A DNA stretch of 64,000 nucleotides from Emticicia sp. C21 (GTDB lineage: Bacteria; Bacteroidota; Bacteroidia; Cytophagales; Spirosomataceae), in the NCBI RefSeq assembly GCF_003418935.1, contig NZ_QVMT01000001.1, forward strand, positions 186,001 through 250,000, given 5' to 3'. The notes below the pieces were generated by a model. It was not told the origin of the DNA. It worked only from the letters and a program-made list of their open reading frames with translations, and ran no database searches. The position numbers and the translations under genes are program-made. Each line of letters begins with the position of its first letter. Position 1 is the stretch's first letter. Shown in pieces: positions 1 through 64,000 of this stretch.

Positions 1-26
1 TAGCTGCCTGCATAACAACTATTGCC

Positions 27-542
27 ATGAATAATAAAAAGAAAGCCTACAATTACTGTCCATTGAGTGCCACTCAAAAGAACATTACCCGTCTTTTTTG
101 GGTGTCTCCAACTACCAAAAAGAAACCTAAAAAGGTTACCAATATAGTGGAAACCTTTTTCAAAGAGAACAGAGATGGTATAGAGAAAAACAGAATTACT
201 ACTCCTAAATCGAAACCGGAAAAGGTTACCATTATGGTGGGAACCTTTTTCAAAGAGAGCAGAGATAGTTTACAGAAAATCAGAATTACGAATCCTAAAT
301 CGAAGCCAGAAAAGGTTACCATTATGGTGGGAACCTTTTTCAAAGAGAGCAGAGATAGTTTACAGAAAATCAGAATTACTACTCCTAAATTGAAACCGGA
401 AAAGGTTCCCAATATGGTGGAAACCTTTTTCAAAGAGAGCAGAGATAGTTTACAGAATATCAGAATTACGAATCCTAAATCGGAACCGGAAAAGGTTACC
501 ATTATGGTGGGAACCTTTTTGCATGAAGACAGCCGTAAATAA
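27..542 (+). CDS. Repeat-built ORF of 171 residues, doubtful gene
   Basis: The frame opens at an ATG and stays open for 171 codons. After about 35 ordinary residues it is built from five units of 30 residues, each beginning with a KVTIMVGTFFKES-like core and ending in an IRIT(N/T)PK(S/L)KPE-like linker. No known domain is recognised, and there is no signal peptide or membrane segment. The unit length of exactly 90 bp keeps the frame open, which fits either a real repeat protein or a recently amplified non-coding element. The opposite strand is also open for 142 codons over the same bases, so openness alone proves little. The same peptide core (KKVTN-VGTF) is encoded on the minus strand at 47.5-48.0 kb, but there the frame is broken. 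Translation is unproven. Confidence 0.3.
   Translation: MNNKKKAYNYCPLSATQKNITRLFWVSPTTKKKPKKVTNIVETFFKENRDGIEKNRITTPKSKPEKVTIMVGTFFKESRDSLQKIRITNPKSKPEKVTIMVGTFFKESRDSLQKIRITTPKLKPEKVPNMVETFFKESRDSLQNIRITNPKSEPEKVTIMVGTFLHEDSRK
130..520 (+). repeat. Five 90-bp direct repeats carrying a palindrome
   Basis: Copies of an imperfect palindrome start at 130, 220, 310, 400 and 490, exactly 90 bp apart. Each has a left arm AAAAGGTTACC (GGTTCCC in the fourth copy), a short AT-rich centre containing TATGGTG, and a right arm GGAACCTTTTT. The roughly 59 bp between palindromes are also repeated, with a few substitutions (CAAAGAGAGCAGAGATAG is shared by copies 2-4). The same palindrome occurs four times at 47503-47917 in the opposite orientation. 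Confidence 0.9.
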
Positions 543-667
543 TTAATATACCTAGATTACGGGATGGTTAGCAGAAGTTATTCCATTGTAGTGAAATTAA
601 AACAAGTTCACTGTAACCTTTTTTCAGAACCTAAGTATCCACACAAAAATCACTTTTAAATTTATTC

Positions 668-2095
668 ATGAAAAAGCTTATAACTGTATTAATGCTGATT
701 AGTCAGCTGGGGTTCGCACAATCCAAAGAAAAACAAGTAGAAGATTTCCTGCTTAAGCAGATGAAAGACTTCAAGATTCCAGGTATGCAGGTGGCAGTAG
801 TTCAAAGGGGCAAAATTGTATTTAGTAAGTCATTGGGCAAGGCCTATATTCAGGATAATATTGCGGTTGATGACCAAAGTATTTTTGCCATTAATTCCTG
901 TACCAAGTCTTTTACAGGCGTAGCTGCTATGCAATTGGTTGAAGAGGGTAAACTCGACTTAAATGCTCCAATCTCTCACTATATTGATAGTCTGCCGGCT
1001 CAGTGGCAACCCATTAAGATTCAGCAATTATTAGCCCATATTTCTGGTTTACCAGATATTTTGCGCATTCAGGAAAACACTAGTGCTGGTGCATTCAATG
1101 AAGCAAAATCATGGCAGAAAGTGATGACTTTACCCATGGATTTTCCTACCGGTAGTCAGTTCAGCTATAACCAGACTAATTATGTACTCCTGGGCAAGGT
1201 GATTAGTAAATTAAGAGGAAAGGATTTCACACAGGTATTTCAGGAAAAACAGTTTGATGTAGTTGGGATGCCACACACAGTTTTTGGAGATTCTCGTGAC
1301 ATAATCCCACATTATGCCCCAACTTACTCCTTAAAAAAAGCAATGGATGGGCAACGACTGCCAGAAGAGAAACTCACGATTAATTATGCGGAAGTTCCAC
1401 CCTCTCGCCGTGGAGGTACTGGCTTAAATAGTACAGCAGAAGACATGGCTAAGTGGGTAATTGCCTTACAGCAAGGTAAATTACTCAAAAAAGAGACTCT
1501 TAAAACCATGTGGTCGCCGATAACTTTTAACAACGGCAAGCCTACTAACTGGGCTTTGGGTTGGGGTGTAAACAAATTCCGTCCGAAACACTGGGCGGTC
1601 GGAATGACTGGAGGTGGTCGTTCAGCCTTTTTAGTTTATCCGGACGATGAGATGGCTGTTATTGTATTGACAAATTTGCAAGGCTCTTCTCCTGAAAACT
1701 GGATAGAAGAACTCGCAGGCTTTTTTAACCCTGAAATTCCCGCCTCTGACCCAATTACTTTATTGAGAATTGAACTTGATAAACGCGGCTATGACAAAGC
1801 CATGCAAGTAGTAGAAGAAGCCCGTAAAAAAGACCATGGTTTTAAACCAGATGAAAACGAACTCAACGATTGGGCCTATCGGGTCATGAGCAAGGACAAA
1901 AACAAAGAGGCACTTGAACTCTTTAAACTAAACGCAGCACTATATCCTGATAGCTGGAATACGTATGACAGTTTAGGAGAGGCATTACTGAGACTGGGGA
2001 ATAAGGAAGAAGCAAAAAAAATGTATCAGAAATCTGTAGAGCTGAACCCTAATAATAACGGGGGTAAACAGATATTGGAGAGATTGAGTAAGTAA
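668..2095 (+). CDS. Secreted serine hydrolase, class C beta-lactamase family, with C-terminal TPR
   Basis: 475 residues. A signal peptide (about 1-18, ending GFAQS) is followed by a beta-lactamase/DD-peptidase fold (PF00144) to about residue 350. The nucleophile motif is S77-C-T-K80 (SxxK). The second motif is at Y167, where the usual YSN reads Y-N-Q within FSYNQTNYVLLG. The third motif region reads MTGGGRSAF in place of KTG. Residues of about 400-475 form a tetratricopeptide-type repeat (ALYPDSWNTYDSLGEALL). Such proteins are periplasmic or surface esterases/peptidases more often than true beta-lactamases; the substrate cannot be read from the sequence. The ATG at 668 gives the signal peptide directly. 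A strong hairpin at 2121-2169 ends the transcript, so the gene looks monocistronic. Confidence 0.88.
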   Translation: MKKLITVLMLISQLGFAQSKEKQVEDFLLKQMKDFKIPGMQVAVVQRGKIVFSKSLGKAYIQDNIAVDDQSIFAINSCTKSFTGVAAMQLVEEGKLDLNAPISHYIDSLPAQWQPIKIQQLLAHISGLPDILRIQENTSAGAFNEAKSWQKVMTLPMDFPTGSQFSYNQTNYVLLGKVISKLRGKDFTQVFQEKQFDVVGMPHTVFGDSRDIIPHYAPTYSLKKAMDGQRLPEEKLTINYAEVPPSRRGGTGLNSTAEDMAKWVIALQQGKLLKKETLKTMWSPITFNNGKPTNWALGWGVNKFRPKHWAVGMTGGGRSAFLVYPDDEMAVIVLTNLQGSSPENWIEELAGFFNPEIPASDPITLLRIELDKRGYDKAMQVVEEARKKDHGFKPDENELNDWAYRVMSKDKNKEALELFKLNAALYPDSWNTYDSLGEALLRLGNKEEAKKMYQKSVELNPNNNGGKQILERLSK

Positions 2096-2120
2096 TGTTA
2101 TAATCTTTCCAAAGTCATTT

Positions 2121-2169
2121 AATCTCTGTGTTAATGCTTCAGATAATATAAAGTATTAACACAGAGATT
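2121..2169 (+). terminator. Hairpin terminator after the serine hydrolase gene
   Basis: Arms AATCTCTGTGTTAATGCTT (2121-2139) and AAGTATTAACACAGAGATT (2151-2169) pair at 18 of 19 positions around an 11-nt loop. No long T run follows, so it could also be a transcript-stabilising hairpin. Confidence 0.65.
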
Positions 2170-2237
2170 TGTTATTGCATTTTCCTCTTTATCGCTTTCT
2201 ATCAGCAAATTATGACTCGTTTCTTTCATTTTTTATT

Positions 2238-2245
2238 TATATTTG
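2238..2245 (+). promoter_or_regulatory. Bacteroidota -7 box (TATATTTG) for the lipoprotein gene at 2282
   Basis: TATATTTG matches the TAnnTTTG consensus and lies 36 bp before the ATG. No clean TTG -33 element is seen at the expected spacing. Confidence 0.4.
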
Positions 2246-2281
2246 TCATGGCTCCATGTCATTATTACTAAATAACAAAAA

Positions 2282-3025
2282 ATGAAAAAACTAGCAATTA
2301 TCCTGCTCATTGCGCTCGGCTTAGGTTGCAAGAAAGAAGCGGCCGACCCGCAGACGCCCTCCTCCGGTAAAAAACTGGTCAGTATTACTGTTAATGGTAA
2401 AGTAAACCATTCGTTTCAGTATGATAAAAACTTACTAATAAAAGAAAACTACTTTGGTTTTTGTGAGACCAATCCTACTGATGAATTTAATTATGAGTAC
2501 AAAAACGCAAAGCTAAGCGGCTTAAAAACTACGCTCCGCAGTATGTATTCAAGTTCCTCGGCCTCATGTGACCCCGCAGCAGGATTAAAAGGTGAAGAAA
2601 TTTTCGAATATAATACTCAGGGAAAAATAGTAAAAGCTACCAGAAACAATGGCGGTTTCAGTTCTTTTAACACAACCACTGAATATGTATATAATGCCAA
2701 AGGTTTTGTTGAAAAACAAATAATACTTGGTGGTACAAATTCATTGGTAACTACCTTTGAATATGATGCTACGGGAAACTTAATTAAGCAGACAGATCCT
2801 GATGGCCAGGTTACTAACTACGAATATGATAATAAAATCAACCCTTATTATCTAATGAATCAACGACCAGCCTGGATAAGTCCTTTCAACAAAAGCCCTA
2901 ACAATGTAATAAAAGCCTCTAATCGCTATATTTTTAAACGTACATTCAAATATGATGAAGAAGGTTACCCAACCGAAGTATCAGAAGATAACGGCTTTAC
3001 TTATAAATATAATTATGAGAATTAA
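2282..3025 (+). CDS. Lipoprotein with YD-type repeats
   Basis: 247 residues. A lipoprotein signal peptide ends in LGLGC, with Cys16 as the predicted lipidated residue followed by KKEAADP, and no further membrane segment follows. From about residue 30 the protein is made of beta-hairpin units with the YD-repeat flavour of RHS proteins: FQYDKN, FEYNTQGKIVKAT, YVYNAKGFVEKQ, FEYDATGNLIKQTDPDG and FKYDEEGYPTEVSEDNG. Short YD-repeat lipoproteins of this kind are common in Bacteroidota and have no assigned role. They lack the long barrel and toxin tip of true RHS polymorphic toxins. The gene is flanked by terminators or long gaps and seems to be transcribed alone. Confidence 0.8.
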   Translation: MKKLAIILLIALGLGCKKEAADPQTPSSGKKLVSITVNGKVNHSFQYDKNLLIKENYFGFCETNPTDEFNYEYKNAKLSGLKTTLRSMYSSSSASCDPAAGLKGEEIFEYNTQGKIVKATRNNGGFSSFNTTTEYVYNAKGFVEKQIILGGTNSLVTTFEYDATGNLIKQTDPDGQVTNYEYDNKINPYYLMNQRPAWISPFNKSPNNVIKASNRYIFKRTFKYDEEGYPTEVSEDNGFTYKYNYEN

Positions 3026-3180
3026 CAGTCACCCGTAGAAATTCACAAAACAGCTTTTTACCCTTTTCATTTTTTTTATATCTGTTAACAATCTAGTTTA
3101 CTAATTCACTCAATCGCTCAATAATTTATTAGGTTATACATAAGATTTTTTTAATATTTACTTCATAAAACCTATTGCTT

Positions 3181-3639
3181 ATGTATAAATCTTTCCTACT
3201 CTTATTACTGGTTGTATGTGCTGCTACGGTACAAGCCCAAAACCCCAATCCAAAATTCAAACAAGCCTTAGCCGACTCGTTAGGTGCCGATGAATATGGC
3301 ATGAAAATGTACTCACTGGTGATATTGAAAACCGGAACCAATACTACTACTGATAAAGCTGTTTTAGACAGTCTGTTCAGAGGCCATATGACGAATATGG
3401 GCAGAATGGAATCAATGGGGAAATTGATAGTAGCAGGGCCTATAGGTAAAAACGATAAAGCCTATCGCGGGATTTTCATTCTAAACGCTAAAACTCCGGA
3501 AGAAGCTAAAGTGCTTTTAGATACTGATCCTGCCATAAAAGCCAAAGTTTTAGAGGCCGATATCTTTCCGTGGTACGGCTCTGCGGCTCTTCCTTTGTAC
3601 ATGAAACATAATGATGAGGTGAAGAAGAAAGATTTTTGA
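3181..3639 (+). CDS. Secreted YCII-related domain protein
   Basis: 152 residues from the ATG at 3181; a TTG two codons upstream (3175) is a less likely start. A clear signal peptide (MYKSFLLLLLVVCAATVQAQ) is followed by a domain of about 110 residues resembling the YCII/YciI ferredoxin-like fold: SLVILKTG near the start, then GHMTNMGRMESMGKLIVAGPI, and a C-terminal half with AKTPEEAKVLLDTDPAI. YciI-type domains are small alpha/beta domains, a few with reported peroxidase-like or hydrolytic activity, but most have no known function. The family call rests on the 'MesMGKLivAGP' and 'sPeEAkvlldtDPai' patterns. Confidence 0.72.
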   Translation: MYKSFLLLLLVVCAATVQAQNPNPKFKQALADSLGADEYGMKMYSLVILKTGTNTTTDKAVLDSLFRGHMTNMGRMESMGKLIVAGPIGKNDKAYRGIFILNAKTPEEAKVLLDTDPAIKAKVLEADIFPWYGSAALPLYMKHNDEVKKKDF

Positions 3640-3962
3640 TGCTTCACAATTACTAGTTGTCTGTAACAATTTATTGGTTTTCTGAATCGCCTAGAATCAT
3701 AGATTTTATTTTACCTAATTATTACTTTGGCTGATAGAATTCAGCTAAAGTGGCTAGCTATTTGAGCTTATGATAACTCACCAAATTATTCATACCATCT
3801 ATTCAGAGAAACCTTTAAAGTACTCCTATTAAAACACAAATCCCTATCTCCTTTAAATAAATTTCTTACTCATTATTAGCAAAATTCTTTAAAGAATCTG
3901 AAATTTATTGTCAACATATAAGCACCCACGTAAGACCTATTATTTCAAAAGCTACTTCTTTT
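3640..3962. other. 323-bp gene-free gap
   Basis: AT-rich spacer between the YCII-like gene and the M43 protease gene. I see no coding frame, no strong hairpin and no perfect -7 box; it presumably holds the promoter of the protease gene at 3963. Confidence 0.5.
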
Positions 3963-5807
3963 ATGAAAACCCGCATTTTTACAGTCGTCACTATTCTTTT
4001 CTGTTTACTCTCTCTAACTGTATTTTCTCAAATCCAGTGTGGTACTGAGGAAATCAATAAGAACAATCCGGAACTGCAAAAGCAAATTCAGGAGAAAATC
4101 AAACGTATTGAGAAATCCGGAAATTTAGTTGACCCGAATACCGTATTCACTATTCCGGTGGTATTTATTGTATACAATAAAGGTGAGCTCGTGGGTGAGG
4201 GCTCTAATATTTCTACTGAAACTATTCTGCAGGAACTTAATACATTGAATGATGCATTCAGAGCAAAAAATGGCTTTAGCCCCTATAATGATATGAAAGT
4301 AGAGTTTGCTCTGGCCAATTGCGGCGACTTGAATAGTATCGTAAGAGTGAATGCCACAAGCGTACCTAATTATGTTGATAATGGTCTTGACTACAATGAT
4401 TTAATAATGATGTTCCAGTTAAGAGCTTTACATAACTGGAATGACCGTGATAATTATATTACTATAGAGCTAGTTCATAAAATGAATGGCGCCGGAGGAT
4501 TTGCCGGATATCTTGAAGGTTTTACTTTTATTGATGTGCGCTCATTTGGATTTGGTATTATGGCGCACGAGTTAGGGCACGTAATGAATCTGAAACATAC
4601 CTTTGAAGGAGATGTTTTCGGAACGCAATGCCCTGTGAATGATAATCCTGATGCAGACGGTGACATGATCAGTGATACCCCGCCTCATAAAAGCTGGCAA
4701 ACTTGTTTTAACACACCATCTACGTCTATTAATCCTTGTGATAGTCTTGAATATGGTGATATTTTCGAAAACTTTTTATCTTACAGTCAATATTGCTGGC
4801 ATAAATTTACTCCGAGACAAATTTTACGCGCCAGAATCAGTGTGGAAGCCATCAAACCTAGCTGGTTTAATTCTCCTTATCTATCAGGTCAGACCAACCC
4901 TCCTACCGGGACTTCTAACCTTAAATGTAGTACAGGTACGCTTAGTTTATCAGCCAATGGCTGCTTAGGTACTTATAGTTGGTATAGCACCAATACAGGA
5001 GGTGACACCTTAGCCACAGGGAAAAATTTTACCACTCCGGTGATTGAAACCACGACTACCTACTATGTCGATTGCAAAGTAGCTACCTGTGCCGCCTCCG
5101 TCAGAGTACCCGTCCAGGCTATCATTACTCCAATTAATGAATGTTATTGTGACTCTTATGCCACCTATCTTGGCGATGAAGAAATACTAAAGGTTAATTT
5201 TGCCAATCTAAGCAGTTCTTCTACTTGTAGTACTACAGGTGGGCCAGGCTCTTTAAACAGAGCTTACTCAAATTATACCTTATCAACTCCGGTGGAAGTC
5301 CGTAAAAATAACTCGTATCCCTTTTCGGTCCAGATTGGCACCTGTGGTGGATTTTATAATAATATGACGAAGATTTTCATTGATTTTAATCAGGACAAAG
5401 ATTTCAATGATGTCGGAGAAGAAGTATATGCATCATCTCTTTCTCAACAAGGGCCTCACATTGAAAGCGGTACAATCCTGATTCCGGCAAATGCTCTTTT
5501 AGGAATAACCCGTATGCGTGTTATTACTGTAGAAACTGGTAATATATCATCTATTACTCCATGCACCATTTATGGATTTGGAGAAACGGAAGATTATGCT
5601 GTCAATATTACGGTTTGTCCGAATGCTCTCAGCTATGAAAATATCAATCAGAATGCAGGTATATATGAGGCAACTACCAGTGTAAGCAGTAGAGCTAATA
5701 TCAGCACCCCAACGGCTTATCTGGCAGGACAATTCGTTATCCTTTTACCGGGCTTTTCAGCGGGGCCTAATGAAGTATTTACAAGTGCTATTGGTGGCTG
5801 CAATTAA
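3963..5807 (+). CDS. Secreted M43 (pappalysin-like) metalloprotease with Ig-like, GEVED and C-terminal sorting-type domains
   Basis: 614 residues. A signal peptide (about 1-22, TVFSQ) is followed by a short pro-region and an M43-type catalytic domain. The zinc site is H202-E-L-G-H206-V-M-N-L-K-H212 (HExxHxxGxxH-type with Asn in place of Gly). Downstream, ENFLSYSQYC stands where M43 enzymes have the Met-turn (usually NFMSY), so the methionine appears to be Leu. Then come an Ig-like module (about 318-395, CSTGTLSLSANGC...TTTYYVDC) and a GEVED-type domain with the calcium-like loop FIDFNQDKDFNDVGEE. The last 50 residues form a small beta domain (ILLPGFSAGPNEVF) ending Gly-Gly-Cys-Asn. That end resembles those of the two fungalysins downstream, which also have Cys as the second-last residue. 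It probably acts outside the cell on proteins; its substrate is unknown. Confidence 0.9.
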   Translation: MKTRIFTVVTILFCLLSLTVFSQIQCGTEEINKNNPELQKQIQEKIKRIEKSGNLVDPNTVFTIPVVFIVYNKGELVGEGSNISTETILQELNTLNDAFRAKNGFSPYNDMKVEFALANCGDLNSIVRVNATSVPNYVDNGLDYNDLIMMFQLRALHNWNDRDNYITIELVHKMNGAGGFAGYLEGFTFIDVRSFGFGIMAHELGHVMNLKHTFEGDVFGTQCPVNDNPDADGDMISDTPPHKSWQTCFNTPSTSINPCDSLEYGDIFENFLSYSQYCWHKFTPRQILRARISVEAIKPSWFNSPYLSGQTNPPTGTSNLKCSTGTLSLSANGCLGTYSWYSTNTGGDTLATGKNFTTPVIETTTTYYVDCKVATCAASVRVPVQAIITPINECYCDSYATYLGDEEILKVNFANLSSSSTCSTTGGPGSLNRAYSNYTLSTPVEVRKNNSYPFSVQIGTCGGFYNNMTKIFIDFNQDKDFNDVGEEVYASSLSQQGPHIESGTILIPANALLGITRMRVITVETGNISSITPCTIYGFGETEDYAVNITVCPNALSYENINQNAGIYEATTSVSSRANISTPTAYLAGQFVILLPGFSAGPNEVFTSAIGGCN

Positions 5808-5815
5808 TCATTACT

Positions 5816-6181
5816 TTAGCCCATAGTCGCTTTTCTATGATTCAAGCCCCAGTTTAGCATGCTATCTATTACATCTGATAGTCTTTGAGCCGATTCAGTT
5901 AATTCATACTCTACCAATACAGGTGTAGCATCATACACCATTCGTTTTACCATGCCATTGAGTTCAAGTTCTTTTAATTCTTTCGACAACATACGTGGGG
6001 TAATTTTCGGTATATTCCGCTGAATCTCCGTAAACCTCTTGATACCAAACATTAAAGAACCCAGAATAGGTAATTTCCATTTGCCTGTCAATACATTCAG
6101 CGTATCATTCAAAGCTAAAACAAACTGTTCAGGACATGATTTTGCATCGGCAAAATCCATTATTTTTTTTGATACTGTCAT
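5816..6181 (-). CDS. HxlR-family winged-helix transcriptional regulator
   Basis: 121 residues from the ATG at 6181. A frame extension to 6220 is possible but would start inside the operator-like palindrome, so the downstream start is preferred. The HxlR pattern is clear: an N-terminal cysteine (AKSCPEQF), a segment GKWKLPILGSLMFGIKRFTEIQRNIPKITPRMLSKELKELE read in pieces as the winged helix, then VEYELTESAQRLSDVIDSMLNWG. HxlR proteins often sense electrophiles or oxidants through that N-terminal Cys and repress a divergent reductase gene. Here the divergent neighbour is an NmrA-type NAD(P)H reductase at 6301. The shared 120-bp gap contains two operator-like palindromes, so auto-regulation and control of the neighbour are likely. 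Confidence 0.88.
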   Translation of the reverse strand: MTVSKKIMDFADAKSCPEQFVLALNDTLNVLTGKWKLPILGSLMFGIKRFTEIQRNIPKITPRMLSKELKELELNGMVKRMVYDATPVLVEYELTESAQRLSDVIDSMLNWGLNHRKATMG

Positions 6182-6196
6182 AATCGTATGTTTACT

Positions 6197-6226
6197 ATAC
6201 TTTTGTATAGTGCTATACAAAAGTAT
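6197..6226. promoter_or_regulatory. Perfect 14-bp inverted repeat, likely HxlR operator
   Basis: Arms ATACTTTTGTATAG (6197-6210) and CTATACAAAAGTAT (6213-6226) are exact reverse complements separated by two bases. The site lies 16 bp upstream of the HxlR start codon and between the two divergent genes. Confidence 0.75.
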
Positions 6227-6230
6227 ATCA

Positions 6231-6245
6231 CTATATTTTATATAG
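6231..6245. promoter_or_regulatory. Second operator-like palindrome (CTATAT-TTT-ATATAG)
   Basis: Six-base arms around three T residues. The outer half-sites, CTATA and TATAG, match the inner ends of the larger palindrome next to it, as expected for a second regulator dimer. It sits in the -33 region of the promoter whose -7 box is at 6256. Confidence 0.5.
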
Positions 6246-6255
6246 CAAATGTATT

Positions 6256-6263
6256 TACTTTTG
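6256..6263 (+). promoter_or_regulatory. -7 box TACTTTTG of the NmrA-type reductase gene
   Basis: Exact match to TAnnTTTG, 37 bp before the ATG at 6301. Its -33 region is covered by the 6231-6245 palindrome, which fits repression by the HxlR regulator. Confidence 0.55.
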
Positions 6264-6300
6264 CGTCAATAATATATTTTCTAAATAAATTTTTTCTATC

Positions 6301-7170
6301 ATGATTTTAATAACAGGCGCAACAGGGCATTTTGGTGCGGCAACTATAGATTTCTTATTAAAAAAAGGTACCCCTGCCAGAGAAATAGCAGCATTAGTAA
6401 GAGACGAGGCTAAAGCAGGCGATTTAAAAGCAAAAGGTATTACTATTCTTTCAGGTGATTATAATAATTATGAGTCTTTAGTAAAATCATTCAAAGGTGT
6501 TGACAAGTTGCTTTTTATATCAGGCAATGATATAGTAAATCGTGTGCAGCAACAAGATAACGTAGTAAAAGCAGCGAAAGAGGCAGGTGTTGGGCATGTA
6601 GTTTACACAAGTTTTGTACGCAAAAACGAAACTGAGACCTCCCCTATTTATATTGTGGCTAAGTCTCACTTATCAACTGAGAAAGCCCTTAGGGAAAGTG
6701 GTTTAACTTATACCATTCTCCGTAATAATATCTATACCGATTATATTCCAATGTTTATTGGACAGAATGTAACCGAAACTGGTATATTCTTTCCAGCTGG
6801 AGATTCTCCTGTAGCTTTCACGCTTCGTAACGATATGGCAGAGGCAGCCGCTAATATCCTGTCTAGTGACGGACATGAAAATAAAGACTATACTCTATCA
6901 AATACCGAGGCTGTTACTTTTCATGAAATAGCACAATTTATTAGCCAGGCAGCAGGTAAAGAAATAGGTTATGTAAGCCCTGATTCAGCAACATTTGTTG
7001 AAGTATTAACTAACGCAGGTCTTCCGGCAGAAATTATAGGTGTTTCAGCAGCTTTTGCTGAAGGCTTTAAACAAGGAGAATTTTCTTCTCCTGAAACCGA
7101 TTTAGAAAAACTTCTAGGCAGAAAACCCGGTTCTGTGAAAGATTTTTTAGCTGGGGTTTATGGAGAATAA
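6301..7170 (+). CDS. NmrA-family NAD(P)H reductase (quinone/azo reductase-like SDR)
   Basis: 289 residues, the usual length for the QorB/azoreductase-like branch of atypical short-chain dehydrogenases. The N-terminal Rossmann motif is ITGATGHFGAATIDFLLKKG (residues about 4-23). It is followed by acidic/basic pattern AALVRDEAKAGDLKAKGI and GDYNNYESLVKSFKGVDKLLFIS, both typical of the family; a TSFVRKN stretch comes near the middle. There is no signal peptide, so the enzyme is cytosolic. Divergent transcription from an HxlR regulator is the standard arrangement for electrophile- or quinone-responsive reductases, so a detoxification role is inferred. The exact substrate is not readable. Confidence 0.88.
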   Translation: MILITGATGHFGAATIDFLLKKGTPAREIAALVRDEAKAGDLKAKGITILSGDYNNYESLVKSFKGVDKLLFISGNDIVNRVQQQDNVVKAAKEAGVGHVVYTSFVRKNETETSPIYIVAKSHLSTEKALRESGLTYTILRNNIYTDYIPMFIGQNVTETGIFFPAGDSPVAFTLRNDMAEAAANILSSDGHENKDYTLSNTEAVTFHEIAQFISQAAGKEIGYVSPDSATFVEVLTNAGLPAEIIGVSAAFAEGFKQGEFSSPETDLEKLLGRKPGSVKDFLAGVYGE

Positions 7171-7195
7171 TTGAGTGATTGAGCCTGGACGGCCC

Positions 7196-7288
7196 GTGAT
7201 TTAGTGATTTAGTGATTTAGTGATTTAGTGATTTAGTGATTTAGTGATTTAGTGATTTAGTGATTTAGTGATTTAGTGATTTAGTGAT
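7196..7288. repeat. Octamer tandem repeat (TTAGTGAT), 11 copies plus a partial
   Basis: From 7201 to 7288 the 8-bp unit TTAGTGAT is repeated eleven times without error, preceded by a partial GTGAT. It lies in the convergent gap between 7170 and 7366. Degenerate versions of the same text (GAGTGATT, TCACTAAATC) flank it to about 7370 and occur again between genes at about 32.0, 40.4 and 43.2 kb. Confidence 0.95.
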
Positions 7289-7365
7289 TAATTTAATCAT
7301 GAATAATCAATTCAAAGCAATTATTCGCTAATTCACCATTTGCTAATTCGCAATTAATCACTCAA

Positions 7366-8127
7366 TTATCTTATCGTTAGCAACAATTCTTTTAAATAAC
7401 TTATCGGAACCACGGCAGCTAGTTTCCCTCCGGTATCATCTGAAAGTGTTGCTGAAATAATTCCAACCATATAAGTAGCTCTTGAAAAGCTTCCTTTTCT
7501 TATGGTAATAAATACTCCCGATCCGCTACAACTCTGAATGCTGGGTCGGTCTAAATAAATATAATTAACTTTATCTGAATGAGTAATTAACTTGCTCGCT
7601 GTATTACACCAAAGGGCAATAGGAGAAAAGTAATGATTGAGAACGTACATAGGAAATCCGAAGAAAAGGGCTTCAGTGCCAATTGGGAAACTGATTTTCT
7701 GACTAGCCACCCAATCTAATTTAATTGATGAACTCAGAAAACGGTCTTTCTGAAAATCATTAAACGGGGCAATTTCGAGTATAGATATATCAGCTAAGGG
7801 ATGATGAATCCAAGGGATTCCTGCAATACTACTTGTAAGAAAAATCAGGTCTTCTTCTATAGCCGAACTATCCGGAACCATAAATACAATCTTAGCGGTA
7901 CTACTCATTTGTTCTGCAATATGGCGTGCTGTTATCAGTAGATATTTGTTATGATAGCTCACAATATTTCCTGTACCCCGACTCTCATTCTGACCGTTTT
8001 TTCGTTCATATAACATCACCACTGCATTCGCCAAATCACTTACACCCATATTTTTTGGATTATCTTGTGCTATAAGTACACAAGTATTCAGCAGAATAAT
8101 AAGAGTAATACAAAGATTTGTCTTCAT
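7366..8127 (-). CDS. Secreted trypsin-like serine protease
   Basis: 253 residues with a signal peptide (MKTNLCITLIILLNTCVLIAQ). The chymotrypsin-fold triad is readable: His in LLITARHIAEQ, Asp in HPLADISILEI, and Ser in QSCSGSGVFI. The length is about that of a single peptidase domain without PDZ or other additions. It acts in the periplasm or outside the cell. It is convergent with the NmrA gene and has no operon partner, so its target is unknown. Compare the relative at 24703-25530, which keeps the Asp and Ser but lacks the His. Confidence 0.8.
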   Translation of the reverse strand: MKTNLCITLIILLNTCVLIAQDNPKNMGVSDLANAVVMLYERKNGQNESRGTGNIVSYHNKYLLITARHIAEQMSSTAKIVFMVPDSSAIEEDLIFLTSSIAGIPWIHHPLADISILEIAPFNDFQKDRFLSSSIKLDWVASQKISFPIGTEALFFGFPMYVLNHYFSPIALWCNTASKLITHSDKVNYIYLDRPSIQSCSGSGVFITIRKGSFSRATYMVGIISATLSDDTGGKLAAVVPISYLKELLLTIR

Positions 8128-8252
8128 CAGACTATTATATTAACATAATAGGTAGTTTGGCAAGGTATAAATACCTCTAAACAAATTTAATGATAATAAC
8201 TCTTAAATAGAAGAAATATGCTTAATCATTATTGAATGGTCAATAAGAGGGC

Positions 8253-8354
8253 ATGAAAACATCAGTTCTGTCAAAAAGTATTGCTTTATGGGTAGCCATC
8301 CCCATAATTATTATTTATTTGCTAAAAGAGATAAATAAACACCAGATAACATGA
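8253..8354 (+). CDS. Possible 33-residue membrane peptide
   Basis: An ATG preceded by AATAAGAGGG (purine-rich, RBS-like) opens a frame of 33 codons. The peptide has a basic/polar start (MKTSVLSKSIALW), a hydrophobic segment (VAIPIIIIYLL) and a charged tail (KEINKHQIT), as in single-pass small membrane proteins. The stop codon lies one base beyond the left arm of the hairpin at 8339-8386, in its loop. There is no homologue I can name and the frame is short, so chance is a real alternative. Confidence 0.35.
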   Translation: MKTSVLSKSIALWVAIPIIIIYLLKEINKHQIT

Positions 8355-8386
8355 CCTTCTTCTTAGAAAACCATGCTATCTGGTGT
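8339..8386. terminator. Long-loop hairpin between 8.3 and 8.4 kb
   Basis: Arms ACACCAGATAACATG (8339-8353) and CATGCTATCTGGTGT (8372-8386) pair at 14 of 15 positions around an 18-nt loop. It lies just beyond the 3' end of the minus-strand fungalysin gene (ends 8420) and overlaps the end of the possible small ORF at 8253. Confidence 0.55.
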
Positions 8387-8419
8387 ATTTAACTAGAGCA
8401 TAATACTCCAAATCTCAGT

Positions 8420-11400
8420 TTAAGGGCAATTCTCTATCTTAGCTTGAAATACTTTACTTCCTCCCGCCTGAAAACCCGGATTCAGTAATATATGCTTACC
8501 CGCATAATAATTTACTCCTGATGCTACATTTGCCGTACTGGTTATGCTCTGTGAAGCACGATAATTCCCTGCCGGTTGGTTACCTGACATTGTGAGATTG
8601 GCATTAATAACTGCCTGTACCGGAGCTCTGCTAGCAGAAGTACAACCATTAACCGTGCAACTTACATAATAAGTTGTAGTTGTCGAAATACTAGGTGTTG
8701 TGTAAGTACCGCCTGTGCCAACTGAGGTTCCTCCTGTCGACACAGTATACCAGTTAACAGAGCCGCCTGCACAACCACTCGCCGTAAGTGTTACTGTTCC
8801 TGGGCCGCACCGACTTGCACCTGTTGGCGTTGGCAGACCCGGTGTCGGGTTAACAGTAGCCGTTACAGTTGCTCTGGTAGAGGTACATCCGCTTATAATA
8901 CAACTCACATAATAAGTTGTTGAACTTGATATACTAGGAGTGGTATAGGTTGTGCCTGTAGCTAATATAGCAGTACCAGTTGCGCTTGCATACCAGTTGA
9001 TAGTACCACCTGCACAACCTGTAGCTGTTAATGTTACCGTTCCGGTACCACATCTGCTGTTGCCTGTTGGTGATGGTGGGGTGGCATTAGCTCTTGTAAT
9101 GGTCGCAATGCCAGAATAAACCTGTGCACAAACCCCGTTTTTCACAACAGCTCTGAACTTGGTTGTTTGTGTTAAGTTTGAGTAAGGTAAAGTAGTAGTA
9201 GTATTGTTAATATTTACAATGTTGCTTGCAAAATTATCTGTAGACGATTCCCACCTCAGTATAGCCCCCGTATGCCCACTCAAAGTAAGAGTACCTGAAT
9301 TGGTATTTGAACAAGCCGTTGTACTTCCTGCAACGCTTCCTCCTATCGACGTTTCATTGACAATAAAGCTGGTTTGCGCACGGCAGACACTCTGTTGAGA
9401 GGTACTCAGGAAATAATTATAAGTACCTGCTGTTGCAGTATTTGGCAGACCCGAGCCAAAGGTTCCTACAGGATTAAAAACAGAACCCGTCCATATAGCA
9501 GTTGGACTCGAAGGAGCAGTATACCAACCTATATTTCTGAATAGATTGGTTGAGGTTTCTACTGTATAACTACCTGTTGCACCACTGGTATAAGTAGAAA
9601 CTACCAGTACATACGTAGTTCCGGCAGTAAAATTATAGGTGAGTTTAGAACCCCAGGCTAAAGTAGAATTATAGCCATCATCATCTCCTTTTAAAAAATT
9701 AGTAGACGGAGAATTCGGGTTAAAGGTACCTTGATATAGGGTTAGATAAGTATCGTATTTATCTGGGCTAAGGTTTGTAGCAGGACCTGTATGAATATCA
9801 AATGTACCGCTGACGTCAGCCACAAAGGTATGTGCGCCATAATAGACATAGAGATTTGATGGCGTATAAGTAGTAGTATTATCTCCGCTTCCTCTCATAT
9901 AGTATGGATGACTTGTGGTCAATGTGCCACTTAAGCTACTTGAATTAGGAATATTGGTAACCGATAGGCCTTCCCCATTAGGTACATTTCCATTTTTACA
10001 AATATTATAAGTGCCCACCAATGGTACAGGCGAAGGGTTTATAATTACCCTTACCGGTTGTAGTACAACAGTACCACAGACATTTGGAGTTAAATTGAAA
10101 AGATAAGTAACTATAATCGGATTACTGGTAGTATTGATTAAAGTCTCGTTAATGTTAGCAGTATTGCCACTTGAAGCTGGATTACTGATACCTGCCACTG
10201 CCGCGCGCGTCCAGTTGAAAGTAGTAGTACCGGCTGCAGCCGTAGTAGCTGTATAAATAAAAGGACTACGAGAGCAGGCTGAATAAAGTCGTGGAGAAGA
10301 TAATTGTCTGTCTGTATAAGGAGTAAAATCTTCATATACATAACGGTCATTGGAAGAAGCTCCGGTAGAAGCATAAAGACCCAAACCACGACGGGCAAAC
10401 GCCTTCCAGATAGAACATCTGTAACGTTTGTTAAACAAGGCAGAATCTGCTTTCAGAATAGCGTCGCGGGCATCTACAAAACTTGGGCTACAAGGTTGTA
10501 ATCTCAGACCTTCATTTACCAATTTAAGTGCAGCGATGTTGCCTCTCATATTTGTTACTACAGCAGGCGTTGTATAGATATTATTAACGATCTGGGCATC
10601 CTGCATAATGATTTCCCATGTCATATCCCAAAGCATGGCAGCCCAAATAGAACCGATACCATGTGGCTGTGCCATAGTAGCTACTTTGCCATAAGTTATA
10701 CCGGGATTTACATTGGCCATATCATACGAATACTTGAAGGTTCGAATCCCAATATCGGTTGTTGTTTGTGCGAGAGAGTATGTTCCGATACCTTTGGCTA
10801 AATTGGCACTGGCCAAATTAGGCGACAATGAAGCCCAGTTAGTGGTGAGCATCAATGCCAGATAATCACTCCAGCCCTCACCACCTTGTTCAACGTTTTG
10901 AAGACAGCTGGAATTGGCCGGGCCACCTGTTAACCGGGTCGACCAACCATGCCCATATTCATGAGTAATAACACCATTGTCAAAATCAGAATCAGGTTGA
11001 TACTGCGGATTTCCCCCGTTAGACCACAAATACATCTGCATTCGTCCGTTTACTCCATCAACTTCGGGCCTGAAGTTCGCGTTACTTGTACCCGAGCCAT
11101 CCTGTGCATCTGCATAAACATAATCACTGCCTAATCCGCCTCTGCTCATATTAGTTTCCTGATAGTTACCACTTGGCTCATCAAATCCGTATTTCCAGAG
11201 TACATCATGAATCAGGTTATTCCAGTAAAAAAGGTTAGTAATAGCTGCGTTACGGTTTGCAGCTGCAGTTCCTGTAGACTGCGTATAAGAATAATTAAAA
11301 TCTAAAGTAGGCGAAACCGGATTACTCCCGATTGTTCCTTCATTATCATTTGCTATATCGTCTTTAGCCCATACATTGTTTCCTTGTGTATTCGTAAAGT

Positions 11401-12340
11401 TTGTTGTACCATCATTATGCCATCCATTAGTAGCGCCAGGACCCGTGCCGGCAGGCACAAATTTAGTGTAAGGGTTAGTAACAATTGTTCGGGCTCCATG
11501 ATTCGGGCTTTCAAGCGGATAATCAAATACATTATAACTATTAGCAGCTAGTGGTTGTAGAAAACTTATGTTTTCTCTTGCCTTATTTATTGGTTCATGC
11601 ATAATACCATGATCATGGTCATGCGTGTGTTCAGGTATTCCAAAGTTGCAATGAATCACCATATCTTTCGTATCAAGAATATCGCCGGTCATGGCATCTA
11701 CCTGTACACTCCATTTATTTTTGAAATCTTTGGTAGATATCTGTACATTCCAGACAAGATTTACCTGAGCTGCCTTGCTTTTAGCTGAAATTGAATCTTT
11801 GGGAAGCCAGTAGAGCTTCACATAAATGTTCTCGTTTGACAAATCGCTATTCTTATAAACCGCTTTTTCAATCTGTCCGTTAGGCAACCTGTTAATACTT
11901 ACTTCCTGTGTATTAGCTGCATTGCCGGGTAAGTTTAAACTTGTAGCTGCTTTGCTGACAGCATCAAGTGGCGTCAGCGGAATCAGCGTAAAGGCAGGTA
12001 CTTTCAAAGCAATATCACGCACAAAGGTATTTCCTACATTCATCACATTGTCATTTGCCAATGTCACGTTCAGTATACCGTTATACACTTCAATTGATTG
12101 GTGTTTCTGAACAAAATAGATATGATACCAACCTGTTGAAGGTGAAAGGTACTCGCTGGAGATACCGATTTCGCTAATATCATTATTCGATAAATGATAA
12201 TGTGCCGCATTAGCATTCAGATACGTTTTCGCTTTTTCTACTTCCTTCTGGGCTATAGCTCCAAACGATAGGCCAAGCACCATCAACAGCAGATAGCATC
12301 TCTGAAACCTTATGTTACTAAAAAATAAATGTTTAAGCAT
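8420..12340 (-). CDS. Secreted M36 (fungalysin) metallopeptidase, multidomain
   Basis: 1306 residues. In order: signal peptide (about 1-30); fungalysin/thermolysin propeptide (FTP-like, KTYLNANAAHYHLSNND onward) and PepSY-like pro-region to about 230; M36 catalytic domain with H460-E-Y-G-H464 and the downstream acid in GGEGWSDYLAL. Then a Bacteroidota-type pre-peptidase C-terminal (PPC-like) domain with SGTFDIHT and TYVLVVSTY, a linker Ig-like domain, two near-identical Ig-like modules each starting SRCG(T/P)GTVTLTA, and a C-terminal domain of about 60 residues. The last of these reads ILLNPGFQAGGSKVF and ends Glu-Asn-Cys-Pro. It acts extracellularly on proteins or peptides. The next gene upstream is a tandem paralogue with one Ig-like module fewer. 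The C-terminal domain is probably the export or anchoring signal (inference). Confidence 0.92.
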   Translation of the reverse strand: MLKHLFFSNIRFQRCYLLLMVLGLSFGAIAQKEVEKAKTYLNANAAHYHLSNNDISEIGISSEYLSPSTGWYHIYFVQKHQSIEVYNGILNVTLANDNVMNVGNTFVRDIALKVPAFTLIPLTPLDAVSKAATSLNLPGNAANTQEVSINRLPNGQIEKAVYKNSDLSNENIYVKLYWLPKDSISAKSKAAQVNLVWNVQISTKDFKNKWSVQVDAMTGDILDTKDMVIHCNFGIPEHTHDHDHGIMHEPINKARENISFLQPLAANSYNVFDYPLESPNHGARTIVTNPYTKFVPAGTGPGATNGWHNDGTTNFTNTQGNNVWAKDDIANDNEGTIGSNPVSPTLDFNYSYTQSTGTAAANRNAAITNLFYWNNLIHDVLWKYGFDEPSGNYQETNMSRGGLGSDYVYADAQDGSGTSNANFRPEVDGVNGRMQMYLWSNGGNPQYQPDSDFDNGVITHEYGHGWSTRLTGGPANSSCLQNVEQGGEGWSDYLALMLTTNWASLSPNLASANLAKGIGTYSLAQTTTDIGIRTFKYSYDMANVNPGITYGKVATMAQPHGIGSIWAAMLWDMTWEIIMQDAQIVNNIYTTPAVVTNMRGNIAALKLVNEGLRLQPCSPSFVDARDAILKADSALFNKRYRCSIWKAFARRGLGLYASTGASSNDRYVYEDFTPYTDRQLSSPRLYSACSRSPFIYTATTAAAGTTTFNWTRAAVAGISNPASSGNTANINETLINTTSNPIIVTYLFNLTPNVCGTVVLQPVRVIINPSPVPLVGTYNICKNGNVPNGEGLSVTNIPNSSSLSGTLTTSHPYYMRGSGDNTTTYTPSNLYVYYGAHTFVADVSGTFDIHTGPATNLSPDKYDTYLTLYQGTFNPNSPSTNFLKGDDDGYNSTLAWGSKLTYNFTAGTTYVLVVSTYTSGATGSYTVETSTNLFRNIGWYTAPSSPTAIWTGSVFNPVGTFGSGLPNTATAGTYNYFLSTSQQSVCRAQTSFIVNETSIGGSVAGSTTACSNTNSGTLTLSGHTGAILRWESSTDNFASNIVNINNTTTTLPYSNLTQTTKFRAVVKNGVCAQVYSGIATITRANATPPSPTGNSRCGTGTVTLTATGCAGGTINWYASATGTAILATGTTYTTPSISSSTTYYVSCIISGCTSTRATVTATVNPTPGLPTPTGASRCGPGTVTLTASGCAGGSVNWYTVSTGGTSVGTGGTYTTPSISTTTTYYVSCTVNGCTSASRAPVQAVINANLTMSGNQPAGNYRASQSITSTANVASGVNYYAGKHILLNPGFQAGGSKVFQAKIENCP

Positions 12341-12715
12341 AGGAATTCAATTAAGTGAGTAACTTATTTAAACTGGGAATCAACTTATAATAAAACCTGT
12401 GGATTTAAATACCTCAATCAAGATCTGAAATTTATAAAAGAGGAAAGCAATTAATTCTCAAAGACAGTGCGGATACTTATCAGGCGGTAGCATTCAGTTC
12501 TCAGGCATGTTTTATAATAATTAATGACGTATAGTCAATTGAGTAAAATTCTCATCTATTTACAGCGAAAACCTCAGAAAACCTACAATTATTTACTAAA
12601 CGGTCAGTAGAATTTAATTTTTAATGTAGAAGGCATGACAAATTGATTGTGCCTGAGATAGTCAGACACAATTCATTAATAGTATAAATAATGTAATACG
12701 TTATTCTGACTATCC
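12341..12715. other. 375-bp gap between the two fungalysin genes
   Basis: No coding frame or strong terminator seen. It holds the upstream region of the gene starting at 12340. On the minus strand the motif TTTAAATCCAC(A/T)G appears here (near 12398) and at the same place upstream of the second paralogue (near 16470), so the duplication seems to have copied promoter DNA as well. Confidence 0.5.
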
Positions 12716-14269
12716 CTATGGACAGTCTTCTATCTTAGCCAAAAATACCTCACTTGCTCCGGCCTGAAAGCCCGGGTTGAGCAAAATAGATTTTGCTGCA
12801 AAATAATTCACTCCTGTAGCTACGTTGGCCGTGCTTGTAATCGATTGCGATGCCCGGTAATCTCCTGCAGCCTGATTGCCACTCATTATTGGATTTACGT
12901 AAATAATTGCCTGCACGGCGGCTCTGGCAGACGTACAACTTCCGATTGTACATGCCACATAATAGGTAGTATTATTTGAGATAACCGGTGTTGTGTAAGT
13001 CGTTCCTGTAGCTAAAGAAATACCACCATTTACGCCTGCATACCAGTTAATAGTGCCTCCTGCACAACCTGTAGCCGTAAGAGTTACTGTACCAGTGCCA
13101 CAGCGGCTATTCCCAACAGGTGTTGGCGCGCTGGCAGTAACTACTACAGTAATGGTAGCTAAAGCCGAGTAAACCTGTGTACAATTGCCATTTTTCACTA
13201 CTGCTCTATATTTAGTTGTCTGTGCCAGGTTAGAGAATGATAAAGTAGTGGTTGTATTAGCAATAGGTACAATATTACCTACAAAATTATCGGTAGAAGA
13301 TTCCCATCTTACAATCGAACCTGTATGCCCGCTTAGTGCGAGCGTACCAGTATTAGTTGGTGTACAAACCGAAGTACTCCCTGCAATATTGCCTCCAACA
13401 GATGTTGCATTGATAATAAAGCGGGTCTGAGCACGGCAACTATTTTGCTGAGAAGTGTTCAAATAAAAATTATATGTTCCGGGTGTTGAAGTATTGGGCA
13501 TACCTGAACCAGATATGCCAACCGGGTTAAAAATATTGGTAGTGGCCAATGCATTACCCCCTGAGCTATTAGCATACCAGCCTATGTTTTTGAACAGATT
13601 GGTTGAAGCTTCTACGGTATAATTACCTGTTACATCATTACCATAAGGAGAAACTACTAATACATAAGTAGAACCTGCGGTGAAATTATATGTAATTTTT
13701 GAGCTATATTGAAAAACAGCGTCATAACTGTCATCATCTCCTACTAAAAAATTGGTAGCAGGAGAGTTAGGGTCAAAAGAACCCTGATAAAGCGTAAAAT
13801 AGGTATCATAACTGTCAGGACTAGAAAGCAAGGTTGAAGGATGGGTATGAATATCAAATGTACCACTTGAAGCGGCTACAAATGTATGAGCGCCAAAATA
13901 CACCCCAGTGCCAACCGTTGAAGGATTATAAGCAGTCTGGTTGTCGCCTTGCCCTCTTCTGTAAACAGGAGAATTTGAAGATAGTGTTCCGCTTAAAATA
14001 TTTGAGTCAGCGATATTAGTAACTGAGAGTCCTTCTCCAGCCGGAACTACTCCATCCTTACAAAGAGCATAAGTCCCAACTAGCGGAGTAGGTGACGGAT
14101 TTACTACTACTTTTACCGTTTGCCACACAGTAGAGCCACAGGCATTTGGTGTTAAATTAAAAAGATAAGTAACGGTAATTGGATAAGAGGTAGTATTAAT
14201 CAGTGTCTCATTTATAGTAGCTGTCTTCCCGCTTGATGCCGTATTGCTGATTCCTGCAACTGCTACACG
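12716..14269 (-). pseudogene. C-terminal part of the second M36 paralogue, cut off by an in-frame TGA
   Basis: 517 codons in the same frame as the gene fragment upstream (14270-16396), directly after its TGA at 14270-14272. Translation through the stop aligns without gaps to the intact paralogue: ...YSW-stop-RVAVAGISN here, against FNWTRAAVAGISN in the 1306-residue protein. The segment carries the PPC-like domain, the Ig-like linker, one SRCGTGTVTLTA Ig-like module, and the C-terminal domain (ILLNPGFQAGASEVF) ending Glu-Asp-Cys-Pro. A GTG at 14128 could start translation of 470 residues, but there is no signal peptide, so an independent secreted product is unlikely. Sequencing error or very recent mutation remain possible because the rest of the frame is intact. 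Confidence 0.8.
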
Positions 14270-16396
14270 TCACCAGCTATAAGTAGTTGTACCTTCTGCT
14301 GCCGTTGTAGCTGTGTAAGTAAAAGCGTTTCCTGAGCATGCCGTCAGATTCTTTGCTGAAGATAAAGTTCTATCAGTACCGATAGTAAAATCTTCAAATA
14401 CTATACGGTCGTTAGAACTAACACCGGTAGAGGCATTAAAGCCCAGACCACGACGAGCAAAGGCTTTCCAGATAGCGCATCTGTATCTTTGATTAAACAA
14501 GAGTGAATCTGCTTTCAGAATAGCATTACGTGCATCTATAAAACTTGGGCTACAAGGCTGCAATCTTAAGCCTTCGTTTACTAGTTTAAGTGCAGCTATA
14601 TTTCCCCTCATATCTGTAATACTTGCAGGAATGGTGTAGATATTATTGACAATCTGTCCGTCTTGCAAAATAATTTCCCAGGTCATATCCCAAAGCATAG
14701 TAGCCCAGATAGAGCCTATACCATGAGGGATAGTATAGGAAGCTACTTTACCATAAGTAACCTCATTATTTACATTTGCCTTATCATAAGAATAAGGAAA
14801 TGGCCTGGCACCAGGGCCCGTAGTAGGCTTACCCAGTACATAAGTGCTCGTAACTCTGGATATATTTGCGCTGGCAACTGATGCAGACAATGCTGACCAG
14901 TCTGTTGTCAACATCAATGCCAGGTAATCACTCCATCCTTCTCCTCCCTGCTCTGCATTTTCTAAACAGGTTACGTTATTCCTGCCACCTGTTAATCGGT
15001 TTGACCAGCCATGCCCGTATTCATGTGCAATTATGCCATTGTCAAAATCTGAGTCAGGTGTATAAGCAGGGTTACCGGAATCACCGAATAGAAACATCTG
15101 CATACGGGGGTTTTGTCCATCAATTGGGGTACGGAAATTGGCATTATTTGTACCGGAGCCATCTTGTGCGTCGGCATAAACAAAATCGTTTCCTCCACCT
15201 CCTCTACCCAGATTAGCTTTCTGAAAGTTACCACTTGGTTCGTCGAGTCCGTACTTATATAATACATCATGAATCAGGTTATTCCAGTAAAACAGATTAG
15301 TAATAGCAGCATCGAGATTGGCCGCAGCAGTTCCGGTTGCCTGGGTATACGGATAATTAAATTCTAAGGTAGCAGATGATGGGCTACTACCGGCTGTGGT
15401 TTCGTTGTCGTTTGCTATATCGTCTTTAGCCCAGACATTATTCCCACGTGTATTTGTATAATTTGCTGTACTATCATTATGCCAGCCATTAGTGGCTCCC
15501 GGCCCTGTACCATTAGAGACAAATTTAGTATAAGGATTTGCTACTATGGTTCGGGTACCATGATTGGGGCTTTCGAGCGGATAATCAAATACATTATAAC
15601 TATTGGCAGCAAACGGCTGTAAAATACTGGTATTTTCTCTTACCGGATTTGACTTTTTATGCGTTAAACCTGATTCATGTGTATGTCCAGGAACTCCGAA
15701 ATGGCAATGAATTACCAAATCTTTTGTATCGATGATATCACCTGTTAGGGCATCAACCTGAACACTCCAGCTATTTTTATAATCTTTAGTATAAATCTGC
15801 ACATTCCAGACCAGACTTACCTTTGATACTTTTTTTCTCCCCGCTATTGTATCATAAGGAAGCCAGTACAGCTTTACAGGAATACTCTCTTTAGATAAAT
15901 CAGCATTGGCATAAACTCCTTTTTCTATTTGCCCGTTAGCTAATCTGTTTGTACTTACCTCTACCGAGTTTGCAGCATTGCCGGGAAGTTTCAGGCTTGT
16001 AGCCGCCCGGCTTATTGCATTGAGAGGCGAAACAGGTATGATTGTAATTACAGGCACTTTTAAGGCAATATCAGTTACAAAATTATTCGCTACGTGCTCC
16101 ACATTTTCCTTTACAATCAAAGTGTTCAGAATACCATTGTATACTTCAATAGATTGATGCTTTTGAACAAAATACCCATGATACCACCCTGTGGTAGGTG
16201 AGACGTAATCGCTCGAAATAACCATTTCATCAATATCTTTATTTGATAGATGATATTGTGTAGCATGAGTTTTGAGATAAGTTTTTACTTTCTCCACTTC
16301 TTTTTGAGCATGTCCTGTCAATGATAGAGTAATAGTTAGACAAAGCAGATAAAATCTTTGAAACTTATGGACATTAAAAAATAAATTTTTAGGCAT
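14270..16396 (-). CDS. Truncated M36 (fungalysin) metallopeptidase, N-terminal and catalytic part
   Basis: 708 residues ending ...TTTYSW at an in-frame TGA. Signal peptide (ending SLTGHAQ), FTP/PepSY propeptide and the full M36 catalytic domain are present, with H458-E-Y-G-H462 and GGEGWSDYLAL. The propeptide and catalytic parts are closely similar to the paralogue at 8420-12340. Because the catalytic domain is complete, the truncated protein could be active, but it would lack the PPC-like, Ig-like and C-terminal domains and so might not be exported or anchored in the normal way. The whole gene without the stop would encode 1226 residues; the 80-residue difference from the paralogue equals one Ig-like module. 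Confidence 0.82.
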   Translation of the reverse strand: MPKNLFFNVHKFQRFYLLCLTITLSLTGHAQKEVEKVKTYLKTHATQYHLSNKDIDEMVISSDYVSPTTGWYHGYFVQKHQSIEVYNGILNTLIVKENVEHVANNFVTDIALKVPVITIIPVSPLNAISRAATSLKLPGNAANSVEVSTNRLANGQIEKGVYANADLSKESIPVKLYWLPYDTIAGRKKVSKVSLVWNVQIYTKDYKNSWSVQVDALTGDIIDTKDLVIHCHFGVPGHTHESGLTHKKSNPVRENTSILQPFAANSYNVFDYPLESPNHGTRTIVANPYTKFVSNGTGPGATNGWHNDSTANYTNTRGNNVWAKDDIANDNETTAGSSPSSATLEFNYPYTQATGTAAANLDAAITNLFYWNNLIHDVLYKYGLDEPSGNFQKANLGRGGGGNDFVYADAQDGSGTNNANFRTPIDGQNPRMQMFLFGDSGNPAYTPDSDFDNGIIAHEYGHGWSNRLTGGRNNVTCLENAEQGGEGWSDYLALMLTTDWSALSASVASANISRVTSTYVLGKPTTGPGARPFPYSYDKANVNNEVTYGKVASYTIPHGIGSIWATMLWDMTWEIILQDGQIVNNIYTIPASITDMRGNIAALKLVNEGLRLQPCSPSFIDARNAILKADSLLFNQRYRCAIWKAFARRGLGFNASTGVSSNDRIVFEDFTIGTDRTLSSAKNLTACSGNAFTYTATTAAEGTTTYSW

Positions 16397-17238
16397 AGGA
16401 GTAGAATTTAGTGAGTAATAAAGATTACTTAGTATTATTTATTGATTCACAATAAATAATACACAGTGGATTTAAACGGCGACTTTACCTTTAAAATCGA
16501 TATTGAAGAAAAACGGAAATTCAGCTAAGAGAATTTTTATTGGAACAAGAAGACTTATTTACAGGGTTGAAGCGATGGGCTTTAATACAGTTTTTCAGGT
16601 TTAGTGTGAGGTTATTCATGACTTATAATTATGTGGGTGAAATTTGTGTGAATTTTACGACAAAATTCCCAAAAAACCTAGCTTAATTTACTTATTAATG
16701 GGAGAAAATAAATTATAAAAAAATCAAGAAATAAATTCTACAAAATCAAGTGTAAAAACCGCAGTTACGCAGCGCGTAATGAGCGGACGCCGCGCGGGAT
16801 TTTTTCACGCAGCGTTTGTAAAATTTATGAGTGAATTTTATAAGTTATTTTTTGAGCATTACTTAATAGTTGTTGAAGAGCTGTTTCCAATGCCCGGGGC
16901 AGATGGCATGGATAAAGGCATAAGTAAATTGTTTGCTATGGAAATAGTTTCCGGAGAGTAAAGGAATTGTTTACTTACCATTACTTTTCTGTTCCACTAC
17001 CCTATGCTTCCTGTCAAATGTTATTTCCCCTTGTTCTTATATCCTTTAAATACAACTTTAATCACATTTTAATAAACTACGCTTCTACCTATTTAGTTTT
17101 GTCTATAACTACCTGAATTTAAGATACATACAAAATTAAAATTCTTTAATAACTACGTTTAAATTCTCAGCTTCTCCTCCATAAAAAACTAAACAATCCT
17201 GAAATAATTATATTAACATTTACACTCGTTCAAACATT

Positions 17239-17254
17239 ATTTGTTTAAACAAAT
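17239..17254. promoter_or_regulatory. 16-bp perfect palindrome, likely MarR operator
   Basis: ATTTGTTTAAACAAAT is self-complementary throughout. It covers the TTG (17241-17243) of the -33 element upstream of marR, so binding would block the promoter. MarR dimers typically bind palindromes of this size next to their own gene. Confidence 0.7.
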
Positions 17255-17270
17255 ATAGAATATACATTTG
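17241..17270 (+). promoter_or_regulatory. Promoter of the marR-efflux operon
   Basis: TTG at 17241-17243, 19 bp spacer, then TACATTTG (TAnnTTTG) at 17263-17270, matching the Bacteroidota primary sigma consensus; the ATG follows 19 bp later, giving a very short leader. Confidence 0.65.
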
Positions 17271-17289
17271 TGCAACATTTCAGAAAAAC

Positions 17290-17721
17290 ATGGGTAAACA
17301 ATATAAAAATCAATATCACGAGCTAATAGCTAACCTGCACATAACAGATGGCTATATCTTTAATTATTTCGATCAGAAGCTTGCTCCTTTCAAATTGTCG
17401 GTTCAGCAATATTCTGTGTTGCGCCAGTTACAGGAGGTCTTTCCGGGAAGCCTGAATGCAGGAGAGCTTAAAAACAAAATGCACGAATTGAATTCGGATA
17501 TGACACGCCTGACAGACCGACTCATCAGCAAAAACCTGATTGTTCGCGAAGTAGACCCTGAAAATCGCCGTCGGGTAAAGCTCCGCCTGACAGAAGAATC
17601 GAATGAATTTGTAAAAAAGGTAGCCGTTGAATTTCAGAATTTCGAATCAATTGTCAGTCACCTGAATGACGAAGAGGTAAAAACATTAAACACACTTTTG
17701 ACCAAAATAAGAAACAAATAA
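17290..17721 (+). CDS. MarR-family transcriptional regulator of the efflux operon
   Basis: 143 residues, normal MarR length. The winged-helix core is visible: SVQQYSVLRQLQEVFPG, then LNAGELKNKMHELNSDMTRL (recognition region) and the wing VREVDPENRRRVKLRLTEE. The flanking helices form the dimer interface. It stands first in a run with a TolC-type, HlyD-type and MFS gene, two bases before the next ORF. A perfect palindrome overlaps the promoter. The likely role is local repression of the exporter until a toxic compound binds the regulator; the ligand is unknown. Confidence 0.92.
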   Translation: MGKQYKNQYHELIANLHITDGYIFNYFDQKLAPFKLSVQQYSVLRQLQEVFPGSLNAGELKNKMHELNSDMTRLTDRLISKNLIVREVDPENRRRVKLRLTEESNEFVKKVAVEFQNFESIVSHLNDEEVKTLNTLLTKIRNK

Positions 17722-17723
17722 CA

Positions 17724-19043
17724 ATGAAGAAGTACATCACAGCCATTGGATTGATTGGGTTGAGCATAGGAAACTCCTTCGCTCAGTCGACACCAATGCC
17801 ACTGAGTAAAGCCATTGACATGGCTATTCAGAATAATAAAGGGCTTAAAGCAGCCGACCTGCGCACGAAAGGGGCCGAAGCCCGTGTGCAGGAAGTAAAA
17901 GACCGCAACTTACCACAAGCCAGTGCCTCTCTCTCCTATTCGCGTTTTAGCCTGATTACACCTTTTGCTTTTGGCGAAGGCGAAGATGGCAAACCTTTGT
18001 TCGGGCTTCCGGCCGGAGGCTTCAGTGCTACTATGGGAGCAGTCTCTGTTAAAAAAGAATTATTCGGAGGCTTTGCTGAAAAAGCAGCCCAGCAATCAGC
18101 TGATTTATTGCTTCGTGCCAGTAAATTAGATGCGCAGCGTAATCGTCAGGAATTGGTTTATACGGTTACTGATGCCTACTATACTATTGTAAAACTCATG
18201 CGCTCAACCGATGTTCTCAACCAGAATATCCAGCAGTTCGATGAGCGGGAAAAAGATGCCCGCAACTTAGAGAAGGAAGGGGTAATACTGTCAAACGAAG
18301 TTCTGAAACTACAATTACAAAAACATAATCTTGAACTAAGCCGCTTGCAGGTAGAAAAAGCCAAAGAGACGGCACTTTTCAATTTTGGTTTACTGATTGG
18401 CGCTGAAAATGCGATGAGTATTGCAGTTGATACCACATTAAGTAACAATGCAATAGCGCTTGAAACGCTGAATAGTTTTGTAGACCAGGCCATTCAGGTG
18501 CGGCCTGAGTTACAGGCCAATGTTTTACGCCAACAGTCAGCCGATGCGCAATTACGTCTGGTTAAAAGCAATAAGTATCCGCACATTGGATTATCGGCAG
18601 GTTACAATTATGTAAATCCGAATGCCAGTCTTATACCTGAGGCTAAAACTTTTATCAACGCCTGGAATATTGGTTTAGGTATCTCCTATAATATTGGTTC
18701 ATTATATAACCTGAAGGGACGTCTTAACACAGCACAAAATGCCATCAATGAGAGCATTCTGCAGGGACAACAACAAAGCGACCAGATTCGCTCAGAAGTG
18801 GTAACAGCCTATCATAATTACGAATTAGCGATTGAACAACAAAAGGTAATCAGGACCGCACTTGAGCAGGCACAGGAGAATTATCGCCTGACAGAATCCC
18901 GATTCCGCAATGGTCTGGTAGGTTCAACCGAATTGCTCGATGCCAATACATTTTTATTACAAGCACAATTAAACCTGATTAATTCGAAAGTTGATGGCCA
19001 ACTAGCCTATCAAAGACTTTTGAAAGCAACGGGTGGGAATTAA
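17724..19043 (+). CDS. TolC-family outer membrane efflux protein
   Basis: 439 residues with a signal peptide (ending GNSFAQS). Two OEP repeats are seen: the first with AIDMAIQNNKGLKAADLRTKGAEARVQEVKDRNLPQ-type helices, split by beta strands (FGLPAGGFSATMG), the second from about residue 240 with VRPELQANVLRQQSADAQLRLVKSNKYP. The trimer forms an outer-membrane channel and periplasmic tunnel. It starts two bases after marR and is followed by the HlyD-type adaptor and DHA2 transporter, making a complete tripartite exporter. Confidence 0.92.
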   Translation: MKKYITAIGLIGLSIGNSFAQSTPMPLSKAIDMAIQNNKGLKAADLRTKGAEARVQEVKDRNLPQASASLSYSRFSLITPFAFGEGEDGKPLFGLPAGGFSATMGAVSVKKELFGGFAEKAAQQSADLLLRASKLDAQRNRQELVYTVTDAYYTIVKLMRSTDVLNQNIQQFDEREKDARNLEKEGVILSNEVLKLQLQKHNLELSRLQVEKAKETALFNFGLLIGAENAMSIAVDTTLSNNAIALETLNSFVDQAIQVRPELQANVLRQQSADAQLRLVKSNKYPHIGLSAGYNYVNPNASLIPEAKTFINAWNIGLGISYNIGSLYNLKGRLNTAQNAINESILQGQQQSDQIRSEVVTAYHNYELAIEQQKVIRTALEQAQENYRLTESRFRNGLVGSTELLDANTFLLQAQLNLINSKVDGQLAYQRLLKATGGN

Positions 19044-19056
19044 ACCCTCACCCCGA

Positions 19057-19082
19057 CCCTCTCTGCAACAATGGGGAGAGGG
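19057..19082 (+). terminator. Small hairpin between the tolC-like and hlyD-like genes
   Basis: CCCTCTC (19057-19063) pairs with GAGAGGG (19076-19082) in the 81-bp gap, without a T run. It is more likely an attenuating or processing hairpin than a full terminator, since the downstream genes belong to the same exporter. Confidence 0.4.
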
Positions 19083-19124
19083 AGAGAACAACATTCAAAA
19101 ACACATTATTTCATATAAACAATC

Positions 19125-20237
19125 ATGAATACCAAGATAATTATCAGAGTAGTGGGTGTCATTGCATTAATTGCCGCACTTATTTATGGATATAAAGAAA
19201 TCCAGTACTTACAACGCTACGAAACCACCGACGACGCACAAATTGATGGAGATGTGAATGCAGTTACTCCTAAAATAGGAGGTTATATTAAAGCCATTCG
19301 CTTTCAGGACAACCAGGTCGTAAAAGCTGGTGATACCCTTTTTATCATTGATGATGCCGACTACAAAATTCGTGTAGCACAAGCAGAAGCGGCATTACAA
19401 ACAGCTGTAGCCAGTGGTGGTGTAAGCCAGTTTAATATTGGTGTGGCATCTGCAACTATCCAGAGTTCGCAAGCCAATGTTCAAACAGCCCGCAATCAGG
19501 TAACAACAGCACAGGCTAATATAGCTGCTGCACAGGTAAGAGTACGCAAAGCCAATACAGATTTTGAGCGTTACAGCAGATTGCTCGCCGAAAAAACCAT
19601 TCCGCAACAGCAGTTTGATAATGTGCAGGCAGAGCGTGATGCCGCACAGGCTGCTCTTCAGGCTGCGCAATCGCAACTGGAAACTGCTCAATTGCAGGTA
19701 AATGCTGCGAATACTCAAACAGGAGTAACGAGTTCGCAACGCAAGGCTGTTGAAAGCCAGATAGGCGTAGCACAGGCAACCGCCAAACAACGCCAGGCAG
19801 AGTTAGATTTAGCTAAATTACAATTGTCTTATACAGTGGTAGTGACTCCCGCTTCCGGTGTGGTATCAAGACGTTCGGTACAAGTTGGTCAGTTAATTCA
19901 GCCTGGACAAGCCCTTTGCTCGATTGTAAATACTGAGAAGTTATGGGTAACCGCCAATTTCAAAGAAACACAATTGACAGAAATGCAATTAGGACAACCC
20001 GTTGATATTGATGTAGATGCTTACGGTAAAGAGAAATTAACTGGTAAAGTAGAATCATTTGCCGGAGCAACAGGAGCTAAATTCTCTTTGATTCCACCTG
20101 ATAATGCTACCGGAAACTACGTAAAAGTAGTGCAACGTGTACCTGTAAAAATAGAGATTGATAAAACCAGTCCGGTTTTTGCCAAATTACGCCCCGGTTT
20201 AAGTGTAGCGGTGGCCGTAGACATACAAAAAAAATAA
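19125..20237 (+). CDS. HlyD/EmrA-family membrane fusion protein
   Basis: 370 residues. One N-terminal transmembrane helix (about 7-24, VVGVIALIAALIYGY), then a biotinyl-lipoyl-like half domain (YETTDDAQIDGDVNAVTPKIGGYI), a long alanine/glutamine-rich coiled-coil hairpin (about 80-225, with AQAEAALQTA and AQAALQAAQSQLETAQLQV), the second lipoyl half (VVTPASGVVSRRSVQVGQLI) and a beta-barrel domain. This is the EmrA form of adaptor that pairs with DHA2-type MFS exporters. It bridges the inner-membrane transporter at 20245 and the TolC-type protein at 17724. Confidence 0.92.
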   Translation: MNTKIIIRVVGVIALIAALIYGYKEIQYLQRYETTDDAQIDGDVNAVTPKIGGYIKAIRFQDNQVVKAGDTLFIIDDADYKIRVAQAEAALQTAVASGGVSQFNIGVASATIQSSQANVQTARNQVTTAQANIAAAQVRVRKANTDFERYSRLLAEKTIPQQQFDNVQAERDAAQAALQAAQSQLETAQLQVNAANTQTGVTSSQRKAVESQIGVAQATAKQRQAELDLAKLQLSYTVVVTPASGVVSRRSVQVGQLIQPGQALCSIVNTEKLWVTANFKETQLTEMQLGQPVDIDVDAYGKEKLTGKVESFAGATGAKFSLIPPDNATGNYVKVVQRVPVKIEIDKTSPVFAKLRPGLSVAVAVDIQKK

Positions 20238-20244
20238 AGAAATT

Positions 20245-21804
20245 ATGAAGTTAGGATTTGATAAATGGATAATCGTAATCACTGTTACCACAGCTGCCTT
20301 ACTCCAGACCATCGACTCATCTATTGTCAATGTAACATTGAACCAGATGATGGGGAACCTGGGGGCATCACTCGGTGATATCAGCTGGGTGGTAACTGGC
20401 TATGCCGCTGCCAGTGCTGTTATGATTACTATGTCGGGTTGGTTAAGCGCCAAGCTGGGCCGTAAGAATTACTTTGCTGCATCCATCATATTATTTACGA
20501 TTGCCTCCGTTTTTTGCGGACTGTCAACCAATGTCTGGGAACTGGTATTCTTTCGGGTAGTGCAAGGCATCGGTGGTGGTGGATTATTGACCACTGCACA
20601 ATCTATTCTGATTCAGACTTTCCCGAAAGAAGACCTGGGTCTGGCCAATGCTATTTTTGGGATGGGCGTTATTATCGGGCCATCCATCGGACCCACTTTA
20701 GGAGGATACATTACCGATCATTTATCCTGGAGCTGGGTGTTTTACATCAATATTCCTTTTGGTATACTGGCTACCTTTCTGACGTTCAGTTATATTACAG
20801 AGCCCTCCGAACCCATACCCGCGGGTAAGATGGACTGGCTGGCGTTGGTACTATTAGTGGTGGGTATTGGTGGCTTGCAGATTATTCTGGAAAAAGGACA
20901 TGAAGAAGATTGGTTCGACTCGAACTTCATCACGGTGATGACCATTCTGGCTGTAGTAGGCTTATTGGGCTTTATCTGGCGACAACTCATCGTAAAAATC
21001 CCGATACTGGATTTAAAACTATTAGCCCAACGGCGTTTTGCCGTAGCCAACCTGTTCAACTTTATTCTGGGTTTTGGTTTGTTTGCCTCAGTATTTATTA
21101 TACCTGTGTTTTGTCAGACCATCTTAGGCTTCACTGCCAGTCAGACAGGTTTATTGCTAATGCCCGGCTCTATTATGACCGGCATTATGATGTTGGTTGT
21201 GGGGGTTGTGATGCGTAAAAACATCATGTCGCCCATCTGGTATGCAGCTATTGGTTTTGCTCTGTTTGTGGGCTTCTGCTATGATTTATCAAGTTTGAGT
21301 CTCACCACAGGCCCACATGATTTCTTCTGGCCATTGATGATTCGCGGTATAGGGATGGGGTTAATTTTCATTCCTCTCATGACCATTACAGTGGCTGACC
21401 TTGAACCAGCCAAGATGCCGCAAGGCTCTGCCTTATCGAGTATGGTTCGCCAGTTAGGTGGCACATTCGGAACCGCCATCATGACAACATATATCTCTAC
21501 ACGTACGGTATTCCACACCAATCGTTTAGCTGATAACCTGTCAATCTATAATCCTATATCTGCCGAACGACTGAAACAATATACAGCTTTGTTCATGTCG
21601 AAAGGTGATGCTCTGGTAACAGCCACTGAAAAAGCATACAAAATGTTATATGGAAGTGTAGTTCGTCAGGCATTAGTATTGACGTATTCAGATACTTTTC
21701 TGATTATAGGTGCTTTTTTCTTACTCTGTTTACCTCTACTCTTACTATTTGTGGGTGGCAAGAAGATAGAAGCCTCAGAGCATGCTGAAATGATGATGGA
21801 ATAG
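20245..21804 (+). CDS. EmrB/QacA-type DHA2 MFS drug exporter
   Basis: 519 residues with 14 predicted membrane segments, as in the DHA2 family. Motif D1 (LLQTIDSSIVNVTLNQM) is near the N-terminus, then motif A as SGWLSAKLGRKNYF, and motif C as IFGMGVIIGPSIGPTLGGY. It starts seven bases after the adaptor gene. With HlyD/EmrA and TolC partners it should pump hydrophobic or amphipathic compounds across both membranes using the proton gradient. The substrate is not deducible. A rho-independent terminator follows at 21821. Confidence 0.93.
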   Translation: MKLGFDKWIIVITVTTAALLQTIDSSIVNVTLNQMMGNLGASLGDISWVVTGYAAASAVMITMSGWLSAKLGRKNYFAASIILFTIASVFCGLSTNVWELVFFRVVQGIGGGGLLTTAQSILIQTFPKEDLGLANAIFGMGVIIGPSIGPTLGGYITDHLSWSWVFYINIPFGILATFLTFSYITEPSEPIPAGKMDWLALVLLVVGIGGLQIILEKGHEEDWFDSNFITVMTILAVVGLLGFIWRQLIVKIPILDLKLLAQRRFAVANLFNFILGFGLFASVFIIPVFCQTILGFTASQTGLLLMPGSIMTGIMMLVVGVVMRKNIMSPIWYAAIGFALFVGFCYDLSSLSLTTGPHDFFWPLMIRGIGMGLIFIPLMTITVADLEPAKMPQGSALSSMVRQLGGTFGTAIMTTYISTRTVFHTNRLADNLSIYNPISAERLKQYTALFMSKGDALVTATEKAYKMLYGSVVRQALVLTYSDTFLIIGAFFLLCLPLLLLFVGGKKIEASEHAEMMME

Positions 21805-21820
21805 TTTAGATGGATTAATG

Positions 21821-21852
21821 AAAGGCACAGGCGCTGGTTTGTGCCTTTTTTA
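21821..21852 (+). terminator. Rho-independent terminator of the efflux operon
   Basis: AAAGGCACA pairs with TGTGCCTTT around a 10-nt loop, followed by a T run. Confidence 0.88.
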
Positions 21853-21986
21853 TTAATTGTAAGAAGTAATTAGAATTATCAAACAAAATTTTCCTTTAAA
21901 TAAGTCTACTTTGGTTTCTTCAACAATTTTAATAATCTTTGTCTTAATAACTAGCAATTAACTATTCACTAACTAAAAATTGTTGT

Positions 21987-22511
21987 ATGAAAAAAGTACT
22001 TTACTTACTATTGCTGTCTGTATTTTCCTCACTTACTATTAGTGCACAAGACTCCTCAATTCCAGAAACATCATTATTTAAAGTTGAAAATGATGCTGTG
22101 ATATGGCAAAAAATATATGATTTAAATGTTTCAGCGAAAGAATATTTAACCTTTATCAAACTTAAAAACTGTCTTGAGGGTATTGATACTGTTCAAACTA
22201 CAATAATTGGAAAATTAAAAGGTTTTAAACCAAATACTTACGGAGCAGCACGGATGTCATCACCAATTTATTTATTCACGGCGATGATTTTTGCTGATGC
22301 CAGAATTGAAATTAAGGAAAATAAATATAGAGTCACACTCTCTAATATCAAAGCAACAGATGGCTTGGGAATAGTAGATTTCGAAACTTTGTATTTTAAG
22401 ATGCTTAGTAAAAAAACTGCTCGTCCAAGTTTCTTTAAGATTGACGAACCAATTCTTAATAAAAACTTTGACAGCTTTTTTGAATATAAAAAAATTACCT
22501 CTGATTTTTAA
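21987..22511 (+). CDS. Secreted protein of unknown function, DUF4468-like
   Basis: 174 residues with a signal peptide (MKKVLYLLLLSVFSSLTISAQ). The mature part is a mixed alpha/beta domain with VIWQKIYDLNVSAKEYLTFIK early and FADARIEIKENKYRVTLSNIKATD in the middle. The pattern of a 'vW.kvy' strand, a helix, then an 'i.ik.nkyRvtlsni' strand pair resembles DUF4468, found in Bacteroidota exported proteins, but the match is from memory and weak. It is monocistronic with its own terminator. Confidence 0.62.
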   Translation: MKKVLYLLLLSVFSSLTISAQDSSIPETSLFKVENDAVIWQKIYDLNVSAKEYLTFIKLKNCLEGIDTVQTTIIGKLKGFKPNTYGAARMSSPIYLFTAMIFADARIEIKENKYRVTLSNIKATDGLGIVDFETLYFKMLSKKTARPSFFKIDEPILNKNFDSFFEYKKITSDF

Positions 22512-22534
22512 TTAACAATATATCACAGGAAATG

Positions 22535-22566
22535 AAGAAGCTTTAAACCAAGGCTTCTTTTTTATT
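22535..22566 (+). terminator. Rho-independent terminator
   Basis: AAGAAGC (22535-22541) pairs with GCTTCTT (22553-22559), followed by TTTTATTTT. Confidence 0.8.
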
Positions 22567-22745
22567 TTAACGATGATTTCTCACAACTATTCCTATTTCT
22601 AAATTTTGTAAAACAAAAACCTATAAAATAGATTTAAAATAGAAATCAGTTTTCATACTTGTCTTGAATACACCCGTTAATTGTCGTTTCTACACACTTC
22701 TCAATTACAGATTTTCTGCTTAATTTGTAAATAAAAAACAGGTCT

Positions 22746-23210
22746 ATGGAAAATCAACAGCTTATATTTAAAACAGAATTATTACTTGCCGGAAAAACAG
22801 CCACAGGTGTTGAAGTTCCAGCAGAAGTGGTTAATAAACTAGGCAATACTAAAAACCCACTTGTAAAGGTTACTATTAATGGCTATACCTATCCAAGCAG
22901 TATATCTGTCAGGAATGGTATCTTCATGATTCCGGTTAGTGCTGAAGTAAGAGAAAATGCAGGTATCAAAAGCGGTGAAATGATTGAAGTTGGTGTAATC
23001 CTTGACAATCAGCCAAGAGTAATCGAAGTACCTACTGATTTTCGGGATGCTTTAGATAAAAGTCCAGATGCTAAGCAACACTTTGCAATCTTATCTAACA
23101 GCAATAAAAAATATTTCATTGCTTCTATTGAACAAGCCAAAACACCAGAGGCTCGAAATAGGAGAATTGAGAAAGCTATTGTAGATCTGGAGCAAAAGAA
23201 GAAATTATAA
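22746..23210 (+). CDS. YdeI/OmpD-associated family protein with DUF1905 domain
   Basis: 154 residues. The N-terminal half is a DUF1905-type small beta barrel (FKTELLLAGKTATGVEVPAEVVNKLG, then NGYTYPSSISVRNGIFMIPVSAEVRENAGI and GEMIEVGVILDNQPR). The C-terminal third is the helical YdeI-like part, with PTDFRDALDKSPDAKQHFAILS and KTPEARNRRIEKAIVDL. These fused proteins are widespread and cytosolic, with no proven function. No operon partner. Confidence 0.83.
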   Translation: MENQQLIFKTELLLAGKTATGVEVPAEVVNKLGNTKNPLVKVTINGYTYPSSISVRNGIFMIPVSAEVRENAGIKSGEMIEVGVILDNQPRVIEVPTDFRDALDKSPDAKQHFAILSNSNKKYFIASIEQAKTPEARNRRIEKAIVDLEQKKKL

Positions 23211-23309
23211 GGCAAAATGTTGGCTTGAAATGCTTTAGAATGCTCTGATTTTTTAAGCTAATCAATACATTTTTTCATTAAGCCAAAGGATCGTCCCTCT
23301 ACTTAATGA

Positions 23310-23338
23310 GAACAACCCCGATTGAATCGGGGTTGTTC
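23310..23338. terminator. Perfect hairpin in the convergent gap
   Basis: GAACAACCCCGATT pairs exactly with AATCGGGGTTGTTC around a single G. It is GC-rich for this region but lacks a T run; it probably stops transcription from the YdeI-like gene. Confidence 0.7.
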
Positions 23339-23454
23339 GTCTACACATTAGCAATTTTCAATTCTTTTTCTTGCAATTAAGCTAAAAAACTTTTAAAATT
23401 TGTGGTCAAATTCCATGGGTACATGGATTGATTTATTTATTGTAATACTATGCG

Positions 23455-23487
23455 AAAATCGTGTGATAGTATCGCACGATTTTTTTA
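23455..23487 (+). terminator. Terminator-like hairpin with T run
   Basis: AAATCGTG pairs with CACGATTT around an 11-nt loop, followed by further T residues. Confidence 0.65.
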
Positions 23488-23548
23488 CTTACGATAAATA
23501 TGACCAAATGGTTTTAAATAAGACAATCGCTCTTTAAATATCTTATTA

Positions 23549-23920
23549 TTATTTATTCTCAGTCTCCACCTCACAACCAAATGTTACTTGAAAACCATTC
23601 AGGTCTTTAAAAACGATTTCTTTCATCCCATAAAAAGTTTCAGGATTTATCTCTATTACCTCGGCCCTGGCTTTAACAGGTTCAATCAATTCATCAATCG
23701 AATCGACCGTTATATATAAGCCTGCATCTTTCACAACGCCCCTATCTGCCCTACCATCAGGGTATAACATAAATCTTGCTCCCTCCCAATCTAGTAGTGC
23801 CCAGTCTAAACCACAACCGGGTTCGGCATTTGTACCGAGGCATTTGAAGCCTAAATCAACATACCAGTCGAGTGTTTTTTCAATGTCAGGCACTCGAAGA
23901 AAAGAAAGACAGGTAGCCAT
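23549..23920 (-). CDS. VOC-family protein, bleomycin-resistance/glyoxalase type
   Basis: 123 residues, one full VOC domain of two beta-alpha-beta-beta-beta modules. The first module contains FLRVPDIEKTLDWYVDLGFKCLG, the second YITVDSIDELIEPVKA and ends in IVFKDLNGFQVTFG. The conserved metal-binding positions of true glyoxalases are only partly present, so it may bind or sequester a small molecule as bleomycin-resistance proteins do. Cytosolic, single gene. Confidence 0.85.
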   Translation of the reverse strand: MATCLSFLRVPDIEKTLDWYVDLGFKCLGTNAEPGCGLDWALLDWEGARFMLYPDGRADRGVVKDAGLYITVDSIDELIEPVKARAEVIEINPETFYGMKEIVFKDLNGFQVTFGCEVETENK

Positions 23921-24026
23921 AGTATGAAAGTTTATTCTGAATCAGATTTCGTTTAATAAATATACTTCCAATTTTGCAGATAATTCTACCTAATAGCGAA
24001 TAAAATCTTGGAACCTCTATCAACAA

Positions 24027-24052
24027 AAAAGCTCCTTCCAAAAGGAGCTTTC
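24027..24052 (-). terminator. Terminator of the minus-strand lipoprotein gene
   Basis: AAAGCTCCTT and AAGGAGCTTT pair around CCAA; on the minus strand a T run follows. Confidence 0.85.
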
Positions 24053-24075
24053 ATTCGCTAATAAATCAATTAGGC

Positions 24076-24510
24076 TTATTCTCCAACTGGTGGCTCTGGG
24101 GCAGTTGGTGAATCAGTAACCGGAAAGGCAACTGTACATGATTGCCCCCCAAAATTAATCACAAAGGAAGCAACTCCTCCTGTTTGTGGGGTACCACCCA
24201 CAGCATAAGTAATCATACCTGAACCTACAGCCAAAGTACCAGGCACTAAAACGGCTGATAATCCTGTAACACCGGTAGAAGACACTCCATTATCTGATGT
24301 ATAGCTACTACCATCGCCGCCACTATAAGGTACGGTGAAAACCCCATTATAAGTAACCCCCGCCCTGGCTACTCCTGAAAAAACCGCACTTGGACAAGTA
24401 AGGTCTGAAATGGTTACGGGTTCTACAGATACTGATTCTTCTTCTTTTTCACAAGCCTGAAAACCCAATAGAGTGATCAAACCTAAACCAAATAATTTTA
24501 TTGTTCTCAT
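24076..24510 (-). CDS. Small lipoprotein sharing a domain with the DUF3500 protein at 55776
   Basis: 144 residues. Lipobox LLGFQAC with Cys20 as the predicted lipidated residue, followed by acidic EKEEESVS. The remaining 115 residues are rich in Gly, Ser, Thr and Val and look like a single beta-sandwich: ISDLTCPSAVFSG, VPYSGGDGSSYTSDNGVSSTG, GMITYAVGGTPQTGG and FVINFGGQSCTVAFPV. The N-terminal 130 residues of the lipoprotein at 55776 have the same order of motifs (GYSGGNGIAYTS, GSTGVTGL, GTIAYAITGTPTSVG, FGGQTC). Two conserved cysteines may form a disulphide. I do not recognise a named family. Probably exposed at the membrane surface. Confidence 0.75.
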   Translation of the reverse strand: MRTIKLFGLGLITLLGFQACEKEEESVSVEPVTISDLTCPSAVFSGVARAGVTYNGVFTVPYSGGDGSSYTSDNGVSSTGVTGLSAVLVPGTLAVGSGMITYAVGGTPQTGGVASFVINFGGQSCTVAFPVTDSPTAPEPPVGE

Positions 24511-24702
24511 GACATGTATAATTTTATGTTGTATGGATACACATCAACAAAAAATATCTATGCCATAGATAATGAGGGGTAGGTATTCTACATTTTTATG
24601 AGTAATTATTATTGCTCTCAGGGAATATTGAGATAAGGTATTACAGTTTTATTATGAATTTCCCAGATAAATTGTGAGATACTTTTCAATGATGATGCTA
24701 CC

Positions 24703-25530
24703 TTATTTAAATCCTTTCAGATACTTATCCAGAAAATACTTTATATTTGTGCCAAAAACGAAGTTGCGGGGGTCAAGTTCTACATAGCCTTTTCTTATGG
24801 CTTGTACGTCTTCATCCGTAAGCCAGCCTGCTTTGTTTAATGAGGTGATATAGGTTTCGTTCAATTCACCTAAACCAAATTGTATCACCCCTACTATTTC
24901 ACCTTTCATATTATAAATGGGCGAGCCGGAAAAACCAACTTTAGACGGGCCGAACATTACCAACTGATAAGATTCTTTTACATTATTATAAAACTGTGGC
25001 AATAGATAAATCAGAGTATCATTCCTCAACCGACCATCTACATTGTCAAAAGCCATTGTTGGTAATTGATAATACTTTGGGAGATTGGCTTCTGTATTAA
25101 AATCACTGGTTTTTACCGGAATCACCCGCTTCAATTTCAGCACAATAAAATCTGTTTCTAATTTCCCCTCTTGAAACACATGCTTCGAAAAATCATACTG
25201 CTTACCGGGCACATACTTATACAATAAATCTATATCAACCGAATCGTACTTTATATTACTTTTTTCATCAAGACTATAATTATAATAGACAACCATTCGC
25301 TTAGGCTTTTTGCTAAAGCCAGCGGGACGATAAATACTATATGAAGTAGCGAGATATTTGCCATTTACGATAAATCCCCCACCATAAATAGTATATTGTT
25401 TTCCTTTATCGTCTACTATAACAGACTTTACTCGTATCAGTTTTTTAAAAAGGAAAGCGCTGACTTCTTGTGCAGAAAGTGTGAACGACAGAAAAGAAAG
25501 CCCCAGCACTAAGGAAATAATTCGCATCAT
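24703..25530 (-). CDS. Secreted trypsin-like protein lacking the catalytic histidine
   Basis: 276 residues from the ATG at 25530, which puts a good signal peptide (MMRIISLVLGLSFLSFTLSA) first; the frame extends to 25584 but that start would bury the signal. The chymotrypsin-like fold is suggested by GGGFIVNGKYLATSYSIYRP near the front, ETDFIVLKLK (Asp region) and KVGFSGSPIYNMKGEIVGV (Ser region, GxSGSPI). At the position of the usual T-A/N-x-H the sequence reads T-S-Y-S, so the histidine is replaced. It may be an inactive protease-like binding protein. No operon partner is apparent. Confidence 0.72.
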   Translation of the reverse strand: MMRIISLVLGLSFLSFTLSAQEVSAFLFKKLIRVKSVIVDDKGKQYTIYGGGFIVNGKYLATSYSIYRPAGFSKKPKRMVVYYNYSLDEKSNIKYDSVDIDLLYKYVPGKQYDFSKHVFQEGKLETDFIVLKLKRVIPVKTSDFNTEANLPKYYQLPTMAFDNVDGRLRNDTLIYLLPQFYNNVKESYQLVMFGPSKVGFSGSPIYNMKGEIVGVIQFGLGELNETYITSLNKAGWLTDEDVQAIRKGYVELDPRNFVFGTNIKYFLDKYLKGFK

Positions 25531-25765
25531 AAAAGTATAGGTAAATAGCCGTTGTGGACATATCTTTGTAATAACCACCTCCAAAATTAATTGTTCGGCA
25601 TAACACTTTAAAAATTTTCTACCTTTATTTTGAGTTTGTCACATATTAAATGATTAATTGTTATCCGGTGGTTTGGAAATGGCTTAATTAAACCTGTAGA
25701 GAAAACTTTTATGCAATGAGCAGTAGCTGTTGAATTTCTTATCTTTACCCGTAAAATACTTTTTC

Positions 25766-26035
25766 ATGAAAATTACCTGGACGTTTTATCCAAAAAATCA
25801 ACCTTCAGTATCTCTCGAACTTATCTATGATTATAGGTTGGATGCCTTGAAACTGGATTGTGGGGGTATTATTGATAGACTGAGAAACATTGCAATAGTG
25901 GATTGGAAAACCTTTTCGGTTTTCAACAAAGGAGAAAGTAATGAGAAAAAAGCTGCCTTTGCCAAATTAGTTGATGCCGCAAACTTTACGCACAATGGCT
26001 TTGATAAAGATTTGCTTTTACCCATTGACAAATAA
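25766..26035 (+). CDS. Hypothetical protein of 89 residues
   Basis: Starts at the ATG at 25766 (MKITWTFYPKNQP); an upstream TTG at 25730 in the same frame is less likely. A TATCTTTA box sits about 20 bp upstream. No signal peptide, membrane segment or known domain. The product is a small alpha/beta protein with charged and aromatic residues (LIYDYRLDALKLDCGGIID, NKGESNEKKAAFAKLVDAANFTHNGFD read in parts). It stands alone and is convergent with the Bcr-type exporter gene. Confidence 0.5.
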   Translation: MKITWTFYPKNQPSVSLELIYDYRLDALKLDCGGIIDRLRNIAIVDWKTFSVFNKGESNEKKAAFAKLVDAANFTHNGFDKDLLLPIDK

Positions 26036-26129
26036 TGGATTTTAAATTGTTTAAATTTAGGGTAATATACTAAGATTATATATTTAAAACATCCACCAAG
26101 AGGAACATCATTTACCAAAAGGAGTTTTA

Positions 26130-27368
26130 TTATTCATAACTACCCTTGCTATTCCCCCTCTGCCCTATGCTAAAAAGCACAAGAGCAACCAAGCCACCTA
26201 TGCAATAAGCTATCGTAAGCGGCACAACTGAATGAACTAATAAGCTATCAATCAAAGATCCCCCGAAAGCCCCTACTACCAGATAGGAAGTGCCATAGAT
26301 TGATGCCGCCATACCTGCTTTATCGCCCATAGGTTCGAGGGCTAGCGAACTACTATTGGGTTCGATAGCAATATTCACACTCTGCAAAAGGCCAACAATG
26401 GTAAATAGAACAAACAAATGAATATGCGCTTCTGAGCTAAGCGTTAAGATAAGTAACAAGATAGCCAGAATAACATATATGAATAGAAGCAAGCTCAGTG
26501 TTCGACGGGCCCCTAACTTCTGCACCAGACGTGCGTTTATAAAAGTAAAGACACTCATGCAAAATCCGATAATTCCGAAGATGTATACGAAGAGATTAGG
26601 CTTGCCGTAGATTGTCCCAATTATTCGCTCCGAACTGCTTACATAAGAACTGAAAGCAGCAAAAAGAATGGTTGATATGGCTGTATACCTGATAAATGTT
26701 CGATTGGCAAATACTTCCCTGAAAGACTGAAAAACAGCAAATGGATTAGCACCTACCTGCTCACCAGTTGGTTTAGATTCTTTCAAACGTAACGACCATA
26801 TAAATACGATAGTAGCAAAGAGTGCAGGTGTCAGAAAAACTACCTGCCAGTTGCTTACCGATAATATAGCCGCTCCCAACAAAGGCGCTACTACCGGAAC
26901 AATCAAAAAAATAGTAAAGATTAATGACATGGCACGAGCCATCTCATTGCCTACAAATCTATCTCTTACACAGGCCATCACACTCACAAACATCGCCGAA
27001 GAGCCTATTCCCATCACGAAACGAGCCATCAGGAGCCAGAACATGCTCGGTGCCAGAACTGTAGCTATACACCCACTCAGATAGAGTAAAAAGCCTATTC
27101 TTATCACAGGAATACGCCCATACTTATCAGCCATCGGCCCGAAAACCAATTGAAAGAATTGCCCGAAAAAGAAAAATGTAACAAGTCGTGCCGTGGCGGT
27201 TGATTCTGTACCTAAATGAAAATGTTGGCGGAGACTATCAAAAGTGGGTAGCATAATATCTATAGCCAAAGCCGTGAGTAGCTCTATACAAGCCATCATG
27301 GTAATAAATTCAGTGCGGCTGATGTCTTTTGTTGTGGGTTTGGGCTGGTTAACTTCTATTGCTTGCAT
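26130..27368 (-). CDS. Bcr/CflA-family MFS drug exporter
   Basis: 412 residues, about 12 membrane segments, as usual for DHA1 exporters of the Bcr/CflA branch. The family's N-terminal pattern is seen: IDIMLPTFDSLRQHFHLG, then motif A as GPMADKYGRIPVIRIGF, and MARFVMGIGSSAMFVSVMACVRD with the following motif C-like IFLIVPVVAPLLGAAIL. It sits in the inner membrane and should export antibiotics or metabolites in exchange for protons. No regulator is adjacent; a long hairpin separates it from the VOC gene upstream. Confidence 0.9.
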   Translation of the reverse strand: MQAIEVNQPKPTTKDISRTEFITMMACIELLTALAIDIMLPTFDSLRQHFHLGTESTATARLVTFFFFGQFFQLVFGPMADKYGRIPVIRIGFLLYLSGCIATVLAPSMFWLLMARFVMGIGSSAMFVSVMACVRDRFVGNEMARAMSLIFTIFLIVPVVAPLLGAAILSVSNWQVVFLTPALFATIVFIWSLRLKESKPTGEQVGANPFAVFQSFREVFANRTFIRYTAISTILFAAFSSYVSSSERIIGTIYGKPNLFVYIFGIIGFCMSVFTFINARLVQKLGARRTLSLLLFIYVILAILLLILTLSSEAHIHLFVLFTIVGLLQSVNIAIEPNSSSLALEPMGDKAGMAASIYGTSYLVVGAFGGSLIDSLLVHSVVPLTIAYCIGGLVALVLFSIGQRGNSKGSYE

Positions 27369-27514
27369 GTATCTGAAAAATAGTTTTTTGGTGCTACAAA
27401 ACTACAAAGAGTTATTCAGATAGCAGTGGGGTAAAAAGGCCAAAAAGAGGGGTAAATCGGACAAAGTGAGATTAGGATGGAGCTTCGGGCAAAGGTACTA
27501 AGATAACCATTGGC

Positions 27515-27556
27515 TCGGAAGAGGATTATACTTCTGGAATTATAATCCTCTTCCGA
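27515..27556 (-). terminator. Perfect 16-bp hairpin between the VOC and Bcr genes
   Basis: Arms TCGGAAGAGGATTATA (27515-27530) and TATAATCCTCTTCCGA (27541-27556) pair completely around a 10-nt loop. There is no T run on either strand. It follows the minus-strand VOC gene, so it likely ends or protects that transcript. Confidence 0.6.
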
Positions 27557-27571
27557 ACTTTTCACTCCTCT

Positions 27572-28039
27572 TTAGGGACCGGGGGCCTTATACTTAACAA
27601 TATCAATTCCAATACCATTTGGGTCTTCAATGGCAAAGTGCCTGTCTCCCCAAGGCTCGTCTCTTAGTTCTATTTTAATCTGCACTCCTTTCTTTTTTAG
27701 GGTCTGGTACAGTGCATCTACATCATCCACTTCAATAGTCAGGTACATACCTTGCCCTTGAAAAGGCTTATGAAAAAGCGGTTGTTGGCTTGGATGGTTG
27801 GGCAATAAAAAACTGATTTCTGCTTCTTTGTCAGGTGTATGCATGAGCAGATAAAATTCATTTTCAAATGTTAGCCCAAAATCTAGATTCTTTGTATAAA
27901 AAGCCTTGGTTTCAGCCAGTTTCTGGGTGACAATTCCTGCATTTAGTTTCATTTTTTTCTGGTTTTTAAATGAAGTAGATTGTGAATAGCCATGACTCCA
28001 CAAGCTCAGGAGAATTACGGTGTGAAGTATCTGTTTCAT
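27572..28039 (-). CDS. VOC-family protein with an N-terminal signal-like segment
   Basis: 155 residues. From residue 30 (MKLNAGIVTQKLAETKAFYTKNLDFGLTFENEFYLLM) it is a typical single VOC domain ending in FAIEDPNGIGIDIVKY. The first 20 residues (MKQILHTVILLSLWSHGYSQ) look like a signal peptide, which is unusual for this family. The internal Met30 would give a cytosolic 126-residue protein, so which start is used decides its location. The neighbour upstream on the same strand, 73 bp away, is an AraC-type regulator that may control it. Confidence 0.8.
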   Translation of the reverse strand: MKQILHTVILLSLWSHGYSQSTSFKNQKKMKLNAGIVTQKLAETKAFYTKNLDFGLTFENEFYLLMHTPDKEAEISFLLPNHPSQQPLFHKPFQGQGMYLTIEVDDVDALYQTLKKKGVQIKIELRDEPWGDRHFAIEDPNGIGIDIVKYKAPGP

Positions 28040-28112
28040 AATTATATCGATTGATTAATGATACAAAGCTCGTTTGTTTTACCCTCTCAAACCTTGTAAA
28101 AATCGGACATAA

Positions 28113-28928
28113 TCAACACCCAAATGCTTTGCCTGGGGATACTCCGTAGAAATTCCTGAATTCTTTGATAAAATGGGCCTGGTCGTAATATCCGGCATCA
28201 AAAAAAAGTTTGTTCTGCCGCAAACTCTGGGAGGAGGGCTTTGCCCTTAAGATATTCTGAAAACGTACTACTTTAGCAAATGTCTTAGCTGTATCACCAA
28301 TATAAAACTCAAAAAGCCTTCTTAATTGCCTTGAACTGATCCCTGTATTTAAATCGGTTTCGATATTCAATACACCAAAGTTCTGAAGAATAATGCTAAT
28401 TGCATTGTATAAGCGATTATCGCTATCAAATCTTGCCTTAGCCAATTCACTGATAAAATACTTATCAAATAATCTTTTAATTTCGATTTGGGCGGGCAAA
28501 CCAGTCAAATGCCCGGCAATAAACTCAGCGGTCTGCGGAACAACGGCTGAAAGTAATAAATACCTGTTACTCAATTCGGCGGCGTCAACCCTAAACAACT
28601 GAGGAAACATAGTAGGTAGGAAACGAATACCAATATAATGAAATTCATTACCTAAAGGAAACTCTGTATATTTCTTACAAAACCCCATAACATAACTATC
28701 AACCGGATTATTCAACTCAAAGTAAATATCGACGCACCCATCGGCCACCACTCTATACTGAAATTGCTCGCTCAAAGGTTGAGTTGTTTTTAACTCCCAG
28801 TAGCAATAAATAAAAGGCAATAAACTATCATGGGGTAGAAACTCATAATAGGTAACGTTTTCACTAGCCTGTCTCACAGTGGGCTGTATCGGAGTGTAAA
28901 GCTGACGGAGGTTAGGAGTTTTAAGCAT
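28113..28928 (-). CDS. AraC-family transcriptional regulator with DUF6597-like N-terminus
   Basis: 271 residues. The N-terminal part (about 25-150) has the SLLPFIYCYWELK and ADGCVDIYFELN pattern common in Bacteroidota AraC proteins of the DUF6597 type. The C-terminal double helix-turn-helix runs from about 180 to 271, with GISSRQLRRLFEFYIG, PKTFAKVVRFQ-like (TAKTFAKVVRFQNIL) and DAGYYDQAHFIKEFRNFYGVSPGKAF. It reads toward the VOC gene 73 bp away, so the two may form one unit. The inducer is unknown. Confidence 0.87.
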   Translation of the reverse strand: MLKTPNLRQLYTPIQPTVRQASENVTYYEFLPHDSLLPFIYCYWELKTTQPLSEQFQYRVVADGCVDIYFELNNPVDSYVMGFCKKYTEFPLGNEFHYIGIRFLPTMFPQLFRVDAAELSNRYLLLSAVVPQTAEFIAGHLTGLPAQIEIKRLFDKYFISELAKARFDSDNRLYNAISIILQNFGVLNIETDLNTGISSRQLRRLFEFYIGDTAKTFAKVVRFQNILRAKPSSQSLRQNKLFFDAGYYDQAHFIKEFRNFYGVSPGKAFGC

Positions 28929-29027
28929 AGTTGCTTGAAATTCAATTCTCTTTTCTTACCCCAAACTTCGCTTTTTTTTATCTCTTTAACAAAAGCAAGA
29001 TATTTGCGGATATTATTCTCTGATGCT

Positions 29028-29047
29028 ATAGGATACGAATATCCTAT
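29028..29047. promoter_or_regulatory. Perfect 8-bp-arm palindrome upstream of the AraC-type gene
   Basis: ATAGGATA and TATCCTAT around CGAA, 100 bp upstream of the start at 28928. It could be a regulator site or a small hairpin. Confidence 0.35.
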
Positions 29048-29098
29048 CATTTAACTGAAATAATTAAAAGAAGACTTTAAAATCAGGAATCTTCATAC

Positions 29099-29128
29099 AA
29101 AAAAACCCCTAAAACAAGGGGATTTTTG
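29099..29128. terminator. Terminator-like hairpin
   Basis: AAAACCCCT pairs with AGGGGATTTT around AAAACA-type loop; T-rich on the plus strand and A-rich before it, so it could act in both directions. Confidence 0.6.
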
Positions 29129-29345
29129 CTTTAATTACAATTTATTTTACTTTTTAACTAAAAGTCTTGCTAAAGTACTCATATATAAACGAATTAATAT
29201 TAAAAAATTATAAAATCAAATATAAATTATTAAAAAAATTTAAAAATTGAGAAAAGCAAAGGACATGGAGCAGGGGGTCAAGAAAAAAAAAGCTCCCGAC
29301 TCCTTGACCCTATGCCCCTAGCCCCATGCCCTCTGCCCAATACCC

Positions 29346-32015
29346 CTACTCGCTCTTCAGACTCTTCACCGGATTCATCAACGCGGCCTTGATACCCTGA
29401 AAACTAACGGTGAGCAAAGCAATAACAATAGCTAGTATGCCTGCCAGCGCAAACATCCACCATTGCAAATCTATTTTGTAGGCAAAGTCTTGCAGCCATT
29501 GATTCATACCATACCAAGCCAATGGAGAAGCAATCAGAATAGAGATTATTACCAATATCAGGAAGTCTTTTACCAATAATTGCACAATACCGCTTACTGA
29601 TGCGCCTAATACTTTTCTGATCCCTACTTCTTTTTTACGTTGCTCCATAATAAAGGTGGACAAAGCAAATAATCCCAGACTGGCAATGATAATCGCCAAT
29701 ACCGCAAAAGCAGAAAATATCTGTTGCGTGCGTTGCTCACTCGCATAAAGCGCAGCAAATTTCTCGTCTAAGAAATAATATTCCATTGGTCCTGCAGGAT
29801 TGAAACTATCCCATTGTTTTTTGAGGTCGGCTATGAACCCGTTTACATCCGCCGTTTTGATTTTAATAACCATACCCCCGTAGTTTCTACCAAGCATCAT
29901 CATGGCAGGTGCTACTTTTTGCTTGACAGATGTATAATTAAAATCCTGCACAATACCCAAAACCTTAAACTCTACATTGCCCGAACGCACAATGCTTCTG
30001 CCAATCGGATTCTTACCTTTCCAACCTAACTCACGAACGGCAGACTCATTGATAATTACGCCTGAGGAGTCAGTCGAAAAATCTTTCGAAAAAGCTCGTC
30101 CCTGTTTAATTTTCATCCCCAGGGTATTGATGTAATCGTAGTCAATATTAAAAATATCGATATGAATCTCTACGCCATTACCATTCTCATTTTTTGGATA
30201 AATCTGTGTACCGTTTAGGTTATTATTACCTGGCACCATTCGGGAAATGCTGGCCGAAACTACCCGGTTATCTCGTTTCAATTGCTCCTGAAAGGCCAAC
30301 TGATTGCTACCTAATACACGGGCATCAGGCATAAATATGACCTGATCTTTATCATAGCCCAGCTTTTTGTTCTGCATATGTTGCAATTGCTGATAGACTA
30401 CGATTGTAGCTATAATTAATAAGGTAGAAACTGTAAACTGAAATACTATCAGGCTGCTTTGCAAAGGTTTTTTCTGTTTGCCACCTGTGAAAAGCATGCC
30501 CTTTAAAGTCTTGATGATACCAAATGACGATAAGAAGAAAGCCGGATAGATACCTGCAATAATACCTGATATAAAACTAACAAGGAAGATTGCCGCAATG
30601 ACTTTATAATCAAGGAAAAACCAGAAACTGACATTTTTAACAGCTAGTTGATTGAAATAAGGTAAGAATAAGAAGATAAGCAAATAGGCGAACACCATGG
30701 CAAAAAAGGTCAGTAACACTGATTCGGCCAGAAACTGCAATATCAACTGCTTTTTGACCGAACCCAATACCTTTCGAATGCCGACTTCTTTAGAACGCTT
30801 AGCCGATTGTGCCGTTGATAAATTGGTAAAATTAACGCAGGCCAACAAAAGAATAAATACTGCCAATGCCGAGAAAATATAGATATATTGTATATCACCA
30901 CTTGGTTCAATTTCGTACTTAGTACCGCCATATAAATGCAATTCAGTAAGTGGCTGCAGCAAAAAGCGAAAGGTGTCAACCGATTTCTTTGCTTCTGCCA
31001 GACTGATACCCATATCTTTCTGAATCTCTGGCACCACATATTTCATCACCAATTGTGGGAATTTCGCTTCCAGCTTCTTAGCATCGGCATTTTTCTCCAG
31101 TTCAATATAGGTATAAGGACCCAGGTTACTCCAGGTTGGATTAGTTATATGCCATGTCGACATACTCAAAAACGCATCGAAATGGAAATGCGAGTTATCT
31201 GGTACTTTATCAAACAAGCCTGTAATTTTATATTCGGTCTGTTGTGTTCCAATCTTTAATGACTTGCCAACAGGGTCCTGGTCACCAAAGTATTTAGTAG
31301 CCATGGCTTTAGAAATCACAATGCTATTGGGCTCAACCAATGCCTTATCAATATTACCCTCTAATAAGGGAATAGAGAACATTTTCATAAAATTGGCTTC
31401 GGCAAATGCCATGTGCTGCTCTTTAAACTGATTGTTTTCGTACTTTACAAAGTCGACAGCTTGTGATACCCTGGTAAAGTCCTTAATCTCCGGAAAAGTA
31501 TTTTTCATACCATCTCCTACAGCGTAGTCTGCATTAGGATATAAGGCAATATTGCCGTTTCCGGTAACTGCCAGGTTAACCCGATAAATTTGTTCGGCAT
31601 TAGCCACATGTCGGTCGTAGCTTAATTCACTGTAAACAAATACGGCGATAAGCATAAAACAGCTGATACCGATGGCTAATCCGAAAATATTAATGGCAGA
31701 AAATGCTTTGCTACGAGTCAGATTTCGCCAGGCGATGGTGAAGTAATTGCGAATCATAATGGGTGAAAATATTGAAACTGGATGAGAATAATTTGCATAT
31801 TGTGATTGTTCGACGAAACGACGCTTCAGGAAGTAAGGCCGAAAAAACCGGAGCACCTCCCATATATATAACCATTGAGCTTTTCTGAGCCCAAGCTCTC
31901 CTGCCTGCACTTCAAATTGCTCATGCATATCTCCTTGCAGTTCTTCTGCCAGATCATCAGGCAGAAAAGTATTCAGGAGTTTATCTGCCCATTTGGGAGG
32001 TGTTGGCGAGGCCAT
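29346..32015 (-). CDS. FtsX/MacB-type ABC permease with permease prefix domain (paralogue 5 of 5)
   Basis: 889 residues. The first 85 residues are the soluble 'permease prefix domain 2' (PPKWADKLLNTFLPDDL, EELQGDMHEQFE, then LKRR). A first membrane helix at about 105-125 is followed by a MacB-type periplasmic core, then three helices with the first FtsX domain (FILLLACVNFTNLSTAQ, KRSKEVGIRKVLG), a second periplasmic core, and a C-terminal FtsX domain (KEVGIRKVLGASVSGIVQ). It ends NPVKSLKSE. Such permeases lack their own ATPase and need a LolD/MacB-like ATPase, not found in this window. Last gene of the cluster and the most divergent of the five: it has SAKRSKEVG where the other four have R(S/T)EKRAKEVG. 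Confidence 0.9.
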   Translation of the reverse strand: MASPTPPKWADKLLNTFLPDDLAEELQGDMHEQFEVQAGELGLRKAQWLYIWEVLRFFRPYFLKRRFVEQSQYANYSHPVSIFSPIMIRNYFTIAWRNLTRSKAFSAINIFGLAIGISCFMLIAVFVYSELSYDRHVANAEQIYRVNLAVTGNGNIALYPNADYAVGDGMKNTFPEIKDFTRVSQAVDFVKYENNQFKEQHMAFAEANFMKMFSIPLLEGNIDKALVEPNSIVISKAMATKYFGDQDPVGKSLKIGTQQTEYKITGLFDKVPDNSHFHFDAFLSMSTWHITNPTWSNLGPYTYIELEKNADAKKLEAKFPQLVMKYVVPEIQKDMGISLAEAKKSVDTFRFLLQPLTELHLYGGTKYEIEPSGDIQYIYIFSALAVFILLLACVNFTNLSTAQSAKRSKEVGIRKVLGSVKKQLILQFLAESVLLTFFAMVFAYLLIFLFLPYFNQLAVKNVSFWFFLDYKVIAAIFLVSFISGIIAGIYPAFFLSSFGIIKTLKGMLFTGGKQKKPLQSSLIVFQFTVSTLLIIATIVVYQQLQHMQNKKLGYDKDQVIFMPDARVLGSNQLAFQEQLKRDNRVVSASISRMVPGNNNLNGTQIYPKNENGNGVEIHIDIFNIDYDYINTLGMKIKQGRAFSKDFSTDSSGVIINESAVRELGWKGKNPIGRSIVRSGNVEFKVLGIVQDFNYTSVKQKVAPAMMMLGRNYGGMVIKIKTADVNGFIADLKKQWDSFNPAGPMEYYFLDEKFAALYASEQRTQQIFSAFAVLAIIIASLGLFALSTFIMEQRKKEVGIRKVLGASVSGIVQLLVKDFLILVIISILIASPLAWYGMNQWLQDFAYKIDLQWWMFALAGILAIVIALLTVSFQGIKAALMNPVKSLKSE

Positions 32016-32069
32016 TGAGTGATTTAGCGAGTTAGTGATTGAGTGATTAATTTTGTCTTGAACTGTGAT

Positions 32070-34721
32070 TTATTCGTTTTTTAAACTTTTTACCGGATTC
32101 ATTAGTGCAGCTCTAACTGTATGGTAGCTAACTGTTAATATAGTGAGTAATAGCACCCCTGCACCTGTCAGAACAAAAATCCACCATGATATTTCGGTAC
32201 GATAAGTAAATTTAGCTAGCCAACCGGATAGTAAATAGTAGGCAATCGGTGTAGCAATCATCAAAGACAATATTACCAACAAGGCAAAGTCTTTGGAGAG
32301 CATTTTCCAGATGGCTAATACTGTAGCGCCTAGTACCTTACGTACGCCTATTTCTTTGGTTCGTTGTTCGGCAACGAAAGATGCCAGCCCGAATAATCCT
32401 AAACATGAGATAAAAATAGCCAGGACCGTGAACAGGTTAATGAGTTTAGCAAACTGCTGTGTATTGCCAAATTTCTTATTATAGGCCTCTTCAATAAACT
32501 GATATTCGAAAGGAGCATTGGGGCTATATTTTTTCAGTATCTGTTCAATTATTTTCAGACTTTTAGCTTTATTAGAAGCAGGATTGAGCTTGATATTTAG
32601 TACATTCCCTGCATTTTTATCCAGAAAGAAAGACGTAGGTCGAACAGGTTCAAAAGGGGATTCCATTACCATATCTTTAATAACACCGATAATGGTATAT
32701 GTTTTATCATTCCAAGTTACCTGCTGACCAATAGGGTTTTTCATGCCCATTAATTTAATCGCTGCTTCGTTGAATATCATGCCGGAGGAATCAGCACGGG
32801 AATTGCTGGCGAAATCACGGCCTTCTCTGATTTGCCAGCTGATTGTTTTACCAAAATCAGGTGTTACATCAATGGAGCAGAATACCGCCTGCTGCGTGGG
32901 GTCTTTACCTTTCCAGCTATAACCGCCAGTAGAATACCAGATTTCTGTGGTTGGACTACCAGATTCAGCTACTTCCAGTATGGCTCCGCTACTTTTGAGT
33001 TCTTCTCTTACAGCGCTAAAATGCTGATGAATATCCGGCATAGTCATTCCCAGCATAATCACATCATTACGATTATAGCCAATCGGGCGACTTTCGGCAA
33101 ATTGAATCTGGCGATAAATCACCCATGTGCCAACGATTAATGTAATGGATACTGTAAATTGTGAAACTACCAATACTTTGCGGGGAATACTCGCCAATCG
33201 TCCTGTCTTGAATGTACCTTTCAGCACTTTGATAGGCTGAAATGAAGACAAATAAAAAGCAGGATAGCTACCTGCCAGCAAGCCTGTAAATAGAGCAAAG
33301 CCTATACCCAAACCCCAGAAAATTGGGTTAGCCCATAAAAGTGTCAATTTTTTATCAGCTATTTCATTAAATATAGGTAGAAGCAAATAGGCCGCAACAA
33401 TAGCAATCGCAAAGGCTATCATTGTAACTAATACAGACTCGCTAATGAACTGGATAATTAATTGTCCACGAATCGAGCCGATAGCTTTACGGATACCCAC
33501 TTCTTTAGCTCTTTTTTCGGTACGGGCCGTTGAAAGGTTCATGAAATTGATACAAGCCAGAAGCAAGACAAAAATACCTATCAGGCTTACTATCCATAGC
33601 TGCGTTATTTTTCCGCCATGACTGATGCCATTTTCAAAATTTGAACGCAAATGCCAGTCTGACATGGGGTGTAAGAAGAGCTCGGGTTTACTTTGTGCCA
33701 CTTCAGCATCGTCGACATGATTGCGTTTTACATTTTTGATTTTTGCCGACACTCTTGACAAATCAGCCTTATCTGCCAGTTGCACGTAAGTCATTACAGT
33801 ACTACTATTCCAGGGTGAATTCATCTGACTAATCCATTTTTCACTATCATAAAACAATTTCCATGGTGCAAAAAAACCGATGTCAGCCAAAGAAGAATTA
33901 TCAGGGAGGTCTTCATAAACACCTGTTACTTTTACATCGTGTCTGGCATCAATTTTCATTATTTTGCCTAATGGGTTTTCATTGCCAAAATACACCTGAG
34001 CCACTGATTCTGATAAGAGAATTGAATGAGGGTCAGTGAGTCCGGCACGTGAACCTCTTAGCATTTTCAGACCAAATACTTCCGGGGCATCTGGTTCTAT
34101 GTAGGTTCCTCTTTTTCTGAGTTTCAAATCTCCATAAGCCAATACCCGATTGGTATTCCACGAAGCCATCAACACATGAGAGAAATCGTTTCCATAAACT
34201 TGTCTTAGTTCTTCACCCAAAGGAGCAGGTACAGCCTTTTGAGTAGTGATTTGTCCATTATTATTGGTCTGATTCTGCATTACCTGAGCAATGCGATTAT
34301 AGTTCTTGTGGTATTTATCGAAAGTCAATTCATCGTGCAGCCAAAGACCAATTAATATCGTAACGGTCATTCCAATGGCTAAACCAACTATATTTATAGC
34401 TGAATAGCCTTTCTGTTTAATCAGGTTTCGCCAGGCGATTTTTATATAATTTCTTAGCATAATGGGGTTTAATAAGGAATAATTATTCATATTATCAGCC
34501 TTTGCTGAAAGGCGTCGTTTCAAAAAATAGGGTCTGCAAAATCTCAGTACTTCCCACACATAAAGGAGCTTTGCTTTGGTTAATCCGACTTCTTCTATAT
34601 GTATCTCAAACTGTTCATGAATATCTCCCTGCAGTTCTTCTGCCAAATCATCTGGTAGGAAAGCATTTAAGAGTTTATCTGCCCATTTAGGAGGAGTTAA
34701 ATAATGAGGTTTTTCAGTCAT
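32070..34721 (-). CDS. FtsX/MacB-type ABC permease with permease prefix domain (paralogue 4 of 5)
   Basis: 883 residues from the ATG at 34721; a TTG two codons upstream is in frame. Prefix domain (PPKWADKLLNAFLPDDL, EELQGDIHEQFE), single helix, periplasmic core, FtsX domain 1 (FVLLLACINFMNLSTAR, KRAKEVGIRKAIGS), second core, FtsX domain 2 (KEIGVRKVLGATVLAIWKML). The periplasmic cores differ more than the membrane parts from the sister genes, as expected if each handles a different cargo or signal. 54 bp separate it from the next gene downstream, in the run that begins at padR. Confidence 0.9.
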   Translation of the reverse strand: MTEKPHYLTPPKWADKLLNAFLPDDLAEELQGDIHEQFEIHIEEVGLTKAKLLYVWEVLRFCRPYFLKRRLSAKADNMNNYSLLNPIMLRNYIKIAWRNLIKQKGYSAINIVGLAIGMTVTILIGLWLHDELTFDKYHKNYNRIAQVMQNQTNNNGQITTQKAVPAPLGEELRQVYGNDFSHVLMASWNTNRVLAYGDLKLRKRGTYIEPDAPEVFGLKMLRGSRAGLTDPHSILLSESVAQVYFGNENPLGKIMKIDARHDVKVTGVYEDLPDNSSLADIGFFAPWKLFYDSEKWISQMNSPWNSSTVMTYVQLADKADLSRVSAKIKNVKRNHVDDAEVAQSKPELFLHPMSDWHLRSNFENGISHGGKITQLWIVSLIGIFVLLLACINFMNLSTARTEKRAKEVGIRKAIGSIRGQLIIQFISESVLVTMIAFAIAIVAAYLLLPIFNEIADKKLTLLWANPIFWGLGIGFALFTGLLAGSYPAFYLSSFQPIKVLKGTFKTGRLASIPRKVLVVSQFTVSITLIVGTWVIYRQIQFAESRPIGYNRNDVIMLGMTMPDIHQHFSAVREELKSSGAILEVAESGSPTTEIWYSTGGYSWKGKDPTQQAVFCSIDVTPDFGKTISWQIREGRDFASNSRADSSGMIFNEAAIKLMGMKNPIGQQVTWNDKTYTIIGVIKDMVMESPFEPVRPTSFFLDKNAGNVLNIKLNPASNKAKSLKIIEQILKKYSPNAPFEYQFIEEAYNKKFGNTQQFAKLINLFTVLAIFISCLGLFGLASFVAEQRTKEIGVRKVLGATVLAIWKMLSKDFALLVILSLMIATPIAYYLLSGWLAKFTYRTEISWWIFVLTGAGVLLLTILTVSYHTVRAALMNPVKSLKNE

Positions 34722-34900
34722 TTTCAATCGTTTTTATTTACTTACTTGTTTGTGTGTATATAATCGGTTTGCCACAATGCACACTACAAGCACGATGTTT
34801 CACAATTGACTCTCTTCGAAATGGTAGTCTTCCCATGCAAAAGTTCGCACCAACATTCCGTTTTACATTTCTCAGTTTTACATTTTTCTGTTTAAATGTA

Positions 34901-37546
34901 TCACTCACTCCTTAGGCTTTTCACCGGGTTTACCAAAGCCGCTTTAATGGCCTGAGAACTTACAGATACCAATACAATAAAAATGGCTGATGCAAGGGTA
35001 ACGATAAATATCCCTATTCCGATAGTGATGCGGTAATTATAATCCTTTAGCCATTGCTCCATTACATACCAGCCGATTGGCGCACCTATAAAAAAGGCAA
35101 TCAATAATAAGCGGATGAAATCTTTGGTTAATAGTTGTACTACACTAAAAACAGGTGCACCCAGAGCCTTGCGTATGCCAATTTCTTTGGTACGTTGTTG
35201 TGCTGTATATGCTGCCAAACCAAATAAGCCAAGACAGGCAATGAAAATGGTAAGCCCTGTAAAGAGACTCGTTAAAGTGCCTGTTCGTTCTTCATTTTCA
35301 AATTTTGCTTTATAAGAGTCATCCGCAAACATGTATTCAAACGGATAGGCAGGATTATATTTGGCAAAAATTTTCTCTAAAGTTGCCAGATTGTCAGCCA
35401 TCGGTTTAGCAGGATTTAGCCTCATGCTTATCCAGCCCAAACCAATCGGACCACCGGGTCCTTCAATCAATGCAGGATTGATGCGGTCGAAAGGAGATGC
35501 ATAAATAAAATCCTTCACCACCCCTACTATATGCCATTCTGCATTACCGAATTTAATGGTAGTTCCTACAGGACTTTTCATATGCATGGTTTTTACAGCT
35601 GTTTCGTTCAATAGTACTGCGCTTGAATCGGTTGGATATTTTCGCACATCAATTTCTCTTCCTGCCACTAAGGTTGTTCCGGTTGTTTTCAGGAAATTGG
35701 CATCTGTACCAAATCTGTCAAACTCGATATCTTTATCACTCGGTGTACTGCCGGGCCAGGTTACACCCCATTGGCGAAGGTTTATAGTACTGATTGGCCC
35801 TAAAGATTTACCCATGGAAACCACTGCACCACTCGCCAATAATTCCTGTTGTAGTGGTTCATAATGGCTGGCTAAATCACCAGGTAAATCAGTGAAAAGC
35901 AGGTGATTCTGATTAAAGCCTTTGTCTCGAATTTGTGCATAATCTATTTGTTGGCTAATAATTAGAGTTGAAACAATGAGTACAATGGCAAAGGTAAATT
36001 GCATGACTACCAGAATTTTTCTGGGTGTAAAAGCCGCTCTCTGCGAACGAAGCATGCCTTTTAGTACCTTAGATGGCTGAAAATTGGCAAGGAAGAAGGC
36101 TGGGTAAGACCCGGCAAGCACACCTGTAAATATTAACATCCCAAGGGCAGCCAACCAGAAATAGGTTGAAGTAAAATTCAGAGAAAGTGATTTACCCGTC
36201 AATTGATTGAACATCGGCAAGCTAAGCAGAACAATTAGTAGAGCAACAATTCCTGCAAAGAACGTTAGCAGTACCGACTCTCCTATGAACTGCAGAATCA
36301 GAGATGTTTTCTGTGCTCCCGCTACCTTACGAACCCCTACTTCCTTAGCTCTTTTTTCACTTCTGGCGGTGCTTAGGTTAATGAAATTAACAGCGGCTAT
36401 CAGCAAAATAAAGATGGCAATCAGGCCAAATAGGCGCACGGTTACAATGCGTCCTTCTACTAATTGACCGTTTTCCTGTTTTGAATGCAAATACCATTTA
36501 CTGGCAGGATGCAGATAAATCTGACGATTTTTCACATCATCCAATATTCCTTTCAGATGCTCGGCTGTTACACTTTTGATTTTCTGATTTACTGCACCTT
36601 CATCCGCATGCTCTTTCAATAAAATATAAGTAAAATCATTGTTTGACTCCCAGGCATCAGACCCCCAACCAAGATTTACAAAGTAATTATAAGGTAACAA
36701 ATAAGAGATGTAGTTAAATCTGGTGTTATCAGGTAAATTCTCTAATACCCCGGTCACTGAAAAACTTTCTTTATTATTTACCTGAACTACCTTACCTATA
36801 GCTAGCTTAGTACCAAATAATTTTTCAGCTAAAGCTTCAGTAATCACAATACCATTATTTCCTGCCAACACGCTTTGCACATTGCCTGATTTCAATGGAA
36901 AATCAAATAAATTCAGAAAAGAAGGATCGACAAAAGCCCCGCTTGCATTCATTTTTGTATCACCGACAGTTAAAGTTAACCCGGTGGAGCGGAATCTGGA
37001 TGTTTCTTCTATTTCGGCATAATTCTGTTTTAGGGTTGGTGCCAGAAGTCTTGGAGTTGTTTCCCATGTTTGAGGCGTTCCACTGAAAATGTCTTTGTTG
37101 TAGACCTGATATAATCGGTCAGTTTTGCTATAAAATCTGTCGTATTGCAACTCATCTTGTATCCAAAGGATAATCAGTGTACAAGCTGCCAGACCAACAG
37201 CCAAACCACTGATATTGATAAACATATAGCTTTTAGCACGCATCAGGCTACGAAAAGCGATTTTCAGATAATTTCTTAGCATAATGGGGTTTATTAAAGA
37301 GTAAATATTATTGAAATCATCAGCCTGCGCTGATAAACGACGCTTTAAAAAATAAGGTCGGCAAAACCTCAGTACTTCCCAGACATACTGCCACCTGGCT
37401 TTGGTCAATCCAAACTCTTCCACTTGCATCTCAAACTGCTCGTGCATATCACCCTGCAGTTCTTCCGCCAAATCTTGCGGTAGAAAAACCTTTAAGAGTT
37501 TATCTGCCCATTTGGGTGGAGTGAGATTGTTGGGCTGTTTAAGCAT
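34901..37546 (-). CDS. FtsX/MacB-type ABC permease with permease prefix domain (paralogue 3 of 5)
   Basis: 881 residues with the same plan as its sisters: prefix domain (PPKWADKLLKVFLPQDL), helix (MFINISGLAVGLAACTLIILW), core, FtsX 1 (IFILLIAAVNFINLSTAR, KRAKEVGVRKVAGA), second core, FtsX 2 (KEIGIRKALGAPVFSVVQLL). It ends NPVKSLRSE. Flanking gaps are 173-179 bp, larger than the others. They contain related texts (ACGATGT, CACAATTG) on both sides, so these spacers were probably duplicated along with the genes. Confidence 0.9.
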   Translation of the reverse strand: MLKQPNNLTPPKWADKLLKVFLPQDLAEELQGDMHEQFEMQVEEFGLTKARWQYVWEVLRFCRPYFLKRRLSAQADDFNNIYSLINPIMLRNYLKIAFRSLMRAKSYMFINISGLAVGLAACTLIILWIQDELQYDRFYSKTDRLYQVYNKDIFSGTPQTWETTPRLLAPTLKQNYAEIEETSRFRSTGLTLTVGDTKMNASGAFVDPSFLNLFDFPLKSGNVQSVLAGNNGIVITEALAEKLFGTKLAIGKVVQVNNKESFSVTGVLENLPDNTRFNYISYLLPYNYFVNLGWGSDAWESNNDFTYILLKEHADEGAVNQKIKSVTAEHLKGILDDVKNRQIYLHPASKWYLHSKQENGQLVEGRIVTVRLFGLIAIFILLIAAVNFINLSTARSEKRAKEVGVRKVAGAQKTSLILQFIGESVLLTFFAGIVALLIVLLSLPMFNQLTGKSLSLNFTSTYFWLAALGMLIFTGVLAGSYPAFFLANFQPSKVLKGMLRSQRAAFTPRKILVVMQFTFAIVLIVSTLIISQQIDYAQIRDKGFNQNHLLFTDLPGDLASHYEPLQQELLASGAVVSMGKSLGPISTINLRQWGVTWPGSTPSDKDIEFDRFGTDANFLKTTGTTLVAGREIDVRKYPTDSSAVLLNETAVKTMHMKSPVGTTIKFGNAEWHIVGVVKDFIYASPFDRINPALIEGPGGPIGLGWISMRLNPAKPMADNLATLEKIFAKYNPAYPFEYMFADDSYKAKFENEERTGTLTSLFTGLTIFIACLGLFGLAAYTAQQRTKEIGIRKALGAPVFSVVQLLTKDFIRLLLIAFFIGAPIGWYVMEQWLKDYNYRITIGIGIFIVTLASAIFIVLVSVSSQAIKAALVNPVKSLRSE

Positions 37547-37725
37547 TTAAAATAGTTTTTTATTTGCTACGATGTACACAAATGGCACGATGTTACACAA
37601 TTGGTTCACTGCGATCTGGAAGCGTCTGCCACTCGGATAGCATAATAATTCGGCCCTTTTACGGCAACGGCTGCAGCATTTTTCAGTCCCAAAACTCCAT
37701 GCCCTCTGCACCATGCCCCATGCGA

Positions 37726-40377
37726 TTACTCACTTCGCAGGCTTTTCACCGGATTTATCAGTGCAGCTTTAATACTCTGAAAACTTACGGTTAATAGCGT
37801 GATTAATAAGGCTCCAATACCCGAAACAGCAAAAATCCACCATGATAATTCAGTATGGTATTTGTATTCCTGAAGCCAGTTATTTAAGAAATACCAGGCA
37901 ACAGGAGTAGCAATGGCAAAGGCAATAAGTACCAATATCACAAATTCTTTAGATAATAACCTCCAGAGGTTGAATACACTGGCGCCTAATACTTTACGTA
38001 CACCAATTTCTTTGGTACGTTGCTCGGCTACAAAGGATGCCAGACCGAAAAGGCCTAAGCAGGAGATAAAAATGGTGAGTATGGCAAAATAGAGGGCTAA
38101 CGTTCCAATACGTTCTTCGGCTGCAAATTTCCTGGCGTATTCCTCGTCGGCAAACTTGTAGTTGAATATCGAAGCCGGGTTATACTTCCTGAAAATTGAT
38201 TCAATCGTACCTAATGCCTCACTGGCACTTACATTTGGATTGATTTTGAAATTGACAAAATTGCCGGTATACTTTGAGAGGTAAAAAAACGACTGACGGG
38301 CAGGTGTATAGGGTGACTCCATCACCATATCCTTAATAACCCCGATTATTTTATATTGCAATGCATTTTTACCGCTCCCTTCTCTGACAACCGTACCGAT
38401 CGGGTTCTTTAAACCCATAAATTTCACAGCTGCCTCATTCACTATCAGACTTGATGAATCGGTGCTATACTCTTCGGAGAAATCTCTGCCTGCTTTTAAT
38501 TCCCAGTCTATTGTTTTGCCGAATTGATGAGATACACCAATCACAGCAAAGTCGGGGCTTTGGGCCGGGTCTTTCCCCTCCCAGCTAAAACCTCCGTTTA
38601 CATGCCATACACCTGTAAGCGGGCTTTCTGATTCCGCCACTTCTGTCACCACTCCTGACGCTTTCAGTTCTGTACGGAAAACATCGAAATGGTTATGGAT
38701 GTCTGAAGTGGTTGTTTGTACATAGAGCAATCCATTCCGGTTATAACCTATCGGACGGTTTTTGGCAAATTGAATCTGTCTGAAAACCATAAAAGTGCCA
38801 ATAATTAGGGTAACGGATACTGTAAACTGAACCACTACCATCACTTTACGAGGCAAAGCCGCAAAGCGCCCAACCCGAAAAGTACCTTTGAGAATGCTGA
38901 CTGCCTGAAAAGATGACAAATAAAAAGCAGGATAGCTTCCGGCAATTAATCCCGTAAGGAGGCAAAAAGCTAACCCTACTGTCCAAAAAACAGGGTTAGT
39001 CCAAAGCATAGTCATTTGCTTATCGGCCAATTGGTTAAATAATGGCAATAATAATTGAACGCCTATTAATGCTATGGCAAAAGCAATAAAGACAACCAAT
39101 AAGGATTCGCTCAGAAACTGACCGATTAATTGCCCTCGTAATGAGCCAACTGCCTTACGCACACCTACTTCTTTGGCTCGTTTTTCAGAACGGGCAGTGC
39201 TTAAATTCATAAAATTGATGCAGGCCAGCAGCAATACAAAAACACCAATAATACCAAAAAGCCATACAAACTGGATTTGACCGCCAACATTCATACCGTT
39301 CTTAAACTCTGCATATAAATGCCATTTACTCATGGGTTGCAGAAAAATTTCAGGCTTAAACGATTTCTGAAAATCATCTACTTTGCGCAACTTAAGATCT
39401 TTTATTCTGGCAGATACGCTTGCCATATCAGCCTTCTCTGCCAGTTGCACAAATACCTGAAATGAATTGTTATCCCATTTAGTTTCAGAAAATTTCACCC
39501 AATCTCTGATGTCCACATTAACCTTCCAGGGCACCATATAATCCATATTATGGAACTGAGTATTATGTGGCAAATCCTCATAAACACCTGTTACCTTGAC
39601 GGAAATCATATTATCAATTTTCACTGTCCGATTCAGCGGGTTGCTATTTCCAAACAGGTCTTCGGCCATACTTTCAGAAATCAACATCGAATTAGGTTCC
39701 TGTAAACCTGCTCTTGTTCCTTTCAGCATTGTGAGTGATAGCATTTCTGTGGCATCAGGTCCTATATAATTTCCTTCTTTCCAGATTTTTTTATCTCCTA
39801 TCGAAATCGTATGCCCTTCTGTCCAGGAAGAAAGAATGATATATTTAAAATCCCCCCCATAGCTATCGCGCAGTTCTTTAGCTGTCGGGATAGGCACTGC
39901 TACACCAGTTCCAACTTCTCCATTCACAGTCTGAGATTGCATTACCTGAGCAATCCTGTCGTAATTTTTAAAAGATTTGTTATAAGAGAACTCATCATAA
40001 ATCCATAAGCCAATCAGCATTATAACGGTGAGGCCAACGGCCAGGCCCCCAATATTGATGAGAGAATAGTTCTTATATTTGAGTAAATTTCTCCAGGCGA
40101 TTTTTAAGTAATTGCTTATCATAATTAGTGAGAATATAGAACTAGTGTTATAATTATCTGTTTGCTGCACCCAGCGACGCTTTAAATAATAAGGCCGACA
40201 AAATTTTAGTACTTCTGCCAGATACAGCCATCGTGCTTTAGTAAATCCCACCTCTTCCACCTGCACCTCAAATTGCTCGTGCATATCCCCTTGCAGTTCT
40301 TCTGCGAGATCCTCAGGAAGAAAAACCATAAGGAGCTTATCTGCCCATTTTGGGGGAGAGTTTTTTTGCTCTTTCAT
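37726..40377 (-). CDS. FtsX/MacB-type ABC permease with permease prefix domain (paralogue 2 of 5)
   Basis: 883 residues. Prefix domain (PPKWADKLLMVFLPEDL), helix near 105-125 (NYSLINIGGLAVGLTVIMLIG), core, FtsX 1 (VFVLLLACINFMNLSTAR, KRAKEVGVRKAVGS), second core, FtsX 2 (KEIGVRKVLGASVFNLWRLL). Similar throughout to the paralogue at 32070, with which it shares the two-core layout and the RPIGYNRN motif after a shared QFTVSxTLI helix. No ATPase domain. Lies 131 bp downstream of paralogue 1. Confidence 0.9.
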   Translation of the reverse strand: MKEQKNSPPKWADKLLMVFLPEDLAEELQGDMHEQFEVQVEEVGFTKARWLYLAEVLKFCRPYYLKRRWVQQTDNYNTSSIFSLIMISNYLKIAWRNLLKYKNYSLINIGGLAVGLTVIMLIGLWIYDEFSYNKSFKNYDRIAQVMQSQTVNGEVGTGVAVPIPTAKELRDSYGGDFKYIILSSWTEGHTISIGDKKIWKEGNYIGPDATEMLSLTMLKGTRAGLQEPNSMLISESMAEDLFGNSNPLNRTVKIDNMISVKVTGVYEDLPHNTQFHNMDYMVPWKVNVDIRDWVKFSETKWDNNSFQVFVQLAEKADMASVSARIKDLKLRKVDDFQKSFKPEIFLQPMSKWHLYAEFKNGMNVGGQIQFVWLFGIIGVFVLLLACINFMNLSTARSEKRAKEVGVRKAVGSLRGQLIGQFLSESLLVVFIAFAIALIGVQLLLPLFNQLADKQMTMLWTNPVFWTVGLAFCLLTGLIAGSYPAFYLSSFQAVSILKGTFRVGRFAALPRKVMVVVQFTVSVTLIIGTFMVFRQIQFAKNRPIGYNRNGLLYVQTTTSDIHNHFDVFRTELKASGVVTEVAESESPLTGVWHVNGGFSWEGKDPAQSPDFAVIGVSHQFGKTIDWELKAGRDFSEEYSTDSSSLIVNEAAVKFMGLKNPIGTVVREGSGKNALQYKIIGVIKDMVMESPYTPARQSFFYLSKYTGNFVNFKINPNVSASEALGTIESIFRKYNPASIFNYKFADEEYARKFAAEERIGTLALYFAILTIFISCLGLFGLASFVAEQRTKEIGVRKVLGASVFNLWRLLSKEFVILVLIAFAIATPVAWYFLNNWLQEYKYHTELSWWIFAVSGIGALLITLLTVSFQSIKAALINPVKSLRSE

Positions 40378-40508
40378 ATTTGTTTGGTTTGAGTAATCGA
40401 GTGAATGTGTGATTTAGTGATTAAGGTCGAGCTACACTATTATTTACTTTTCTCTAGTGCTTATTTTATCAATCACTCATTCACTAAATCATTCAATCAC
40501 TAATTCTT

Positions 40509-43163
40509 CTATTCACTCTTCAAACTCTTCACAGGATTTACCAAAGCCGCTTTAATAGTCTGATAACTGACTGTCACTAAGGCAATCATTACAGAACCAA
40601 TACCTGTGACGGCAAAGACCCATATTGATAAACTAATACGATAAGGATAATTCTGTAACCAGTTACTGAGAAAATACCAGGCCGTTGGAGCAGCGATGAT
40701 AAAAGCAATCAAAACCAATATTACGAAGTCTTTTGAGAGTAAACCCCATAGATTAATTACACTTGCCCCAAGTACTTTTCGTACTCCAATCTCTTTTGTG
40801 CGTTGCTCGGCTATGAATGAAGTTAACCCGAAGAGGCCCAGGCATGAAATAAAAATAGCGAGGCTGGCTATCAGAAGCGTTAAATTACCGATGAGTTGTT
40901 CGTAGTTAAATTTCCTTGCATATTCTACATCGGCAAATTCATATTCGAAAGGAAACGCCGGGTTATGCTTTTGAAAGACTTTCCCTATCTGGATAATTGC
41001 TTCATCAGCTGATAAAGCAGGGTTGATTCTGACATTCAGGAAGTTTACTTCCTTATTAAAAACAATTGTCAAAGGTTTAATAGCTTCAAATGGAGACCCC
41101 ATTTGTATATCAGGTATTACCCCGATTACATGCATAGGTTTGCCTTCAAACTTTAACAATTCACCCACCGGATTTTTCAGGTTCATTTTCTTAACCGCCG
41201 ATTCATTCAGAATTACCCCAGATGAATCAGTAGAAAATTGTCGGGAGAAGTCTCTCCCTTGTCTTAATTTTATACCCAATGTCCGGATATAATCATAATT
41301 GGTTTCAATCCAGTTAAAGGGCACGCCTTTATCTGCAGGGGTAGAGTTTTTCCACTCCCATCCTACTCTATCACCCCAAATCTGGGTTGGTGGAGAATTG
41401 GTCTTGGCTACGGAAACAGCCAAGCCTTTAGATACCATTTCATGACGGAGCGGTTCAAAATTCTTCACCAGATCTTCCGTAGCATTCATTGAGATAAGCC
41501 CCTGGCTTGTAAAACCAATAGGTCTGTTTTTGCCATGCTCAATCTGTTGGTATATCACAACTGTAGCAATAATCAAAACAATAGAAAAGCTGAATTGCAC
41601 TACCACTAAAACCTTGCGTGGTATAGAGACATTTTTCCCGCTATATACAATACCTTTCAGAATTCTTATAGGATTAAATGAGGATAAATAAAGTGCAGGA
41701 TAGCTACCTGCTAAAAGCCCGGTTAAGCATGTAAATATCAAAGTAATACCCCAGAAAACAGGGTCAGACCAAGGCAATTGCATCGTTTTCTGTGTCAGGC
41801 TATTAAAATAGGGTAAAGATAAATAACTTATCAGTAGGGCTACTGCCAAAGACAAAAAGGCTAACATAAGGGATTCTGATAAGAACTGACCAATCAATTG
41901 TTTTCTCAATGAGCCCATCACTTTCCTTACACCTACTTCCTTGGCACGTTTCTCAGAACGTGCGGTGCTGAGATTCATGAAATTGATGCAGGCAATTATC
42001 AGAATAAAGAATCCTATAATGGCGAATAGAATGACGTATCTAATAAACCCTCCTGTGTTTTTGCCATTGGCAAAGTCAGAATACAATCGCCAGTCAGACA
42101 TGGGATGCAGGAATACCTCAGGCTTTACACTTGTGCTAACCAAAGAATTTGCCTCTGCATGCCGTAGCATTTCATCTTTTATTTTGCTATTGACTTTACT
42201 TATATCAACACCATCTTTCAACAGCACATAAATGACAAATACATTATAATCCCAATGGTTTTTAACCAGATTAATCGCATCAGGATTAAAAGTTTTTGTC
42301 AGTTCCCAGGGGAGCAAATAATCAAATTGAAGGCTGGCACTGGCAGGTTGTTTGGCAACTACGGCCGCTACTTTTACATCTATTTTATTATCAACCTTTA
42401 TAATCTTGCCAATTGGTTCTTCATCCCCAAACAGGTCGTGTGCTGTTTCATCAGTCAATACAATGGCATTGGGCTCTTTCAAAGGGTCTTTATCGCCTTT
42501 CAGAATTTTGAAAGAGAACATACCAATTGCCTGACTTCCTATCATATTCCCTTGCTTCCGAATACGTTTTTCGCCGACACTCAGTACTCTTTCATAATTC
42601 CAGTCGCAAATGGCTACTGCCTGAAAATCGGGATAATTATGTTGTAAGGCATCAATCATGGGCATAGGAGATGCTTCTACAGTAGACCTGATGTCGGAAT
42701 AAGTCTGATGCGACATCACCTTATATAACCTATCATAATTGACATGGTGCTTATTGGCCGAAAGTTCATCCTGCATCCAGATACCAATCAATATTGTTAC
42801 TGCCATCCCCAAAGCCAATCCACTAATATTAATGGCTGAATAAGCCTTATTTTTAGTAAAGTTTCTCCAGGCAATTTTCAGATAGTTTCGTAGCATATTG
42901 ATGTTTATTAAAGAATTGTATATAGAATTATCATATGATTTAGACATAAACCGACGCTTCAAAAAATAAGGCCGACAAAAGCGTAATACTTCTAAAGCAT
43001 ATAACAATCGGGCTTTGCTCTCTCCTATTTCTTCTACCTGTCTCTCAAATTGCTCGTGCATGTCGCCCTGCAGTTCCTCAAATAACTCATACGGTAGCAC
43101 CGCCGACAGCAGTTTATCTGCCCAACGGGGAGGTAATGGTATTATAGGGGGTTGCTTTTTCAT
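40509..43163 (-). CDS. FtsX/MacB-type ABC permease with permease prefix domain (paralogue 1 of 5)
   Basis: 884 residues. First permease after padR, 82 bp away. Prefix domain with a slightly different text (PPRWADKLLSAVLPYELFEEL, GDMHEQFERQVEEIG), helix, core, FtsX 1 (FFILIIACINFMNLSTAR, KRAKEVGVRKVMGS), second core, FtsX 2 (KEIGVRKVLGASVINLWGLL), ending NPVKSLKSE. PadR-permease-prefix pairs are a recurring Bacteroidota theme; the regulator likely controls the whole run of five. Role inferred as envelope-stress or lipid/antimicrobial export; no direct evidence. Confidence 0.9.
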   Translation of the reverse strand: MKKQPPIIPLPPRWADKLLSAVLPYELFEELQGDMHEQFERQVEEIGESKARLLYALEVLRFCRPYFLKRRFMSKSYDNSIYNSLININMLRNYLKIAWRNFTKNKAYSAINISGLALGMAVTILIGIWMQDELSANKHHVNYDRLYKVMSHQTYSDIRSTVEASPMPMIDALQHNYPDFQAVAICDWNYERVLSVGEKRIRKQGNMIGSQAIGMFSFKILKGDKDPLKEPNAIVLTDETAHDLFGDEEPIGKIIKVDNKIDVKVAAVVAKQPASASLQFDYLLPWELTKTFNPDAINLVKNHWDYNVFVIYVLLKDGVDISKVNSKIKDEMLRHAEANSLVSTSVKPEVFLHPMSDWRLYSDFANGKNTGGFIRYVILFAIIGFFILIIACINFMNLSTARSEKRAKEVGVRKVMGSLRKQLIGQFLSESLMLAFLSLAVALLISYLSLPYFNSLTQKTMQLPWSDPVFWGITLIFTCLTGLLAGSYPALYLSSFNPIRILKGIVYSGKNVSIPRKVLVVVQFSFSIVLIIATVVIYQQIEHGKNRPIGFTSQGLISMNATEDLVKNFEPLRHEMVSKGLAVSVAKTNSPPTQIWGDRVGWEWKNSTPADKGVPFNWIETNYDYIRTLGIKLRQGRDFSRQFSTDSSGVILNESAVKKMNLKNPVGELLKFEGKPMHVIGVIPDIQMGSPFEAIKPLTIVFNKEVNFLNVRINPALSADEAIIQIGKVFQKHNPAFPFEYEFADVEYARKFNYEQLIGNLTLLIASLAIFISCLGLFGLTSFIAEQRTKEIGVRKVLGASVINLWGLLSKDFVILVLIAFIIAAPTAWYFLSNWLQNYPYRISLSIWVFAVTGIGSVMIALVTVSYQTIKAALVNPVKSLKSE

Positions 43164-43245
43164 AATTGTATATTTATTGCGTGAATGAGTGAGTTGGCGA
43201 TTGAGTGATTGTTTTTAAACTTTAATCACTAAATCGCACAATTCT

Positions 43246-43572
43246 TTAATTGAACGAAAGTTTCGGAATAGCACTCCATAGGTCGTTACGCATATCTCGC
43301 ATTTCATCGAGTGTGCGCTTACCCAATCCGGTTATACTGAATAATCTTTTCCGGCGGCCACCACGTTCGTTCGTTGCTCCGCCTAATGCTGAGCTTACAA
43401 AACCTTTTTCTTCCAGTCGATATAAGGCAATATGCACACCGCTTAGACTAATGACACGGTCGGTGCGCTTTTTAAGTTCAGCCGCAATCGTAACACCATA
43501 AGCACCTCCTTCAAGTACTGCTACGGTCAGCAAAACCAGTTCTTCAAATTCTCCTAAGTATGGACGTCCCAT
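43246..43572 (-). CDS. PadR-family transcriptional regulator
   Basis: 108 residues, the short PadR form. The winged helix is readable: LGEFEELVLLTVAVLEGGAYGVTIAAELKKR in parts (helices 1-2), then VHIALYRLEEKGFVSSALGG (recognition helix and wing) and GGRRKRLFSITGLGKRTL. It stands directly upstream of the five permeases on the same strand. The region before its start (43601-43763) holds repeated ATTTG...CAAAT palindromes that may be its operators. PadR proteins usually repress an exporter next to them. Confidence 0.9.
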   Translation of the reverse strand: MGRPYLGEFEELVLLTVAVLEGGAYGVTIAAELKKRTDRVISLSGVHIALYRLEEKGFVSSALGGATNERGGRRKRLFSITGLGKRTLDEMRDMRNDLWSAIPKLSFN

Positions 43573-43924
43573 AATATATGTATTTAATTAGGTTATTTGA
43601 TTATCATTTGCTAAACAAATCAAGCCGAACATTTGCAATTTATATAAAGATCGGGCAACGACTCATTTCATTATTATTTGCTAAACAAATCAGGCCGACA
43701 TTATGCGATTAATAAAAATGACTGGCCGAGATTTATTTCATTATATTTTGTTAAACAAATCAAATGCCAAGTGTAAAAAACCTATCGGGAGACTCATTAA
43801 AGCGGTTTTGGCAAAAGAGAAGTGTCCGAAATCGTACAGTTGTCTGTCCGTTTTTGGGCGGGTGCCAGGAGTAAAACAGGCAATATGGCAAACAAAACAG
43901 CTATGGTGTAGGTTTACTAAACAT
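43573..43924. other. 352-bp divergent gap with 70-bp tandem repeats
   Basis: Contains two full and one partial copy of a 70-bp repeat (see 43601-43763) and the shared promoter region of padR and the DUF3052-like gene. A frame starting at 43703 runs through it into the downstream gene but its first 74 codons have no protein-like character. Confidence 0.6.
43601..43763. repeat. 70-bp tandem repeat with ATTTG-N5-CAAAT core, 2.3 copies
   Basis: Units start at 43601, 43671 and 43741, exactly 70 bp apart. Each opens with TTAT(C/T)ATTTGCTAAACAAATC (TTATATTTTGTTAAACAAATC in the third). The first two go on to AA/AGGCCGA-type sequence and end in ATTTCA. The core, ATTTG-N5-CAAAT, resembles the palindrome at 17239-17254. 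Phase-related sites are consistent with regulator binding. Confidence 0.85.
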
Positions 43925-44374
43925 ATGCAAAATCACACAACAATGACCAGAACAGTAGCGCAAAAAATGGGTATTAAAGCCAATAGTAAAGCCTTATTTA
44001 TCAATGCTCCGATTGATGTTTTAGAAGGCATAAATCTTCCGAAAATTGACAGCACAACAAAACAATCAGAAGAATTTGATTATATCCACTTATTTGTCAA
44101 AAGTCAGACAGAATTCAGAGAAAAGTTTCCTCAATTAAAGCCTCATCTAAAACTTGATGGCATGTTGTGGGTCTCATGGCCCAAAAATAAACAATTAGGT
44201 ACCGATCTTTCAATAACTAAGGTTATAGAAATAGGTTACGAATCAGGTCTGGTAGAAAGTACTGCCCTAAGCATTAATTCAGTCTGGTCGGCTATTAAAT
44301 TTACTCATCCCAAGAAAGGCAAGGAATATCACAACAGCTACGGACAATTGAAAGAAAGGACGACGGGTAGATAA
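43925..44374 (+). CDS. DUF3052-like small cytosolic protein
   Basis: 149 residues from the ATG at 43925; a second ATG at 43943 (MTRTVAQKMGIK) is equally possible. The pattern TVAQKMGIKANSKALFINAP, then DYIHLFVKSQTEFREKFPQL, LDGMLWVSWPKN and SVWSAIKFTHPKK resembles DUF3052 proteins, whose structure and role are unknown. No signal peptide or membrane helix. It diverges from padR across the 70-bp repeats. Confidence 0.65.
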   Translation: MQNHTTMTRTVAQKMGIKANSKALFINAPIDVLEGINLPKIDSTTKQSEEFDYIHLFVKSQTEFREKFPQLKPHLKLDGMLWVSWPKNKQLGTDLSITKVIEIGYESGLVESTALSINSVWSAIKFTHPKKGKEYHNSYGQLKERTTGR

Positions 44375-44447
44375 TACTTTTATATCAACGCGAGGTACCG
44401 GCAAATAAAAAGATATTTAAAGAAACTTATAGCCTGTGGGTTTAAGC

Positions 44448-44455
44448 TACTTTTG
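44448..44455 (+). promoter_or_regulatory. -7 box TACTTTTG for the SBBP gene
   Basis: Exact TAnnTTTG match 32 bp upstream of the preferred start at 44487; supports that start over the upstream in-frame extension. Confidence 0.5.
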
Positions 44456-44486
44456 CTTATTCATTCAAATAATAAACAATTTAGCT

Positions 44487-46028
44487 ATGACTTTACTTCG
44501 TACAACTCTATTCCTGCTTGGTTTCTGTTTCCTCTATTTATCAGGATTCTCTCAAAATGTAACTATCCTTCCGGGTGGAATTACACCTATGCAATCAACT
44601 ACTTATCCCCGATTAAGTTATGATGAAATTGCTGCGCTTACTTCCCCACAGGATGGAGATATTGCTTATGATATAACTTTTAAATGTATGCGCCTTTATA
44701 ATGGTACTAAATGGGTAAGACTTGTCAGTGACCAAGATTTAAATATACCATCTATGACAGGATGGGCGGCAGGAGGTACGGGCAATGACCAGGGCCTAGG
44801 AATAGCTACAGATAATAGTGGTAATGTTTTTGTAACCGGATATTTTCATAGTAGTGCTACTTTTGGAGACACAATCGTAACAAGTAGCGGAGGTGCTGAC
44901 ATTTTTCTGGCTAAATATACAAGTACAGGTACTTTAATATGGATAACGACAGCGGGGGGATCAGGTACTGACGCAAGTAATGATGTTGCTGTTGATAGTA
45001 ATGGAGATGTTTACATAACAGGCTATATTGAAGCAACTGCCCATTTTAATGGGTCTACCCTTATCAGCTCAGGAAGTACAGATGTTTTTATTGCCAAGTA
45101 TAGTAGTACTGGCGTTTTTCAATGGGTAAATCGTGGAGGTAGTACTCTAAATGACCTTGCTTTTAGTATTGCGATAGATTCAGGCAACAATGTTTATATA
45201 ACCGGATATTGCAAAGATTTGTCTTCATTTTCCGGAACAAACGTTACAAGTGCTGGCAATGCCGATGTTTTTTTTGCTAAATATAATACAAGTGGCTCAC
45301 TTCAATGGATACAAATAACTGGTGGACCGAATGATGATGTGGGTAGAGGCATTTGTGTTGATATTAGCGGGTATGTATATCTTACCGGTTATACTACCGG
45401 AGCAACCAATATCGCCAATGTTCCTTTTGTAGTTGGTGGTGGGACAGATTTTTTTTGCGCAAAATACAGCCCATTTACAAGCACGTATGTGTGGCACGGC
45501 TATGGGCTGGGTTCGGGAAATGATAGTGGAGTAGGAATAACAACAGACTTAGATGGAAATACTTATATGACAGGTTACTTTTCCAATACATTCACTTTAG
45601 CGGGCACAGTTGTGAATAGTTCAGGCTCATTAGATGTTTTTGTAGCTAAATTCAATGCTACTCCTATGTTAGTATGGGTTAAAACTGCTGGTGGAACGGG
45701 TAGTGATGTAGGTTTTGATATAGTAGTTGACACAGATGGAAATGTTTTTACAACCGGATATTTTGCTGAAACCGTCTCATTTAGTAATAAACAGGTTACC
45801 AGCGCCGGATTAAATGATATTTTCATTGCCAAATATAATAGTGCTGGTGTAGTTCAGTGGGTACAAAGTTCTGGTAATACAGAAATTGATTACGGTGTGG
45901 ACTTAGCACTAGATGCAGATAATAATATTTACTTGAGTGGTTACTTCCAGAATACTGCAAAATTTGGCAGTAAGAACCTCATTAGCGCAGGCGGACAGGA
46001 TGTCTTCGTAACCAGAATAAAAGACTAA
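44487..46028 (+). CDS. Secreted seven-repeat SBBP beta-propeller protein
   Basis: 513 residues from the ATG at 44487, giving a signal peptide (MTLLRTTLFLLGFCFLYLSGFSQ); the frame extends 17 codons further upstream without a signal. After an N-terminal cap (YPRLSYDEIAALTSPQDGDIAYD, KCMRLYNGTKWV) common on Bacteroidota surface proteins, there are seven SBBP repeats. Each has a (V/I)-D-x-x-G/N-N-V-Y-x-T-G-Y strand, a serine-rich loop and a DVFxAKY strand with a W at the end, such as VDSNGDVYITGY and TDVFIAKYSSTGVFQW. Seven repeats fit a seven-bladed propeller. No sorting domain follows the last blade (VTRIKD at the end). Binding partner unknown. Confidence 0.85.
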   Translation: MTLLRTTLFLLGFCFLYLSGFSQNVTILPGGITPMQSTTYPRLSYDEIAALTSPQDGDIAYDITFKCMRLYNGTKWVRLVSDQDLNIPSMTGWAAGGTGNDQGLGIATDNSGNVFVTGYFHSSATFGDTIVTSSGGADIFLAKYTSTGTLIWITTAGGSGTDASNDVAVDSNGDVYITGYIEATAHFNGSTLISSGSTDVFIAKYSSTGVFQWVNRGGSTLNDLAFSIAIDSGNNVYITGYCKDLSSFSGTNVTSAGNADVFFAKYNTSGSLQWIQITGGPNDDVGRGICVDISGYVYLTGYTTGATNIANVPFVVGGGTDFFCAKYSPFTSTYVWHGYGLGSGNDSGVGITTDLDGNTYMTGYFSNTFTLAGTVVNSSGSLDVFVAKFNATPMLVWVKTAGGTGSDVGFDIVVDTDGNVFTTGYFAETVSFSNKQVTSAGLNDIFIAKYNSAGVVQWVQSSGNTEIDYGVDLALDADNNIYLSGYFQNTAKFGSKNLISAGGQDVFVTRIKD

Positions 46029-46133
46029 CATAAGCATGCTGCTTCTAGAAAGAGGCTTTATAATATTCCCTTGTAGCATCTATAAGCTTTTACATAGTTT
46101 ACTGTACCCTAATACATTTATAATCAACCAAAA

Positions 46134-46158
46134 AGAGCCAATGCTTCGCATTGGCTCT
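46134..46158 (-). terminator. Terminator of the sialidase-like gene
   Basis: AGAGCCAATGC pairs exactly with GCATTGGCTCT around TTC; on the minus strand the hairpin is followed by TTTTTGG. Convergent with the SBBP gene, so it may serve both. Confidence 0.85.
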
Positions 46159-46181
46159 CAATCTCTTACAATACCAATCCC

Positions 46182-47402
46182 CTAATCAACCACTCTTACG
46201 CTCAAAGCAGTTTTAGAGTTAGGTTTAGCTACTTCATAAGCTATCAACAATTTGCCGTTGGCAATGAGACTTGTCGCATTCTGGCCGTAGTCTGAGCCGC
46301 TTAATTGTTGATTGTCGAGTACTTTGCCACCCACTACTTTACTGTAGAAAATCTGGCTGGTACCACCTTCGGTAGTTTGTTCCCATACAAAAACGCCTTG
46401 TTTATCATCGGCGGCTACATGGCCATTTTTAGCACTGGCGCTTAAAACTTTTAATAATTTACCATTGGCATCTACTAATCTTACGCCTGATTTCTCATTA
46501 GCTCCCGAAAACCAGGTAGCCAGAGTTCCATTGGGAGTTGCTACAGAAGTAACCCCTGAATGTGGACAACCTTTAACCTCCCATTTATCGTTATGCAGAA
46601 TCTGAGGTTTTGAGAAACTCGCGCCATTATTTGAGGATGTCATACGTGCAATGTCACGTATATCATCGTTATTATCACGATAGAATACATTCAGTGTACC
46701 TTTATTATCTACCAGAAGGCTGATATTACAACAATCGCATACTACAGGGTCAATGAGTTTTTCGGGTTGAAAGACACCATTTTTGGTAATTACCATGCGT
46801 AAATCTCTTTCTTCGTGTTTGGTGCTGCCTTTTACATCTTTCAGATAAGCCACCGCAATTTCATCGTTTGCCAATACAACAGCATCAAAAAAACCTCTCA
46901 CCAATCTTGAAGTATCTGAATCAACCGAAGTTGGAGCTGTCCACGTATTTCCATTGTCTTTCGAAACCATGTACTTGATTTGAATTTCTCGCTTAGGTGC
47001 AGGAGTAGGATTGTGATTACCATGTCCCCCTTTATGAGCTGTTGGTGCCACAGGTGCAACTACAATTGTACGATAAGAGAAAACTGCTGCCATTGTACCA
47101 TCCTTCTTAAACAATAATCTCGGGCGCATCAGGCGACTGCTACCCAAGCTTGCATCGGCAAAAATCAGTTTTTTATCACTAAACTTCTTCCCACCATCTT
47201 TTGAAGTTGAGAAATAGAGTGATAATACGTTTTTTTCGTCTTTTTCTGTCCAGTACAATACCGGTTCACCTTGTGTGTTTTTGGTAAATGTAGGTAAAGA
47301 ATAAGCATGAGAATTATCGGCAAAAGAGGTATTTTGTGCCATTGTGAAAGAAGATAGCCCCATTATTAATAGGGCCATGATTACAAAAATATTTTTCTTC
47401 AT
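46182..47402 (-). CDS. Secreted BNR/sialidase-like beta-propeller protein
   Basis: 406 residues with a signal peptide (MKKNIFVIMALLIMGLSSFTMAQ). Several Asp-box/BNR-type loops appear: STSKDGGKKF, SKDNGNTW and TSSNNGASF, as in six-bladed sialidase-type propellers. The catalytic Arg triad and Asp/Tyr of true sialidases are not evident, so it is better called sialidase-like. Two unusual features are the histidine/proline stretch APTAHKGGHGNHNPTPAP and a CDCC (PVVCDCCNIS) with a later GCPHSG, which together look like metal-binding groups. Its substrate or partner is unknown. Confidence 0.75.
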   Translation of the reverse strand: MKKNIFVIMALLIMGLSSFTMAQNTSFADNSHAYSLPTFTKNTQGEPVLYWTEKDEKNVLSLYFSTSKDGGKKFSDKKLIFADASLGSSRLMRPRLLFKKDGTMAAVFSYRTIVVAPVAPTAHKGGHGNHNPTPAPKREIQIKYMVSKDNGNTWTAPTSVDSDTSRLVRGFFDAVVLANDEIAVAYLKDVKGSTKHEERDLRMVITKNGVFQPEKLIDPVVCDCCNISLLVDNKGTLNVFYRDNNDDIRDIARMTSSNNGASFSKPQILHNDKWEVKGCPHSGVTSVATPNGTLATWFSGANEKSGVRLVDANGKLLKVLSASAKNGHVAADDKQGVFVWEQTTEGGTSQIFYSKVVGGKVLDNQQLSGSDYGQNATSLIANGKLLIAYEVAKPNSKTALSVRVVD

Positions 47403-47406
47403 TCTA

Positions 47407-47998
47407 TTAGTATTTTGAGGTAAATGATTGTTGATTTAAATTGTATTTACAGAACTGTTTAATTTTAACTCTAATCTTTTTGACTATATCGATATCCTTG
47501 GTAAAAAAGGTTCCCACCGTATCGGTAACTTTTTTAGGTTCCGTTTTTATGGATGGAACTTTAGCAAACTCCCAAATTCCTGCTGAAAAGTAGACCAATC
47601 GCTTTTTTAAACAGGCGTCTGGTGTGTTCCTTGGTCAAAAAGGTTCCCACTATATTGGTAACCTTTTTTAGCTCCCTTTTCGTGGCCTCTATTTTGATAA
47701 CCTGCTGATATATAGCCAATTGCTCTTTTATCATGCTTCCGCTGCAGTCCTCAATCGTAAAGGTTCCCACCATATTGGTAACCTTTTTCAGCTCATTTTC
47801 GTGGCTGTAATTTTGAAAAACTGTGAAATTCCTGCTGGAAATAAGGCCAATCGCTCTTTTAAAGAGGCTTTGGTTCGCTCCTAGGTGAAAAAGGTTCCCA
47901 CTATTGGTAACCTTTTTCAGTAGCACTTTAATAGTCATTAATACCTCTATCATCGCTATTAATTTTCTTTGACTGAGTGTCTCCTTCTCTTCATTCAT
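47407..47998 (-). pseudogene. Degenerate repeat ORF (second array)
   Basis: Starting from the ATG at 47998 (MNEEKETLSQRK), the frame runs through three of the four palindromes and stops at 47561; the sequence then continues in another frame through the fourth (47407-47598). Comparison of equivalent linkers shows one extra base in the unit next to 47580, which explains the frame change. The encoded pieces (KKVTNMVGTF, LFK(R/K)AIGL(I/L)(F/S)SRN) match the left-end array only in the KKVTN-VGTF core. No domain is recognised, so this may be a repeat element rather than a broken gene. Confidence 0.3.
47503..47917 (-). repeat. Four copies of the palindromic element in opposite orientation
   Basis: Copies at 47503-47535, 47637-47669, 47759-47788 and 47888-47917 have arms AAAAAGGTTCCCAC and GGTAACCTTTTT, i.e. 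the reverse complement of the left-end element. Unlike the left array, spacing varies (122-134 bp). The linkers share a second motif, CCAAT(C/T)GCTCTTTTA or close variants, at about 47595, 47717 and 47849. Confidence 0.88.
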
Positions 47999-48324
47999 GG
48001 CAATAGTTATTAAGTAAAATATTACCCCAGAATGAGCGTCATCTAAATTTCCGGTTTTAGATGATGCTTTCAAAATGAATAGGGAGCTTTTTAATGAAAT
48101 CAGACTGATACACCTAACCCGGTATGGCGCCTGTTGCCGTTGAGTGAGAAACCCAGCTTGGGCATCCAAGATATAAACTTCTACTATTTAGAATAATTCT
48201 AAAGAACAAATCTAAAGGAGTATGGCTTAGTATATAAGAAAAATTAATGGAATTTTAGCAAATCAAAAATCCTGTAGCGTAAATCAGAAAGATTAAATAA
48301 ATTGGCAATAAAATTATCAATCTT

Positions 48325-48990
48325 ATGACTCTTGACCAGACAATGCTAGAATTGAAGGCACTTTCCAATGAGAAAGTGCTTCAAATGAATAAAAAGAATG
48401 GAGCACATGATAATCAATTTGGTGTAAAACTAGGAGACATCCGCACAGTAGCCAATAAAATAAAAATTGATCATGCCTTAGGTTTAGAGTTATGGGCGAC
48501 TGGTAATATTGACGCAAGGTTGCTCTCCACCTTAATAATGAAACCAAAACTTTTTTCTATTGCTGAACTGGATAATATGGTACGCTCTATCAGATTCACC
48601 TACGAGTCCGAATGGCTCTATGCTTATATCATTAAACTACATCCTGATAAAGATAAGCTTCGGGAACCCTGGATGTTGTCAACTGACCCTATGTCTCAAC
48701 GATTAGGTTGGAGTCTGACAAGCGGTAGAGTAGCCAGAGAGCCCGAGGGAATAGATATTAAAGCCTTACTTGACAGAATAGAAACTGAAATGCCAACGGC
48801 CGACCCATTGATACAATGGACCATGAATTCTACTCTAGCCAACATTGGCATTTATCACCCCGAATACCGTGAAAGAGCTTTGTCCATTGGAGAGAAACTA
48901 GGTATCTATAGAGATTATCCCGTTTCAAAAGGTTGCACCTCCCCTTTTGTTCCTATCTGGATTAATGAAATGGTGAAGAGGCAGGGGTGA
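48325..48990 (+). CDS. DNA alkylation repair protein, AlkD-like HEAT family
   Basis: 221 residues. The HEAT-like superhelix of the AlkC/AlkD family is suggested by GVKLGDIRTVANKIKIDHALGLELW, GNIDARLLSTLIMKP and the SEWLYAYIIKLHPDKDKL segment, all typical of the short family members. The helical repeats bind DNA and flip out alkylated bases. The role is inferred from family; catalytic activity is not proven, as several family members lack it. Single gene in the cytosol, just before the thiamine operon leader. Confidence 0.85.
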   Translation: MTLDQTMLELKALSNEKVLQMNKKNGAHDNQFGVKLGDIRTVANKIKIDHALGLELWATGNIDARLLSTLIMKPKLFSIAELDNMVRSIRFTYESEWLYAYIIKLHPDKDKLREPWMLSTDPMSQRLGWSLTSGRVAREPEGIDIKALLDRIETEMPTADPLIQWTMNSTLANIGIYHPEYRERALSIGEKLGIYRDYPVSKGCTSPFVPIWINEMVKRQG

Positions 48991-49115
48991 TTTAAGCAGT
49001 ATTATCCTATTATTATATAGAAAGCTTAACTCTCTGTACATTATTACAAGCAATCAAGAAGCGACTGTAGTTCAGTTCGCCCTTCAAAGTATATTCGACA
49101 ATCTGCAATCGACGC

Positions 49116-49146
49116 TTGACAATCCTAGTAATTCCTCCTACCTTTG
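49116..49146 (+). promoter_or_regulatory. Promoter of the thiamine salvage operon
   Basis: TTG at 49116-49118, exactly 20 bp spacer, then TACCTTTG at 49139-49146. The predicted start is 5-7 bases after the -7 box, right where the riboswitch begins. Confidence 0.8.
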
Positions 49147-49147
49147 C

Positions 49148-49230
49148 CACGGCTTTAGGGGTATTCTGAAAAGAATTGAGAGAGTCCCTTTGAACCTGAT
49201 ACGGTTGATACCGACGTAGGGAAAAGCGAA
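49148..49230 (+). ncRNA. TPP riboswitch (thi box) leader
   Basis: The conserved halves of the thiamine pyrophosphate riboswitch are readable: GGCTTTAGGGGTATTCTG, then TTGAGAGAGTCCCTTTGAAC with the ACCTGATACGGTTGATACCG hairpin and the CGTAGGGAAAAGCG close. The AGGG/CCCT pair and GATAC-type bulge match the known fold. It lies about 85 bp before thiM. When TPP is abundant, translation or transcription of the operon should drop. The exact 3' boundary and mechanism are not readable. Confidence 0.93.
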
Positions 49231-49314
49231 TAATCTATAGCTTCGCGCAATATATATTATCGGCTTTTATTTCAAAGCAATCTTCTTTAGCCATTGTATT
49301 TAAAATCAAAAACA

Positions 49315-50115
49315 ATGGAAAAAAATCTTTGGAAACACATTGAAAGGGTCCGTGCACAGTCACCTTTAGTGCACAATATCACCAATTTTGTAGTTATGAA
49401 CAACACGGCTAATGCCTTGTTAGCCGTTGGGGCCTCTCCTATTATGGCTCATGCTCATTCGGAGGTACAAGATATGACGAGCATCTGCCAGTCATTGGTT
49501 GTTAATATTGGTACTTTAGATGAATATTGGGTAAAATCAATGCTTTTAGCAGCCGAAAAAGCACACCAACTTAACAAGCCTTGGATACTTGACCCCGTGG
49601 GCGCAGGTGCAACCAGTTACCGTAATCATACCATAAGTGCTTTATTGGGTTATAAACCAACTGTTATTCGTGGAAATGCGTCTGAAATAATGGCATTGGC
49701 AAAAGATAACACTACTCCTACCAAAGGTGTAGATAGTACTGCCGAAAGCAATGAAGCTATTGTGGCTGCCAAAATGATTGCCAATGAATACGAAACATTG
49801 GTATGTATTTCAGGCAAAACAGATATTGTGGTTGGTAAAGATACCCTAGTTTATATTGATAATGGTGATGCCCTGATGACCAAAGTAACTGGTTTGGGTT
49901 GCTCGTCAACTGCTGTTATTGGTGCATTTATAGCCGTGATTGAAGATAAAGCAGAGGCAGTGACAGCAGCAATGGCATTGTTCAGCATTGTCGGAGAATT
50001 GGCAGCTAAACAATCTGTAGGGCCGGGTAGCTTGCAAATGCAATTATTGGATAAGTTGCACAATATTACACAGGAAGAGTTTTTACAGACTTTGAAAATC
50101 TCATCAAATGGCTAA
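49315..50115 (+). CDS. thiM: ThiM hydroxyethylthiazole kinase
   Basis: 266 residues from the ATG at 49315. The family motifs are clear: SPLVHNITNFVVMNNTANALLA at the start (in part), GASPIMAHAHSEV, then WILDPVGAGATSYR and the C-terminal TGLGCSSTAVIGAF with the catalytic Cys. The enzyme phosphorylates the thiazole alcohol for thiamine salvage. It is the first gene after the TPP riboswitch and overlaps thiE by eight bases. Confidence 0.94.
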   Translation: MEKNLWKHIERVRAQSPLVHNITNFVVMNNTANALLAVGASPIMAHAHSEVQDMTSICQSLVVNIGTLDEYWVKSMLLAAEKAHQLNKPWILDPVGAGATSYRNHTISALLGYKPTVIRGNASEIMALAKDNTTPTKGVDSTAESNEAIVAAKMIANEYETLVCISGKTDIVVGKDTLVYIDNGDALMTKVTGLGCSSTAVIGAFIAVIEDKAEAVTAAMALFSIVGELAAKQSVGPGSLQMQLLDKLHNITQEEFLQTLKISSNG

Positions 50116-50743
50116 GCACCCTTTGTTTCCTTATCAATTGTACCTGGTTATTTCAGAGGAAGCTTGCCAGGGGCGAGATTTTCTGAAAGTAGCTGAACAA
50201 GCCATCATTGGCGGGGTAGAAATTATTCAACTGCGAGAAAAAAATACTGATACTCCCATTTTTATTGAAAAAGCCCTGCGATTAAAGGAAATCACCGAAC
50301 GATACAATGTACCGCTAATTATTAATGACAATCTTGAAGTTGCCAATGCCGTGCAGGCATTTGGTATACATGTGGGCAATACTGATACACCTCCAACTGA
50401 AATCCGATCAAGATGGGGAAATCAATTGCAGATTGGTTATTCGATTGAATACCTGAGTCAGTTGGAAACAATGGAAACAGCTACTGCCAATCATCTGGGT
50501 ATCAGTCCGATTTTCTCAACTGCCACCAAAACCGATACCGTTACAGAATGGGGATTAGAAGGCATCAGGCTAATCAGAAGTCTGACAGATAAGCCCCTCA
50601 TTGCCATTGGCAATATGAATAAAACCAATGCCGTTTCAGTAGTACAAGCCGGGGCTGATTCTATAGCGGTAGTATCGGCTATTTGTTCAGCAGAGAATCC
50701 ACAAAAGGCAGCTTATGAACTTAGAAACCTCATCACACAATGA
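50108..50743 (+). CDS. thiE: ThiE thiamine-phosphate synthase
   Basis: 211 residues, normal length. TIM-barrel motifs IIGGVEIIQLREKNT, PLIINDNLEVA, FGIHVGNTD and LGISPIFSTATKTD are present, and the phosphate site PLIAIGNMN followed by GADSIAVVSAI. It joins the HMP pyrophosphate and thiazole phosphate made by ThiD and ThiM. It overlaps thiM at its start (four bases with thiD at its end), which suggests coupled translation. Confidence 0.94.
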   Translation: MAKHPLFPYQLYLVISEEACQGRDFLKVAEQAIIGGVEIIQLREKNTDTPIFIEKALRLKEITERYNVPLIINDNLEVANAVQAFGIHVGNTDTPPTEIRSRWGNQLQIGYSIEYLSQLETMETATANHLGISPIFSTATKTDTVTEWGLEGIRLIRSLTDKPLIAIGNMNKTNAVSVVQAGADSIAVVSAICSAENPQKAAYELRNLITQ

Positions 50744-51576
50744 ATAAAAAATACACCTATCCATCGGTTTTGACCATTGCAGGATTCGATGGAAGCGGCG
50801 GAGCAGGTATTCAGGCAGACATTAAAACTTTCTCTTCTTTGGGTTGCTTTGCTACCTCTGTTCTTACAGCCCTACCTGTGCAAAATACACAGGGTGTACG
50901 CACCATCTACCCTATTCCATACCAGGCTGTAGCTGAGCAGATAGAAACAATTTTAGATGATATATTTCCTGATGCCATTAAGATAGGAATGGTGCATACT
51001 TCTGAATTAGTGTCAACTATTGTTTCGACACTTAGAAAATACCCGAGTATACCGCTTGTTTTCGACCCGGTGATGGTGGCTACCAGTGGGCATAAACTTA
51101 TTGAAGAATCAACGATTCAAACCATTATTGAGGAATTGTTTCCGATAGCATCGGTTATAACACCCAATATGGATGAGGCTGCTATCTTAGCTCAAATGCC
51201 CATTCGTACACTAGATGATATGTATATGGCAGGTGAAAAGATTTTAGCTCTGGGCTGCCAATCAGTTTTGCTAAAAGGCGGGCATCTGGATTTGCCCCAG
51301 ATAACCTCCCTATATTTCGATGCCGAGGGGCAGGTATATTCTTATGAGTTTGAGAAATTTCCGACCAATAATACACATGGTTCAGGCTGTACTTTATCCT
51401 CAGCGATTGCGGCTTATATAGCACAAGGAAAAAGCCTGCATGAAGCTGTTTCGCGGGGACAAACCTATGTACATCAAGCTATCAAACATGGCGCTGATGT
51501 GGCTATTGGCAAAGGTAATGGCCCTCTAAATCACTTCTTTAACCCACAAAAACTCATTAAAAATGAAATGGTCTGA
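50740..51576 (+). CDS. thiD: ThiD hydroxymethylpyrimidine (phosphate) kinase
   Basis: 278 residues, ribokinase fold. Motifs include TIAGFDGSGGAGIQADIKTF, VFDPVMVATSG, VITPNMDEAAIL and the anion hole NTHGSGCTLSSAIAAYI. It phosphorylates HMP to the monophosphate and then the diphosphate. It overlaps thiE by four bases and tenA by fourteen, in the order thiM-thiE-thiD-tenA. Confidence 0.94.
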   Translation: MNKKYTYPSVLTIAGFDGSGGAGIQADIKTFSSLGCFATSVLTALPVQNTQGVRTIYPIPYQAVAEQIETILDDIFPDAIKIGMVHTSELVSTIVSTLRKYPSIPLVFDPVMVATSGHKLIEESTIQTIIEELFPIASVITPNMDEAAILAQMPIRTLDDMYMAGEKILALGCQSVLLKGGHLDLPQITSLYFDAEGQVYSYEFEKFPTNNTHGSGCTLSSAIAAYIAQGKSLHEAVSRGQTYVHQAIKHGADVAIGKGNGPLNHFFNPQKLIKNEMV

Positions 51577-52213
51577 ACAAGCCTGGCTAAGCATAGAGCC
51601 TATTTATGAATCTATTCTGCAAATGCCTTTTATTCAGGAACTGATAGAGGGCACGCTACCCTTAGAGAAATTTCAGTATTATCTGATGCAGGATTCTATC
51701 TATCTCGAACATTTTGGCAGAGCATTGGCAATTATTGGCTCAAGGGCAAATACTATTGCTGATATGCTGGCTTTTTTTCGTTTTGCGGAAACTACCATTA
51801 TTGTAGAAAATGCCTTACATGAATCTTATTTCAAAGATTTTGGTATTGACAATAGAGATGGGATACAACCTGCGTGCCATCATTATTCTCATTTCCTGAA
51901 AAGTACTACGGCCTTGGAAGCTGTTGAGGTAGGTATGGCCGCAGTTCTCCCCTGCTTCTGGATTTACAAAGCCGTTGGAGATTATATTTACCAACGTCAG
52001 AATGGCAACAATAATCCCTACCAGGAATGGATTAACACCTATGCCGGAGAAGAATTTGGTATTGCTGTAAAATCAGCCATCAGTATCTGTGATAATAATG
52101 CCGCTCAAACCACCGTTGCGATTCAGGATAAAATGACAGAAGCTTTCATTATGTCATCTCGACTGGAATATGATTTCTGGGAAGCCGCTTATATGAATCG
52201 CCGTTGGAAGTAA
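51563..52213 (+). CDS. tenA: TenA aminopyrimidine aminohydrolase / thiaminase II
   Basis: 216 residues. The all-helical TenA fold is suggested by FIQELIEGTLPLEKFQYYLMQD, LEHFGRALAI and the catalytic Cys in AAVLPCFWIYKAVGDYI. The last helices contain YDFWEAAYMNRRW, with the conserved acid. TenA recycles breakdown products of thiamine into HMP, which ThiD then uses. Together with ThiM and ThiE this is a salvage set; no de novo gene (thiC, thiG, thiS, thiF) is present in the window. Confidence 0.93.
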   Translation: MKWSEQAWLSIEPIYESILQMPFIQELIEGTLPLEKFQYYLMQDSIYLEHFGRALAIIGSRANTIADMLAFFRFAETTIIVENALHESYFKDFGIDNRDGIQPACHHYSHFLKSTTALEAVEVGMAAVLPCFWIYKAVGDYIYQRQNGNNNPYQEWINTYAGEEFGIAVKSAISICDNNAAQTTVAIQDKMTEAFIMSSRLEYDFWEAAYMNRRWK

Positions 52214-52250
52214 AATATATTAGCGAATTACAGAATCGTTAGGCTGTTGT

Positions 52251-53003
52251 TTAATTACTTTCCTGGTCTTCGGCAACGATTACTTTCATATGTTCACGAG
52301 CCAGTTCATTTATAGAATCAAAACGGTCGTAAACCCATGAGGCCTTCGATTTTAGTCCGGAGCTTTTTGCCAAAGTATAGGACACAAGACTAAGCTCGCC
52401 TATTTCGTTGATGCGTTCGATAATATGAGCTAGTTTGGTATCAATAATAGCTCCGCTAATGCAATTCACCGCTGGAATATGTTTAGTTAATTGGTCATCA
52501 AGTATTTTGAATAAATCTTCATTTTTGTGAGGATGGTGATACAAATACAGTAGTGCTATAATAATTTCCTGAGCTGAATCTGAATTCAGGGAAGGTTGTA
52601 GGGAATCATATTCAAAAGGTATCTGGAATGACTCAAAATTTAATACTTCTTCTTTTAATTTAGTGGGACTTACCAGATTATCTAAACCTGACTCGCAATG
52701 ATGACGAATAGACTCTTGCTCATGTTCTAAACCATCAATAAGTATTGGTAGGACTTTTAATAATGGATATTGCCGATAGTTTTCTAGAAACTTATCAATA
52801 CACATATACGCAATTGCCTCCATTTCAGGCTCGGTGAGGTAGAATGTAAATAGTTCTAATACTTCTTCGCCATCGTAGCCTCCCAAAGCGACATTCAATA
52901 ATGTATGTTCTTTTTCCTTAACGGTACCTACTTCTAAAACTTCTAGTAGCTCGCTATTTTCACTGAACTTATTCTGGAATTCGTTATCGTATGGATTGTT
53001 CAT
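52251..53003 (-). CDS. Hypothetical protein, HEAT-like helical repeats
   Basis: 250 residues, no signal peptide. Helical pairs such as EKEHTLLNVALGGYDGEEVLEL, EMEAIAYMCIDKFLENYRQYPLLKVLPILIDGLEH and ESIRHHCESGLDNL (in parts) suggest HEAT/ARM-type repeats. The family is not recognised. It lies 27 bp downstream of the PP2C-like gene, and upstream are the SUKH and glycosidase genes on the same strand, so it is probably part of one operon. Confidence 0.6.
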   Translation of the reverse strand: MNNPYDNEFQNKFSENSELLEVLEVGTVKEKEHTLLNVALGGYDGEEVLELFTFYLTEPEMEAIAYMCIDKFLENYRQYPLLKVLPILIDGLEHEQESIRHHCESGLDNLVSPTKLKEEVLNFESFQIPFEYDSLQPSLNSDSAQEIIIALLYLYHHPHKNEDLFKILDDQLTKHIPAVNCISGAIIDTKLAHIIERINEIGELSLVSYTLAKSSGLKSKASWVYDRFDSINELAREHMKVIVAEDQESN

Positions 53004-53030
53004 AAAAATGTGGGTTGAATGTTCCTTTTA

Positions 53031-53765
53031 TCACAGTAATATTCTAATCATAGCCAAGTCATCTGTTGGTTTTAAACCATATTCAAATTCCAGATGCTTT
53101 AATTGCCAACTCAACATTTCACTATTTTGTTTATTAGCTTTATCAAATAGCAAAAAATTCATTGGGTCAATGGCCGATGCATAATTAGTTTTATTTATTG
53201 GCATAAACGTAAAAATACCGTCAGTCGCTACAATTATATCCTGTATCTCATGAAATAATATTTTCTGTTGCTGAGCACTATACCACTCCTCAAAATCTTT
53301 GTGCAAATGATACCCTACATAATCAGGAACATTATTCTGGTCAAAGTCGGTTATTTGTCCGTTGATGCATACCAATCCATCTCCGATAGCCATGACAATT
53401 CCTTGTTTTTCTTTTTTGTCAACAAGCATAATAACCAAAGTAGTAAGAAGTTCGGCTGTTTCAAGCATCAGCTGATTCCTGATAAAGCTTAATTCATTAA
53501 ATAAATCGGCTAATATGGCTTTCAGATAGCTTTCAGGTGTAGTATAGGAATCTAAACCATAAAATGCCTTATAAGACTTTTCTTTAGTTATTTTTCGCAG
53601 TAATTTACCTACTAATGTAGAAGCGAAATAGCTATCGGTAGCCATTGTGCAACCGTCCATTACGGCGCAAACAACCATGTCGTCACCAATTTTACCAACA
53701 AAATAATAGTCTTCGCAATAAATGGGGTGATGCTCACCTTTTTGTAGTGCTGTGTATATTTTCAT
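53031..53765 (-). CDS. PP2C-like protein phosphatase
   Basis: 244 residues. PP2C/SpoIIE-type motifs are seen in order: CEDYYFVGKIGDDMVVCAVMDGC at the start (metal-binding Asp residues; the usual DGxGG reads DGCTM), VMAIGDGLVCI in the middle, VATDGIFTF, and DDLAMIRILL at the end. No membrane or sensor domain. It would remove phosphate from Ser/Thr, but the partner kinase is not in the window. Lies 36 bp downstream of the SUKH gene and 27 bp before the HEAT-like gene. Confidence 0.7.
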   Translation of the reverse strand: MKIYTALQKGEHHPIYCEDYYFVGKIGDDMVVCAVMDGCTMATDSYFASTLVGKLLRKITKEKSYKAFYGLDSYTTPESYLKAILADLFNELSFIRNQLMLETAELLTTLVIMLVDKKEKQGIVMAIGDGLVCINGQITDFDQNNVPDYVGYHLHKDFEEWYSAQQQKILFHEIQDIIVATDGIFTFMPINKTNYASAIDPMNFLLFDKANKQNSEMLSWQLKHLEFEYGLKPTDDLAMIRILL

Positions 53766-53801
53766 TTTTTAAAATGCAAAGATATATCTTATCTCGCATT
53801 C

Positions 53802-54236
53802 TTAAATAACTCCTCTTCCCCACTCACTTAATCCCATAACACCTCCAATCAGGAATTTATCTAAAAACTCTGCTAGTGAATTAGTTACTGCTATATCTCC
53901 ATCAGTATAAATGACATACTTATTTTTGTCAGATTCATCTATTCTAAGATACCAGGTTTCACTAAAAATCATATACTCTGCTAAAACAATTTCTTTTGAT
54001 AGTTTCCATTCTTTTACTATTCCTTGTAATGAAAGAAAATTAAATATAATTTGATTTTCACAGGTGAATCCATTGCAGAATAGATAGAAATTAACAAAAT
54101 CTTCTGGAAGCGAAACGTTTATCGTCTGCTCAAAGAAATTAACAATTTTCATAGAAGCTCCATCATTAAACTGAATATCAAGAACATCTTTATTACGTTC
54201 TATTATTCCTGTTATATCATTAATTGTGGGTTTCAT
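53802..54236 (-). CDS. SMI1/KNR4 (SUKH) family protein
   Basis: 144 residues. The SUKH signature is visible: VNVSLPEDFVNFYLFCNGF-like segment (INVSLPEDFVNFYLFCNGF in the sequence), then FSETWYLRIDESDKNKYVIYTDGDIAVTNSLAEFLDKFL in pieces. SUKH proteins often serve as immunity proteins to polymorphic toxins, but many are housekeeping. No toxin gene lies next to it, so that role is unproven. Part of a minus-strand run with the glycosidase, PP2C-like and HEAT-like genes. Confidence 0.75.
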   Translation of the reverse strand: MKPTINDITGIIERNKDVLDIQFNDGASMKIVNFFEQTINVSLPEDFVNFYLFCNGFTCENQIIFNFLSLQGIVKEWKLSKEIVLAEYMIFSETWYLRIDESDKNKYVIYTDGDIAVTNSLAEFLDKFLIGGVMGLSEWGRGVI

Positions 54237-54301
54237 AATTTACTTAGCGTTTCATGTTCCTATTTTATGCTTTGTTTATTTCAACCAGCAAAATCCATAT
54301 T

Positions 54302-55183
54302 TTATCTCTCCTCCACACAAATAAAAGTCCCAAAGCCAATCGTATTATCAAGTTCTTTACGATTCAATTCAGGGAGATACATTTTTGAGATAGTACCATC
54401 CAGATAGAGAGCGTGCTGGCAATTGAATTTTTCTTTAAACAAGGTAGCGAAATCGTAAAAATTAACTGCTTGGTCAGAAATAGCAAAAACTACCTTATCT
54501 TCGTCAATAATACCTACTCCACTTCTAATAGTTTTATTGGCAGAACCCGCCACAAATCGAGGATGAATATTCCCCTCAATTACCAACAAAGGGCCTGATT
54601 GAGTTGCAAAATTTAATTTGCTGCTCTTTTCATTAAAATCATCAGAAGCTTCAATATTAGCGTCTCCATTTTTAATATAAAAAATTCCGTTAGGTTCCAA
54701 ATAGAAATTATCTGTTCCTTTTTTGCGATTAATCGGTACAATTTCTTTTCCATTTTCGATATATAATCCTAATGGCTCCAGAGCTTTGGTATAAATACCG
54801 CCATTCGTAGCAAAAACCAAGCTTTTTGATTGTTGGTCGAGGTATTCGTAAAGATATTTGAAAGTACCAATTGATCTCCCTTCCGGGGTTTTATGATAGA
54901 ATGTTAGCTTTGATACCTTTAAATCGACTGTATAGGTTGAGTAAACATTACCATTCATTATTATCCGCTCTGCTTTATTAGCTTCAATTTTCGGGAAAGT
55001 GGAAGGGGTAACATTTTTCATTTTTATCACACCATTGAGATTCCCGGATTCACCCGGGGTATTGCCATAATATAACCATGAAAAATAGCTCATCACTGCA
55101 ATAGCCAAGCCCCATAGCAGCAAAGTGCTGATAGTTTTTATGAAGCTTTTCTGTTGGGGGGTTGGAGTATTATTATTTGCCAT
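54302..55183 (-). CDS. Phosphodiester glycosidase-family protein (NAGPA/DUF2233-like), membrane-anchored
   Basis: 293 residues from the ATG at 55183; the frame extends 16 codons further but with basic text that is unlikely to belong. One helix (about 19-38, LLLWGLAIAVMSYFSWLYY) anchors it with the catalytic domain outside. The NAGPA-like motifs are LVFATNGGIYTKALEPLGLYI, FATQSGPLLVIEGNIHPRF, SGVGIIDEDKVVFAIS and ALYLDGTISKMYLP, with the C-terminal GFGTFICVEER. Such domains cleave GlcNAc-1-phosphodiesters or other sugar phosphates; the substrate here is unknown. First gene of the minus-strand run ending at 52251. Confidence 0.82.
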   Translation of the reverse strand: MANNNTPTPQQKSFIKTISTLLLWGLAIAVMSYFSWLYYGNTPGESGNLNGVIKMKNVTPSTFPKIEANKAERIIMNGNVYSTYTVDLKVSKLTFYHKTPEGRSIGTFKYLYEYLDQQSKSLVFATNGGIYTKALEPLGLYIENGKEIVPINRKKGTDNFYLEPNGIFYIKNGDANIEASDDFNEKSSKLNFATQSGPLLVIEGNIHPRFVAGSANKTIRSGVGIIDEDKVVFAISDQAVNFYDFATLFKEKFNCQHALYLDGTISKMYLPELNRKELDNTIGFGTFICVEER

Positions 55184-55775
55184 ACAGAAGTTTCTAATAA
55201 GCAAACGCAAGTAGATAATCGGTCGCCTCAATAAGTATTATCGAAAGTCCATATTTTTCAATTTCGCTTGCTGTCTGGTTCATTTTTAAAGCTTCTTTAA
55301 TCAATATTGGTATTTAATAGCTTAAACAGCATGGTATTAGTAAATTCTAATGTAATTTTAATTAAACTTTTTGCTTTATGACTTGACTTTTATAATTAAT
55401 TATCGCAAAATTTGTAAACTTTTTTAGTCACAGCAAAACATACTTAAAAAAGCAGGATTTTGTCCTGCTTTTTTTTTATATCGTCGCAAGAAAATGCTTG
55501 CTCCGATCACTTCTCAATTACTTAATATTCAATCAGTTTTTTCTTTAACACAATAAGCTGAAACATATCTTCTGTTCATTTCTTATTTTTAATCTCATTT
55601 TTAAACTAAATGCTATCTTTTCTCGTTTTAAAGTCATACTCACCGAGTAACCTATACGCTTCACTTTTTTTGCTTTCTCATACCCTATATTGTGTACAGT
55701 TCTTTAATTCCGTAAGGAATTAATAGTTTACTTGTATTCAAGCGAACGATCCATACAACTTTAATTTTACTTACC
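55184..55775. other. 592-bp gene-free gap with an unassigned terminator
   Basis: No coding frame with support. A strong hairpin lies at 55446-55478 and a perfect palindrome at 55705-55722 (TAATTCC-GTAA-GGAATTA), 53 bp before the DUF3500 gene. Confidence 0.55.
55446..55478. terminator. Strong bidirectional terminator-like hairpin
   Basis: AAAAAAGCAGGA pairs with TCCTGCTTTTTT around TTTTG-type loop; the T run is long on the plus strand, and A-rich text before it makes it usable on the minus strand. No annotated gene ends here on either strand. Confidence 0.75.
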
Positions 55776-57131
55776 ATGAAGACAATTAGATTCTATTGGC
55801 TAGGACTTCTGTTGATACCTATGCTTATCTTTCAAGCCTGCGAACCTGACGAAATTGTGACTACACCCCTTGTTTCAGGATTAAATTGCGCTACCACTAC
55901 TATTTCATCAATGCCTATGAATGGCGTTAATTTTTCCGGTAGAGCAACTATTGGGTATTCAGGTGGGAACGGCATTGCCTATACATCAAAAGACACCATT
56001 GGCTCTACTGGTGTAACTGGACTTAAAGCGCATTTGGTGGCAGGTTTTCTGACACACGGTGAGGGGACAATTGCTTATGCCATCACAGGTACACCTACCT
56101 CTGTGGGGAAAGCCACTTTTCCTATTTCTTTTGGCGGTCAAACCTGTAATATAGAAGTGTCTGTCTCTGCGGATACCACCATCCCTAAGCCATCAACAGG
56201 TGCGGCAAGTAGAATTATGGCAGCAATTGATACCTTTAAGACTACTTTAACAACCGCACAGTGGACAGCCGTACAACTACCATATACAAAAGCCAATGCA
56301 ATCAACTGGTCGGTTCAGGCTGGCAACATAACCCGAAATGGCTTAGAGTTCAGTACCATGACCGAACCTCAGATTATTGCAGCCAAAAAAGTAATTCAAG
56401 CTGCTTTAGGTACTACTGCCGACGAGGGCTACGAAGAGTTTTTGCAAATTAATATGGCTGAAGAAGTTCTTGCAGCTAATTCAGAAGGAAACTATTCATC
56501 TAAAAAATACAGTATTGCTTTTATCGGTACGCCAAGCCAGACAGGTAAGTGGGCTATACAATTCGGAGGGCATAATTATCTACAAAATATCAGCTTTGAT
56601 AATGGGGCTGTAGTGGGTTCAACCCCCTCTTTGCAGGCAGTTGAGCCTCGCACATGGTTACAGGCTGGTGTGGCCTATGCTCCACTCGATAATGAAAAAA
56701 ATAGTATGGCAGCCATGTTGGCTGGTTTAACGACCGCGCAACTATCATCTGCTAAACTGGCTACTACTTTTACAGAAGTAAGTTTAGGAACAGGTAAAGA
56801 CGGGCAATTTCCGACAACTAAAGCCGGAATTCAAGTCGGTTCCTTAAATGCTACTCAAAAAGCCCTCGTATTGGCAGCCATCAAACCCTGGACACTTGAT
56901 GCTGATGACGTTACGGGTGAAGCTATGCTAAAAATCTATGAACAGGAATTGAATAATACCTACATTTCTTATTCGGGTAATGCTGCACTTACCCAAAGTG
57001 GTGATTATGTCCGGATTGATGGACCAAGTGTCTGGATAGAGTTTATAGTGAGACCTGGGGTAGTGAATACTGCCGAAGTGCAGTACCGTTCTGTATATAG
57101 AGATAGAAAACGAGATTATGGTGGATTATAA
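55776..57131 (+). CDS. DUF3500-domain lipoprotein with N-terminal beta domain
   Basis: 451 residues. Lipobox LIFQAC with Cys22 as predicted lipidated residue. Residues about 30-145 repeat the domain of the small lipoprotein at 24076 (GYSGGNGIAYTS, GSTGVTGLKAHLVAG, GTIAYAITGTPTS, FGGQTC). From about 150 to 451 the sequence is DUF3500-like: MAAIDTFKTTLTTAQWTAVQ, NGLEFSTMTEPQIIAAKKVIQ, FIGTPSQTGKWAIQFGGHNYLQNISF and the C-terminal WIEFIVRPGV, with the conserved GGHNY. DUF3500 proteins are exported and of unknown function; some have been linked to hydrolase-like folds. Monocistronic with its own terminator. Confidence 0.8.
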   Translation: MKTIRFYWLGLLLIPMLIFQACEPDEIVTTPLVSGLNCATTTISSMPMNGVNFSGRATIGYSGGNGIAYTSKDTIGSTGVTGLKAHLVAGFLTHGEGTIAYAITGTPTSVGKATFPISFGGQTCNIEVSVSADTTIPKPSTGAASRIMAAIDTFKTTLTTAQWTAVQLPYTKANAINWSVQAGNITRNGLEFSTMTEPQIIAAKKVIQAALGTTADEGYEEFLQINMAEEVLAANSEGNYSSKKYSIAFIGTPSQTGKWAIQFGGHNYLQNISFDNGAVVGSTPSLQAVEPRTWLQAGVAYAPLDNEKNSMAAMLAGLTTAQLSSAKLATTFTEVSLGTGKDGQFPTTKAGIQVGSLNATQKALVLAAIKPWTLDADDVTGEAMLKIYEQELNNTYISYSGNAALTQSGDYVRIDGPSVWIEFIVRPGVVNTAEVQYRSVYRDRKRDYGGL

Positions 57132-57181
57132 TAATTGATTCAAAGCGATGTTCCCATTTGTTCGCTTAATTTGTCTGACAG

Positions 57182-57207
57182 AGTGCCTCATTTGGGGCAC
57201 TTTTTTA
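57182..57207 (+). terminator. Rho-independent terminator of the DUF3500 gene
   Basis: AGTGCC pairs with GGCACT, followed by T residues. Confidence 0.8.
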
Positions 57208-57387
57208 TTGAATACAATTATTATTTGTGCGAGGCAATACACACAAAAACGTATACTATTCTATCCGAAGATTTATTGCTGATATTTTATGAAGAACACA
57301 AATATTTAATCTAAAAGGGAATTTCAACTAATGCCCTTTCATTTAATACAAGAAAAATGATAATTACCCTTATACATCGGCTAATTA

Positions 57388-57636
57388 TCAAAGTATAAAA
57401 TTACTAAAAATCGTCAGCTTGATAAAGCCCGAGCCGGGTGTAAGAGTCGATTGATACATTACTTTTAAATCGTTAAGATAATCGACAAAATCATTCATTT
57501 TCTTCTGGCAAACCTCTTTGCTGATAGAAACAGTCAAGGCTGTCTGTAAAGCACTAGTGCTCATATCAGTATAAGCAATGTCGCATCTCCCTAAAGCTCG
57601 GGTAATGTCGTTACTAAGTTCATTTAATGTTCTCAT
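57388..57636 (-). CDS. Hypothetical small protein of 82 residues
   Basis: Starts MRTLNELSNDITRALG and ends IFSNFIL. No signal peptide, domain or membrane helix is recognised; two cysteines (GRCDIAY, KEVCQKK) are present. Codon use looks like that of neighbours. It is bounded by the DUF3500 gene and a long gap, so no operon context helps. Confidence 0.45.
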   Translation of the reverse strand: MRTLNELSNDITRALGRCDIAYTDMSTSALQTALTVSISKEVCQKKMNDFVDYLNDLKVMYQSTLTPGSGFIKLTIFSNFIL

Positions 57637-57936
57637 TGCGTCTTTAATTTAGGTAAAACTGATTGATTAATGGCAAAGTCTGCTTATAGAAAAGGAAAAC
57701 ACTTGAAAAAAGGGAGACCGTTTGGGACGAAAATTTATAGTGCAGCCACTGAATTGAGTAAATATAGGATTTTGGCTAGACTTCTCTAATTAAAATCATA
57801 TATAAATATTCAACGTAGGATGAAAGTAGTTTATTGCGAATCAGGCTTTTCGGCAGTTAAATTAATTTACTTTTAATCCTGATAAAATCTCAGAAAAAAA
57901 ACATCTCAAAACCTGTTTTATATTTTAAATTTATAC

Positions 57937-57944
57937 TACATTTG
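57937..57944 (+). promoter_or_regulatory. -7 box TACATTTG in the gene-free stretch
   Basis: Matches TAnnTTTG; the upstream -33 position has no perfect TTG, so the call is tentative. Transcription from here would reach hairpins at 58346 and 58412 without crossing a gene. Confidence 0.3.
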
Positions 57945-58345
57945 TTTTAATATACTAACTATTATAAAACCTAGATATTTACCGATTATGTCTCTTTATT
58001 TACTCAGGAAAGAATCTTCTTGCTTGTTAAAATCAACTGAACATTTGGTAAATTAACCCTATTGCGAATAAACGCGCAGCATTTTTTTGTTGTAAGTCTC
58101 TCCAATAGTTTTTTCCTTTTGACTTCACACTAAAATTAATCCATCGAAACCTAAGATTTAATTAGAAATGCTTGCAAACTGCTGTTGAATCAGATTGCAT
58201 CTGTTATGCTTTTTTTTGGCATCCGGAATCAGCGTAGTATTTTCTATTGGTCTGAAAACATTGCTATATGCAATAAACTCAGTAGCTGGTCTATTGTTGC
58301 CAAACCTGTTTTAGGTACACTAAAAACGTTTTACACATTTTCATG

Positions 58346-58370
58346 ATATCAGGTTAAACTGATATTTTTG
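58346..58370 (+). terminator. Terminator-like hairpin (ATATCAG/CTGATAT + T run)
   Basis: ATATCAG pairs with CTGATAT around GTTAAA, followed by TTTTT. Confidence 0.55.
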
Positions 58371-58411
58371 AGTTAATAGAATTGAACTCAAGTGGTTAGG
58401 TAATCATGAAA

Positions 58412-58440
58412 AAGGCAAGGTTTTACCTTGTCTTTTTTTA
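58412..58440 (+). terminator. Rho-independent terminator-like hairpin (GCAAGG/CCTTGT + T run)
   Basis: GGCAAGG pairs with CCTTGTC around TTTTA, followed by a seven-T run; lies 50 bp before the universal stress protein gene and belongs to whatever is transcribed before it. Confidence 0.75.
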
Positions 58441-58489
58441 AAAATTTTCAGGGATTAATACATTTACTTTAAAGTTTTGAGTGGAATTT

Positions 58490-59347
58490 ATGAAAAGGAT
58501 ACTTCTTGCCACCGATTTTTCGATAGTATCAGAAAAAGCGGTACATTATGTACTCAATTTGATAGGTAATCATTCCAGCGAATTTACCTTTTTACATGCA
58601 TATTATTCTTTTCCAAAAGAAAGTTCGGCAGAGGTGTCGTTTAACTCTTTCGAAGCTATTTATAGTCGTTCGAAAGCCAACATGAGGCAGTTTATTGCAT
58701 TGGCAGAGCAATTAGATGTTAATCATATTCATACTTTCAAAAGTTTGTTACTGCCTGCTTCACCGGCAGGTGCCATGCATTTTTTAAGTTATCAGCGTGA
58801 TTTTGATCTAATAGTTACAGGCGCCAGAAATAAGCGTGAAGATATTTTCTTTGGCAATGTTGCCACAGACATAGTTCGTAACGTGCCTGCTAATGCGATA
58901 ATCGTACCAGAAAGAGCAAATATGGCACCTCCAAAAAATGTGGTGATGGCCGTTGATGAACAAAGTGCGTGTTCGTTTAATGAACTTGCAGGATTGAAAG
59001 CCATTTTACAAAAAAATGGTTCTAAGCTTATTTTATTAAGTGTGTCGAAAGATAAAGCCCTTGGTAAAGCTCCTCTCCCAACTTATGACTATCATTATTT
59101 TTTCAAAGACATTGAGGTGATAGATTATCCAATCTATGCTAAAAATCTTGAAGAGGGTATCACAAAATATCTAAATTTTCACGAAGCAGATATGTTGGTA
59201 ACCATTACCCGGCAACGTTCGTTTCTGGAGGGGCTTTTCAATCGTTCGGTTTCGAGCAAATTAGCCTTGAATCCTTTAGTACCTTTAATGAGTATTTATT
59301 CTAAAGTAAATTCAGACGTGACCAATCAAGAAAAAGTGAGTTTTTAA
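58490..59347 (+). CDS. Universal stress protein with two tandem USP domains
   Basis: 285 residues from the ATG at 58490 (MKRILLATDFS); a GTG three codons upstream is less likely. Domain 1 (about 1-145) starts ILLATDFSIVSEKA and ends FFGNVATDIVRNVPANAIIVP. Domain 2 (about 150-270) begins NVVMAVDEQSACSFNELAGLK but its end FLEGLFNRSVSSKLALNPLVPLM is less canonical. Tandem USPs of this size are common in Bacteroidota and bind nucleotides or tune stress survival. Followed by a hairpin terminator at 59482. Confidence 0.87.
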   Translation: MKRILLATDFSIVSEKAVHYVLNLIGNHSSEFTFLHAYYSFPKESSAEVSFNSFEAIYSRSKANMRQFIALAEQLDVNHIHTFKSLLLPASPAGAMHFLSYQRDFDLIVTGARNKREDIFFGNVATDIVRNVPANAIIVPERANMAPPKNVVMAVDEQSACSFNELAGLKAILQKNGSKLILLSVSKDKALGKAPLPTYDYHYFFKDIEVIDYPIYAKNLEEGITKYLNFHEADMLVTITRQRSFLEGLFNRSVSSKLALNPLVPLMSIYSKVNSDVTNQEKVSF

Positions 59348-59481
59348 CTAAATTTAAATTATCTGGTGATTTAATACCGGATTTTATGCTGTATTGAAAA
59401 ATGTATAATCAATCGTTGCTCCGGACTTCTCAACTTTATTAATTGAAGTACTCTTTTTATTTCAAACATGAAACCTATATA

Positions 59482-59512
59482 ACAGGCCTAGCTTTAGCCA
59501 GGTCTGTTTTTT
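59482..59512 (+). terminator. Rho-independent terminator of the stress protein gene
   Basis: A stem of about ten pairs (ACAGGCCT against AGGTCTGT, plus GC/GC) closes around TTTA, followed by TTTTTT. Confidence 0.85.
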
Positions 59513-59527
59513 AATTTTTAGATGCGC

Positions 59528-60634
59528 CTACTTATTAAAAAGCTTGAGGATTGAATCAAAAATTGAATTGGACCTTTTAGTTTTAACAATAGCTTTCTCC
59601 TCAATTGGTATTTTATTCTCATCTGTTATTAGTAGTCTATTCTTTATTTCTATTTCAGTTTTCTTCTTCTCTTTGTTTTCGTTAATCAGCACTTGAGCTG
59701 GTTGGCCTGCATAAGGTATTCTTTTCTTGTGCGTGGGTTTAGGTAAGTTTTCTATTAGATGAATGCCAAAACCTGCCTTTTCCATTGCACTTTTAAATTT
59801 ATCTATGAAGTCGTTTACATTTTCAGGTAATACTGATACATCAGTTATATACTTGGCAATGCCGAAAATAAGAGTAAAGTCTCTCTTACGATTCCATTTT
59901 TCAAATCTCCACACAGCCCAGGAATCTCTTATATTCTCCTGTGTAAAGAAAGTTGCTAAGTCATATTTCAAAAAAAAGTCTAATCTTTTCAAATCTATAT
60001 TGTCGGCACTACATTCATTTACTAAAGCTTGTAATGTTAGCGCTAAAGTTTCATTTGTAAACTCAGGGTTTTGTACTAAATAGGTTAAATCAAATAAATC
60101 TTTAAATCTTGGTCTCACTAAAGTCTGATGGATTTTCCATGATACTTGTAAGTTTAGTGGCACTGTTCTGGGTACTATAAAACTTTCTCCGGATATGGGC
60201 TCATATTTTAAAGGAATTGGCAGACTCTCTAAATCAAGGTTGAAAGATAAATCAATAAATAATTGTATTTCTTCACCCTCTACCCAACATAATAAATCAG
60301 TATTTACAGTCGGAAAATCATCTGACATGGCATAATCTATTCTTCTCCAAAACTGATTGAGTGTAAAACTTCTGAATTCTACTCCATCATTCTCTTTTTT
60401 TTCAGTAATAGTTATCAGCCAATCGTCAAATATCTGTCTGGCAGTCTCATCGTCATGAATCGGTTGTAAATAAACCCAGTCTAGATCGGCCGGAATTCGT
60501 AGAACTCCCTTGGGAAAATATTGCCTTGTCACAAAACTTCCTTTAAGCATAAAAGGGTGGTCAACTGCCGAAGCCCTGCGAATAAAGGCTTCCTGGGCAA
60601 TCATCAATAGTCTGGCGTATTCTTCTCTTTCCAT
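59528..60634 (-). CDS. AbiEii/AbiGii-type nucleotidyltransferase, possible toxin
   Basis: 368 residues. The minimal nucleotidyltransferase pattern is present: LKGSFVTRQYF with the G-S site (residues about 30-40), IPADLDWVYL with D50-x-D52, and a third acid at D128 in LFIDLSFN. The AbiEii helix signature follows as KIHQTLVRPRFKDLFDLTYLV (residues about 167-187, read in pieces). The last 100 residues are rich in Lys/Glu/Asn and look disordered. AbiEii enzymes act as toxins or modify tRNA 3' ends; the usual AbiEi antitoxin (an HTH protein) is not next to it. It begins 9 bp after the unrecognised 199-residue gene, so the two are translated from one mRNA. Confidence 0.75.
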   Translation of the reverse strand: MEREEYARLLMIAQEAFIRRASAVDHPFMLKGSFVTRQYFPKGVLRIPADLDWVYLQPIHDDETARQIFDDWLITITEKKENDGVEFRSFTLNQFWRRIDYAMSDDFPTVNTDLLCWVEGEEIQLFIDLSFNLDLESLPIPLKYEPISGESFIVPRTVPLNLQVSWKIHQTLVRPRFKDLFDLTYLVQNPEFTNETLALTLQALVNECSADNIDLKRLDFFLKYDLATFFTQENIRDSWAVWRFEKWNRKRDFTLIFGIAKYITDVSVLPENVNDFIDKFKSAMEKAGFGIHLIENLPKPTHKKRIPYAGQPAQVLINENKEKKKTEIEIKNRLLITDENKIPIEEKAIVKTKRSNSIFDSILKLFNK

Positions 60635-60643
60635 TATTCTTTT

Positions 60644-61243
60644 TTATTTCAATAACCAGCCATTATCCAGGTATTGGTGGTTATCAAAAATACAATATTC
60701 TGATTGTGGTTTATAGATAATTCGGTTCTCTTTTTTCAGACTTATAGATAACTGTTTTATTCTATCTTCAAAGGTCGCTTTCGTGCCGTATTCTCTTAGT
60801 GTAATAAAACGAAACTCATTTTCATTTTTGAGGGCATTACGTGATAAATGGACTTGATGTGCTTCACAAATCTCTTCAAGTTTTTCAATAGCTGTATAAC
60901 TTACTTTTCCATGCCATTCAAAGTATTTTTCAAAACTGGTCGAAAAATCAGAAAAAAGTGCAGCCTCATCAGCAGGTACTTCAATTTTGAGACGGCGAAC
61001 TATAAAATGATTAGTTGTTAGTAATTGAGATAGTTGATTAGCCGCTGACAGGATAATGGCAAAATCGTTGGATTCTATAATTTTACTTAACATGGGTTGA
61101 CTAACAAATTCTCCCCTTGATAGTTCTATCAATAATGGTTTTGCTTCATTAAGCTTGCAAAAAAGCACAAAATCGTTTTGTTGAGATAGAGAAAAAATTT
61201 CAACAGTAATATGGATTTCAAAAGGTATAATCTTGTCTGACAT
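60644..61243 (-). CDS. Unrecognised 199-residue protein, partner of the AbiEii-type gene
   Basis: I do not recognise the family. Residues 9-13 contain the HIT of FEIHITVEI and residues 131-136 contain VHLSRN, so there is an H-x-T near the N-terminus and an H-x-S-R later. Two such motifs are the signature of 2H phosphoesterases, but the spacing (121 residues) and N-terminal position are not typical, so this is a weak idea. Other conserved-looking text is KPLLIELSRGEFVSQPMLSK and FDNHQYLDNGWLLK at the C-terminus. No signal peptide or helix-turn-helix is obvious. Middle gene of a three-gene minus-strand unit. Confidence 0.6.
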   Translation of the reverse strand: MSDKIIPFEIHITVEIFSLSQQNDFVLFCKLNEAKPLLIELSRGEFVSQPMLSKIIESNDFAIILSAANQLSQLLTTNHFIVRRLKIEVPADEAALFSDFSTSFEKYFEWHGKVSYTAIEKLEEICEAHQVHLSRNALKNENEFRFITLREYGTKATFEDRIKQLSISLKKENRIIYKPQSEYCIFDNHQYLDNGWLLK

Positions 61244-61299
61244 TCTTTAGATTGTAATATAAAGTAAAAATATACTCTTGTATAAATACTTTCAGGACT

Positions 61300-61578
61300 T
61301 TAAGAAGCAATCCGTTGGAAAAATACTAATTCAATAAGATGCTTTTCAGTATCTAGATCTATTTTATTCAATAAAGCTTTTGTTTCCAACACTCGTTCTT
61401 TTTTCAGACGCGGTACAGGTATATTTTCAGCAATAATATGAACGGTATCATAAAAAGTATAGTCTTTCCATATTTGCCATTCGCCCAGAAGCGATTTTGG
61501 TAATTGTTCATTATCATCAATTATCAGTAGTGTGCTGCCATTCGACATAACAAATATTTCTTTGACCTTGTGTTTCAT
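61300..61578 (-). CDS. Unrecognised 92-residue protein, first gene of the AbiEii-type unit
   Basis: Small acidic-basic protein (MKHKVKEIFVMSNGSTLLIIDDNEQLPKSLLGEW in part, then FYDTVHIIAENIPVPRLKKERVLETKALL). No domain recognised. It starts the unit and is separated by 56 bp from the 199-residue gene, which is separated by 9 bp from the nucleotidyltransferase gene. Size and position would fit an antitoxin or a regulator, but there is no sequence proof. Confidence 0.5.
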   Translation of the reverse strand: MKHKVKEIFVMSNGSTLLIIDDNEQLPKSLLGEWQIWKDYTFYDTVHIIAENIPVPRLKKERVLETKALLNKIDLDTEKHLIELVFFQRIAS

Positions 61579-61895
61579 ATTTATCCAATTTATCCAAACT
61601 CCAAATTATTAAATGGTTACTCATAAAATGGTTTTACTGTAAAACCAATTAATAGTATTTTCAGAGTCCCGAAAATAATTTACTGTTTTCTATTTACCAA
61701 TAAAATATTATGCACAATTCTCCCCTAATGAATCGACAGCAAATTTTGCAATAAATTTATTCTGCTTTTGAATGGATGTGCCGTAAATTCTTTACTTTCG
61801 CAAAAGCTTAAGAAGTAGATTCGTAATGAGTTAAAACTCAACGTATCATAGCTTCCTAAATCTTGCTTATTCAATCCTAAATAGACAATCTAAAC
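61579..61895. other. 317-bp divergent gap
   Basis: Promoter region of the AbiEii-type unit (minus strand) and of the oxidoreductase gene at 61896 (a TACTTTCG box at 61793, one base off consensus). No other feature seen. Confidence 0.5.
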
Positions 61896-63350
61896 ATGAA
61901 AGAGAAATCAGACGAATCCAGGAGATCGTTTATCAAAAAAAGCGCTATTGCTTCTTCTTTCTTTATCGTTCCCAGAAACGTATTGGGTGGCGTCGGATTT
62001 ATCTCTCCAAGCGACCAGTTGAATCTGGCTGCTATCGGTTCGGGAGGTAAAGGCCGCAGCGATATAACCAATGCATCTGTGAAAGGTAGAGAGCGCGTGG
62101 TAGCCCTTTGCGATGTTGACTTTTCGGGTTCTGCCGCTCAGACAGTAAAGCAGTTTCCAAATGCTAAATTGTATGCTGACTACCGCGAGATGTTTGATAA
62201 AGAAAAAGACATCGACGCTGTTACTATCTCTACACCCGACCACGTGCATGGTCCGGCAGCTAAATTTGCCATGGAGCGTGGCAAACACGTATATGTGCAA
62301 AAACCAATGACACACAATATCCGTGAGGCACGTATGCTGACTCAGATGGCCAGAACGAACAAGATAGTGAGTCAGATGGGTAACCAGGGAGCATCAAACC
62401 CATTATTGAAAACAGTACAAGGCTGGATTGATTCGGGTAAGATGGGTAAAATTGCGAAAGTACAAATCTGGACAAACCGCCCTGTGTGGCCTCAGGGTAA
62501 TGCCATGCCAAAACCTGATGAAGCCTTAAAACCAAAAGATTTAGACTGGAATTTATGGCTTGGCCCTAATGAATTTAAACCTTATGTACCTGGCATGCAT
62601 CCATTTGGCTGGCGTGGTTGGTGGGATTACGGCACAGGTGCTTTGGGTGATGTGGGTTGTCACCTGATAGATATTCCATTCAGAACATTGGGTCTGAAAT
62701 ATCCTACTGATGCCGAATGTAGCGTGGGAACTCTCTACACTAAAAGATCACCCGAGTATAACCCTGAAGGCTGCCCAGCTTCATCAATGATTACGCTTCA
62801 TTTTGATGCCACGAAGAAGAGCCAGTCACGTATTGAAATGACCTGGATGGATGGTGGTATCAGACCTTCACACCCGGATCTTATTCCGGCAAATGAAGAT
62901 ATGGGCGGAACTAATGGTGCTAATGGTGTAATGATCATTGGTGAAAAGGGAATTATCACCACCAATATCAATGATAGTTCTCCAATGATGCCGAAATTGT
63001 ACCTAAGTGATGGAACCAGAGAAGTGGGTCCTGAATTACCAAAAGATATTGAACCGGAATACGGTCATCAACGCAGATGGGTTGATGCTTGTAAAGCAGG
63101 TTTCAATAGCAAAGAGCATAAAGAATTAACCTCGTCTTTTGATTATGCAGGCCCAATGACGGAAACGGTATTGATGGGTAATCTGGCTATCAGAAGTTAT
63201 CTGTTGAAGAGAGACAATGGCAAAGGTCAGTCAGAATTCTTCGCTCGCAAAAAACTTTTGTGGGACGGTGAAAACATGAGAATCACTAACCTTGAAGAAG
63301 CCAACCAGTTTGTAGGCAGAGCAACCTACCGCGAAGGCTGGACAGTATAA
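61896..63350 (+). CDS. Tat-exported Gfo/Idh/MocA-family oxidoreductase
   Basis: 484 residues. A twin-arginine signal (ESRRSFIKKSAIASSFFIVP) is followed by the NAD(P)-binding Rossmann domain (NLAAIGSGGKGRSDI) and the family's HVYVQKPMTHNIREARMLT stretch with the catalytic-type Lys (EKP equivalent, here QKPM). The C-terminal half (RWWDYGTGALGDVGCHLIDIPFR) is the alpha/beta substrate domain of the Bacteroidota secreted group. It probably oxidises a sugar or sugar derivative in the periplasm with a tightly bound cofactor; the substrate is unknown. A terminator follows at 63373. Confidence 0.9.
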   Translation: MKEKSDESRRSFIKKSAIASSFFIVPRNVLGGVGFISPSDQLNLAAIGSGGKGRSDITNASVKGRERVVALCDVDFSGSAAQTVKQFPNAKLYADYREMFDKEKDIDAVTISTPDHVHGPAAKFAMERGKHVYVQKPMTHNIREARMLTQMARTNKIVSQMGNQGASNPLLKTVQGWIDSGKMGKIAKVQIWTNRPVWPQGNAMPKPDEALKPKDLDWNLWLGPNEFKPYVPGMHPFGWRGWWDYGTGALGDVGCHLIDIPFRTLGLKYPTDAECSVGTLYTKRSPEYNPEGCPASSMITLHFDATKKSQSRIEMTWMDGGIRPSHPDLIPANEDMGGTNGANGVMIIGEKGIITTNINDSSPMMPKLYLSDGTREVGPELPKDIEPEYGHQRRWVDACKAGFNSKEHKELTSSFDYAGPMTETVLMGNLAIRSYLLKRDNGKGQSEFFARKKLLWDGENMRITNLEEANQFVGRATYREGWTV

Positions 63351-63372
63351 TTGATATAGATTTTGAATCATT

Positions 63373-63406
63373 AAGGGCATCAGCTAAATAGTTGATGCCC
63401 TTTTTG
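63373..63406 (+). terminator. Rho-independent terminator of the oxidoreductase gene
   Basis: AAGGGCATCA pairs with TGATGCCCTT around GCTAAATAGT, followed by TTTTT. Confidence 0.9.
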
Positions 63407-63437
63407 TTTATTACTTTTAACTTAATGAAATATAGTG

Positions 63438-64000
63438 TCATTTATCATTAACTATTTTCTCTTCATTCGGTATATCTTTTTTTGCTAAACCAGCTTTCAT
63501 TTTTGAACTTTGTATTTCTGCTTTTACATCCTGTAATTCAATAGAAGCTAAACGTCCATCTAATTTATGAAGCAAATCCTTAAAAGTTTTAGCCTCATCT
63601 TTCAGTGCCAGCAATTCTGCTTTTAATTGTTGATTTTCTGTTTGTAAATCTGTTGTTCGTTTTTCCAAAGCTTGTGAAAATATGAACAATAACCCATCCA
63701 TATTGATAGTGCTTACGGTTGTATCGGTGCCAATAGTTCCGTAAGTATCTTTGCCAAAAGCTGCAAAGATTTCTTGTGCCATCGGGCCGTAGAAACGCTC
63801 TGCTTTAATACCCTCATTCTTATAATTCCATGAACCCAAGCGCAGATTTTTTAATTTTGTCAGAAAGGATTCTCCGTCTGCCTTGACATATCTTTCTTTT
63901 CTGGTCGAATCGCTAATGCTGTTCCAGGCAGTTTGCCCATTAGAAAGATAAACACCTGTGCGATTTTTATCACCACTAGTCAATAAATAATATCCATTTT
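63438..64000 (-). CDS. Tail-fibre-domain (peptidase S74-like) protein, 3' part only
   Basis: The frame is open to the right edge, so the 5' end lies outside the window; about 187 codons are visible. The intramolecular chaperone-like domain is suggested by RLGSWNYKNEG, RFYGPMAQEIFAAFGKDTYG and GTDTTVSTINMDGLLFIFSQALEKRT. Its C-terminus is a coiled coil (LQTENQQLKAELLALKDEAKTF) and a charged tail (IPNEEKIVNDK). Bacteroidota surface proteins of this type often form long trimers; whether the missing N-terminal part has a signal peptide or adhesin repeats cannot be seen. Confidence 0.8.
   Translation of the reverse strand, partial: NGYYLLTSGDKNRTGVYLSNGQTAWNSISDSTRKERYVKADGESFLTKLKNLRLGSWNYKNEGIKAERFYGPMAQEIFAAFGKDTYGTIGTDTTVSTINMDGLLFIFSQALEKRTTDLQTENQQLKAELLALKDEAKTFKDLLHKLDGRLASIELQDVKAEIQSSKMKAGLAKKDIPNEEKIVNDK

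Follow-up and report, generated by a model that had tools for sequence, protein, structure and literature searches.

This locus raises the question of why one palindrome of about 31 bp recurs in two oppositely oriented arrays in the window, by which we mean the whole stretch of 64,000 nucleotides of Emticicia sp. C21 that was analysed. The first-pass annotation had listed nine copies, and all nine were found, five on the plus strand (130-520) and four on the minus strand (47504-47917), the loop being shorter in one of the latter. The consensus is the 31-mer AAAAGGTTACCAATATGGTGGGAACCTTTTT. Each of the five copies of array 1 departs from it at 1-2 positions, and the three full copies of array 2 at 1-3 positions; in a control with 20 shuffles of the window, a single place lay within 9 mismatches of the palindrome. 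Below, L-numbers denote loci in stretches fetched from the genome of the window (G000, here C21; 6.64 Mb, 33 contigs) and from that of Emticicia sp. BO119 (G001), and terS is the gene for the small terminase. The features of the window are as follows.

1..611, plus strand: window part of element 1, which starts about 390 nt before the window
27..542, plus strand: ORF read as a terS remnant from by-eye comparison with L009 and L125, an AYNYC segment followed by five repeat units
130..160, plus strand: palindrome copy 1 of array 1
220..250, plus strand: palindrome copy 2 of array 1
310..340, plus strand: palindrome copy 3 of array 1
400..430, plus strand: palindrome copy 4 of array 1
490..520, plus strand: palindrome copy 5 of array 1
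668..2095, plus strand: co-oriented gene 3' of element 1, beta-lactamase/serine hydrolase family, N-terminus exported-looking by eye
46182..47402, minus strand: co-oriented gene 3' of element 2, BNR-repeat protein, N-terminus exported-looking by eye
47504..47534, minus strand: palindrome of array 2
47637..47667, minus strand: palindrome of array 2
47757..47787, minus strand: palindrome of array 2
about 47888..47917, minus strand: palindrome of array 2 with shortened loop
47561..48169, minus strand: ORF of 202 aa taken to be the terS remnant in element 2, its stop preceding the last palindrome
48045..48107, minus strand: conserved leader core of element 2, converted from minus-strand positions 1894-1956 of L011

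Palindrome arrays in the window and across genomes

In array 1, a frame of 179 aa runs open across all five copies. The core KKVTN-VGTF, which had been ascribed to every copy, is encoded by these five but not throughout array 2: KKVTNMVGTF and KKVTNIVGTF are encoded by one copy each, the shortened copy encodes KKVTNSGNLF, and one palindrome comes after the stop codon at which the 202-aa ORF ends. A scan of the window with Rfam at gathering thresholds called nothing but one TPP riboswitch (49147-49239, plus strand). Elsewhere in the window, five ORFs of 881-889 aa stand in a row on the minus strand (29346-43163), possibly as a tandem gene family.

With up to 3 mismatches allowed, the pattern matches 255 times in the C21 genome (135 and 120 on the two strands) and 99 times in that of BO119 (49 and 50); since the site is a palindrome, many places are counted twice, once per strand. 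By counting copies in 40 fetched places of C21, 113 were obtained, all in a single orientation within each place, and the spacing between copies is 75-90 nt in 55 of 73 cases. A match was present in 11 of 58 genomes, C21 included; the palindrome occurs at scale only in C21 and BO119, and the other nine have one or two matches each. When the exact pattern was run against a collection of genome contigs, from which C21 itself was possibly left out, 28 stretches were returned, all of BO119. As there are dozens of such places in the genome, the two arrays of the window do not mark the ends of a 48-kb segment, as had been proposed. Nor is an inversion between them required. Each array points at its own downstream gene, and their opposite orientation follows from this. 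A CRISPR-like reading of the arrays was rejected because their spacers recur between loci.

The palindrome had also been taken for a possible mobile, REP-like element. What stands of this is that the copies are dispersed and mostly intergenic, and that three of the loci examined are empty in relatives. REP/BIME sequences and the palindromic elements of Rickettsia, as far as the excerpted source describes them (PMC3733652), are likewise short palindromes in many copies, some within genes. The arrays of Emticicia differ in having no GTAG tag, one orientation per array and a place within a terS-derived unit; the hairpin has no GTAG foot as in the REP definition of that excerpt, the base before AAAA being mostly G or A and the foot A-rich. 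Proteins with the PF01797 domain are present in C21 and would suit movement by a RAYT (Y1) transposase, but all 11 genomes that were searched have them (in 10 above the cut-off), and two of these have palindromes at scale. Since the GTAG foot is absent, Y1 transposases occur in the genus with or without the palindrome and the copies run head to tail within a longer unit that has a leader of its own, strict REP/RAYT membership was rejected, and REP/BIME-type palindromes moved by such a transposase are an extremely improbable explanation.

The small terminase gene that carries the repeat unit

The palindrome is an in-frame unit (KVTNMVGTF) within a gene for a phage-type small terminase. At L009, an open ORF of 231 aa includes three in-frame units and matches PHROG 309 (the terminase small subunit) with an E-value of 5.5e-41; its BO119 orthologue has an in-frame stop close to the N-terminus. 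At L125, an ORF of 308 aa with five units matches the same family (E 5.5e-43), as do the palindrome-free TerS proteins of L126, L128 and L129 (E 1e-40 to 9.5e-54). TerL adjoins the palindrome-free terS in C21 (L126), in BO119 (L128) and in a BO119 prophage with portal and head genes (L129). This adjacency was seen only at these three loci, and no TerL neighbour was met beside a palindrome-bearing terS; relatives of TerL number one in C21 and two in BO119. The structure model of the L009 TerS is poor (pLDDT 50.9), with helices in its N-terminal region. L009 also contains a CRISPR-like array (about 13-965; G000:C1:156512-157464) with 15 copies of a 24-nt word at 65-67 bp spacing, which precedes its open repeat-bearing terS by about 0.65 kb.

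L126 and L128 are one chromosomal locus in both species, with flanking blocks 77-87% identical. Their terS-terL pair (7741-9793 in L126, 9685-11842 in L128; TerL 82% identical in protein) apparently stands without the rest of a phage. Among 10 scanned neighbours of L126, one gave a weak virion-protein match (E 9.7e-6), two belong to families of unknown function, one is a regulator and six had no match. In tblastn, the L126 protein matched 401 of the 50,697 phage records, with identities under 60% throughout, and several among the best 10 of the 401 are annotated as terminase small subunit. The leader common to the element loci is also found upstream of terS-terL in L128.

When the proteins are aligned, the repeats fall in the linker ahead of the PDxxAQIFWLKNR motif; L126 has a single such linker, which corresponds to one unit. 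The unit of the open genes thus originates from this linker; for the remnants the same origin is probable from the leader, the unit and a partial N-terminus. The window ORF at 27-542 is without most of the HTH core and without the IFWLKNR motif, and it gave no match of its own to the PHROG 309 profile; it is read as terS-derived from the by-eye comparison, the repeat unit and the leader. Both arrays of the window are read as remnants of decayed terS copies.

The dN/dS ratio is 0.16 between L009 and the 218 codons that are open in its BO119 orthologue, 0.15 between L125 and L099, and 0.23 between L125 and L009; in the palindrome-free terS pair it is 0.16 (dS 2.1), and dS of TerL is saturated. 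The range of 0.15-0.23 means that some copies have been under selection at the protein level. This purifying selection on solitary open genes is consistent with the palindrome being a site bound by the very TerS that it encodes, so that a solitary terS with its site would be a minimal packaging parasite of a helper phage, mostly dead now. A cis element inside terS has a counterpart in phage P22, where the pac site lies within the terS gene according to the excerpted source (PMC9611059). The dispersed copies with empty sites in relatives, the same-family prophage in BO119 and the terS-terL pair in both species also fit. However, the terS of the prophage and of both terS-terL loci has no palindrome (best 12-15 mismatches to the 31-mer), the exact pattern was not found in viral contigs, and none of the 80 viral relatives that were kept from 441 came closer than 11 mismatches, as in shuffles. 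Elements of 0.7-1 kb would also leave little room for anything beyond terS, and we consider this recognition site unlikely. The Emticicia protein shares its family (PHROG 309) with the TerS of tailed phages, and TerL adjacency in its palindrome-free copies, but terS is here mostly solitary, multicopy and chromosomal, and the phage relatives examined were without the palindrome.

Decay, spread and constraint of the elements

A conserved leader lies ahead of most palindrome arrays. Among loci found with a leader HMM in the fetched stretches, 51 of 55 in C21 and 26 of 28 in BO119 have a palindrome (at most 3 mismatches, within 650 nt); those without one are the terS-terL loci L126 and L128, the contig ends L134 and L160, and L127 and L165. 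Most of the 55 leader-bearing loci of C21 are decayed terS copies, consisting of leader, palindrome array and tail, and few are still open. Element 1 of the window (L010) is absent from BO119, where the orthologous gap is about 100 bp vs about 1 kb in C21. The sites of L018 and L019 are empty both in BO119 and in a third species (G008); at L018, where C21 has about 740 bp between the flanks, these abut in the relatives apart from 15 and 14 bases that did not align. At the three empty sites, whose flanks are only about 77-81% identical, neither terminal inverted repeats nor target duplications were recognised by eye. Two other repeats were noticed in the fetched stretches. One, of about 60 bp (L138, about 3940-4000), is interspersed, with many matches in G008 and BO119; the other, of 28 bp (L019, about 981-1008), occurs on both strands in many places of G002 and G008 and is perhaps another palindromic family of the genus.

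An orthologous element locus was present among the 28 BO119 stretches for 16 of the 40 C21 places. The array is longer in C21 in 13 of 14 comparable pairs (2-4 copies vs 1-2), L009 having three in both; at L033, BO119 also has a third copy. Units within one array are sometimes near-identical, as in L019 and L010. Such lengthening and likeness would be expected if the palindrome had no function and were a hotspot of amplification or gene conversion, homogenised by slippage or recombination, its conservation being only apparent. Conversion tracts would then need a length of about 31 bp, as spacers in C21 are 63% alike in pairwise comparison vs 85% for the last palindromes; moreover, conservation peaks in the outer stem arms, and the orientation towards genes is left unexplained. 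We hold this reading to be possible, though not probable.

By comparing 17 orthologous pairs (one of 18 was skipped), differences were found at 248 of 1070 leader-core sites vs 81 of 1023 palindrome sites (BO119 copy against best C21 match), so that divergence of the 31-mer is about three times below that of the leader; for the last copies alone, 57 of 527 sites differ. This conservation is partly selected for, because most loci were first found through the palindrome, and the BO119 stretches, picked by exact match, hold at least one perfect core each by choice. A search with the leader alone (40 candidates scored per genome) gave six new C21 loci: three with a palindrome (1-2 mismatches), one at a contig end, and two with neither palindrome nor leader core. 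With copies of more than 7 mismatches excluded, conservation is 0.90 at fourfold sites vs 0.93 at codon positions 1 and 2 in C21 (146 copies), and 0.985 vs 0.971 in BO119 (40 copies). Along the palindrome in C21, it is 0.95-0.99 in the outer arms (1-7 and 24-30), 0.84 at position 31 and 0.74-0.96 at positions 12-20. Watson-Crick pairing is in excess of 500 shuffles at pair 8-23 (164 of 186 copies, shuffle maximum 161) and pair 10-21 (181 of 186, maximum 178), it equals the shuffle maximum at pair 6-25 and shows no excess at other pairs; A9-G22 is a conserved mismatch in the stem. Covariation gives modest support, at few pairs and not at most. From the slow rate, the conserved fourfold sites and some compensatory changes, the palindrome appears to be kept as DNA or RNA rather than as peptide.

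The proposal of a small repeat-protein family holds insofar as the palindrome lies within one family, the small terminase; most copies, on the other hand, are without the rest of the protein. That the unit is conserved for its peptide is suggested by the five in-frame units of array 1, by the dN/dS of the open terS genes and by copy spacings that are multiples of three in 40 of 73 cases. The remaining 33 of 73 are not, fourfold sites are conserved as much as others, and at most loci the protein around the unit is gone, which makes the peptide a very improbable object of the conservation. Confinement to one protein family under purifying selection, which would have spoken against a mobile element, was seen in the few open genes, but in most copies it is the nucleotides that are conserved.

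Gene context, known systems and possible function

In the main context pass (ORFs of at least 130 aa, clusters with both neighbours), the gene on the 3' side was co-oriented in 47 of 48 C21 clusters and 24 of 24 in BO119, two counts that are not independent since many loci are common to both. Where the gap is codirectional, the element has the direction of the gene downstream at 21:0 (C21) and 11:0 (BO119). Divergent gaps hold 26 and 13 elements, respectively, and are uninformative on orientation; convergent gaps hold 1 and 0. Among 112 background gaps, 69 are codirectional, 22 divergent and 21 convergent. With a looser pass (ORFs of at least 100 aa), 42 of 45 were co-oriented, with 20:1 in codirectional gaps. 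The downstream genes include, by N-terminal sequence, what we take to be atpA (L138), fusA (L144), sucA (L016) and glnS (L133). By a simple hydrophobicity rule, exported-looking products were no clear bias among them (23 of 48 vs 16 of 41 window ORFs). The motif TAnnTTTG is present in the stretch from array to start codon in 10 of 43 loci vs 12 of 45 upstream of window genes; as this is like the background, the element as a promoter donor is unsupported.

We propose that a phage-type terS was copied to dozens of places and that its linker turned into a palindromic, in-frame tandem unit. Most copies have decayed to leader, palindrome array and tail, in which the 31-nt palindrome is apparently still constrained as a nucleic-acid hairpin. 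Lying upstream of a host gene and in its orientation, these A-tract/stem/T-tract hairpins could act as bidirectional terminators or insulators, by which upstream transcription would be kept apart from the downstream gene. The folding energy is -12.0 kcal/mol on one strand and -10.9 kcal/mol on the other; with its A and T tracts, such a predicted hairpin would have the shape of a bidirectional intrinsic terminator. A terminator scanner called none of the palindromes of array 1 and one of array 2. Bidirectional termination does not explain the fixed orientation, which may come from the manner of insertion instead. At L018, the element stands between two genes whose flanks nearly meet in relatives, and its tail has no TAnnTTTG motif, so that strong termination there would need another promoter. 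It also counts against terminators that the open terS genes would hold them inside themselves. Termination or insulation is nevertheless the most likely function of the arrays, and to the statement as a whole, terS-derived hairpin arrays as terminators or insulators ahead of host genes, we give about an even chance.

In the open-licence literature searched, the palindrome family was not found described. The nearest published idea found, as excerpted, is PARCEL (PMC2996958), with tandem in-frame units of about 25 residues and dyad symmetry of the DNA; it is dispersed and patchily distributed, and some of its examples have a VTNM..F-like core. The Emticicia unit too is a tandem coding repeat with dyad symmetry, but by eye it is without the W..S and FNQD residues of the PARCEL excerpt, it resides in a terminase gene, and its palindrome persists where the frame is lost. 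Against the PARCEL profiles, DUF285 (Pfam) scored 19.3 bits for L009, below the cut-off of 25, and did not match L125, and TIGR02167 (NCBIfam) did not match the repeat-bearing terS protein; membership was rejected on these grounds. Nearest in anatomy, as far as the excerpt goes, are the BrickBuilt MITEs of Porphyromonas gingivalis (PMC4596501), also of the Bacteroidota, which are intergenic, up to about 1 kb long and composed of a leader, tandem direct repeats and a tail. Their repeats are 23 nt long and they have terminal inverted repeats; no terminal repeats were recognised by eye on the Emticicia element, and the excerpt mentions no terminase gene for BrickBuilt. PARCEL, BrickBuilt, tailed-phage TerS and REP/BIME would thus be the closest known systems, and each appears to differ from the Emticicia element.

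If the proposed terS-derived hairpins are what they seem, one sequence is under two constraints, as a coding repeat in the few terS genes that are still open and as a nucleic-acid hairpin in dozens of decayed ones. The graded series from palindrome-free terS-terL through repeat-bearing terS to the decayed array bears on how a phage gene fragment can become a genome-wide, oriented, gene-upstream element, and it poses the question of the means by which a lone terminase gene spreads. A more speculative answer, which we rate as unlikely, is that the solitary terS is a dispersing selfish element with a palindromic site for its own protein in the coding sequence, and that dead copies are kept by the host as oriented hairpin modules before genes such as the presumed atpA and fusA. 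If true, this would represent a mobile family based on a packaging gene, and a way in which a phage gene can become regulatory DNA.
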